64,000 nucleotides of DNA from Tubulanus polymorphus. Lineage: Eukaryota > Nemertea > Palaeonemertea > Tubulaniformes > Tubulanidae. Below, one piece after another: positions 1-64,000 of this stretch. The notes beneath the pieces were generated by a model. That model searched no databases, had not been told where the DNA came from, and worked only from the letters and a program-made list of their open reading frames with translations. How positions within the stretch are numbered: the stretch's first letter is position 1; each line of letters opens with the position of its first letter. The stretch lies in the NCBI RefSeq assembly GCF_964204645.1, contig NC_134034.1:13273962-13337961 (forward strand). The letters run 5' to 3'. The position numbers were made by a program, and so were the translations under genes.

Positions 1-379
1 TCCTTTCACGTGAAACGTATTCCTCGTGCAAGAGCTGAAGTGTACGGGTTTAATTACCCTCGTGTGAAAAATCTCTAAAATCTGCGAGAATTCGTAAATC
101 TGCCCTTCTTTATTCAATGTCGTCGCCGAATAGAAAACAGGCGATGATGCAACGCGTTCACTGTTGACATCGATTGGTCGTCATGGAGATGGGGGGAATC
201 CCCACTTTCTTTTTTATGTGGTTCTTTAGAAAATGGCCTACAAACGAAAAATTGTGAATGTGTGGGGGATTCACGAAGATTCCGGCCTATCGCGAGCCTT
301 GAATATGAAATCTTATATGGAACATTATAGGAAATTTAACAACGGCAACCGGCGAAAATATAGGAACTGTGAGGATGAA

Positions 380-716
380 ATCATTGGGACCATGAGGGTG
401 GAAACATTGGGACAATGAGAGTGGAAACATTGGGACCATGAGGGTGGAAACATTGGGACCATGAGGGTGGAAACATTGGGACCATGAGGGTGGAAACATT
501 GGGACCATGAGAGTGGAAACATTGGGACCATGAGAGTGGAAACATTGGGACCATGAGAGTGGAAACATTGGGACCATGAGAGTGGAAACATTGGGACTAT
601 GAGAGTGGAAACATTGGGACTATGAGAGTGGAAACATTGGGACTATGAGGGTGGAAATATTGGGACCATGAGAGTGGAAACATTGGGACTATGAGGGTGG
701 AAACATTGGGACTATT
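380..716. repeat. minisatellite, 23-bp unit
   Basis: About 14 tandem copies of a unit like gggaccatgagagtggaaac-att. It lies 3' of the last TRPC exon seen, probably in an intron. The rest of 1-3200 shows no exon I can support. Confidence 0.95.
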
Positions 717-1649
717 GGGCAGCTGGTACAGGGACGGCGTATCTAGGTAAATAGAAATGGGATAAAGCTGTAAACAGGGTTCAATTCCCGACCATTTTTA
801 GAATCTTAAATTTTGTAGAGATACTATTCAATTCCCTCCGTGACACAGTTAGGGTAATGCCTCTGGAGCCACCACAAATAATCCGTAAGCCACGTTCACG
901 CATGTCTGCGCCTTACGTTCACACGTAAAGAGTCATTTCGAATTTCAGACGATTCTCGACAGATGAAACTAACAACAACGATATCTTTTGTTTTACAGAG
1001 CATTTGGTCAGATTTTATAATTTCGTTTATTTACAAACATATAGATTATTATCAATAGACAACAGACAAACGTGACATTAGATATTAGCATAAAATACAA
1101 TTCTGAATAGATTCCAGTCCTGAGTATGAAAAACCATCGTTTCAAGGAGATATGCATAGAGATCACGTGAGAATTTCTGACCCGGATGTCAACACTGTTC
1201 ATATACTGGTACCAAATAAACCCGTGGCGCAAGGGTTGAATTTGCCCGACCAAAAAGCGTCGGGCCCAGGCCGGTGCCAAATTCTAGCGTGGTTCATAAT
1301 ATGGTTGAGCGTGAATGCCAACTGGTTCTGGAAATACCACAGCGTCTAATTATTAGGTCTATTATCTCCGTGCCATCACGTGGTAATGGTTGACTATATG
1401 CGTAGGCCCTGCGATCCCGGTTGGTCGGATGCAGCCACGAGTAAAAGCTCCAGCGAAAGAAATATTTCATCTTTTCCCGTCTGATTCGCAGCCGACATCC
1501 GAATCCAACTGTTTATCGATGAATCGATACGTGACGACTTTGACAACAGCCTGTATGAAATAAAACAACATCATATTGAATGTGATGCGCATTTCGTGTA
1601 TACTTTTGTGTAAACTTACAAAACTTCTATGAATGAGAAGATGAGCCGT

Positions 1650-2005
1650 ATAAACCTGGGCTCGGTTTTATAGACTGGCATTAGCTTTAAGCTCGGGGCT
1701 AACTCAATTGGAAAATGTTTTAGGTTGGCCTTCGGGGGCCGGTTCCATAGTCAAGACATAGTCATAGTCCAAAAGTGGCATTAGATCTTAAGACTGGTTT
1801 TAAGTTGTTAGATCTTAAGACTGGTTTTAAGTTGTTAGATCTTTAGACTGGTTTTAAGTTGTTAGATCTTAAGACTGGTTTTAAGTTGTTAGATTGCCTA
1901 TAGAACGAAGTCGCTCTTAGAACGCTCTTGAGTCTAAGTCTTGACTATGCAGCCGGCTCCAGGTTAAAGGTATAACCAGTCTATAAAACCTGGTCCTGAT
2001 GTCTA
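1650..2005. mobile_element. two nested foldback elements
   Basis: Outer inverted ends: cggttttatagactgg at about 1662 and ccagtctataaaacc at about 1977. Inside, about 1736-1955, sits another element with ends ggccggttccatagtc and gactatgcagccggct, whose core (ttagatcttaagactggttt) is tandemly amplified four times. The inner family also occurs at 5345-5495, 9958-10098, 30128-30273 and 50620-50706; the outer one at 19374-19605 and 47634-47735. Confidence 0.7.
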
Positions 2006-2772
2006 ATCAGAGTAAACCGTAGACACAAATTTATGGTATGGATATGTTAGATTGAGGAACGAGCTTTCGCTACTAGTCTTCACCAAAATGATCTTGAGTT
2101 AATATATAGGGTCGACGTGCCAACTAAATAACAGTACAACCCCAGTTAGCAGAGTTAGTCAATAGCCGCGACCACACGAGCCTGTTGGGCCAGGGCCAAA
2201 TTTGGCCCGACCAAAAACGTCGGACCAGGCCCGAGCCAAATTTTAGCACCAGACAAATGATTGCGTTTGAATTGCAACTGGTACCGGAAATGATCCACTT
2301 CGCTTTGTTTGAGCATTGTTTAGTATCGAGTGAGTGGTTTGCGTGTGAACGCGCTCTCTGATCAGGCACGGGCCAACGTGTCCGTGTGATCGCGGCTAAT
2401 GTGTATGAGGTGGTCCCTCATGTGAAACCACTATTCAGAGCTGGTTCCGAATCAGTGATCGCTTGTTTCCCAGTCCAGCACCCAACCAACCGAGCTAACC
2501 GCACATTCAGGCGCCTACCTCGTATTCACTGCGGGATTGAGGGTCGTATTTCGACGCGATCGGATCGACCACGTCTATTGTATACGCGCTTCCGTCGGGG
2601 TTGATGACGTCACCGCTATCGTTAATATTGGTCATCTAGAAAAAAAAGAAGCCGATTGTTTTGCGCGGGTCATACAACTGACCAAGTGAATACAACTGAC
2701 CAGTTGAGTCTCCATTTCCCGAATACAACTGACCACGATAGGTAGAACACAATATCCGTGTTGACGCGATGA

Positions 2773-3036
2773 GGAGAGAATCCCACAATGATAATAAAAA
2801 GTCCGAAAATGAAACTTCGAGATAGTAGTTTATTTCAACGTTTCGTCTATATCCTAATATACATTATTCCTGAAGATGTCTATTAGGATATAGTGGAAAC
2901 GTTGAATAAACTACACTAGCTCAAGGAATACTGTATTCCTGAAGATGACTATTAGGATATAGTCGAAACGTTGAAATAAACTACTATCTCGAAGTTTCAT
3001 TTTCGGACTTTTTATTATCATTGTGGGATTCTCTCC
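2773..3036. mobile_element. foldback element with about 88-bp terminal inverted repeats
   Basis: Left arm 2773-2860 (starts ggagagaatcccacaatg) is an almost perfect reverse complement of 2949-3036 (ends cattgtgggattctctcc). The centre holds two cctgaagatg motifs. It has no coding capacity, so it would be a MITE mobilised in trans. It is inserted in an array of aatacaactgaccagttgag repeats (about 2690-2740 and 3040-3140). Confidence 0.85.
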
Positions 3037-3203
3037 TTACAACTGACCAGTTGAGTCCCTCTTCCCCAAATACAACTGACCAGTTGAATACAACTGACCA
3101 GGTCAGTCCCTCTTCCCCGAATACAGCTGACCTGCAGGTCAGTCTCTCCTATCCGTACGTGTTGTCATTTGGTTTTTCGAGAAGAATCAATAAAATAACA
3201 AAC

Positions 3204-6200
3204 CTGCATCGACGTTGGAGATTTAGATTTCGAGCAGTTGTGTAGAAATTGAGCCGGGGCTTTGACGACTCGAAATATGCTTTTCAACGAAGGGATGAGA
3301 TTGAACGGCGCCGCCAGAGTCGAGCCGTCTCTTATATACTCCAAATGCAACATCGTTAAAGCAAACTTCCATTCCATATCCTCTTCCTCCTAGTGTCAGA
3401 GCGAAACATTCAGAAATCATGTACAATGTACGTAAGTGGCTATACTTTAAGAGATCGCGGTTGCTTGGATGTGGAATAATTGACAATGAACGGATATTGT
3501 CTGTAGAGTTAAATAGACTGAACTGATTTTGACTGTAGAGTTAAAGTAATTGAAAATGAACTGATTTTGACTGTAGAGTTAAAGTAATTGAAAATGAACT
3601 GATTTTGACTGTAGAGTTAAAGTAATTGAAAATGAACTGATTTTGACTGTAGAGTTAAAGTAATTGAAAATGAACTGATTTTGACTGTAGAGTTAAAGTA
3701 ATTGAAAATGAACTGATTTTGACTGTAGAGTTAAAGTAATAGAAAAATGAACAGATTTTGACTGTAGAGTTAAACTAATAGAAAATGAACTGATTTTGAC
3801 TGTAGAGTTAAACTAATAGAAAATGAACTGATTTTGACTGTAGAGTTAAAGTAATTGAAAATGAACTGATTTTGACTGTAGAGTTAAAGTAATTGAAAAT
3901 GAACTGATTTTGACTGTAGAGTTAAAGTAATAGAAAATGAACAGATTTTGACTGTAGAGTTAAACTAATAGAAAATGAACTGATTTTGACTGTAGAGTTA
4001 AACTAATAGAAAATGAACTGATTTTGACTGTAGAGTTAAAGTAATAGAAAATGAACTGATTTTGACTGTAGAGTTAAAGTAATCGAAAATGAACTGATTT
4101 TGACTGTGGAGTTCAAGTAATAGAAAATGAACTCCACAATTAGGCTCCACCCGTCCACCCATCTATCTAAATCAACCTGATGTTTTGGATCGAAGAATAC
4201 GCCTACTACTCACCGATACAGCCTCGATCGTGCGACTCATCAACGCGATTAACATATTCACGGCCACAATGACGATCATAATGTGATACCCGGCGAACAA
4301 CACAACTCCGACCAGGTAAGTTATCGGTTGCTTCTCGAAGTAATCATCGATTTCCATGTAGCTGCTCTCCGAGTATCCGAATATCGACCAGAACAGAGTC
4401 GACGATGTCGCCGAAAGACTAGAATATAAGAGAATTAAATGCTGGGTTTTATTCGCGCCCGTCCTTGTTCGCGTTAGTCCGTGCTACGCGTTATAGTGCT
4501 CGCGTGAAAAAGGGGTCGCAACAACTTCGTATTTTGCAAAGGTCGTGGAGCAAGGGAGTAGGGGTTTCATATTTTGCGAGGGCCGTGGAGCAAGGGACCA
4601 GTGGGTTCAAACCTCCCTCCCAATATTTTGCTACTTCAAATGGGGACCTATGAAACATTTTCAGATTTTGAGAGATGAAATGGGAATGCGGAATGGAGGG
4701 GAGGGGGAGTAGTCTGTCAGGGAGGGGAGTAGTCTGTCAGGGAGGGGAGTAGTCTGTCAGGGAGGGGGAGTAGTCTGTCAGGGAGGGGGAGTAGTCTGTC
4801 AGGGAGGAGGAGTAGTCTGTCAGGGAGGGGAGTAGTCTGTCAGCTGCAATGGTTTAAACGCTTGATTCATTGATTTTAACGGATCTTAGTTTAAAATGAC
4901 GTCAGACTAGAATTAAATTTGTTTTCAGTATACTCATTAAAAGTGCTTTTTTCCAAAATCTATTAGAGTTTGGAATGTTGGCGCACTTTCAATCGAATAT
5001 AATATCGGGCGAATTTGAATAGTAATCGATCTGAAGTGACGTACGATGTAAGATATGGACTGGCTGAAACGGTGGTCGTGTTGCTGCGGAACATCGACGA
5101 TTTTTGCAGATTGTGTTCAGAGTAATACCAGTAGGTGACGACAAGTGACACGAGGAACGGAACGAACACAACGAGTAAAATAAACAGAAATTTCATCACG
5201 TCCTGAAAGAAATATCATACTAGATTTTATCACGCGTATAGTCTTCAGCGAGACGACGCGTGGAAACATGGAAACATAGAAAACACGGAATAAACATTTC
5301 TATCTCGGAAACATTGTTTCCCGAAACCAAGTTTCTCGTTAACGACACAGGGAAACGGTTGCATAGTCATGGCTTAGACTTAAGACCAGTCTAAGACCAA
5401 CTTAGTTCTATAGCTAATCTAACATTTTAAGACCAGTCTTCAGATTTAAGAACACTTTTGGACTTAAGTCACGACTGTGCAACTGGCCCCAGTGCCCATA
5501 TCTCCCAGTTTAGAAATTCCGAATTACAAACTCTTTAACTGGCCGCTTCTATCAGGTTTACACAGATTATGCTATTCAGGAATAGGTAGAGCGTATTCTG
5601 GACGGAAATCCGGAATCGGTAGAGACCTTCATTAATCTTGATCATTCGATGATTTGACGGAGGTAATACAATATATGAATCCATCACTTTATTATGAACT
5701 GAACTTACCTTCATCGCCTTGAAAAGTCCAATCTGCAGAGGACCAAGGGTTGAGCTGGCCGGTAGAAATACGGCAATCCTCGAAAAGGTCAACAACGTCG
5801 CTATTGCAAAGAGAACCTCGTATATTACCAGGGGATCCTCGGGTTGCCAGTACAGCCGATCTACATAAAGCAAGGATATTACAAACTTTTATTTTTTGGG
5901 AGTGATAATCTTACTTACAATATAAACATTAGAATAATACACGACAAATTCATTGCAACGCATCTTATTTACCATTTGAAAATCGTTTTTGAAAATTATT
6001 AACCCTAGTCATCTCAGGCTTACGTGACAGAGTCTCGTGATGTCATCAGGTTCAAATCTCTGTGAGGGAGGATGTGTCTACTAGGACAGGGGTTTATACA
6101 GTGACAGAGTCTCGTGATGTCATCAGGTTCAAATCCCTGTGAGGGAGGATGTGTCTACTAGGACAGGAGTTTGTACTGTGACAGAGTCTCACGATGTCAT

Positions 6201-9200
6201 CAGGTTCAAATCCCTGTGAGGGAGGATGTGTCTACTAGGACAGGGGTTTGTACTGTGACAGAGTCTCGCGATGTCATCAGGTTCAAATCCCTGTGAGGGA
6301 GGATGTGTCTACTAGGACAGGGGTTTATACAGTGACAGAGTCTCGTGATGTCATCAGGTTCAAATCCCTGTGAGGGAGGATGTGTCTACTAGGACAGGGG
6401 TTTGTACTGTGACAGAGTCTCACGATGTCATCAGGTTCAAATCCCTGTGAGGGAGGATGTGTCTACTAGGACAGGAGTTTGTACTGTGACAGAGTCTCGT
6501 GATGTCATCTGGTTCAAATCCCTGTGAGGGAGGATGTGTCTACTAGGACAGGGGTTTGTACTGTGACAGAGTCTCGTGATGTCATCAGGTTCAAATCCCT
6601 GTGAAGGAGGATGTGTCTACTAGGACAGGGGTTTGTACTGTGACAGAGTCTCGTGATGTCATCAGGTTCAAATCCCTGTGAGGGAGGATGTGTCTACTAG
6701 GACAGGGGTTTGTACTGTGACAGAGTCTAATGATGTCATCAAGTTCAAATCCCTGCGAGGGAGGATTCCTAGGATTACCACATCGTCCCCGGTGTGAAAA
6801 GGCACTTACCAGCTACCAAGTAATAATAGTTTTTTTTGGCTGTTACATCTTCCCTGATCAACGCATTCCAGGCGGGTGCTCCATCGTTGAAATATGCCAT
6901 AGCCTGATTCCTCTAGAAAATAAGACAAACATGTCAACACTTATATCCTGGAACAAAAACGATTTTAAAAAGTTCTGAAAAGCTCTTCATAAATAGAATA
7001 CGTCGAGCGCAAAAAAACAAAATGATGAATATATATCTTTTCATTCCAAGAGTAGCATACCAATTGGTAAACTCACAATCACAGGTCAGTTTTGACGACA
7101 AAGAAAAAAGGAAGAAGCATTTTGCCACGGCAAAGACCTAACAATGGAAAAAATGGCAGCCTCGATTTTCCTACTTTCTAAAAAAGATGGCCGCCAAGCA
7201 GCTGTGACTGACCTTGGTAACGACGACCGAGTAGCACGCGTAGGCGGCGATGAAAAACGCGAGCATAAAGAAATCCATCCAATTGCGATAATCGGAGATC
7301 AAAACACGGTGTCCTGTTTTGTAGACTTGTTTGATTTCCTGCCACAGTAAACCTGTAATTAGATATCATAATCACTAAAACCTGTAATTAGATATCATAA
7401 TCACTAAAATCTGTAATTAGATATCGTAATCACTAAAACCTGTAATTAGACATCATAATCACTAAAACCTGTAATTAGATATCATAATCACTAAAACCTG
7501 TAATTAGATATCGTAATCGCTAAAACCTGTAATTAGATATCATAATCACTAAAACCTGTAATTAGATATCATAATCACTAAAACCTGTAATTAGATATCG
7601 TAATCACTAAAACCTGTAATTAGTGACGTTTAGATTCAATTCTATAAGCCATTTTCTAATACTAAGAAAGTAGGGACGTTCAGAAATTCAACTCTATGAG
7701 CCGTATCTATAATAGGTTTTGAAAATGGGTCTTTGAATTGAGTTTAAACGTCACTACTCTCTTAGTTTTGAAAATGTCTCATAGAAATGAATCTCAACGT
7801 CACTAGTCTCTTAGTTACTGAAAATGTCCCATAGAATTGAATCTAAACGTCACTACTCTCTTAGTTACTGAAAATATCCCATAGAATTGAATCTAAACGT
7901 CACTACTCTCTTAGTTACTGAAAATGTCTCATAGAAATGAATCTAAACGTCACTACTCTCTTAGTTTTTGAATCTTACCGGCGATGAAAATGATGATCGT
8001 AACTTGTGTTGCTGAATAGCCCGTGCCCCGGATGACAAGGTTGTCGCCTAGTTTTGGATGTCTTTTCGAATATTGTTTAAAAACTTTGAATAGTTCGTTC
8101 ATATATGAGTCCAGACTGAACTTTCTAGCGTTATCCATCGACATCGTCGAGTCCAGAGTACTGGCCATGAAAGTCAGTACTCCTAAAAACGCTAGGTACA
8201 TGATCACGTGACCGACGAATTTCAGATGCGGTATGCGCATCCACGTTTCAATCTGGGGAAAAAAATAGAAATAAATTAACTTGATGGCAACAATTCTTAA
8301 AACCTGGTAACATCACACCACGTCCCTCCCTCAATAGGGATTCGAACCTGATAGCATCGCGAGACCCTGCCTCGTTCCTTCCTAGCAGTGATTCGAACCT
8401 GATGGCATCGCGAGACTCTGCCACGTCCCTCCCTCGGCAGGGGATTCGAACCTGATGGCATCGCGAAACCCTGCCTCGTTCCTTCCTACCAGGGATTCGA
8501 ACCTGATGGCATCGTGAGACCCTGTCACGCCCCTCCCTCGCCAGGGGATTCGAACCTGATGGCATCGCGAGACCCTGCCTCGTTCCTTCCTAGCAGGGAT
8601 TCGAACCTGATGGCATCGCGAGACCCTGCCTCGTTCCTTCCTAGCAGGGATTCGAACCTGATGGCATCGCGAGACCCTGCCACGTCCCTCCCTCGGCAGG
8701 GATCCGAAAAATGAAAGCATCACGAGTCTCCGCTACGTTGGGTTTTCTCTAGTCACTTGGCATCAGCATATTCAACATAGGACATAATGGCCTCTTGGTC
8801 CTGTAAGGCACCTAGTCACAAATGATTCTGTACACAATAGACGGTATTACATTATTAAATTAGATAACACTTACCCGCGTTCGAGGAAACAGTATATACA
8901 GTATACAAAGCACGGGATACGACACAGCGTAACATAGCCATACTAACGCCAGTTTCGGCCATGAATTAGAAATATCGAGTAACGGTCCCATCCATTTCGT
9001 TTCCAAGACCTGTTGACACGAGGCATGCGCGACGAACTGCGACACAAGTTGAGAATTTATGAAAGAAAAGTAAAATCACCTGGGTTTTTATTTCAATGAC
9101 AAATTTTTACTCAATCAAAAAAGAAAATCACAATCTTTGGGAATTAATGTTAAGTCGATTTAAGGATTTCGGGGTTGACCAATGGACCCCTAGAAATTTC

Positions 9201-12200
9201 AAACTGCCCGTCAAAAATTCAGCGTCAAAACGTCTTGGACAAGATTTTTCGAAATATGGATACAATTATCATGTTTTTGGCAAAAGTATTTTGAAATGAT
9301 TTATTCAGGTACCCGGGTATTACATATTTAAGATCTGTGCTTTTTCAATGGGAAAGTGCGCCACTTCACTGTGTAAATTAAAGTGCCCTTGTCTTAGAAT
9401 GGAACTGCCCTTCAAAAAAGCACGATCCTCACACATTGCCGGTAAATCCAACAGGCGTACTGGATTTCGCGCCTCAGAAACGAACCTTCATTTCTCCGCT
9501 TTGTATCGCCAGCTCGAGCGTGCTGAACGCGTTCCTTTCGTCCAGAATAATTTCCAATTCTTTCGAGTCGTTGACGTTATCCATTAGTTTCACCAGGTAA
9601 TCACTCATACGATCAGCCAACTTTAGATATTCCGCCTGTAAACGCAACATATTGTACATATTGTACATATTGTACATATTGTACATATTATACATACATA
9701 TTGTGCTCCGTTAACCACTATATATATATACACAATCTAAAAGGTTTAAAGGCGAAATTCTATCCTCTCTAATTTAAGATGAGAAGATTCGTAGAGCAGC
9801 CTGGCGTTAAGCCGAATAAATACAACGAGGGATGTGTTAACTAGTTTATTTGACGCACGACCTTTCGGTACTACTAAAGCTCGTGCGTCAAATAAACTAG
9901 TTAAACTATGTCTCGCTGTGAGAATTAAACGACACGGCGTTTCCGACTTGAGTCTTAGGGCTCAGTTCCATAGTCGGAAGTTAAGTCCCAAAGTGGTTTT
10001 AAATCTCAAGACTGGTCTTTAGTTGTTAGATTGGCTATCGAACTAAGTTTGTCTTAGACTGGTCTTAAGCCGAACCTATGACTGTGCAACCGGCCCCAGG
10101 TCTGATTTTGTCTGTCATACTTAAGATATCCCTATTCGTTCCAAAACGTAGCAACGATTGTGTGTTGGTTAAGCCAAAAATAGTTCCCCAAAAATTACCT
10201 TGAAGTATCTTTCATCGTCAGCCGCTGCGCGTAGAGTCTTGCCCATTTCGATGGCGGCGGTGATCGGGTCGGTGGTGTGGGCGAGAGACACGTATGCCTC
10301 GCTGGCCATTCCTTCGAATGTATCCAGGCGTCTTTTAGCGTTTTGATAAGGGTCCGTCTTAGCCGCGTGTCGGCACGTCTGACATCTACAGCGAATCGGA
10401 TGCGGCTCGGTGATCGTCTCTCCTTTCTTTAACAAAGTAGCAACCACTTCGAATAGGTTATATTTAGCGGCCAGGACCAGCGGCGAGGCTGTATCGCCGC
10501 TGTAAACTTGCCGGTCCGGATAGCCGTTGTTTTTCTTGCGACGGAGGTATTTCGTCAGTTTGTCCCGCTTGTCCGACGTGGGCAGTTGCCCCAGACTGTC
10601 GAACAAGTCGATCTCCTCGCGTACGGTTTCGGCGGCTGTTTTGTAACGCTCGTGGTTGACCAGGAAACAGGCCATTGATCCGTTACGGCCGCGAACGGCC
10701 GATAGAACCGCCTCGTAGAAATCAACCGGGTCGCTTCGATCCGCCAACAACTCGACCACCTATGTGTAAAACATTGTATCGGTTAAAATTGATATTGAAA
10801 ACTCTTATTGCATGCATTGAAAGCCCTTGAAGCCGTCCTCGAGTGGTTATGATATAATGGAGACGCCCAAGCGCTATGTAATTTCATGTACAAACGGTCC
10901 AACAGTTCTACATAAAAATGTCGCTGTAAAATTGATAAACAATTGAAAAAAAGAACGGATTTTCACTCGTAGAAATTGAATCTACCTCACAATTTTGGAA
11001 ATCTAGTATCTAAGTTGAAGTTAGTTAGGTAATTTAAAGAACTAGTTCCGTAATGGCCATGTAATCGTAAGGGCCATGTAATCGTAAGGGCTATGTAATC
11101 GAAATAGGCCAGAACAAAAAGAAAAAGACTGGGTTATGCGTTGGTTTCAGTAAACAGTGGTTGGTTTATGAGCAATATGCACTCCGTAGTAGCGTCTGAA
11201 CCACGAGTTTTAGAGTTCACGGGTAAACACAGCGTTAGAAAACAAAAATGCCTTCTTGTTGAACTTCAGTGCGTATTTTGCTACAGTATTTCATATCGAA
11301 AAATACGTATTCAATGATTCGGAATATTTTACCTGCTTGTGATTTTTCGTCGTGGCCCGTTGCAACGGAGTGCGGTCAAGGTCATCTCGACAGGACACGT
11401 TCACGCCCCGATCGAGAAGCAGACGAACCGAATCGACGTCTCCGATTTCAGACGCGTGCAGCAGATTATTGTCGTCGACCTGCTGTTTACGAATAGAAGA
11501 TAGAAATGAATTTACAATATTCAAAATAGGGTCAACGGACAGATTATCTGTAACGTGACTTTGATTTGTCTCTGGGTCCAATTCCACGGTTGTGTCGGTT
11601 TAATTTGACTATGGATCCAGTTCCACATTTTGTGTGGGTTTAATTTGACTCTGGATCCAGTTCCACAGTTGTGTGGGTTTAATTTGACTGAGGATCCAGT
11701 TCCTCAGTTGTTTAGGTTTAATTTGACTCTGGATCCAGTTCCACAGTTGTGTGGGTTTAATTTGACTCTGGATCCAGTTCCACATTTTTGTGGGTTTGAT
11801 TTGACTATAGATCCAGTTCCACAGTTATGTGTGGGTTTAATTTGACTCTGAACCCAGTTCCACAGTTGTGTGGGTTTAATTTGACTCTGAACCCAGTTCC
11901 ACAGTTGTGTGGGTTTAATTTGACTCTGGATCCAATTCCACGGTGGTGTCAGTTTAATTTCACTCTGAACCCAGTTCCACAGTTGTGTGGGTTTAATTTG
12001 ACTCTGGATCCAGTTCTACAACTGTGAATAAACCCGATAAAATCTGATAAAAGCAATTATATGATATTTACCTGTTCTGTTACCGGTGGCGATGGTTGAA
12101 AGCCTAAAACATTAAATAAATTCACAACGTATTAAAACAAACAGTGGGAATTGAATGAGAATTGGACAAATAACGAGTCTAGCCCCAATATTGATGACGT

Positions 12201-12855
12201 AGTGCACATCCACCCATACAATTTCCTAATCGCGTTACTATTCAGGGTCCAGTTCCACAGTTCTGAGTTAAGATTTGACCCTGGGTTAAAACATTGAAAA
12301 TGAACTAACTTTAACTCAGAGTTAACTCTAACTCACAACTGTGGAACTGGGTCCTGCATATCAAACTTCAGTTGGTAGGATATCCAAGGATATCCAAAAA
12401 GTCTGCATTAAAAGGGTTCATGGGAGGAAAGAGACTCCATTATTTAAAAGCCTGGGTCCAGTTCCACAGTTCTGAGTTAAGATCTGACTCTGGCTTAACT
12501 CATTGAAAATGAACTAACTTTAACTCAGAGTTAACTCTAACTCACAACTGTGGAACTGGGTCCAGTGTTTTAGAAGACATGAAAATTCATGAAATAGAAA
12601 AGAGAAGTTTGAAATGAAATTTACACAAATACGTACTACGCATAATTGTTAATTTGAAACAGCAATATTGATGACGTAGATAGAGCACATATTACCCCTC
12701 GAATAACGTATAGCAGGTATCAGCGTATAAAAACAGTTTAGTAACGGTTTTTACGGCGTCGAAACACTAATCCATTTACCTGAAACGACTTCTCTAAATA
12801 TTCGTCGACGTTCTTCCACAGCTTCGAAAACTCGACCGTCGTTTTCCGTATCCAT
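3204..12855 (-). CDS. TRPC-like: TRPC-type cation channel (3' end beyond left edge)
   Basis: Non-selective cation channel subunit of the TRPC family, acting in the plasma membrane. Exons (coding): 12780-12855, 12072-12103, 11333-11482, 10199-10759, 9486-9635, 8875-9036, 7979-8252, 7213-7352, 6810-6912, 5709-5860, 5045-5202, 4214-4418, 3204-3389. All phases agree and give 783 codons without a stop. Ankyrin region about residues 37-130 (LLHASEIGDVDSVRLLLDRG); linker and pre-S1 to about 330 (FVAHASCQQ, the conserved TRPC pre-S1 motif); six membrane segments about 345-715; the LFW pore-helix motif near 661-663 (TLFWSIFG); TRP box EWKFAL at 727-732 followed by the TRPC-type PFNLIPSLKS. The start ATG lies in a short first exon. 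The donor at 9485 (GTTCG) and the exon-11 donor (GTACGT) are the weakest junctions. The calmodulin/IP3R-binding C-terminus must lie further left; a fragment at about 1-36 (minus) might be part of it but I cannot confirm it. Which TRPC subgroup is unclear. Confidence 0.9.
3490..4135. repeat. 39-bp minisatellite in a TRPC intron
   Basis: About 16 copies of a 38-39 bp unit including gactgtagagttaaagtaat and gaaaatgaactgatttt. The unit resembles the inside of the short foldback elements at 12246-12357 and 39478-39570. Confidence 0.95.
4692..4845. repeat. 20-21 bp minisatellite
   Basis: Seven copies of gggaggggagtagtctgtca in the intron between exons 11 and 12 of the TRPC gene. Confidence 0.95.
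5345..5495. mobile_element. MITE-like element
   Basis: Inverted ends ggttgcatagtcatggctta and gtcacgactgtgcaactggc around a core of gaccagtct motifs, about 150 bp. Same family as 9958-10098, 30128-30273 and 50620-50706. Confidence 0.7.
6024..6765. repeat. 77-bp tandem array made from a SINE head
   Basis: About ten copies of a unit starting gtgacagagtctcgtgatgt and containing the tRNA B-box-like ggttcaaatccctgtg. Similar sequence occurs singly in SINE-like elements at 27690, 28290 and 32230. Confidence 0.9.
7340..7970. repeat. two adjoining minisatellites (29-bp and about 50-bp units)
   Basis: 7340-7622: about ten copies of a 29-bp unit (cctgtaattagatatcataa-tcactaaaa). 7645-7970: about five or six copies of a roughly 50-bp unit (aatctaaacgtcactactct). 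Both fill the intron between TRPC exons 7 and 8. Confidence 0.92.
8308..8703. repeat. tandem array of a SINE-head unit, reverse orientation
   Basis: About eight copies of a roughly 51-bp unit containing ggattcgaacctgatggcat, the reverse complement of the B-box segment of the SINEs at 27690 and 32230. Lies in the intron between TRPC exons 6 and 7. Confidence 0.9.
9640..9705. repeat. short tandem repeat (9-bp)
   Basis: Repeats of tgtacatat just 5' of TRPC exon 5 on the minus strand, close to its acceptor. Confidence 0.85.
9835..10098. mobile_element. inverted repeat and MITE-like element
   Basis: 9838-9905 is a hairpin (aactagtttatttgacgcac and its complement). 9958-10098 is a member of the family at 5345, with ends ttccatagtcggaag and gactgtgcaaccggcccc. 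Confidence 0.6.
11575..12030. repeat. 39-bp minisatellite
   Basis: About 11 copies of a unit such as gtttaatttgactctggatc-cagttccacagttgtgtgg in the intron between TRPC exons 2 and 3. The same satellite is at 26560-27090 and 32870-33045. Confidence 0.95.
12246..12563. mobile_element. two copies of a short foldback element (about 112 bp)
   Basis: Copies at 12246-12357 and 12453-12563. Ends ggtccagttccacagttctg and cacaactgtggaactgggtc, with internal tttaactcagagttaactct. A third copy is at about 39478-39570. Confidence 0.8.
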
Positions 12856-13480
12856 ATTCGACTCGGGCGATATCTATAATAATCCGTTGTGTTCGTCGTG
12901 CAAGTCGTGATAATATTCAACGAGAAAATGCGCCCGGCCGCTATCCTCTCACGTGTTTAAACATTCAAATATTAATCCGTTACTACAATCGCGCTATAAT
13001 TACGGCCACATTTTGATATTGTAAATGTATGTAAAAATCTATCACATTATTACATACACCATTCATATATGTGTGAATTTAATCGGTATTTGTTCAGACG
13101 CGACGATCACGTGTGGCTCGAAAACACCGGTTAAAATTCCATATTCAGCCAGGCAAGGCGCTGTTCAAATCTATATACGTTTATCGGTAACAGTAATAGG
13201 TCGACTGGGTTAAATAGTTTACAGTGTATAAAAGCACTATCCGTCTCTCGACGCTTTACTGATGCGACACCGGGTTAACACGACCCTTCTTATCATGTCT
13301 GTATAGGCCTCGCGCTGTGTCAGCCACGAACGAGATTTAATTCTATGCCACACTCCGTTATTACGCGTTTTATTTGCCTATTTACACGCTGGTTTATAGG
13401 CAGCGGGAAGGACCGCTTGAAAACGGGGCCCCGTGTGCGCAATAAGTCGATGGCCCTTAACTTCGAAATCGAATTGTACG

Positions 13481-13543
<63 letters not shown>

Positions 13544-14819
13544 CATATGTGACAAATGCTATAGTATATATATATATATTCAATTATTTTGAGTCGATAT
13601 ATCGAATTCGCATGTGTTGCGTGTAAAACCAGTTCGTTTGAGTTTTTGTGAAGTCGCACGTCGTACGTATGTCCGTCCATTCTTGGGAAAAGTGCGTGAC
13701 CCCTATATCGACAAGATTTGACTGTTTGTAAAAGGTCACAGTTGTTGTTAATGAGTTGGACACTCAGTGATACATCTATTTTTCGTATTCAATTGTATCG
13801 TAGCGTAAAAGGCGTGAGTTTGTTTAGACCATGGACTCGACGATGAAGTTTTAGAACCCATCGCTATTTTAGGTCCCTGATTTACAACAGTCCCAATACG
13901 CTACCGACTTCCCTGATTCTCAACTCGGTGAAATATTTACAGCAGTCCCAACACGCTACCGAGTTCCCTGATTCTCAACTCGGTGAAATATTAACAGCAG
14001 TCCCAACACGCTACCGAGTTCCTGATTCTCAACTCGGTGAAATATTTACAGCAGTCCCAACACGCTACCGAGTTCCCTGATTCTCAACTCGGTGAAATAT
14101 TTACAGCAGTCCAACACGCTACCGAGTTCCCTGATTCTCAACTCGGTGAAATATTTACAGCAGTCTCAACACGCTACCGAGTTCCCTGATTCTCAACTCG
14201 GTGAAATATTTACAGCAGTCCCAACACGCTACCGAGTTCCCTGATTCTCAACTCGGTGAAATATTTACAGCAGTTCCAACACGTTACCGAGTTCCCTGAT
14301 TCTCAACTCGGTGAAATATTTACAGCAGTCCCAACACGCTACCGAGTTCCCTGATTCTCAACTCGGTGAAATATTTACAGCAGTCTCAACACGCTACCGA
14401 GTTCCCTGATTCTCAACTCGGTGAAATATTTACAGCAGTCCCAACACGCTACCGAGTTCCCTGATTCTCAACTCGGTGAAATATTTACAGCAGTCCCAAC
14501 ACGCTACCGAGTTCCCTGATTCTCAACTCGGTGAAATAAATATTTACAGCAGTCTCAACACGCTACCGAGTTCCCTGATTCTCAACTCGGTGAAATATTT
14601 ACAGCAGTCCCAACACGCTACCGAGTTCCCTGATTCACAACTCGGTGTCCAGTCAGTTTGATACTGACCTAACAACACACTCGATCGGAAGAAACCGCGA
14701 AGACACCAACTTCCATTGATAAAATCAGTTCCCAGACCGATAATCAATAAACAACGTCAAATCTATTGAACCAATAAGCATCGGGAATTAAAGCTTGTTT
14801 TATTAGGAAAGCTAATATC
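12856..14819. other. intergenic region between TRPC start and FAM221A end
   Basis: Holds the presumed TRPC 5' untranslated region and promoter (no clear TATA or CpG cue seen), a (TA)n tract at 13482-13541 with a shorter run near 13565, and the hairpin satellite described separately. No further exon found. Confidence 0.6.
13870..14650. repeat. 55-bp hairpin satellite, forward array
   Basis: About 14 copies of a 55-bp unit: ctcggtgaaatatttacagc, agtcccaacacgctaccgag, ttccctgattctcaa. Each junction forms a hairpin with the 8-bp stem accgagtt/aactcggt and an 11-base loop. The same satellite is inverted at 24185-25020 and in a shorter form at 47340-47632. Confidence 0.95.
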
Positions 14820-24077
<9,258 letters not shown>

Positions 24078-24184
24078 ATCTGAAAATTATCAGAAAAAGA
24101 AAATTCAACTTGCCACAACATTAATACGACCAATGTATCTCTACGCTATATTGAAAATATGAGTAGTTGACAGATGAGTAGTTG

Positions 24185-25020
24185 GGTGTAAATATTTCAC
24201 TGAGTTTAGAATCAGGGAACTCGGTAGCGTGTTGGGACTGCTGTAAATATTTCACTGAGTTGAGAATCAGGGAACTCGGTAGCGTGTTGGGACTGCTGTA
24301 AATATTTCACCGAGTTGAGAATCAGGGAACTCGGTAGTGTGTTGAGACTGCTGTAAATATTTCACCGAGTTGAGAATCAGGGAACTCGGTAGCGTGTTGG
24401 GACTGCTGTAAATATTTCACCGAGTTGAGAATCAATGAACTCGGTAGCGTTGGGACTGCTGTAAATATTTCACTGAGTTGAGAATCAGGGAACTCGGTAG
24501 CGTGTTGAGACTGCTGTAAATATTTCACCGAGTTGAGAATCAGGGAACTCTGTAACGTGTTGGGACTGCTGTAAATATTTCACCGAGTTGAGAATCAGGG
24601 AACTCGGTAGCGTTGGGACTGCTGTAAATATTTCACCGAGTTGTGAATCAGGGAACTCGGTAGCGTTGGGACTGCTGTAAATATTTCACCGAGTTGAGAA
24701 TCAGGGAACTCGGTAGCGTTGAGACTGCTGTAAATATTTCACCGAGTTGTGAATCAGGGAACTCGGTAGCGTGTTGGGACTGCTGTTAATATTTCACCGA
24801 GTTGAGAATCAGGGAACTCGGTAGCGTTGAGACTGCTGTAAATATTTCACCGAGTTGTGAATCAGGGAACTCGGTAGCGTGTTGGGACTGCTGTTAATAT
24901 TTCACCGAGTTGAGAATCAATGAACTCGGTAGCGTTGGGACTGGTGTAAATATTTCACCGAGTTGTGAATCAGGGAACTCGGTAGCGTTGGGACTGGTAG
25001 GCTGAATATATTTCACCGAC
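24185..25020. repeat. 55-bp hairpin satellite, reverse array
   Basis: About 15 copies of the reverse complement of the unit at 13870-14650, just upstream of the FAM221A start exon. Unit length varies by 2-bp loss (gcgtgttggg against gcgttggg). Confidence 0.95.
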
Positions 25021-26559
25021 TGGATTGAGAATATGGACTAGACTTTAATGGAATTTTTTGTTGTCAGTTTTTTTTTGAGTTCACTGGTACAGAATGAAGG
25101 CATCTTTAAACCGATAAGGCTCAACCAAAATAATTTCTCCCAGCAGGGAGATTAAACGTAGTTCTTCTTCTTGAGTCGCTTGTGTATTTTTTTACAGAAA
25201 TGAGCCTTTTTGGTAAAAGAATTTTCCACCTACCGTTTTTCAAAGCTGTACGGCAGTCTACAGTGTAATGTGTCAGTTTGTTCGTTCTCTGTCACGACTG
25301 GTTTGTTGTTGCTTGGCTTCTCTTGTTCCTGGAAGGCGATACTTTCGACAATAGCCGTGACTGTCGTCAACACCTGAAGGTTCCGAGCTATTACAGTCCA
25401 CAAATCAGTACCTGTCGATCAATTCAATTGTCATTCACAAAAAGTCGCTTAAATTCCTTTCCTTGTTGTTTACATGTTGTCAATGACGCCTGACTAAGCC
25501 GTCCCATTACGCGAAACGTCCCTGTTGGTGAATTAACTAAAACACGTACTCCGGACTCACTGCTGGCAACGCGTACACTGGCATCGGGTCCGACGAATTG
25601 CCTTTAAATTCAGCTTTGTTGACGCCGGGTCAGAAAACCATTCAGAAGAATTCAAATGAATCAAAGTATTCTATACATTTCAGCCAACTTAACTGGTCAA
25701 TGAGATCCGTTAGATTCATTTTATATCCCGATTTTATTCAAATGTTTAAATTAGTGCGGTCACGTGCCACACCACACACAGACTCGGCGTTTGGTGACCG
25801 GTCCGGCACTGGATGTCGACTTGTATTTTGTTAAGGGGCCTTTAATAAAGGCATTGTTATTAATTTAGGGATATTTATAAAGCCGCCCTGGTTTATGGCA
25901 TTACAGTGAGTGTTGAATTCAGTAAATACGAGAATATTTTCTAAAATCGAAAATCTATTTACGTTAGACATCTGTTTAAAATCTAAATTCGCACGGAGGA
26001 TCATTATGGTAAGTACTAGCTATATTTTACATACTCCATATTGTGCCTATTGTTTTAGATGTGCTGGTATACTTTTGGCCTAGCGCGCGGTGATTATTGA
26101 TCGCATCTAAAACTGCTGATTTCTGCGCTATCGGATGGGCACCGTGCGTGATGTATTATAATGGTAAAGTTTAAATTGTTTAGAATTGGCCTATGGACGA
26201 ACATCAGGCGATTTATCGGCTGCTGTTTGTGGAGGTCTAATTAGTCCCATGTGAAAAAAGTGAATCGAATTCCAGTTCAAACTTTGTCGTCCAAAAAGTA
26301 ACCCATGCGTTTGAGGTTTATTCGTAGTTCAAGATACCACCTAGTTTCAAGATGGTGGAATGATTATTGCCGTAGCTAAATTCAGTTTTCTGAAATCTTT
26401 TCAAATTGAAATGTGTAATGCCAAAGACGCCTTGGTTCTCATCGCAGCAACATGAAGAAATCACCAGACGAGGGGGACAGTTTTTTTCACAATAAAACTT
26501 TGCCGAATTCGATGCTGAATATGACCACTGAGCAATTTCCGTTCATATAACGAAGTTAA
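25021..26559. other. no gene supported; possible promoter/first exon at about 25869-26008
   Basis: A TATA-like atatttataaag at about 25866 is followed some 135 bases later by an ATG at 26006 directly abutting a perfect donor (ATG|GTAAGT). That would suit a first exon coding for Met alone, but I found no partner exon. Confidence 0.25.
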
Positions 26560-27090
26560 CTCAGCTCCACAGTTGTGTGTTTATTTTGACTCTGAACCCA
26601 GTTTCACAGTTGTGTGGGTTTAATCTGACTCTGAATCCAGTTCCACAGTTGTGTGCGTTTAATTTGACTTTGAATCCAGATCCACAGTTGTGTGGGTTTA
26701 ATCTGACTCTGAATCCAGTTCCACAGTTGTGCACCAATTTGACTCTGAATCCAGTTCCACAGTTGTGCGGGTTTAATCTGACTCTGAATCCAGTTCCACA
26801 GTTGTGTGGGTTTAATTTGACTCTGAACCCAGTTCCACAGTTGTGTGTTTATTTTGACTCTGAATCCAGTTCCACAGTTGTGTGTTTATTTTGACTCTGA
26901 ATCCAGTTCCACAGTTGTGTGTTTATTTTGACTCTGAATCCAGCGCCACAGTTGTGTGGGTTCAACTTGACTCTGGATGCAGTTCCACAGTTTTATGGCT
27001 TCAATTTGACTTTTGATCCAGTTCCATAGTTATGTGGGTTTAGTTTGAGTCCAGGTCCAAATCCGCATTTGTGTGGGTCCAATTCTACTT
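26560..27090. repeat. 39-bp minisatellite (same as 11575-12030)
   Basis: About 13 copies of the ccagttccacagttgtgtgg unit upstream of the Cys-module gene copy 1. Confidence 0.95.
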
Positions 27091-27336
27091 CAGATATAGG
27101 CTAGGAATTGTATTTCGAATTCACACTCCGGTCTATATTGATTTCAGCTACAATTGTTCTTGAAATATTTATACAAATGTTTGTTCTATGAAAATGATCT
27201 AGCTGACAGGATTCTAACACTCCAAAAACACTCCAAACACTCAAACACTCAAACACTCCAAAAACCTGAATACGATATAAACAGCCAGTTTTCACATGTT
27301 TTTCATCAGTCGACTCAAAGTAGACAAAATTCCATC

Positions 27337-29031
27337 ATGAATTCCGCTGTAATGGTTTGTGTGGTATTGGCCGTTGCCGCTCCAGGTAAGACTATTACTG
27401 AATTTATACTCACGCGCCATCCTCAACTGTAGGGCCTACGTCATTGCACAGAATTGTCTACACGGTGTCGAAATATCAGATTCTGTAGGTAGAAAATACG
27501 TATTTTTTGGGAAGTGTCAGTATAGCGCTTTATAAACTATAATCATTATTATCATGTACCTTTTTTTACTTTTTCTTCAATAGATGAAGAAAATGTTCGC
27601 ATGATAAATAGATTTGTTCATATTCAAACAGTGATTCAAGCATGAGATGACGCATTTCTCTTCAATTCTCCCGCGCGCGTTAGCGTTCAGAGTCGAACCT
27701 GATGGCATCGCTACACTCAGCCACGGCACGAACCCCTGCCACACTAGACCGGGTGCGCAGATACGTGCGTAACTTTGCCGCACGAAGACTTGCGGCACCA
27801 ATCAGATTGCTTGTTGTATAATCGCTGAGGTAATTTCACGGAAGAACTATAAATGTAAAACCCGGACTAAAATAAAACGGGATATCTGATTGGCTGATAA
27901 TGACATCATCTAAGCTGCGCACTCGGTCTAGTGTGACAGGGTTTCGTACATCTTCACCCGTCAAGGGATGCGAACCCACTACGCTAAAGCTGTTCCCCGA
28001 ACCCCTTGACCTCACGAGTCGTTGGAGTCGTTTATACTAGCCGACCAGAATAAGGTCGGGCCAATCACAGCGCTTGTTACAAACGACATTAGGCATGTAT
28101 GGAATTTCCCGGTAAATGGACCAATCAGCGAACACGTAGCGAACGCGGCAGTATTGTCGCACGTTGATATATGACGTCATGCGCAAAAGCGCCGGTAATG
28201 AAATCGCGCGTCGTGAGGCCAGGGGGCTGGTGGGAAGCGAGTTCGGGAGCGATACCGGACTCCTGGCAAGCGAGGATGGGTTTCGTACCGTGGCGATCTG
28301 GATGCCATCAGGTTCGAATCCCGGCTGGGGGAGGATGCAATTCTGGAGGCAATACACATTTTAGTTTTCTTGTCTTTAAAACGTGGCGACGTAAATTGTT
28401 TATTTATAGTTTTCGATACTTTGTCGCGGGAACCAGCGGCAACGGCGAATTTCACTTAATTTTGATATACCATCGGAAAGCCGGGTTCCACGCGTCATCA
28501 AATCCTCATCAACCCGAATCGGCATCTGGTTGTTTGGAACAGGATACTGTATCGCACTTGTTAGAAATTCGTAGCCTTGTTTGCGAACATGAAATTTGTC
28601 GTGAATTGTTTAATTTATCTTCTAAATATTCATTTTACAGTTATGGTTAGGGCTTCCAGTGACCCGTGTGCGGTAGGTTTCTCTGTGGTATTATGTCCAA
28701 AAACTTTTTTTTTTCAAGAATCGAGATGTTAAAAAGGTGGCTCCAAGCATGTGCGAAAACAATATTTTGAATATCTTTACCTTATTTGCAGGCATTGCAA
28801 GCTGCTCACCCATCAATGATCTGTACTGCAAATGGCATGAGCTGTATTTGCAAAAGTCCTCCGATCGACCCCTGCGCGGTAATTATGAAGTGCACTGCAT
28901 AAACACCTCAGTTGCAGACAGATTATACTCATAGATATTATCGTTTTCAGGCATTGCAATCTACTTACCCATCAATGATTTGTACTGCAAATGGCATGAG
29001 CTGTAGTTGCGCAAATCGCCAGTTCTGGTAG
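27337..29031 (+). CDS. modular Cys-exon secreted protein, copy 1
   Basis: Unrecognised small secreted protein, 82 aa. Exons: 27337-27385 (signal peptide MNSAVMVCVVLAVAAP), 28641-28672 (VMVRASSDPCA), 28792-28878 and 28951-29031. The first intron is phase 1 and the others phase 0; every junction is GT-AG. The two last exons are versions of one module: (A/T)LQAA.PSMICTANGMSC, then C, a Pro-rich linker and DPC, giving four Cys per full module; the last module is truncated at NRQFW-stop. The 3' untranslated region (to about 29205, with AATAAA near 29180) is nearly identical to that of copy 2 at 34.1-36.1 kb. An alternative start inside the same exon (28589, MKFVVNCLIYLL) also gives a leader peptide, but the spliced start is preferred because phases match and exon 1 is conserved in both copies. 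Function unknown. Confidence 0.7.
27578..27662 (+). pseudogene. remnant of a modular Cys-exon gene 3' UTR inside intron 1 of copy 1
   Basis: Starts tagatgaagaaaatgttcgc, as do the 3' regions of both intact copies (29119 and 36009), and keeps the tail that matches gagat.acgc.tttctct. It lies just 3' of the signal-peptide exon, upstream of all module exons, so it cannot be this gene's own 3' end. It suggests deletion or unequal exchange between tandem gene copies. Confidence 0.5.
27690..27842 (-). mobile_element. tRNA-derived SINE
   Basis: On the minus strand it shows an A-box-like gtggctgagtgtag and a B box ggttcgactc about 25 bases on. It is nearly identical to 32112-32281 on the plus strand over its whole length, including the attacctcagcgat end. 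Confidence 0.75.
27950..28277 (-). mobile_element. about 300-bp non-coding element in intron 1 of Cys-module copy 1
   Basis: Its reverse complement matches the insertion at about 34620-34920 in intron 1 of copy 2: ends catcctcgcttgcca(gg) and the cacccgtcaa(a)gg/ttcgaatcctttgacggg side. Contains a B-box-like segment. Confidence 0.65.
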
Positions 29032-30446
29032 ATATTTACATTTTACATTATTTCAAACTGAATTGTTCAATGACAGAACCTTTTTCATCAGCCAATCATC
29101 TTTATTTCTTGCAGACAAAATAGATGAAGAAAATGTTCGCATGTTGAACGGATTTGTTCAGTTATTCAAAGATCGATGTAATAAACATGAGATAACGCGT
29201 TTCTCTTGAATTCTAGCAGTTTTCATTTCTTCATTTCGTTTTTCCTTTTTTCGTATTTCGTACATTTCTGGACCTGTTTTTACAGTTAACGAATAAAACC
29301 CACAGTTACATCAGAGCAACAAAAAATACAATAATCATTATTGTATTTTCGTTCCTCTGAAGATGAGGTTTAGTTTGAACCTCAAACTGAAAGGCAATAA
29401 TCTATTTTAAAAAAATGTCGGAAATCGCGGAAAATGTAAGAACTAAATCAGGGAAAACTCGGCGAATTCGACACGTTTCGCAAAAACCTAAAAATACATG
29501 GAAATCTGATGACGTATTATTGACCAGGCGTTTCTTTACTATTACTAACTTAAGGAGGAAACATTCCGGAATCTCTTATTCGTTCGCATTGCGGGAATTT
29601 CTTATTTTTTTCGCAAATTATCCAGATGAGAGTGCGATCCTGGTATCCGAAGTGTAGTTTTACGACATCGACGGTGCAAGCTCCGATGAGGATGGGTTTC
29701 TCCGTCAAGGGGCGCAGTTGGTCCATCACATCTGATGCTGAGTTTGCCTAAAAGTAACACGGGGGCAGTTTTGTGTTTCTAATACACAGCGCATAGTTAA
29801 TTCCGTGGATGCGTCGCGGTCAAACGGTCAGTGCTATGCGCATCGATAGACTGTCAGTAAGAAAGCGGCACAGGCACGCGAGTTTGATGAATAAAATGAT
29901 AGATCTACAGTCTTGATCGATTCTATTTACAGTTATGATAAAAGCGCACACCGCTCCGATAGGTTGACCGATAGTTCGTAATGAATTATGATACTGAAAG
30001 GTCGTCAGTAAATCATCAAGGCAGCAAGCCCGGTTAATCATTAGTCACCGTTCGTTTTTTAGTATTTTTTAATGAGACCAGTGTCAACCTTCCAGATATC
30101 ACTGCGCGCTTATAAACTGAGCTTACTATCGTGGAGCCGCTTGCGTAGTCATGGCTTAAAGACCAGTCTAAGACCAACTTAGTTCTATTAGCCAATCTAA
30201 CAACTTAAGACCGGTCTTATGATCCAAGACCACTTATGGACTTAAGTCACGACGACTGTGCAACGGCTCCAGAAGCCAAAAACGGAGGCAGTTTTCCAGC
30301 TACCGAGGCAATGAGACTGAGTTGCGTTATAACGGCGGTGCACTGAATGAATAAAGTACAATAGATCGCCAGCACATGGAATGCCCATTCGAGAATTACA
30401 CTTTTCGACTTTTTGACAGTTTGCCACCACGCATTGGAGTATCAGA
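29032..30446. other. 3' region of Cys-module copy 1 and intergenic DNA
   Basis: 29290-29400 holds a foldback element (gagcaacaaaaaatacaata) also found at 36232-36315. 30128-30273 is a MITE of the family at 5345 (ends gcttgcgtagtcatggct and gactgtgcaacggctcc). Nothing else recognised. Confidence 0.55.
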
Positions 30447-30519
30447 GCCCGGTTAGCTCAGTCGGTAGAGCATCAGGCTTTTAACCTGAGGGTCGCGGGT
30501 TCGAGTCCCCCACCGGGCG
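30447..30519 (+). tRNA. tRNA-Lys-TTT: tRNA-Lys (anticodon UUU)
   Basis: A complete 73-base cloverleaf without intron: acceptor stem GCCCGGT paired with ACCGGGC, discriminator G, A box TTAGCTCAGTCGG, anticodon stem CAGGC/ACCTG around loop TTTTAA with anticodon TTT, B box GGTTCGAGTCC. TTTT follows about five bases after the end, a pol III terminator. Unlike the SINE heads in the window, all stems pair, so this looks like a working gene. Confidence 0.93.
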
Positions 30520-30784
30520 TCACATTTTGCCTCATATGATTTTGGATAAGTTCAGCTTTCTTATTTTAGTTCTGAGAAACAGACTTTTAGATACTAGTGA
30601 TGAGTTATACATGCAGTATCAATCATAATGTGATTACAAACAAGGCGAAACATCCATATTGTTACATACATGGTTGGGTGCTTGGACAGCTAATTCAGGT
30701 GTCTCATATGGATCCAAGTTATCAGAAAAAAATGATCAAATCTTAACGAAAATTAAAGCGATTAAAGTTTAAACACGAGATAAA

Positions 30785-31245
30785 AAAAACTAAGGGAGAG
30801 AGGGGAGAGAGAGGGAGAGAGGGAGAGAGGGTGAGAGGGAGAGAAAGAGATGGTGGCTTAAAGAGATGGCGATGGTGCTGATGCTTGTTCTGGGGTTGAG
30901 GATGGTGATGGTGGCTATAGAGATGGCGATGGTGCTGATGCTTGTGCTGGGGTTGAGGATGGTGATGGTGGCTATAGAGATGGCGATGGTGCTGATGCTT
31001 GTGCTGGGGTTGAGGATGGTGATGGTGGCTATAGAGATGGCGATGGTGCTGATGCTTGTGCTGGGGTTGAGGATGGTGATGGTGGCTATAGAGATGGCGA
31101 TGGTGCTGATGCTTGTTCTGGGGTTGAGGATGGTGATGGTGGCTATAGAGATGGTGATGGTGCTGATGCTTGTGCTGGGGTTGAGGATGGTGATGGTGGC
31201 TATAGAGATGGTGATGATGGTGATGGTGTTGGTGATTATTGAGGT
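30785..31245. repeat. GA-rich tract and 54-bp minisatellite
   Basis: 30785-30850 is gagaggga-type sequence. 30860-31240 has about seven copies of a 54-bp unit (gatggtggctatagagatgg, cgatggtgctgatgcttgtg, ctggggttgaggat). 54 is a multiple of three, so frames stay open by construction on both strands. Confidence 0.95.
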
Positions 31246-31334
31246 GGTTGACTATGAAGTTCCCAAGATTTTTTAGGGCTATATTCCGGACCTCGAACAC
31301 CAACCTTTCCGTCCCAGACCCATAGAGGAATCAT

Positions 31335-31440
31335 CCTCCCCGGCAGGGATTCGAACCTGATGGCATCGAGATTGCTACGGTACGAGACCCTGCCACACTA
31401 GCCCGAGTGCACAGCAGCTACACGCGCAGCTTAGATGATG
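31335..31440 (-). mobile_element. tRNA-derived SINE fragment
   Basis: Reverse-strand ggttcgaatccctgccg and ccatca core as in the SINEs at 27690 and 32112, with a different head (gtaccgtagcaatctcg). Confidence 0.6.
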
Positions 31441-32111
31441 TCATTACAAGCCTGTAGAAGCAATAGTTATAGGGTTTTATGTGTATGGAAAAGATAGTGC
31501 GTGTGCAGTGTGCACGATAGCGCACACTAGATGAGCGCTGGTGCGCACACTGAATGCAAATGGCTCGGGTTACAAGGAGGGAGTACGTTGAAAAGAAAGA
31601 ACAGCATTTAATTACTATAATTAAAATGTAAGGACTTTTAAGATATGGTAAGTGTAGCACAGGAGGGAGTAGAATGGAAGTAGCCGGGATTGATAATACC
31701 AAATAGGGTAAGGATAGAAGTGGGTGAGGTCAGGTTATAGGAATGTGAAAAATGTACAAAATCGTATATAGGTCTTAAGGTTTTTGAAGTTAAGAGACTT
31801 GGGGAGATAAAGCTGAATAGATAAGCAGTAGAGAGAAAATAAAGTAAAGCTTGATCATACCAGATAGTATAGTAGTTAATATCTGCATAAGGAAGAGGCA
31901 GGTCAGCAAAAGGAACCAGTTACATATAAGATGATCCAGCGGCACAGCATCAGTGAGAAGAACGAGGTGACACAACAAGTGGTACAGAGATTGTTAAGTC
32001 CCTTTACAAGTGGTGAAGATCGTTGTACCATTACAATGGTGGAGATTGTCGTACCATAACAAGCCAATCAGGTATCCCGTTATATTTTAGCCCTTGTTTT
32101 CCCATTTATAG

Positions 32112-32281
32112 TTCTTCCGTGAAATTACCTCAGCGATTGTACAACGAGCAATCTGATTGGTGCCGCAAGTTTTCGTGCGGCAAAGCTGCGCATGTACCTG
32201 CGCATCCGGTCTAGTGTGGCAGGGGTTCGTGCCGTGGCTGAGTGTAGCGATGCCATCAGGTTCGAATCCCTGCCGTGGGAT
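32112..32281 (+). mobile_element. tRNA-derived SINE
   Basis: A-box-like gtggctgagtgtagcgatg and B box ggttcgaatccctgcc, about 170 bp with upstream ctgattggtgccgcaag shared with the reverse copy at 27690-27842. Confidence 0.75.
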
Positions 32282-32869
32282 GATGTAGAGGAATAGGAGG
32301 TTTAGGGCTTAGGATGACTCCGTTCGAGTGGCCTGTCGATCAGCCGCAGGCAGACTGGTTTTCGTAACGGTACATAAACATGTACATATACATATATTGC
32401 ATATGTGTACACGTATATACTAAATACCATTTTCATTCACGCAGTTACTGTTATTCATATGAAATTGCTTCCCAGATCGAAATTCCAGCAGAAAGGCATC
32501 TGCTTAAAATCAACAATTGCCAAGCATCAATATATATATATTTGAAAAATATACCGGCTACGTACCATTTCATATATATTCATATTTGATAATGCGCCTT
32601 TATTGTTTTAGCTGAATATACTTAGTTTTAGTATATGGGCTCGCCGTGAATTGATTATTGATTGAATCGTTGCTCGCACCAGAACTGCGTAGCCTTTGAT
32701 GAAAATTCTCAACTTTTTCAATAGTTGCTTGTGAGGGAACTTCGCTTTATCGGCTATTCGTGGATAAGTAGGCCAAGGTGGAAACCGGGTGGATATATCG
32801 GTAAATTATAATCATTCTAATGAAAAGACAGAAAGATATCAGAACGACTTTGAAAACTGTTGAAATCTA

Positions 32870-33045
32870 GTTCCATATTTGTGTTGTTTAAATTTGTACT
32901 CAGGACACAGTTCCACAGTTGTATGGGTTCAATTTGACTCCGTACCCGGTTCCACAGTTGTATGGGTTCAATTTGACTCCGTACCCAGTTCCACAGTTGT
33001 GTGGATTTAATTTGACTCCGTACCCAGTTCCACAGTTGCATGGCT
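32870..33045. repeat. 39-bp minisatellite, four to five copies
   Basis: Units with ccagttccacagttgt as at 11575 and 26560, immediately before the eroded third Cys-module gene. Confidence 0.9.
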
Positions 33046-33149
33046 ACGATCTGATGATTTTCCATATGGGATGATTTTTTAAAAATTTTCGCTGCACTTC
33101 TTTTTAACCATGTATCGATTCATCCGCAGTTTGTGCAGGAAATATTTCA

Positions 33150-33310
33150 TTAATGTTTACCCGGTGAAACTCTCGGACAGAATTTTATTCAAACACTTCG
33201 AAAACCACTGCATACGATATTGAGCTACCAGTTTAGTCACGTTTATGATCAAACGACTATAAAATTAGACAGAATTTAATCACGAATTTACCTGTATTGC
33301 CAAGTGAAAC
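33150..33310 (+). pseudogene. eroded 5' part of a third modular Cys-exon gene
   Basis: The stretch is a diverged copy of the 5' region of the gene at 34138 (compare 33160-33300 with about 34020-34155): it shares the actctcg.acagaatt and ttcaaacact motifs, then the pre-start block. At the position of the start codon (about 33282-33287) the ATG GAATTC context reads ACGAATTT, so the start is lost. No module exons follow before 33.9 kb. I read it as a remnant of a tandem array of these genes. Confidence 0.5.
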
Positions 33311-33464
33311 GGAAGAGAATGACATTTCATCAAACACTTCCTTAAGGGCGAAATATAGGAGGCATAAAGAAAATCTGATGCCCTTGATCTTAAAAGAAGG
33401 TAGAAAAAGATTTTAACGACTTTTAGAATCCAGGAGTAAATAACAAACAAGTAGTGCTATATAG

Positions 33465-33785
33465 GTTAACTATTTATTTGACGCACGAGCTTTCGCTTAC
33501 TAATGAATAGAAGCTTCATCAGCTGAACGATGACTCATTCACCTCATCAAGGGCGTACTCTTTTATGACCTCCGAAGTCTCCGTTCGAAATCACCGGTTG
33601 GCTCCACACAAAATCCGAATCACACCACCTCGACAGAAAGGAGGTTTCGGAGACTCCAAAAAGTCACGTGACCAATAAAAGAGTACGATTGGAGGCAAAC
33701 GGATTCTCCGATCTGATAAAAGAGTTCGCCCCAAGCGTCTATACATTAGTAGCGAAAGCTTGTACGTCGAATAGAGATAGTTAAT
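33465..33785. mobile_element. foldback element, about 310 bp
   Basis: Left end aactatttatttgacgcacg-agctttcgct and right end agcgaaagcttgtacgtcga-atagagatagtt are inverted repeats; same termini as the small hairpin at 9838-9905. Confidence 0.7.
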
Positions 33786-34137
33786 CTATTATAGTACTAC
33801 TCGTCTCGTTTATCTATTCTAAACCCGGTTAACACGGCTACTCTACGAATCTGCTCGTAGTTGTGTTGGTGCAAGTTGTCTCTGAATTCAATCTCCTGCA
33901 GTGTTACGAGTTTTTGGTTCCATATAGACCGAATTGTTTTTCGAATGTTCACTGCGCAATAGCTTTCCGCCCGACTGTATTGATTTCATCATTGTTCTGG
34001 AAAATGTTCAAATGTTGATTCTATGAAACTCTCGAACAGAATTCTAATTCAAACACTCCATAAACAACTGTATACGATATAAGCTACCTGTTTTACATGT
34101 TTTTCCTCAGTCGACTCAAAGTAGACAAAATTCCATC

Positions 34138-35907
34138 ATGAATTCCGCTGTAATGGTTTGTGTGGTATTGGCCGTTGCCGCTCCAGGTAAGACTATTACT
34201 GAATTTATACTCACACACGCCATCCTCAACTGTTGCCTACGTCATTGCACAGAATTGTCTACACGGTGTCGAAATATCAGATTCTGTAGGTAGAAAATAC
34301 GTATTTTTTGGGAAGTGTCAGTATAGCGCTATATAAACTATAATCATTATTATCATGTACTTTTTCCAGGCGTGCTTTCAGGTTCGAATCCCTGCTGGGG
34401 GAGGATGCAATTCTGGAGGCAATACACATTTTAGTTTTCTTGTTTTTAAAACGTGGCGACGTAAATTGTTTATTGATAGTTTTCGATAATTTGTCGCGGG
34501 AACCAGCGGCAACGGCGAATTTCACTTAATTTTGATATACCATCGGAAACCCGGGTTCCACGCGTCATCAAATCCTCATCAACTCGAATCGGCATCTGGT
34601 TGTTTGGAACAGGATACTGGACATCCTCGCTTGCCAGGGGTCCGGTATCACTCCCAAACTCGCTTCCACCAGCCTGGCCTCACGAAGCGCGATTTCATTA
34701 CTGGCGCTGTTGCGCATGACATATCGATTTGCGAAATACTTCCTTGTTCGGTAAAACGTTCGCTGATTGGTCCATTTAACGGGAAAACCAACAGAAGTCT
34801 ACTGTGATTGGTACGACTGGATTTCGGTCGGCTAGTAACGACTCCAACGATTCGTGAGGTCAAAGGGTTCGGGGAACAGCTTTAGCGCAGTGAGTTCGAA
34901 TCCTTTGACGGGTGAAGATGGATGCTGTATCGCACTTGTTAGAAATTCGTAGCCTTGTTTGCGAACATGAAATTTGTCGTGAATTGTTTAATTTATCTTC
35001 TAAATATTCATTTTACAGTTATGGTTAGGGCTTCCAGTGACCCGTGTGCGGTAGGTTTCTCTGTGGTATTATGTCAGAAAACGTTTTTTTTTTCAAGAAT
35101 CGAGATGTTAAAAAGGTGGCTCCAAGCATGTGCGAAAACAATATTTTGAATATCTATACCTTATTTGCAGACATTGCAAGCTGCTAACCCATCTATGATT
35201 TGTACTGCAAATGGCATGAACTGTAGTTGCGCAAGTCCTCCCGCCCCTCCGGTCGACCCTTGCGAGGTAATTATGAAATGGACTGCATAAGCACTTTGTT
35301 TGACGAAAGATTGTGCTCATAGATATTATCTTTTTCAGACATTGCAAGCTGCTAACCCATCAATGATTTGTACTGCAAATGGCATGAACTGTAGTTGCGC
35401 AAGTCCTCCGGTCGACCCTTGCGAGGTAATTATGAAGTGGGCTATACATAAACACTTTGTTTGACGAAAGATTGTGCTCATAGATATTATCTTTTTCAGA
35501 CATTGCGAGCTGCTAACCCATCTATGATCTGTACTGCAAATGGCATGAACTGCAGTTGCGTAAGTCCTCCATCTCCTCCGGTCGACCCTTGCGAGGTAAT
35601 TATGAAATGGACTGCATAAACACTTTGTTTGACGAAAGATTGTGCTCATAGATATTATCTTTTTCAGACATCGCGAGCTGCTAACCCATCAATGATTTGT
35701 ACTGCAAACGGCATGGACTGTAGTTGCGCAAGTCGTCCCGCTCCCACGGTCGACCCTTGCGCGGTAATTATGAAGTGGACTGCATAAACACCTCAGTTGA
35801 AGACAGATTATACTCATAGATATTATCGTTTTCAGGCATTGCGAGCTGCTAACCCATTAATGATTTGTACTGCAAATGGCATGAGCTGTAGTTGCGCAGG
35901 TCGCTAA
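34138..35907 (+). CDS. modular Cys-exon secreted protein, copy 2 (five modules)
   Basis: Paralogue of the gene at 27.3 kb, 175 aa. Exons: 34138-34186 (signal peptide, identical to copy 1), 35019-35050, 35171-35266, 35339-35425, 35500-35595, 35668-35763, 35836-35907. All module exons are phase 0 to 0, 96 or 87 bases long, and encode (T/A)(L/S)(Q/R)AANP(S/L)MICTANGM(N/D/S)CSC followed by a Pro-rich linker (SPPAPP, SPP, SPPSPP, SRPAPT) and VDPC(E/A). The last module stops after CAGR. Introns between modules are about 72-74 bases and almost identical, so exon plus intron is the unit of duplication (starts 168, 161, 168, 168 bases apart). Module number differs between paralogues (2 against 5), so exon gain and loss is recent. 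Secretion is predicted from the leader; no known family is recognised. AATAAA follows near 36067. Confidence 0.75.
34618..34921 (+). mobile_element. about 300-bp insertion in intron 1 of Cys-module copy 2
   Basis: Copy 1 reads ggatactgtatcgcac at 28539; in copy 2 the same site is split by about 300 bases flanked by ggatactg and ggatgctg, a possible 8-bp target duplication with one mismatch. Ends with a B-box-like gttcgaatcc. Confidence 0.7.
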
Positions 35908-36106
35908 GTTCTGGTAGATATTTACATTTTACAAATTATTTCAAACTGAATTGTTCAATGACAGAACCTTTTTCATCAGCCAATCATCTTTATTTCTTGC
36001 AGACAAAATAGATGAAGAAAATGTTCGCATGTTGAACGGATTTGTTCAGTTATTCAAAGATCGATGTAATAAACATGAGATAACGCGTTTCTCTTGAATT
36101 CTAGCA

Positions 36107-36514
36107 GTTTTCATTTCTTCGTTTCTTTTCCCTTTTTATGGAAAATCCGGACCAGTTTTAATTTTCAAACACGGTAGGCCTGCGAGCGAATTCATATATC
36201 CAACAAAGATGAAACTTAAAACCCACAGTTACATCAGAGCAACAAAAAATACAATAATCATTATTGTATTTTCGTTCCTCTGAAGATGAGGTTTAGTTTG
36301 AACCTCAAACTGAAGGACTGAATAAACTGTTTTTACAGAAGTAACCGTGGGTTTCATTCGTTAACTCTACGTTGAGATTTACATCAGTTCACTGCAGTCA
36401 GTTTTCATTTCTTCGTTTCTTTTCCCTTTTTATGGAAAATCCGGACCAGTTTTAATTTTCAAACACGGTAGGCCTGCGAGCGAATTCATATATCCAACAA
36501 ATATGAAACTTTAA
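36107..36514. repeat. duplication of about 106 bp, copies 294 bp apart
   Basis: 36107-36212 and 36401-36514 are nearly identical (start cagttttcatttcttcgttt); between them lies the foldback element also found at 29290-29400. Confidence 0.8.
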
Positions 36515-36547
36515 ACGACGGCTATAGTTTATATAATGAGTTCCTCA

Positions 36548-37567
36548 TTACTTTGATTTTCGAGAGCACGAGAGCAATTTTATCTGTTCTCTGAAATGCA
36601 CGCTGTAAACGTAGTAGAATATACCGTTCACGGATGAATTCAGCGTTTGGAAAACCTCGTTGGTGAGTAATATCTGCCAGGTCACCGACCCGGGGAGATA
36701 CAGGTTTAGAGCATTGTATAACATATCAGGGGTGACTGACACCATGAATAAACTGGACGCGACGAACACCATTCTGTGCGCGGTACCGTCTTGTTTGTTG
36801 CGCTTTGAGTCAGCAACGGTCATTCGTCGCCTGTTCCTAGCGTGAATGCCTAGTTTAATTACCATGATCGTATTCAGTATTGGAATTAGAGCGAATGGCA
36901 AATACGTCGCGAAAATACTTGCTAGTAAAAACGCAAATCTTGGCGCGGTTTGAACTGTTTTTGTACCGAGTACAGTGAGGCCGTACGAACATAATACATT
37001 CACGTACACTATAATTCGGTCTTGCGATCGAAGTACGGAAAACGTGCTCCACGCCAGAATCCAAAAGCCTGCGAATACATAACAATGTTTCAAACTCCAA
37101 TATCTCTTCGCTTTGAGCGGGAAGCAAATGTGAAGCGCTCGATCGAACGTTACCAATAACGTCAAACTGTTGCGAATATCGGAGGCCCATTTTGAAATGA
37201 GGTTGCCGGCTAGATAAAACACGGGAGCTCCCAAACCGCGATTGAAATACAACGCGATCGGTCCGTGGCGAATGAGTCTCGCAACCCACTTTAAATGATT
37301 ATACATGACGATCCCGATACAACTGAACACATCAAAAATAGCAAGCAACAATAAGGTAAAATTGGAAGTAGCAGAACCGTTCATTTTATGGAGGCGATAT
37401 AGCACCGTTATCGTAACCGCGTTGGACAAAAGACCGAACCACGCGATCGGTCCTACCAGCGTTGTCACGACGAAACTCCAGACGATGTGTTTGTAAGGCA
37501 GGCATTTTTGCGCAACACTGTCGTTAAACATGTGAAATATCGCTTTCCTGAATGTCTCTCTATTCAC
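36548..37567 (-). CDS. intronless class A (rhodopsin-like) G protein-coupled receptor
   Basis: 339 aa, seven hydrophobic segments. Landmarks: TM1 with N1.50 in GLLSNAVTI; TM2 with the conserved Asp (LLLLAIFDVF); TM3 ends TFDRALHICFPL, so the DRY motif reads DRA; TM4 with Trp (FWILAWSTF); basic third loop (HARNRRRM); TM6 with SVTPDML; TM7 NSSVNGIFYYVYSVHF in place of NPxxY. Divergent DRY and NPxxY are common in lineage-expanded orphan receptors of lophotrochozoans, many of them peptide-receptor-like; the ligand cannot be told from sequence. The initiator is the first ATG; the frame is closed upstream. It lies just 3' of the Cys-module gene copy 2, on the other strand. Confidence 0.85.
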   Translation of the reverse strand: MNRETFRKAIFHMFNDSVAQKCLPYKHIVWSFVVTTLVGPIAWFGLLSNAVTITVLYRLHKMNGSATSNFTLLLLAIFDVFSCIGIVMYNHLKWVARLIRHGPIALYFNRGLGAPVFYLAGNLISKWASDIRNSLTLLVTFDRALHICFPLKAKRYWSLKHCYVFAGFWILAWSTFSVLRSQDRIIVYVNVLCSYGLTVLGTKTVQTAPRFAFLLASIFATYLPFALIPILNTIMVIKLGIHARNRRRMTVADSKRNKQDGTAHRMVFVASSLFMVSVTPDMLYNALNLYLPGSVTWQILLTNEVFQTLNSSVNGIFYYVYSVHFREQIKLLSCSRKSK

Positions 37568-40074
37568 GTGAGGATGTGACGCGAATAGACGCGGTAACCG
37601 TGTGCCGGGCGTTCGTCACAAATCACGCCTTGTGTGAAATATTCTACGTTCGGCGAAAATTATACAGAACGTTTTTTGCTTCATGCAAAACCAACCGTTA
37701 CATAATCATTTCCGTTTTTTGATGACGAGGCGTTTTGACGATATATTTCCACGTATTCACACCCGGTGTAAGCTGCGCAGATTCAGAGTTCACATTATTT
37801 CAGATAATTTTAGTGAAATTCTCTTGAAAAATACACGAATATTCTTCGATATTTCATTAGGGAAATCTGCGGTTTCACAGAAAACCCTTTTTTCTTCCTC
37901 CAGATCGTTTGCCAATAATTATTGTAGTAAATTAGCATATGTATTTTTCATAATCTCTGCATACAATGTGATATTTGGACAGATTTTAAGTGCGCTATAT
38001 GGTTATGAAGGATCCAGTGCTTGGGATAATTGAATTCGAATTCCATCGAAACAGAACTTGATTTTCACTGCAACAAATTCGAAAATGTCGTTTAGAGTGT
38101 TAATATAGACGCTCGCAAGGTATCCCATCTTTCGTGCATAAGGGGTTAAACTGAGAGGTCGTGGGTTCGAATCCTAGTGGAATCGTGTTGTTATTATTCA
38201 GGCAGGGCGTCCATCCCGACCCGATGAACGTTGCATTGAGTTGTGATACGGGAAATGAAGGTGTGAAATCTTTGCCACTTACGGTCAAAAATAATCTTCG
38301 AATTTCACAGGTCGTTTTCGGGAATCATTAAGTTGACGACAACGCGGACTTAAATTCCATTTAACAAAATCTATCAGTGTTTGGTTATTATAAATTTATT
38401 CAAATTCTCGTTATACAAATGTACACGTATTACAGCATCTGCCATTCTTCTCGACTTCAACGAATCAACCCCGACATTTTGGTGCCTTAAGGAGCAAACT
38501 GATACGATTTACTGCACCGTCTGAACCGGGTTTATTCACAAGTTAGGTTTACTGTAGCCAGACGTTACTTTTATACACACAATTTATCTTTACAATACAA
38601 CAGTTATGTAATAAATTGTACAAAATGCTATCTACAATATTCACAAAAAAACCAATCCTATGAAATCCCGCGCTGAGGAGAATAACAAATGTTCACTTGA
38701 GCCAATAATAAAATCAGTCACAATTTCGACTATATCCCACTAAAATTCAGATAAGCGTGAATTTGTTCTGTCAGCTCAAGTTGAATCTATCACACCGATG
38801 TGTTCATTCAGAGATTCGTTAATAAACTTTCAGAACTGAGTTATATCAAGTGATCTTTTGAAGATGATTTTAAGGATATAGTCTCGAGTATAAGCTCATA
38901 AAGATACATTTCGGATTGTGTATTCTCAGCGTGGGATTTTATATTCTGTTCACAACCCGGACAGCGCGTGTTCCACCGATGTTTATATACATGTACAACC
39001 CTTTTTCAATAACTGCAAAATCCCCAAGCAATACGAAAAACGATAAGCACGTTCAAAACGTGAACTAGGAAATTGGTCTTTACTCTGGTGTCTAGAATTC
39101 AATGCTGACAAAAGCGGTGAGATTATTATCTTAACTTAAACAGGGTCCCTGCACATCAGTCATCCCTGGATGTAAGGAGTTTTTAAGGAGGAAGCGTCTG
39201 CATCTCTAAAATCAGAACGGTTTATCTCGGAAAAACCGAATTTCACCAATTTCACCAATTTAGGCATTTTGCTGTACTACAACAAACTAGACAAAAATTT
39301 CTATTAGCCTTTTCTCAAACTTGAAGGTAGTTTTAAGAAGTTTTGTGCATTTTTAGCTCAAATCAAAAGGAATCTCAAGCACCTTTAAAAGCATTTTCCC
39401 TTAAGGTGTTTTTACAGGAATCAAGGAGTAGTAGGGACCCTGTAAAAGAAATAACTGATCACGATTAGGCGTGATGGTCTACAGGACCCACTTCCGCAGT
39501 TCTGAGTTTAACATTCAACTCATCGAAAAAGAACCAATTTCAACTCTAACTTACACCTGCAGAACTGGTCATCAACTGCCGACCAGTCGGGCGGAAAATT
39601 ACGACACGCTCACTATTTACAACAATAATATAAATTCCTTCTCTCGAACAACGCGAAAATAAAATATATGCAAAAAATACAAACACAATCTCTGTACAAA
39701 TTACGGTCATATTGCATGTGGCAGAAAACGTATAGATATCTGAATATCATTCGTAGCCGAACTACGAAATCTCACGGCAAAAACAGACCGAAAGAGGCAT
39801 ACTGCTAAAGCACAGCTACACTGGGCTGCGATGTATCGTTAGTTACTAATATTTCCACGTGTACAATAGGTGCCGCCATCTTTCAATGTTATTTAATTAC
39901 TGACTACCACACATCGCGATGCGGTGTACAAGCAGTCTAATATCGATTTATAGGCACTGAAACTAGGATTGTTATAGGTACTGGTAATTACTAATTACAT
40001 CGATATACAAGTTTCACCAGCGATTAATACACCGCACTGCGGTGCAGACGTACTGAGACAATTAACGCGACGAA
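37568..40074. other. intergenic DNA and probable DBF4 3' untranslated region
   Basis: 38130-38275 holds a tRNA-like SINE (B box gggttcgaatcctag, followed by ggcagggcgtccatcccgac). 39478-39570 is a copy of the foldback element of 12246-12357. AATAAA signals for the minus strand are at about 38395 and 38526. No other gene seen. Confidence 0.5.
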
Positions 40075-43000
40075 CTAATCGTCGAATTCAAAAATCGAAT
40101 TTTTCTGCGACGAAAGTCTTCGCGATTTCGGCTTGTTTTTACCGCTACTCGCACAGTTCGCCGTCGCGGCGCTATCGGGACTGCGACCCGGTGAACCGCT
40201 AACGATTTTAATCGCGCGCGAAATTCTCTGTTTTTTCGTCCGTCGCGAACGCGACTGATTTTCAGCGCCGTCGCTGTCGACCTCGTCCGCGTCATCGGCG
40301 GCGGCCGCGAGAATTTCCGATAGTTTGCGTTTTCGACGAGCGCCGCCGCCGATGGAACCGACATCGCATGAACGAACGACCGACGACGCCTTGGTTTCAA
40401 CTACGTCGTCGATATTTCCGTCGCCGAATTCTCCCGACGCCGGGCAACGTTTTCGAGGTGAGCACCGACGAACGATCGCGGGCGCAACCGGTGACCGAGA
40501 CTTCCGCTTGTTCGTCGTAACGGGCCGCGACGACGCCGTGGAATCCGGAGATTTCTGACTGAGTATCTCCGCGCGCACGCTAGCCGGCGTAACGGACGCC
40601 ATACGATCATAATCGGGCCAGACTTCACTACCGGTGGCGCCACCCGTGATCCTCTTTTTACTCGTATCGACGTTCGAACGTTTAGCAGACGATTTCCTCT
40701 CGTGAAAACTGCCGCCGATCATCCGCGACACGTAATACGTTTTTCCGCGACTGGCTAATTTCGAATCGGCCGACGGACTACCGATCACTGTCTGTTTACC
40801 CGACTGGTCGACACCAGTCGGCGATAAAAGCGCCCCCTGTCGCTTGTGTCCGTGCGGCGTATCGTCGCAACTTTTCGATTCTTTTTTATCGAGCGACACG
40901 AACACGCCGCCGATATTGACGAGTGAATTTTGACTGACAGGAGATTCCCGCGGCAGTAACGTCGATCCTTCCGACGACGACGAAGTCGCCGTCGCTTTGC
41001 CGTCTACGAAATCGCGGCCCGTATCGACGAACGGTTCGAGGGTGACTCCGGACGAGAGAATCGGTGATTCAGGCGGCAGACGACCGGCGAAATGCGATAA
41101 TTTTAACGAAGACTGATGACCACTATTCGGGCTCTGATCGACGTCCGCCCGATTCCGGTTCATGTCCGCTTGTCCGCTCGAATCGTGCGCCGATTTGAAA
41201 CTACTGTCGATGAACATGTCGCAGACGGTATCCCATTCCGAGTCGGAGCCGCCCGACTGGCGCCCGGTGGCGTCGGTGGAAATCTGACCCAATATTTCAT
41301 TCAAAGCGTGGTCGGCGTCCTCCGGGTCTTCGTCGAGACTTTCGCGCGACGCGTCGTCGTTACGCCGTCGTTTCGACATTACCCGCTGCCGGGTCGCCGC
41401 CGCGCGTTTAACTTTCTTCGTCGGTTTGAACGGCGACAATAAGCGGACCGTCTGAAATCCGCCGGACAGCGAACAGACGGAGAATTTCGCCGGCGACTTC
41501 ACCTCGGCGATCGGTGTCGGCGTGACGAGTCTCGCTCGACCGGTTTTAATCGGCGACAGCGGGAATCCGGTGAAATCCCGAGACGACGGGTAATGCCGCC
41601 TCGTCGGTGACATCATCATCGTTGAGTTACTCGTCGTCGGTTCCTCCGCCGAAGCGACCGAAGATCCTTTTGCGATGGTATCGCGCTTTCGTTTCCCCGA
41701 TCGACCGACCCGATCTGCGCCGCCGGCCTCGCACTCTACGACGCCGACATTTTCATTCCGACCCTCGTCCATCGATTGCGATCGTTTCTTTCCGCGCCTC
41801 GCGTCACCCTTCTCGCGATCCTTCTTTCGCTTCTTGCGCAGTTTTCGCTCCACCCGCGCTTCCGAATTCAACAAAGCTATAATCGATTTCTGCGCCTCCT
41901 CGTCCAAAGATTCGTCGTCGACCAGTCGGCCTCGTCTTGCCGCGTCGTCCCAGTCGAGAGGCGCGATACCCTCGACGTCGCTCTCCTCGTTAACGACCGT
42001 CAGCTCCGATCGACTAGTCTCTAGAACCGCGTCGCCGACCGGGCTACCGTCGCTCGTCTGAGAAGGCGTGGTCGCCGCTGAAACCGCTGTCCGTTTACTC
42101 GGCGTTCGCGCTGTTTTTTCGTCGTCGACAGGTGGCGACACCGGCGGCAGCATCCGCGATACGAATTCGCCACTCGGTAGACGCACCAACTTGACGCGCG
42201 GCGACTTGCCGATCTTCATCGACCGTTTCAACAACTCGTACGATTTCTGTCGACTCGGCGACAACTTCTTCAAGAAACTTCGAGCGTCTTTCGTCGTCGA
42301 CGCCATGCGCGGCGCTTGACGTCGGCGCTGCTTCGACCCCGGGTCGTAGTAGTAATAATCGACGGCTTCGAAGTCGCTGTTCTTCTCGGCGGCCTTCGTG
42401 TCGACCGGTATGCGACCGTCGGCGACGAGACGCCCGTGCAAACGTTCCAACTCGTCGCAGCAGAACTCGCGCAGCGTTTCGGCGAAATCGCGCGCCTCTA
42501 TCATCTGATCGGCGACCTCCGTTTCGAAGTTCAATCCCAAAACTAGTCGTTTCGTCCATCCGATTCTACGAAGGCTGCAACGCCCGACCGGTTTAACGAT
42601 CGTTTCATTTTCGTCCCTTCTCGTCCCACTCTTAACGGCAACATCGTTCTCGTTATCCGCAAACTTTTCCTCATCTCTCCAAATATCTTTACCTTCGCTT
42701 TTCTTCTTGTTACGTGTTTTATTGTCACTCCCCTTCCCATCCGCGCTCTTCCCATCCTTAACATCTTCGCCAGCAACAATGGCGGCATTGTTCGTCTCGT
42801 CGCCAATCGAATCATCATCGATGAAATCGGCGATATTTTCTTGCTCTTCTCTCCCTGCGCTTTTACCTTCGCGTTTCTTTGCCGCCGGACTCAACATGTA
42901 ATCAACGGTCGCGTCCGAGCTGCAGTTCTCATCATCATCCTTATCGCAATCATCATCATCATCATCCTTATCGTCATCGGCAACGTGGGAATCTTCAGTT

Positions 43001-46000
43001 CTTGCATCATCGGCGTCCGTCGCCTTCATCGTCACAAGACGATCGTTTTTCTCACTTTCTTCGCTCGTATTTTCGTCGGATGTTAATTCGTCGATCGATT
43101 GCTTCGATGGCGATTTCTCCGACTTCGTTAAACGCGTTAATCTGGTCATCGCTCGGCCTCGGACCGAAACGTCGTCGTCGCCGGGCTTCTCCGTCGATTC
43201 GGCTGCATCTACTTTCGTAATTTTAGACGCTTCGTTGCCATTACGCGGCGACCGTCTCAACACTTCCGTCTGCTCACCGCGTTCCTTCGTCCCATGACAT
43301 TTCCGTTTTTGTTTCCTTTCTACGGAGTCGCTATTCTCCGGCGTTCCCGACATTTTCGACGAGAATTTCCGACCATCTCGAGTATCGTCATCGGCCGCGA
43401 CCGACTGACTGGACCTAGTTTCACGAGGAGGCGGCGACGAAGCAAAAGTCGAAGCGATCGATTTTCTCGTCGTTTTTCGCGGCGGTGACAATAAAACTCG
43501 CGTCGGTTCGTCGATTCCAGATTCCGAATTCTGCAAAGCGTGGCGCCCTCTAGTAACGCGCAACGGAGAAACGACAGCCGAAAAAAGTTCGGCATCGTCA
43601 GGCGATTCAAAGTCCGCGACGTCATCCATTTTTTGATGCAATCGCGTACGCCTCGCCGGAGACACAAATCTCTCCGGAGTTCTGCCGATTGCCCCTCCAA
43701 CAATCTGCGATTTAATCGGGCTATGAAACGACGCCGACGCATCGATGGTCTTCGTCGCCGCCGCCGCTCGTCTGCGCCGTGTCGGCGACAACAGATCGTC
43801 GAGCGAGCCAACAAACGACAGATCGGCTCCGTGCGAACGCGTGCACCGCGGCGGGGAAACAACAGCGGCGCCACCTATCAGCGACGAATCAGACTTCTCT
43901 GTCGACTTCCGAGAATTAGCCTTATTTCCAACATTTTCCAAATCTTTCCGCTCATTTTTGTCATTCGCAACAACATTTTCGACCGGGTTTTCCCCAGGCA
44001 GCGTCAGTGGCGTCTGCGACAATTCAGTTCGTGTCGTATTCACGTGCAATTTTTTACCGCGTCGAGCCCGCGGAGATTTCAATACCGTATCCGGGGGCAA
44101 CTCGGGTAACGTTTTTAATTTGATCGGTAAACTTCGTCCGATTTCTAGAAAGTCCAACTTGTTCTCGGCTTGCCTGTCGTCGACGACCGCGGTCGTCGAA
44201 TTCGAATCGTCGTCCGCAGATTTTCGCTTTTCGATTCCGCAAAGTTTTCCCATCGAACGCGTCAGCGGAGAAATCAACTCTCCGACTTCATCATCGTCTT
44301 CATCATTCTCACCGACTTCATCATCATCTTCATCATTCTCACCCACATTCTGGCCGACGGAATTCTTTACATCTTTCTCACGATCACAATTACGGACCGG
44401 AGGATTCATCACTTGCTCGGTACTCTCCTCGCGGACATCAGTGCGGCGTATCTTCCTTGTCGACTCGGAACGTAAATACGGAGTCGATCGTTGACCAGTC
44501 GGCGACTCATCAACCGTTTCGCCATCTTTGACATTGTTAATGCCTTTGATCTCGACCGTCCGAACCGGCGATTCTTCAACCGGTGATTCATCAACTAGTG
44601 ATTCATCAACTGGTGATTCTTCATCTGGTGATTGCTTGACAATTTCGTTGGTTTCCATCGAGACTTTTTCTAGGACATCAACTTCAATTTCTTTCCTCGC
44701 TTCAACAGTTTTCGGACTGCGGTTACTTTCCCCGATATTGTCCACGTAACTATCGACAATTCCTGTCGCGTCTTGCCGACTTTTTATCGACCTTCCTTTA
44801 GTCTCATCCGTCTCAATTGTCGTCGCCGCATCCTGTGGACTTTTTAACGACCTTCTTTTAGCATCGTCCATCTCATCCGTCATCGCCACAATTTGAGGAC
44901 TTTTTAACGACCGTCGTTTAGCGCCGGCGGTCTCGATCACCATCGCGGCATCGGCGTTTAATCGTGGACTACGCCTGGAATCACGGCGAACAGAACGGGC
45001 GTCGAATTGTTTCTCGGATTCAACTCCGGACCGCGGCCGATCAGGCTCGACTGCGGTGGGGGGTATCTTGGTCGACAAACGCGGACTGGATCGCGGCGGC
45101 GAAAACAACAACGCTTTCGACGCCCGTCGTTTTTTGTGAACGTCTTGCGAACGTCTGCCATCTTTCGCGACGATGTTCACGTCTTTTGCCGCCAAAACGT
45201 TCGCGACCGAATTGTCATCGTTCTCGGGCGAAAATATCAAATTCTCGAACAGCGAACGAGTCATCTTCTTCGGCGTACAAACCTTCGCGTGGCAGACATT
45301 AGTTTCTACCGTAACGTCGGCGGTGGCGCCATCGCCGATCGGCTTTTTCTCATTTTCGGCTGCCGCGGCGACGGCGGTTTTCGACGATAGTTTTCGCGGA
45401 CTCGATCTCGTCGGTAAATTCGCGCCGAGCAGCTTCGAGTTTTTCAACAACACGTCTCGATTCGTCGACGTCGTTTCGCCAGGTGGCGCTCGAACTTGCG
45501 ACAATCTCAGCGGCGAAAGCGCGTTGTTCTGGTTGTGGTTGTTGGTTTTCACATTTTTTCGCGGTGAAGATCGGACTCCGATTCGACCGACGTTGGCGCT
45601 CACCGGCGCTGACTGAGACCTACAACAAATGAAAAATGTTAGGCCCTATTTGAAGAATCATCGCAAAATTTCCCGCTCATTTCTCACATTTGAGGATAAC
45701 TCGTGATGGAATGGTTCCAAATGCAGTGATTTGGATATTCTTGGAGCCACCCGTCAGAGAATGGAATGACTAAGAAAGCTGTGATTTGGATATTCTTGGA
45801 GCCACCCATTAGAGAATGGAATGGCTAAGAAAGCTGTGATTTGGATATTCTTGGAGCAACCAATTCATGAAACCGAGAAAACCATACTTCGGGAGATATT
45901 GTTTTGTTGCCTATTTCATCATGAATTTAAGATTCCAAAGTTTTTCCCAAGTATTTCATGGGTGATTTTTCAATTTTCCCAAATGGAAATGAACAGATAT

Positions 46001-49000
46001 TGTCATACTAGTCAACATTTTAGTGGTGACTGGTTGATTAAAAGGTGATTCCCGAGGAATATCGCAAAATGTAAATAAATTTTCCAAATATTTCCATAAA
46101 TTTTTCAAATTCCCAAATATTTCCAAACTGAGAATTATTATTTCAAAATTCCCAAGTTTTTCCCAATTTCCCTGTTCTGTGGGAACCATGCCTCAGAAAT
46201 ATCTCGACTGAAATTCGATTTCGATTGGTTTTGATACCGGACCGAAAGATGAACTTACTCGACAGTGACGATGTAATTGAGGAATTGTTGTAAATCTCGT
46301 CCCTTGTTGATCAATTTGTCGAGGCTCTCGTAGTTTTTATTACGATACGCGAATTCCCGATGCTGGCGCTCTTTGACGTGCTGTGAATAAACATTTGAGA
46401 AAAAAAAAAACGGTTTTCAAATTAAGCTCAGCTTTTCTGCATATCTGAACCTTTAAAAGTTAGGGAATTATAGAGATTGGAATATTTTTATTGTCAAGGA
46501 TCGCACCTGACATGATCACTGGTACCACAAGTGACACACAGAGGGGGGGGGGTTCCCTGATTTTACCTGAGTGAATCAGAGAATTTTCTAAGTTTAAAAT
46601 GTAACCGGTAATATTCATTCATTTTTCAGTGAATCACATACTGAGAAACAGTCACATGGTCGATACAATTATAATCTGAATTCCCTGATGAGTTTTCAAA
46701 GGGTTTTGGTAAAATTTGTCAGATTAGTTTAATAAAACCTTGCTTTCAAATACGTAAGACATAGACGGAAACTGTTTGTTCTACATGAAAAAGCAAGACC
46801 AGATGAATAAAATAAAACAAATTTGATGAAGATATCTCTTCTAGTTTTTATTTTATGAATCTCTGATGAACGCAGAAATCCTGGCAAAGTGCAGCATTTC
46901 CTGAAAAATAGGCCTGGCAGGCAAAGAGTTAAGTACAGAAAATTCCGACTTTTCTCCGATTCCTAGCTAAGTGGCGCCACCCTGTATCAGTCTCCGTGGT
47001 CGAGTACGCGCAGTATGACGAGTAATAACAGGTACAAACCGTAGCGAGATTTTCGTAGCACCGTCGACACAGTTCGCAGTATTTCTGATGTTTCGCAGCT
47101 TCGACGACCGGTTTCTTCGTTTTCGTCGTGTTTTTCAATCTCGGATGCTGCCGCTGTTTCGTCGATATCGCGCTGATGTTGTCGCTGTGCGTTTTAGACA
47201 ACGTTCTGCAGAGAATAGAAATAGCCGTGCATTTATTTGCGCATTCATCACAACAGTAGACTCTACTGCGCTCGGTCAGCTTTGGAATCAGGTGGAGATG
47301 AATATTGAAATGTTGGGAGTTTTTTTATTTTCAAAACAAATCCAACGCTACCGAGTTCCCTGATTCCAAATATTTACAGCAGTCCCAACGCTACCGAGTT
47401 CCCTGATTCCAAATATTTACAGCAGTCCCAACACGCTACCGAGTTCCCTGATTCCAAATATTTACAGCAGTCCCAACGCTACCGAGTTCCCTGATTCCAA
47501 ATATTTACAGCAGTCCCAACACGCTACCGAGTTCCCTGATTCCAAATATTTACAGCAGTCCCAACGCTACCGAGTTCCCTGATTCCAAATATTTACAGCA
47601 GTCCCAACGCTACCGAGTTCCCTGGGGTCAGTTTTACAGACCGGTATTATTTTCATCCCAAGGGCTAACCCAATCGATAATGAATTAAGTTAGCCCCCGG
47701 ATTAAAGATAATACCAGTCTATAAAACCGGGCCCTGATTCTCAACTTAACTTGTAGTAATTGTCAGTCACCAAAAATGAGAGTCAGTTGATACAAAAAAT
47801 AGTAGTTTAACCGAAAATGAACTAGAAATTATAATCTGATTTCAAGAGCGTGTTTCGAAATATTCTGATTTTGAGAGTACAGTGAATTTGATGTTTTTGG
47901 GATAAATAGAAGCTACTCTCAAATAGTTAAAAATCTCAAATGTCATAAGTGGATCTATTCTTACCCGGGCGTATCTTCCGTTGTGTCGCACAACGCTTTC
48001 TGTTCGACGTTCGACGCCGACGGTTTCTGATCGAGATTCTCGTCGTCTTCGCCGCGTCGCCCGCGGATACCGTCGAACGGACACGAGCCGGCCGGCGTCT
48101 TCGTGTCGATCGCCGGGAACTTACTCAAGTGTAACCACTCGGCGCGTTGATGCCGCGTCATCGGCTCGAACTTGATGAACGGCGCCACAATCGTTTTTAC
48201 TGCAAGCAAGAGAATAATAATAATAACAATAATAGGACAGTGAATTATCAATATCAATATCAATATTACAATATCAATATTAATAATAATAATTTTGTAC
48301 AAACATGTGAAAAACTGGTCGAATCGACCAAAAACATGATAATAATAATCATAATCATAAGAATAATAATAATAATAATATTTGTCTTATATAGCGCTAA
48401 ATCCAGCCGGGCTGCTCAGAACGCTTTACATTTTTCAATATTATTACCCCGGCCAATTTTATACTCTAACATGTATCAGTCATCTTTCCCTGGGGAGAAG
48501 TAACACCGAGCTGCTTACAAACGCTCAGGAGTCATCTATCAGGCCAGTTACCCATTTACTCCTGGGTGGAGAGAGGCGATGAGGATAAGTGTCTTGCCCG
48601 AGGACAGCAATGTACGCACGACCTGGCTTCCCAGAGCCGAACGCTCTAACCACTCGGCCACCACCACTCCTCCTAGAGAAAACTTCAGGGTTCATGATGT
48701 GCAATCTCATTGAATGACTTTCAAGGAATATTTTGATCCCGGTTCCGGACTTGTAATGTCAGGAATCAGCCAGGAATCCTGAAATCTACATTTTCCAGCA
48801 TTCTTTATAATCGGTAGATTTTAAGAGCTGTTCCAGTGAGCTTGTATCAGGCCAGATGATAACTAATGACCGATGCTATTCAAGGACCGTGACAACGATT
48901 TAAGGACCTTAGAGCCCATTTCACAATACTCGAGGCCTTGAATTGACCTATTGCCATTTCAAATGTTATATGGACCTTGAGCGCAACCTATCATACTGTC

Positions 49001-51253
49001 CGGAAAAACTCTGACTCAGACAGGGTTAACTGTTTACTAGCAGAAAAGATTGTTTGATATAGCAGAAAACTTGAGAGCTATATCCGCGCAGAATGGCTTG
49101 GATTCATTTCACAAAATATCTAGCATTGTCCAAGGCTCTGAATTGATGCCTGCATTTTTTTTTATTTGTCGAATTACCTTTCGCGACCTTTTGAGTTTTC
49201 AGCTGGTCAGAACTCTGTAAAACAAACCACGTACAGAATCAATTATAAAATTCTTAAAATAATTGACTACATTTCATTGAAGAATGTGTTGCAATACCTG
49301 CTGTTTTTTCGCGTCCAACTTTATCCGATAAGAATCCGGCATGAAACCCATGTGTTTTTTCAACCAAACTCGAACACCTACAAAAAATAGCTGACAAATG
49401 AAAATCAAAAAAATATGTTTCAGTCTTAAATAGGTCAGTCACCTGGATATAAGGAGAAAATTTCAATTCTATCCTAATATCCTGTTTATCTCAGTAAACC
49501 ATTAACTAATTTGGTGGTTTTGTGAGCAAGATTTTCATCCTATACGCTACCTAACGCCTAATTGGGTAAAAAAACAAATCCAAATGATTGTTTAAATGCC
49601 CACTCGCCCCAAGTAGAATCCTCGATTGCCACAGCAGCGGCAGAGGACGAGGTCGCGCAATTCACGCTGATGTCATAGGGGGAATTAACACTTACCGTCG
49701 ACGTGTTTGATCTTTAATCCTAAACTACGAGCGCTCTGTATAAGATTCAGATCGCTGTTTGTAGCTCGAGTCCGGCGTACCGACTCCACCAAAGCTTTGC
49801 CCCGAGACAGCTGAAATTCAAACAACACATTTTATCAAACCGGGAGGTTATCGAGATGATAGGGGGGATTTTTATGGGTGTTCCGAAATGTCTCGAGGCA
49901 ATTCAATGATTGACCACAAAGACCCGACAACTTCTAACTTTGTTATCTTGACGGACCGAAGTTGTAAACTAGCCCCGTAATTTTTCCAACTTTCAGATCT
50001 TTACAGGGATTTTACCGCTGTTAAGTTGCTATGACAGGCACGGTGAGTGCCATCGAACACAATTCATGGCGAATCAACACCATTTCCACGAGAGAAATCA
50101 ATTCTGTTTTCTGTGTGAATTCAGGTCACCCCGGTGATGATAACTTACGAGTGAAGCAGCCGCTGCTGATCCGGCGGAGTCATTGTTCTGAGATATATCG
50201 CCCCCGGCCGCGGCAGACGCATTGTCGGGCGCCGTCTGCAAACACGGACTGAACACGTCTTTACCGCTGTCGGGACGAGAACACCGATAATCTTCGATCG
50301 AACCGACGTTCGTAATCAGACAACTTATTCCTTTACCGAAAAACGTACTGAGTTTCTATAGAAACGAGAAACAAAGGGAAAAGGAATGAAACGCACGCAT
50401 TGTGTAGCGATAAGACCGAAAAACAATAGTTAGCAATTTTTTGTACAAAAAAAATAGCACTTTTCCACCCTTAACCCTTTCAGTGCATCTACACCGCAGT
50501 GCAGTGTATAAATCAGTGATAGATTTGCTAGTACACCGCACTGCGGTGTATTGATGTCATTAGTAAAATGGCACAGAATAATGGCAGCATCATTAGTCAA
50601 ACATAGTGAAATACTCTATTTGTCGTTAGTTGTTTGATTGGCTATAGAACTAATACGGTCTCAAGCCGGTCTTAAGTCTAAGCGAGACTACGCAACCGGC
50701 CCCTGAACCAAGAGAATTATCAATTTGTTTTTCCAAAAGGGAGCACAATGTAAAAGGTAGCACTTTTTCGCACCAGCCTGAATAACGCGATGAATACTTA
50801 CGCCACCTAAATCTTCTATTTGACTCAAGATGAGCGTTTTGTCGGTTACCGGAGGCTTATTGACGAAATGTACGTAGAACGTTTGTCCCGTCAACGGTGG
50901 TTTATATAACGAATCACCGGCGCCTCGTCGATCCGACAGTTTACGAGGACTTCGCCCTGCAAAAACAGAGAAAACATTCTTAACTTTTCTTCATTTTTTT
51001 TTTGTTAATTCTTAAGAGAATTATCTTTCCAATTCAAAATTCAAAGGGTTGCACAAAAACCGCGTTCACAATCACACTACGTTCAGTCTTAAATTTGGCC
51101 CGTTTTATCCTAGAACGGACTGATTACTTTTCATTCGAAACTTTTCTTTGCAGGGAAAAGTTTTTCGAAATTTCACCAAAAAAAATTTCGCGTAAAAAAT
51201 TTTTTTATTAGTTTTTCTCGTCACTTACTTCTTTCAAAATTATCGTCATCCAT
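40075..51253 (-). CDS. DBF4: DBF4/Chiffon-type CDC7 kinase regulatory subunit with giant C-terminal tail
   Basis: Regulatory subunit that activates CDC7 kinase at replication origins in the nucleus. Exons: 51229-51253, 50802-50956, 50149-50355, 49696-49810, 49298-49377, 49178-49214, 47965-48199, 47040-47205, 46259-46380, 40075-45619; phases agree, 2,228 aa. Motif N/BRCT-like: GQTFYVHFVNKPPV, IEDLGGKLSTFFGKGISCLI, RGKALVESV, then GLKIKHVDGVRVWLKKHM (about residues 33-180). Motif M: VKTIVAPFIKFEPM (207-220). Motif C zinc finger C328-x2-C331-x9-H341-x5-H347. Exon 10 alone encodes residues 382-2228: low-complexity acidic/basic sequence rich in SPxR and S/TP sites, with one more ordered, hydrophobic island near 42120-42590. 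Vertebrate DBF4 is roughly 600-700 aa; Drosophila Chiffon, about 1,700 aa, has a similarly long tail known to bind Gcn5. Calling this a Chiffon-like long form is an inference. Possible polyA signals on the minus strand lie near 38395 and 38526. Confidence 0.92.
45700..45860. repeat. tandem repeat, about 66-bp unit, 2.5 copies
   Basis: Unit contains gtgatttggatattcttgga; lies in the last DBF4 intron. Confidence 0.85.
47340..47735. repeat. short form of the hairpin satellite plus a foldback element
   Basis: 47340-47632: seven copies of a 43-46 bp unit (acgctaccgagttccctgat, tccaaatatttacagcagtc) lacking the second hairpin arm found in the 55-bp form. 47634-47735: foldback element with ends ggtcagttttacagaccggt and ccagtctataaaaccgggcc. 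Confidence 0.9.
48205..48685 (-). mobile_element. tRNA-derived SINE next to AT-rich simple repeat
   Basis: On the minus strand, from about 48670: ggtggccgagtggttagagc (A box), then ctcgggcaagacacttatcc, ending near 48381 with agcgctatataagacaaa, a tail motif widespread in marine invertebrate SINEs. 48205-48380 is AAT/ATC-rich. Confidence 0.7.
50620..50706. mobile_element. partial MITE of the 5345 family
   Basis: Ends gagactacgcaaccggcccc; only one arm is clear. Confidence 0.5.
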
Positions 51254-52875
51254 CTCCTAGATTCGATTTGAATCCGACAACTGTTCCGAAATTAGTGACC
51301 ACCCATTTTTTCATGCCTCTTCGTAATCGACATTTTCATCGGCCGTGTTTTGCAAATCTATAAATAAAGACACATTCAACGTTTAGATCGCGATAAGGTG
51401 GATATTTGGCCTGAAATGACCTGTGATTGGCTGAGTATGGAGGTCAGATGATGTCACTAGTGTGATGCACTGAAATGTCGTTGGTTTATACCCTGTTGTA
51501 ATTGTTTATGTTAAGGTGTTAAGAGGTGATGGCAGTTCTATTCATAACTGTATAAGACACATACAGTGGTTTAAGTGAGTATTCCTACACAGTCTAGATT
51601 CATTGTATGTCTAGCAGTAACACAAGAACTTTGCAATGGAGCCCTAATTATGTGTCTATTACCTGCAGTTGTAGATAGATAAATATATAAAATGGATGAA
51701 TAATTCGGTTTATTTGCAATAGCGATACAAAAATTACTGATGATTTGTACAATTTATTGATCATTTGCAAATATGAATTTTAAATGAGACAATATTCTAG
51801 GTTTTAAAAGAATTAACACGGGATGCCGCGGCCTCCAACAGTAATCTATGACGCTTTGGCTGTCCGAGTCGGATTAGCCCAAATTCAAGCCCTGGGCCTG
51901 AATCAGGCCGGGGTTTCGGGGTGTGGCAGTCTCGATACCAACAAGTTTTAGAATCCCTGCCAGGGGGGGGTTTAATTAGGGATCAAAACCGTGCACAAGG
52001 GAAATATCATTTAACACAGTGCCTTCTGGATTGTCTGTGTAGCTGGGCCCTTCCGAATCCTTCTCATCCAAAATTCAAACAACCACAACATCAGATGCTT
52101 CAACTGGTAGTTTTGTTATGCTGTAGGCCCGACTTGTTTTATTTCCAATGCAATGCCTAAATATTGGTTCTACACGTGTGTCATCTATCGATGCCCGAAT
52201 CTAAACCCCGTAAAAAAACCATCTTTGCATTCACCGATTTTCAAATAAAACACGAAAATTTGAAAACCCGGAAGTAAAAAAAAAACCGTTCAAAAAAGCT
52301 TCAGAATATCGCCTCGAAAATTGACATATTTTACAGAAGAATCGAATTGAACAGCGTTCGCGGATTCAGATTCCCGAGAAATACAGACGACATACCGATT
52401 CGATGGGAATCTGGCGCGGGTTCTCGGACCAGTTTTAGTCGAAAATTTCGCTTATTCTAACACAGCAGCCATGTTTCTCTTTGCCGCGGTACACACTAAA
52501 TTACGGAGGCGGACGCGGACTAGATTTGATGAAGCCGTCCGTTCCCGGGCTCGCGGTGGCTTAGGGGCGAACCGGTGCCGGGGTGGAATTAAAGGGTCAC
52601 TGAATTTATAGTAACCGTCAATAAGGACCGTTATTGTAAACCGTTTCATTCGCAATGATTGATTGCCACAATAGCTGTGTGGGTACCCCATTCAGAAGTA
52701 GCCCCCGCGGGACTCGCGGCGGACCCACTTTTGTGCTCTGTGCAAATGTAACTTTTTGTGGAGCAAAAACCAGGCGTAAATGGTTAATTGTTAATTGCAG
52801 AATGTTCGCATAACGTGAGACTATCTCTGCTCCTCGCCGCTGGACAACCACACCATACGGGCGACACAGCCCAAA
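51254..52875. other. intergenic region upstream of DBF4
   Basis: Expected to hold the DBF4 promoter. No TATA box or other definite element recognised; no coding exon supported. Confidence 0.4.
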
Positions 52876-53859
52876 TCAGGTTCGAATCCACGATTCCACT
52901 ATGCGCATCAGTTCTCCACGAAATGACTTCAAATTCGCGATATATATGAAAAAATTTACAGAACTATTCGTGATCATTAAAACGCCCCCAATAAGGTGTA
53001 AATATTGCTGTGTTCGAATCGACAACTGTCCCAGTTCGGCACTAGAAAAGTAAATCAAATTGACTATTGTATTCGGGGCGTTCAATAGAAAAAAGGCTAC
53101 GATTATGCAAATGAGATTGCGCACGCATCTGCGTTCCTGTTCGGAAGTGTTCGTGTTTTTGAACTGGACATCTCGTCTGGCGAACTGAGTGGCGATCAAA
53201 ACCGTCGAAAATATCAAACCGATCCAAGGAATGATAGTCATCGTCGTGTAAGAATAGATTATGATTATCTTTCCTATGAATTCTGAAACGTTTGTTTGTA
53301 TGCAGTTTTTTAGGTTATGTCCGATGATTTTCACGTGGAAAGTCATGAACAAGGCGCTTTCCGTTACGGCGTAGTAAACAACAACCGATATGATAAGATT
53401 CCGGCGTCGAACCCGGGTCACCAGCCTCCCGATGCGCAAAGGAACCACTACTGCCATACTGCGTTCCGCGGCAAAACACAAAAGAATCCACGAAGAACTT
53501 TTGATAGCGAAATTGACGAGCACCATTCCCAATCGACAGATCTCATCGCTAGCAGTGTAAAATGCGTAGCGACCATGAGCCTCGGTGCCGGCCACGATAT
53601 GTATCCGTTCCAGAGACTTCAACGAAAATGTGATGACAAAAATTGTATCGGAGAAAGCTAGCGGTACCAGATACTGGAAGGTGCACGCGTCTAACGTGCG
53701 TCGCAGGCGGAACAAAACGACTGTAGACAGTAAACCACCCGTAACACCGGTCGCCATCCAGAAATAGATGTAAATATTGAACGTGTACCAAACGGCGGTC
53801 TTCCACCTACGAGGAAGAAACGTGACCCGTAACGATACATTCGGTCGTGTTTCTTCCAT
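52876..53859 (-). CDS. intronless class A G protein-coupled receptor
   Basis: 327 aa with seven hydrophobic segments and N-glycosylation site NVS in the short N-terminus. TM1 GVTGGLLSTVVLFRLRR lacks the usual N1.50; TM2 LVPLAFSDTIFVITF has the conserved Asp; TM3 ends CFAAERSMAVVVPL, so DRY reads ERS; TM5 with Pro (TIIPWIGLIFSTVLIA); TM6 preceded by ERRCVRNLICIIVAFFLLNA; TM7 NSSVNFFIYIANLKSFRGEL, a variant of NPxxY, followed by helix 8. The pattern fits orphan peptide-type receptors of lophotrochozoans. It is not a close paralogue of the receptor at 36.5 kb. Start is the only ATG before TM1. Confidence 0.85.
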   Translation of the reverse strand: MEETRPNVSLRVTFLPRRWKTAVWYTFNIYIYFWMATGVTGGLLSTVVLFRLRRTLDACTFQYLVPLAFSDTIFVITFSLKSLERIHIVAGTEAHGRYAFYTASDEICRLGMVLVNFAIKSSSWILLCFAAERSMAVVVPLRIGRLVTRVRRRNLIISVVVYYAVTESALFMTFHVKIIGHNLKNCIQTNVSEFIGKIIIIYSYTTMTIIPWIGLIFSTVLIATQFARRDVQFKNTNTSEQERRCVRNLICIIVAFFLLNAPNTIVNLIYFSSAELGQLSIRTQQYLHLIGGVLMITNSSVNFFIYIANLKSFRGELMRIVESWIRT

Positions 53860-54833
53860 TATGTCATCTTCCAGAGTCTCATGCTATTCCGGGAATATCA
53901 GAGCGTACGTAGCTGTTTTACAGGAACATTTGACGAAGATTAGTTTCGGAACGTCAACGGTGTCTGCCGGTAACGTCATGCTGGGATGACGTTACTGTTG
54001 TTATGGGTACATCCAAAAATGAGTTTATTCTTCGGTTCCATCTGCGCTCTCCTACTTATAGCATCCATCATCTTTCCTTAGCAAACTAATTATTTCCCCC
54101 CAAAAATAGGCGCTATTAAAGATGATCTCTTCATCGTGCTGCCGCCTACTTCGGTTTCCGATTAGTTAGCAATTCTAAAAATACCAATCCAATTAGTTAT
54201 CAATCCAGATTACTTTTCGAGCAGAGTGCGCGGAGTCTGTGCATTAAAAACAACCAGCTTATGCATCAACAAATTGAAAGATTAAGTTATATAAATACAT
54301 ACAAACTCTCCCTTACTCGAGCGTAAGGACTAACTGCAAATATTGCATCAAGTTGACGCGGGGCCCGACGACTGAAAATTGATGGTTTCGGCAAATTGAT
54401 TTTAGGAAGGAAGTACCTACCCAATGTTTATATGCATTTCTTCCACACTATGTCGAAGGCATTATTCAGCGAAACAGATTAACTTATTTATTTGAACTAA
54501 TGAAAATATTTTTTCTTTCGCTGTTCCGATACCTGATTTGCCCAGTAAACAGCATTGTCCGCCTGTAATCTTTCAAGGGAAATGAAATAAAGCAGCAATC
54601 ATGAAAATAACCGAATTCTATGAAGTATTGATGAACTCTATTGTGCTCCGATTATGTTTTAAATTTACATTAGTAATTGCGAGTTGTGCCCTAGTACACC
54701 AGTGGATGCGCGACACCAATTAGCGAGAGTTACTTCGCAAACATGAATCATTAACCAGATGAAATGATATCACAAGTTGATTCCGTGTCAGGGCTCACTC
54801 CTCGTTTAATCGTAGATTTTTCGAAAGATCATC
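53860..54833. other. intergenic region between GPCR and mosaic gene
   Basis: Divergent arrangement, so it should hold both 5' regions. No distinct motif recognised. Confidence 0.4.
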
Positions 54834-57800
54834 ATGAAACCATTGATCATCGCATTAATATTGACAATTTCGTATTTCGACGCCGATGCCGAACAAAGTA
54901 AGTAGCTTATTGTGTTTTTGTTTCTATTATATAAACGTAATAATTATCTGAATAATTCGCCGGACGGTTTCAAATTTCGCCAGCCCAGCGCCCTTCTTGC
55001 CCTATTGATTGTTTTGATCCGCTATCAAAATCCAATACGGCAATACAGAATCAGTCTGTCATGTAGAATCATAGAAAATAGGATCAAAACCCACTTTACA
55101 CAAAGAATTTATTGTTTCAAAAATATATTTCTTCATAGAAATTTTGATTTTTGATGCATATAGGCTGCGTATTGCTTGCCAAAAGTGACAGAATGATTTA
55201 ATTCTTATGCACGTTGCTCGCTAACAGTCACAGATTATCCCAGGTGAATATCATCACACCAACAACACGGAGAATTCGAAATTTTTGAAATCGATCGAAG
55301 TTCTTAAACGTAAGAATATTGCAGTATTTTGCTGTGAAATCAAATTTGAGGGATTTTTTTTTACCGACGGGAAATACTTTCCGGGGGATTTCTACCTATA
55401 GGGGAATATTTACCGTGGGATTTGGTCGGGGGATTATAACCTGTTATCATCTAGCACAGATTACCTGCAAGTTGTATTAAAAATGCCATCGGAACTGATG
55501 TTGTCTAGAGGCCTATTTCACATTGTCTCGCTACTATAAATCATCCGTAGGACCTTTTAAATCGATCGAACAAAGTGCTGATAAAAAGTTTTGTCATCAA
55601 AACTTTCCATCAAGCAATTCCCAGATTGAAACCATCTACCAAATGAAAAAGGACGTTAATCAGTGGCGCGCGTGTGACTCGAAATTATTAGTTGATTGTA
55701 TCGGTTTTTCATGATTTCGTCGGAACGATTTTCTGGTGAACGTTGTATCGGGATGGTCTGCCCGACGAACACGACGCAGGGAAACACGGACAGAGGATAC
55801 GGAGACATGTTTTCTAAAGTGTGCCCGTGTCGTGTGCGTTTACGAGGGAGACGAGAAACACGGTTTCGGGAAACATTGTTTCTGAGATCCGTGTTTAGGT
55901 ATTTCCATGTTTCCCTTTTTTCCTTGCATTCCGTGCACTGGGCTTAACGGTCGGGCCTACTTCCATCAAGTAGATTATTGAATCATTAATCATTATGCAA
56001 TATACACTTTTGGCCAAAATGGCCGTCGTCTCTACTAACTTTTTAAAATGAGTTTGATATCAACTCGATTTTATCGATATATCTGCTCATAAAAACAATT
56101 TTTATCGCAATTTACCCCTGATGCCAAAATAACAAAAACAATTCAATCTACATTAATCAAAAAAAATATCATATCGTTAACAGCAGGTTTCCCGTTGTAT
56201 TGTGATTTTGAGAATGGACTTTGTAACTTCACTCGGGTTGTGTCGGGTCGTCTTACGATCAACGACAACAATTCAACGAGCAAAACCTGGTCCACACACG
56301 ATCACACATTCGCGCCAAAAGGTATCGTATAATTCTCATTCGACACAAACTATTACTTTGTAAATAGATTTTTAGCGTGAGATAAAATGCAAGAGAACTT
56401 GTTAGAATGATAAGTAAAAACAAAATTGGAGATGATAGAATAGCCCGTACACTCTAACGCCCTAGCCACAATTCGATACAAGAACCATACAACGCGATCT
56501 CTCTCGTTCAGAATTCCATGGAAGCTTCCAGATCATCATCATTGATGGGAAATCCCTTGGTCCGGTAATCAAACTTTTTATCTTATCGTCATTTATGAAA
56601 TAGAATGCAAATGGAAGGACGCCACCGATTTGTTTACCGGATCGAACTACTACAAAACGACATCCGGTCGAATGTGTCAAAATTGGGCGAGTTTGAAACC
56701 GCACTCACCGTCTATTCCTGGTGACTGGTCAGATTCGAATATTCAAGATCTGCAGAATTACTGCCGAGAGGTTGATAAGAATTACACGTGGTGTTACACG
56801 ACTGATAAGCGAAAAATCTGGGAGGCTTGTGACGAGGTTCCATTATGCGCTGTTACAAACGGTAAATATTAAACCCCGACTGACTGAAGAACATTGATGA
56901 CGGGACATGTTTTCCGCCCCGTCTAGATTTTCATCTTCACACTTTACTTGTCGATGCTGTAGCCATGGAATTAGAAATGGTTCGCAAGAAACTTTAAAAC
57001 ATTTCCGAGATTCGCCCGAAAATGTCTTCAGAAAGGTTGAATGTTTTAGGCAAACGCCTGCCTTCTTGTTGCGAAGGGCAAAAATTTCTGGTTGTTTTAA
57101 TCGGAATATTAAGTGTACTCAAACGCATTGAAATTAGCTTTCAGCCTTTTTCGTCTTTATCCCCACGACATTTGCCGTTTTGGTCAGATTACGGAGCCAT
57201 CCTTCATATAACCTTCGTTACTGGCCTGCTTTTATGACGAAATTTTGATTACATTCGTACAGGTCATTATCTGCTGGCTGATTTAGCAGGATACAGTAGT
57301 CTGGAACTACACAACGAGTTCGATACGGACATCTGTATTGGACTGTGGTATAAAACAAAGACGACTAAAAGGAAGGTGTTCAACGTTACCTTAGAGTTCG
57401 GTGCCGATTCTGAACCGATCACAGTTCACTCTGAGTATAGCACCTCGAAACGGTGGACTTACTCCGAAATAGACGTCACCAATACGGCATCTCGGAAATT
57501 CTCGGTAATTCATCGATTCTTCAAGTTCATTTCATATCTGCGAGCACCGACCTATACTGGAAACAAACCCATTGGAATGGAATTAGTATCCAATGTCCCC
57601 GCTAGATGACGTGCGTATCGATAGGACAAACCGACCAAAATCTAGTTAATTTTCGATTAACTTTTATGTAAATTCAAAGCCCACATCCAACATTGGTAAA
57701 ATCGTGTATCTATGAACTCTTATAAGTCTTTAGGGATCATACATAGTGCGATATAGATACAGATTTAATTGAACCTCCAAACGTAGAGTCCTCATTGAAT

Positions 57801-60800
57801 TTGGACGTTACGTAACCTTTGGATTATCATTGTATTTCGGTTCAGCAAATATCAAACTTATGCCCTACGTATTACAGGTGAGAATACTGATTCGCCAAAA
57901 TGAAAGCGATGTTTTGGCTTTCGACGATATCAAGATCGCAAATAAAACTTGCTTTTCGAAACCTTTTGGTAAGTCAACGAAATAATCATTGATACCTTGT
58001 CGATACCGATCAATATGTCCGTGTGATTTTCAGGCCCGATGAAGATGATTCAAAAAGACCGTGTAATACCGAGAAGGTGGATTGATTTAGGACATTCTCG
58101 CGTGTTCGTTCGAGTTTCCGAAATAATGCCGTTCTGGTATTGCGAAGATTTCTGCGCGAAAAGGTTTTTCGGCTCCGAGTTGGGTCCGTTCTTTCTCAGT
58201 CAGCTCACAGAAATATGGCGCATGATAAGCAAAGAATTTACAGGTATATCATACACCTAGTAATTCAGACCATGGGCTCTAAAACGAATTGGCTTTAGAG
58301 TCGATGATCAGACATGATCAGATTAATTATAGAATTTCCACATTTAACAGATCTACACGTCACACCGCTTTGGATCAAAATGAATTTGCATCCAACAAAT
58401 AGAACTCACTTCGGTAACAAGCGATGTTCGGGAATATACGGCGGAGAACTTGATCTATTTGACTGTAACATCAAGCTTCCTTGTCTTTGTCAAATTTATA
58501 CCGGTAAGCTCAAAAAAGCAGGTTTGTTGCGGTAGTGCGCAGAGAAGGTGTGCAACCGCTGCAATAATATTGACACAAACGATGCGCGTACCAAACCGAA
58601 CGGTCAAATCAAAACAAATCAAACGTAATCTACCAATAAATAAATATCAGGGTCAATCCCTATTTCTAAGATAAAAAGAACACTGTTTAAATTTCGAAAC
58701 ATCGCAGCCCGAAGTATGTGTCACGATCGGTGCATTCCCGTATTGATTTTCGATATGAGAAAACGCGCTGAACGCACCGCACTACCGCAACGCATCGTAT
58801 ATATGTCTGTTAGTGATTTCGACGGATTCGGAAGCCGAATATTTATAGAAATTATTCATTCAAGTCTTAAATTCGGTTTCAGGAACAGAGGATCGAATAG
58901 ATATTCTATCGACGTCTGAAATAGTGCACACAACACGAGATGGAAGTAAAAAACTCGAGGGTGAACCGGCTGGGATGAACGGCGGATGTGACGTAACAGA
59001 AAGCGGAACTGTAATTGAATATCGACTTCACAGAACGCATACCATTCAAAATATCCGCATTAGATTCGCCCAACGTAAGATTCATCTTCTGATTTTAACG
59101 AAAGACTGGTTCCTGTTCGTGTAACATAATACATAACAAGAATTTTAAACAGTTACGGATTTCAAGCAGTTACATACATCGGCACAATGGCTGAGTAGTG
59201 GTTTAAGCCTCGTCAATCCAAGCTACATGGCTTCGAATCCTGGTGGCGAGGAGTTTTTGGTCGAAGGCTTTTTTCTGGTCTCGTTCGCGATGCCCTGCGA
59301 GGCGCTCATTGGGTTCAGGGAATATAAAATATAGATTAGTAATTCCAATGTCATTTTTGTTCATACATTTAGCCGAATTGACGACTATCGACGAGTTGGA
59401 AGCACTCCAGATACAAAAGAACAGGGACTGCATAATATCGACTTACGGTAAAAGATATCAAGGTCATACGTCCAAAACTGTCGCGGGCGTCGAATGTCAA
59501 GCTTGGAACGCGCAATATCCACATACGCATACGAAGGATCCAGAAGAATTTCCGGAAAAAAGTTTCGGAAAAGCTTTAAACTATTGCCGTAATCCGGACG
59601 CTGCAACTGGACCTTGGTGTTACACGATGAACAAAAAAAGACGCTGGAATTTTTGCATGATTGACCCGTGCAGTCGTAAGTAATGACAAAATCTATGGAA
59701 TACCGGCAACGCTACTGTGGCAAGCGAGGATTCCACCAGGTGTCGCCGGTTGCGCTATGTTTCCGCGCTTCAATTCCTTCTACATTTCGATTAGATTTGA
59801 ATCAACTTTTCTGATTAGTAAATCAAATTTTCAGTGAAATAAATACCACACACTGAATGAGAAAGGGAATCTTATATCTATACAACGACTTTTCGGATTT
59901 GAAAGTCTAAAAATCAAGTTCAAATTTCATCCAAAATAAACTGATTTTCACTGCGAGTGACCGATTGTTTTGTGGCGCCACTATCGATCCATATCTGTTT
60001 TGTCACTAACAGGATACGTCATAGACGGACACAATCATTATATGTATTTTGATAATAATCATATGTATTTTTATGTCGATGTATCCTATCTATTGACAGG
60101 CGATCTAGGTAATGCGGTACATCAGACTTTTCTAAAAGGTACGGATGAAATTAAATGGATTGTTCAGTGTATTTCTGTACCATGTATTTCATTCTCTCGC
60201 TTGTTTTCTGTTTTATCTATTAATAGAATGTCCCGATGGTTGGAATTACGAGTTGTACAGCCACTGTTATCTAGTATCGGATCAACAATTCACCAGACGG
60301 GACGCCGAACGATATTGTCAAGATAAAGACCCGCGTAACGGTCACGTGAGTAACCGAACAAAAAAAAACTAACATAGTAATAGTAACGGAATGCATGAAA
60401 ATGATTAAACATGTTAAGTAAGAGTCATGAAATCTAATTGATTACAAAATAAACACCAATTTTCAAAATTGTAACTGTGGCGCTAGTCCAGTATACGACA
60501 TTATAGTGCGTCCTGTGGAGTCATCACTTAACTGGTGTGTAGGATGTCATCTGTCAACCGTCTTGTGGAGTCATCACCCTAGTATGTAAGGTGTGGCGTG
60601 TCATCAGCTGTAGAATATGGATCCCAAATCAAGGATCTATTTTCATGGAACTTCTTTTAGTTCCATATTAATACGCTTTTATGTTTCAGCTTGCGCATTA
60701 ATTCCCCGATTTACTCCAAAGGGATCATTCATTTATTACCTACGCATAAAATTTGAATTTTTCATTACAGTACGCAATTGCACTGACTCTTCTCCCTCCC

Positions 60801-63800
60801 CTAATGCGAACGTTATAAATGAATAACCCCAAAAACATACGTTCCACTATAATGCGCATATCGGACTTGGGCCGTAATTGTTATTTTGAATCGCCACTAT
60901 TGATGACGAAATGCACATAGACCCACACACACAGAACCCATTAAATAACGCATTGCCGTCCTTTAAAGAGTTTCATTTGTGCTAATTTGGTATGGATCAG
61001 TCCGCTAAAATTACTTAATAAATGTCAGACGCTATCGATAGCTGAATATTTTACTTCATTTTTAGTTGCTTCAACTGAACAGCCAAACAGAAGCAAATTA
61101 CATCGAGGAGACACTCCAAAAATTGAAAATAACGTACGTCTGGATTCAAGGGTCATCGGATAACGATTTACCATTTCAACATTTAACTGATGAGGGTTAG
61201 TTTTGTGCATCCTCGCTTGCCAGGGTTTGATTGCCTTCAGCCGAAGCTCACGCCAACACAAACCCTGGCCGCAGAACCTTCATTGGTCTTTTACATCGCT
61301 CAGCGGCCACCAGTCTATATATCTAGCCAATCATATGCGTTGTATTGGTAGAATGGATCTGCCGGTGAAAAACAAGGCATGGTCGGTAGCCGCTTAGTGG
61401 TAACCTGTCCACCCAAGAAATCGTTACCAATGAAGGAACGATAACCACACTCAAACGTGGTGAACGGATAATAAGATAAAAACCCACTATCTACAGATTA
61501 AAAGAATTTAAAAACAAGAATTTATTCATTCGAACAATCTAAAATATATAGAATACGCGACGTTTCGATCTCACCCTAGAGACCATCGTCAGATAAGACC
61601 AATGAAGGCTTTGTGGCCAGGGTTTGTGTTGGCGTGAGCAATGGCAAGCGAGTGGATGGTGTTGTTGATGCGAGATAAATTCTTGAAATTAAGTAATTGC
61701 AGATCTGCGAGTCTGTATGACTATATAACTGTCAGTGATCGACAAAATTGCAATATTTACAGGAATACAGGAGAACGCGTTCGATTCTGTCTTATACAAC
61801 TCGTACAGCACCAAATGGATTCCGACAAATACCACCTCAGAGAAAACAATGGCCGTCGCTGTTTGCGAAACGATTAAACGCAAGTTTTACATATATACAT
61901 ATATATTTCATATACGATTCAATTCAGTAATACATGCACCGAGATAGATCATTTTCAAGATCACCTGAGTTGGATCATTTTAAATTGCCTTGTTTTGCAC
62001 GTTCACGAGTCACTAATCTCCTTGTCAGCCTGCGTCTCATTTCACCTATTGATGAAGTTAGGGAGCATTTTTAATCAAATATTTTTCAGAAAAGCGCGGG
62101 CTCTGTGCAGGTCTGCTGGATGTATGGCGCTAAGCATAATCATAATCATCATCATAATCATTATATCATTGCAATGGGGTACCCGCTATCCCGTTAGATG
62201 GCGTGACGAGCAGTAGGTTGCTCGTTTTCAAAATTAGTTCATTTTCGATGAACTTTGAACTGGATTTTTAGACTCCTGAATCCATACAATATCACAGGAC
62301 TCACCAAATATGAAATACTATCATTCTTCTAATCAGATATCGATATATTTTTCATAGATCATTGATTCATTTAAGAGAAAAGTTCAAATTCAATTGAAAT
62401 AGCGAACCTAGTAGCGAACCTAGCGGATCCTCGCCGGCCATGAGTGGAATCCTCGATTGCCACAGTAACACCGCGGGTACACCATTGCCATTACTATAGT
62501 ATTGTTATCGTTACAGAAAATCGCATTTTCGTTCTGGGAGATATGAACCTGAAAGAAAAAAACTATACGTTCGACGAAGCATTAGCCGGCTTTAGATCAC
62601 CTTGGTTCACCGTCGAACCCGCCGTGTATTTAACTGTTATACCGACAGGTTTATCCGGGATACTTTACGCCGTAGCTTTTATTCATTCCGGTTATATGAA
62701 CGGCTACTTTCGCATCGGTAAATTGAAAGGCCCGGTAATTCTAAGTGAAATAAAAGCGACGCAAAATTTCATGTTCGCTTCGCCCGGAATCGCCCAGGCC
62801 TCCGCTTTCAAGAAGGATTGCTCCGACGGCGACGATTCGAAGTTTCAGCGATTCGAAGTGGACGGCATCGCCTTCGTACGTGTTGAGGAGACATATCGAT
62901 GGCAGCCATATCTATTGAGAAAAAATCAATTAGAAATACCCGTAACGGGAGGAGACGTGATCGCCATCATTCCCGAAGGTGACGTCGTCTTAGAATCGGA
63001 TGACGTCACCGACATGACGCGCGAGCCGGGTATGATGACCACGTACAAAATGAAGATCAGCGGCGTAGGTGATGACGTCATCTGCGCTAAGTATATGACG
63101 GAGACATCGTTGAAAATGTACTTTTTCGTCAAACAACCGACTCTGGGTAAATAGCTTCTGATTCTGGTTTTTTCCGTGTGAAACCTTTGTTTAACTTCCT
63201 GGTATATGTTTGGTGTCCCGATGAAAGTGAATCGTTATTTGAAAAGTATTTCCTCTTCGATAGCAAAAACCGAATCCTTTGAAAATGTTCACTCAATAAC
63301 CTTCTGGTATTGGAAACATATTTGGAAAGTATCTAAGAGATTGGTTTGATATATGGCCAGTATTTTCAAACTCAAAACAGTATGTCAAAAATGCACATTG
63401 TGACATTCATCAGGATGTAATAATCTTGCATTTTTGACATACTGCATTGAATTCGGGAATATTCGCTGGACTTGCAACCGATGTTTTAGTTATTTTGGGG
63501 GTGTGTCGAAAAGACCCTGATTATAGAACGATAACCACACTCAAACGTGGTTAACGGATAATAAGATAAAATCCCACTATTTACAGATTAAAAGAATTTA
63601 AAAACCAGAATTTATTTATTAAATCTAAAATAATTTAAAAGACACGACGTTTCGATCTCACCCTAGAGATCATCGTCAGGTGCGAGAAATAGATTAAAAA
63701 CAGGGGTATATATACAGAGGAGGACAGGTTAATTGAGTAAATTGGTGAGTGAGTAAGTAAATAATTAGTGTTTGGCAAGTATTTTAGATTTAATGAATAA

Positions 63801-64000
63801 ATTCTGGTTTTTAAATTCTTTTAATCTGTAAATAGTGGGATTTTATCTTATTACCCTGATTATATTTCATGAAAACTTTCAACGAATTCGGTAACTTTTA
63901 TTGCGGGGAAAATACTGTTCAGTTTGTCGGACGTTACATGACGTGGCGTATCTCTGCTTTCAGCCCCTTCACCTCATCGACGAGAAACGATCACAGACAG
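54834..64000 (+). CDS. mosaic secreted protein: MAM/kringle/C-type lectin (incomplete at right edge)
   Basis: Extracellular mosaic protein, 913 codons seen. Exons: 54834-54897 (leader MKPLIIALILTISYFDADA), 56187-56321 (MAM first half, YCDFENGLCNFTR), 56604-56861 (kringle, six Cys: ECK, RMCQNW, NYC, WCYT, EAC, PLC), 57263-57504 and 57878-57968 (MAM second half, GHYLLADLAG to VLAFDDIKI), 58034-58243 and 58351-58503 (C-type lectin fold ending DCNIKLPCLCQI), 58883-59074 (unassigned), 59373-59675 (canonical kringle, NYCRNPD, PWCYT), 60013-60108 (unassigned), 60227-60345, 61066-61195 and 61763-61879 (C-type lectin, ECPDGWNYELYSHCYLVSD to VAVCETIKR), 62517-63146 (unrecognised 210-residue domain), 63979-64000 (next exon starts). 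Most introns are phase 1, the signature of exon shuffling. Neither lectin domain shows EPN, QPD or WND, so Ca-dependent sugar binding is doubtful. The donor after 61879 would be GC-AG. Exon 60013-60108 is the least certain. Confidence 0.8.
59175..59265 (+). mobile_element. tRNA-like SINE head in an intron of the mosaic gene
   Basis: cacaatggctgagtagtggt (A box) and ggcttcgaatcctggtgg (B box) about 45 bases apart. The arms do not fold into a full tRNA. Confidence 0.6.
61438..61600. mobile_element. partial copy of the 63528-63855 foldback element
   Basis: Has the left arm (cgataaccacactcaaacgt) and the central gacgtttcgatctcacccta, then stops. Confidence 0.75.
63385..63855. mobile_element. hairpin and full foldback element in an intron of the mosaic gene
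   Basis: 63385-63445 is a hairpin (cagtatgtcaaaaatgca and its complement). 63528-63855 has inverted arms: left gataataagataaaatccca to about 63620 and right from about 63796 to 63854. Confidence 0.8.

Follow-up and report, generated by a model that had tools for sequence, protein, structure and literature searches.

A new secreted gene has to combine, all at once, a promoter with a signal peptide and a body able to fold, and the locus described here raises the question of how these parts were brought together in two neighboring genes whose predicted products are built from a repeated four-cysteine unit. The window (the whole stretch of 64,000 nucleotides that was analyzed, positions 13273962-13337961 of contig C10) belongs to a genome of 267.8 Mb in 77 contigs, denoted here by C and a number; positions 26500-36600 of the window were read for gene models. 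These models, made from the sequence, place two module genes in the window, G1 at 27337-29222 and G2 at 34138-36110, and indicate that both are real and recently duplicated genes, with predicted secreted products of two and five units, respectively. The features of the interval, all on the + strand, are as follows:

27249..27385, +: promoter of G1, with TATA and the initiator TCAGTC, followed by leader exon 1 (27337-27385), together the cassette discussed below; 74-81% to C3 loci, TATA-initiator spacing 32
27579..27669, +: 3'UTR-exon remnant of the module-gene family, lying within intron 1 of G1; 81% identical to the 3'UTR exon (E 1e-17)
28641..28672, +: G1 exon 2, which completes the signal region and gives the first DPC; identical to G2 exon 2
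28792..28878, +: G1 module exon 1, 87 nt, phase 0 (gene model)
28951..29027, +: G1 last module exon, 77 nt, stop at its end (gene model); 7 replacement and 0 silent changes against the G2 last module
29115..29222, +: G1 3'UTR exon with AATAAA; 99-100% to the G2 copy (100% over 108 nt)
33152..33299, +: decayed remains of another copy's promoter and leader, in which the ATG has been lost; 75% identical to the promoter-leader of G2 (E 1e-21)
34037..34186, +: promoter of G2 with its leader exon 1 (34138-34186), again the cassette; 34037-34181 79% to C3 locus L051, E 9e-30
35019..35050, +: G2 exon 2 (gene model)
35171..35266, +: G2 module exon 1, 96 nt (gene model)
35339..35425, +: G2 module exon 2, 87 nt (gene model)
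35500..35595, +: G2 module exon 3, 96 nt (gene model)
35668..35763, +: G2 module exon 4, 96 nt (gene model)
35836..35913, +: G2 last module exon, 78 nt, with TAA (gene model)
36003..36110, +: G2 3'UTR exon with AATAAA; 99-100% to the G1 copy and homologous to the 3'UTR exon of the C1 gene described below

The two gene remnants in this interval, and the membership of the leader exon in a promoter-leader cassette of a secreted family on C3, go beyond what an earlier, sequence-only reading of the same DNA had described.

All modeled introns of G1 and G2 are of the GT...AG type. In both genes the leader exon is 49 nt long and ends in phase 1, exon 2 is 32 nt long, the module exons are all entered in phase 0, with the internal ones all symmetric, and the 3' untranslated exon is preceded by an intron placed at the stop codon or just past it. 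The G1 stop would be a TGA made across the last junction, or a TAG just beyond it if the junction is left unspliced. The predicted proteins have 81 (G1) and 175 (G2) residues, of which 59 and 153 form the mature parts if cleavage is assumed just before the residue preceding DPC. Between the two genes, exons 1 and 2 show no difference at all, intron 2 is 97.5% identical, and the last intron is 100% identical apart from a 2-nt indel. The sequence-only reading had recognized two paralogs sharing a leader exon and differing in module number (two against five), which agrees with the identity of exons 1 and 2 and with the presence of a third gene of the same anatomy on C1. Its proposal that the products are secreted is likewise supported by a hydrophobic leader, judged by eye.

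The repeat at the protein level is DPC-x11-C-x6-C-x-C, and an intron splits it just after the first cysteine, placing exon and protein domain out of register in both G1 and G2. As exon 2 gives the first DPC and the last module exon lacks both the linker and DPC, n module exons yield n complete units. When the ten units of the three genes are aligned from DPC, the residues D, P, C, P, C, T, G, C and C are invariant in all ten. The linkers between units are short and often proline-rich. The earlier equation of the module with a single phase-0 exon is thus right for the phase, which is 0 throughout, but not for the protein unit, which starts at the DPC on the preceding exon; similarly, the lengths of 87 or 96 bp given for the exons apply to the internal modules, whereas the last modules, without linker and DPC, measure 77-78 nt. 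The difference between the 87 and 96 nt exons is a single 9-nt step in the proline linker, as the proposed 9-base changes in linker length had implied.

The array itself (35164-35902, period 168, score 1145 in TRF) is composed of exon-intron units, with spacings of 168, 161, 168 and 168 in G2 and 159 in G1, in keeping with the earlier suggestion that a unit of about 160-168 bp is what duplicates. The G2 module exons are 83-98% alike among themselves, and the introns between modules, 72-74 nt long, fall into two types: 1) G2 introns 3-5, which are mutually 94-98% identical; 2) G2 intron 6 and the G1 inter-module intron, which are 97% alike and 81-86% identical to the first type. The near-identity previously noted for the inter-module introns therefore applies in full to the first three of G2, with the fourth at 84-86% to those. 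These patterns show that the array expands and contracts by whole symmetric exon-intron units, and as the copied units are of this kind the reading frame is kept. The two intron types differ more than do the flanks of G1 and G2, and hence look older than the split between the two genes. Most likely, G1 lost modules and G2 multiplied one intron type.

A genome search combined with gene modeling identified the third module gene on C1 (locus L009, 6474 to about 7680), which has a leader, an exon 2 and three modules of 87, 87 and 77 nt; it shares the 3'UTR intron of G1 and G2 and lacks the 9-nt linker insert. A lone decayed last module, with one cysteine changed, lies 1.7 kb downstream of this gene. 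Searches to E 10, in which only the best candidates were scored, recovered no further modules elsewhere in the genome, save a weak module-like stretch on C9 (E 2.4) that contains a stop. Between the C1 and C10 modules dS is 0.7-1.7 in four comparisons of first or last modules (a fifth, g2m4 vs c1m2, is saturated), dN is 0.18-0.40, and dN/dS is about 0.2-0.3. When the first and last modules of G2 and the C1 gene are pooled, 19 of 35 silent and 27 of 121 replacement sites have changed (Fisher p = 0.0006). As silent changes exceed replacement changes between the loci, the module exons are coding and have been under long-term purifying constraint between C1 and C10. Similarity between the two contigs extends to intron 2, the last intron and the 3'UTR exon (z 8 to 10.5 against shuffles), and is weak in the inter-module introns (z 2.8 and 3.9). 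No likeness is seen in the 200 nt preceding the ATG (z -0.8).

The recent divergence of G1 and G2 has a different character. Their last modules, the one pair of modules whose flanks are orthologous on either side, differ by 7 replacement changes in 53 sites and 0 silent changes in 16 sites, against 2 changes in 159 bases of the flanking introns (p = 0.001); this test of selection is thus confined to one 69-nt pair, in which the contrast of replacement and silent changes alone is not significant. Comparisons of the first G1 module with those of G2, in which orthology is uncertain, give 8-11 replacement changes and 2-4 silent ones. The description of these proteins as fast-evolving accordingly fits the recent divergence only (7 replacement and 0 silent changes versus 2/159 in introns), and gives way to purifying constraint (dN/dS about 0.2-0.3) over the longer span between C1 and C10. 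A competing explanation, to which we give appreciable though lesser weight, is that gene conversion or shuffling within the arrays imported a diverged module without selection. Unit turnover is evident, two types of intron are present in G2 and the flanks of both are joined in G1, and just one module pair can be tested, all of which would accommodate such an event; but the introns flanking this pair are 97-100% identical, so that any tract must end near the exon edges, and an imported tract would be expected to bring silent changes, of which there are none. That G1 and G2 are only chance reading frames or decayed repeats is, by comparison, scarcely credible: remnants are indeed present in the same stretch and the lone extra module on C1 has lost a cysteine, but the frames, the splice sites and the four cysteines of the unit are intact in 10/10 units of the three genes, notwithstanding a dS of about 0.7-1.7.

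A DNA search with the promoter and leader of G2 (34040-34190) recovers G1, G2 and at least 13 other places, 12 on C3 and one on C9. With a C3 copy as the query there are at least 23 matches: 18 on C3, in two clusters, one on C4, two on C9 and two on C10. Seventeen of these 23 were examined, the other six being all on C3. A different cysteine-rich exon lies downstream of the cassette at 12 loci (13 of the 17 matches), located in the two C3 clusters and on C4; two of the remaining matches are G1 and G2, and at the two C9 loci a stretch of about 3.4 kb revealed neither this exon nor a module. The exon of this other family has the pattern GCTV.RFP.SS...Y......C..C.C......C, and a scan showed a second exon with a CC pattern at 5 of the 12 loci. 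We take the C..C.C and CC spacing of this C3 family to resemble that of VWC domains, and four of its peptides gave no match to VWC or any other Pfam entry. The leader exons are 49 nt long on C10 and 67-73 nt on C3 and C4, all ending in phase 1, and those of the C9 cassettes are read as 48 nt in phase 0. The spacing from the TATA-like element to the initiator, scored with loose patterns, is 29-32 in 15 of 16 cassettes.

The nearest relatives of the C10 genes are not the same for the front as for the body. G2 34037-34181 matches eight C3 copies at 74-79%, and G1 shows the same pattern; the alignment of G2 to L051 extends over 150 nt at 79% (E 9e-30, z 56). The C1 gene is matched instead by pieces of G2 34964-36116 and of G1 28586-29228. 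The promoter and leader of the C1 gene score at shuffle level against both C3 (L051) and C10 (G2), with z -0.8 and with 285 and 279 of 300 shuffles, respectively, reaching the observed score, and the C1 leader region has no other match across the genome. Taken alone, the C1 leader exon is weakly like those of G2, L051 and the C9 locus L060 (5, 10 and 6 of 500 shuffles reach the score); the leader exons of G2 and L051 are far more alike by the same measure (0 of 500 shuffles, z 9). This weak likeness possibly reflects an old common leader or mere signal-peptide composition. In a FastTree phylogeny C1 adjoins the C9 cassettes on a very long branch with a support of 0.67. As front and body have different nearest relatives, G1 and G2 appear chimeric, and most likely combine a C3-type front with a C1-type body, joined within intron 1. 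A 334-nt stretch of G1 intron 1 is shared with intron 1 of the C3 locus L057 at 86%, and pieces of it are dispersed elsewhere; because of this dispersal, repeat-mediated joining in intron 1 is only plausible, and is offered as a guess.

The direction of the transfer may be read the other way, as the C1 gene could have lost the cassette. The cassette would then be ancestral to all module genes, with the C1 promoter lost or replaced and its leader diverged or replaced, and no capture would have occurred on C10. We consider this a reasonable contender, though not the leading one. The relationship between the bodies on C1 and C10 is old (dS about 0.7-1.7), and both the weak likeness of the C1 leader exon alone to the cassette leaders (5 to 10 of 500 shuffles) and the uniqueness of the C1 leader region in the genome, which is expected of a later replacement, are compatible with it. 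However, 19 of the 23 cassette matches lie on C3 or C4, the home of the other family, just two module genes carry the cassette, and the C1 leader is no nearer to C10 than to C3. A different account would dispense with shuffling altogether by deriving the module from the cysteine-rich, VWC-like spaced domain of the C3 family through shortening, so that cassette and body came together. In its favor, L051 has C.C and then ANR, its end can be read as DPCAK, and its leader is the nearest to that of G2 among those compared (80%). We nevertheless judge this derivation unlikely, since a profile comparison of the modules with the C3 exon gives an hhalign probability of 0.2%, and outside the cassette and pieces of the intron-1 repeat G2 has no DNA match to eight C3 loci.

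We therefore lean towards an account in which real duplicated genes with an array grown by unit copying captured the cassette on C10, are expressed in shared secretory cells and encode a surface or gland protein under selection. The promoter-leader cassette would have been acquired in the C10 lineage, perhaps when dispersed repeats in intron 1 recombined, and as a result the secretory cells that make the C3 family would also make the module protein. Each unit may fold as a small two-disulfide β-hairpin knot; one exon peptide, in a register other than that of the true unit, was modeled as a hairpin with a weak mean pLDDT of 64. The array might then be a multivalent protein with a binding or structural role in a gland or outside the body, where selection would act on change at exposed positions and on copy number. 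A more general proposal, which we advance tentatively, is that the cassette serves as a reusable launcher whose intron 1 has served to link it to three or more unrelated bodies (the VWC-like body, the module and a C9 body); each such event would have given a new secreted gene with expression in the same gland or cell type from the outset, and the module gene would be a product of which both parents are recognizable. The promoter-signal part and the body have their closest kin on separate chromosomes, C3 and C1, and the body is enlarged by duplication of a single exon-intron unit, so that the steps in the birth of a secreted gene become testable by expression and in sister species.

In terms of function, the products are most likely gland- or surface-secreted disulfide repeat proteins, a prediction based on composition and analogy, and would be expressed with the C3 family because the module genes share its promoter. 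The four-cysteine unit is unrecognized by the profile libraries searched: no credible match was found in Pfam (three proteins), in NCBIfam (G2 and C1 proteins) or among PDB sequences (best E 0.098), in line with the sequence-only reading, which knew of no such family, and no report of the module family or its motif was found in the literature searched. Several candidates were set aside. In Pfam, hEGF scores 9.1 bits against a cut-off of 29.3, in the C1 protein only; the saposin entry SapB_2 scores 22.1 bits (cut-off 21, E 0.00017) over the whole G2 protein, with no stretch passing alone, a best stretch of 14 residues and no match in the G1 or C1 proteins. Pattern searches for viral and prokaryotic relatives gave 15 and 51 stretches, respectively, none of them confirmed. 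Searches for three marker families, COX1, molluscan hemocyanin and the annelid erythrocruorin linker, were empty as well, and as the control genomes gave no match either for the last two, these negatives say little about the affinities of the animal. The mature proteins have predicted pI values of 6.4 (G1), 4.3 (G2) and 4.8 (C1), given the assumed cleavage site, and so lack the net positive charge of cationic antimicrobial peptides. Neuropeptide precursors were rejected as the three mature proteins contain no dibasic sites. A GPCR gene lies at 36548-37615 of the window, and relatives of it, in five copies (44-47% identity, dS 1.8-1.9), lie beside the C1 gene. This recurrence of the same subfamily near a module gene at both loci would suit a role of the products as ligands of the adjoining receptor, but we regard such a role as highly improbable. 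The subfamily is dispersed, with 30 of the 122 listed genome matches, the window's own included, being at least 44% identical over at least 288 residues, i.e. near full length, and spread over eight contigs; none of the four other GPCR neighborhoods searched contains modules; and the dibasic sites required for processing are missing. The pairing of module gene and GPCR looks like an old linkage and not a ligand-receptor relationship.

The nearest precedent for the cassette, as a kind of gene family, is one of Schistosoma japonicum in which similar signal sequences and core promoters are dispersed before different short secreted products; its authors propose repetitive elements as mediators and state that no homolog was found in other organisms (PMC3434034). 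The two systems share one promoter and signal exon at many loci, unrelated mature parts, and tandemly repeated exons at one locus. An arrangement of this kind was found here, with at least 23 cassette matches, the 17 examined being followed by a module body or a VWC-like body except at two C9 loci, which show neither. Unlike the S. japonicum family, G1 and G2 have nameable nearest relatives for the front (C3) and the body (C1), and their mature part is a regular cysteine array. The schistosome micro-exon genes have most of their coding sequence in very small symmetric exons, are apparently restricted to flatworms, and show a higher dN/dS in the mature than in the signal part; like G1 and G2 they are secreted and form tandem clusters of genes with small symmetric exons, but those exons are described as very small, whereas the ones found here are near-identical copies of 87-96 nt of one cysteine module (PMC4350168). 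The aphid bicycle genes are similarly secreted and fast evolving, with many short exons of one phase and a cysteine motif multimerized one to four times per protein; they differ in using phase 2 and CYC motifs, against phase 0, DPC...C...C.C and 2 to 5 units in G1 and G2 (PMC9168663). The TGM family of Heligmosomoides also combines secretion, 3-7 tandem cysteine-bearing domains and what is described as exon modularity, and is set apart by CCP-type domains of about 80 residues encoded by two exons each (PMC10516467). Finally, exon boundaries out of phase with the boundaries of cysteine domains, as in the module exons, are also described for exon 6 of JAG1, there in the EGF repeats of a Notch ligand (PMC2725086).

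Between the C1 module gene, a third gene with three modules, and the window's own five-module gene G2 on C10, conservation extends beyond the coding modules into the 3' end, where the following segments were compared:

Window 35914-36110: last intron and 3'UTR exon of G2
L009 7472-7680: the corresponding intron and exon in the C1 module gene

As these segments are kept about as well as the modules (z about 10), the sequence comparison hints at a functional 3' element in this part of the module genes. Upstream of the C1 module gene lies a tandem of five GPCR genes (C1:9762100-9772400; L036 and L009), four of which show 90-99% protein identity.

Copies of the cassette, i.e. the promoter and leader exon common to the window's two module genes and dispersed loci, include:

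C9:529400-532900 (L060): same promoter, leader of ~48 nt
C9:773500-777000 (L061): same promoter, leader of ~48 nt
C3:24025800-24029200, minus strand (L064): one C3-type exon (from a different secreted Cys-rich family) preceded by two cassette matches

In the first match of L064 the ATG is altered to ACG. Neither modules nor a C3-type exon were recovered within the 3.5 kb fetched per C9 locus, and a third body is expected farther along.

The same 39-bp minisatellite occurs at three window sites (11560-12020, 26562-27048 and 32869-33043), the latter two a short way upstream of the leader of G1, the two-module gene, and of the remnant leader of a further gene copy, respectively. By eye, a stretch in intron 1 of the C3 locus L063 resembles it. 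Intron 1 of G1 and that of G2 contain parts of one repeat, at 27949-28279 and 34622-34920 respectively, in opposite orientation. Another tandem repeat, with the common core ACCGAGTTCCCTGATTC, is found in both orientations at 13880-14647, 24187-24996 and 47342-47624. Other features of the window are:

30447-30519: tRNA-Lys (TTT) gene, between G1 and G2
40075-45645, minus strand: 1856-residue open frame in which Ser, Lys and Arg look abundant by eye
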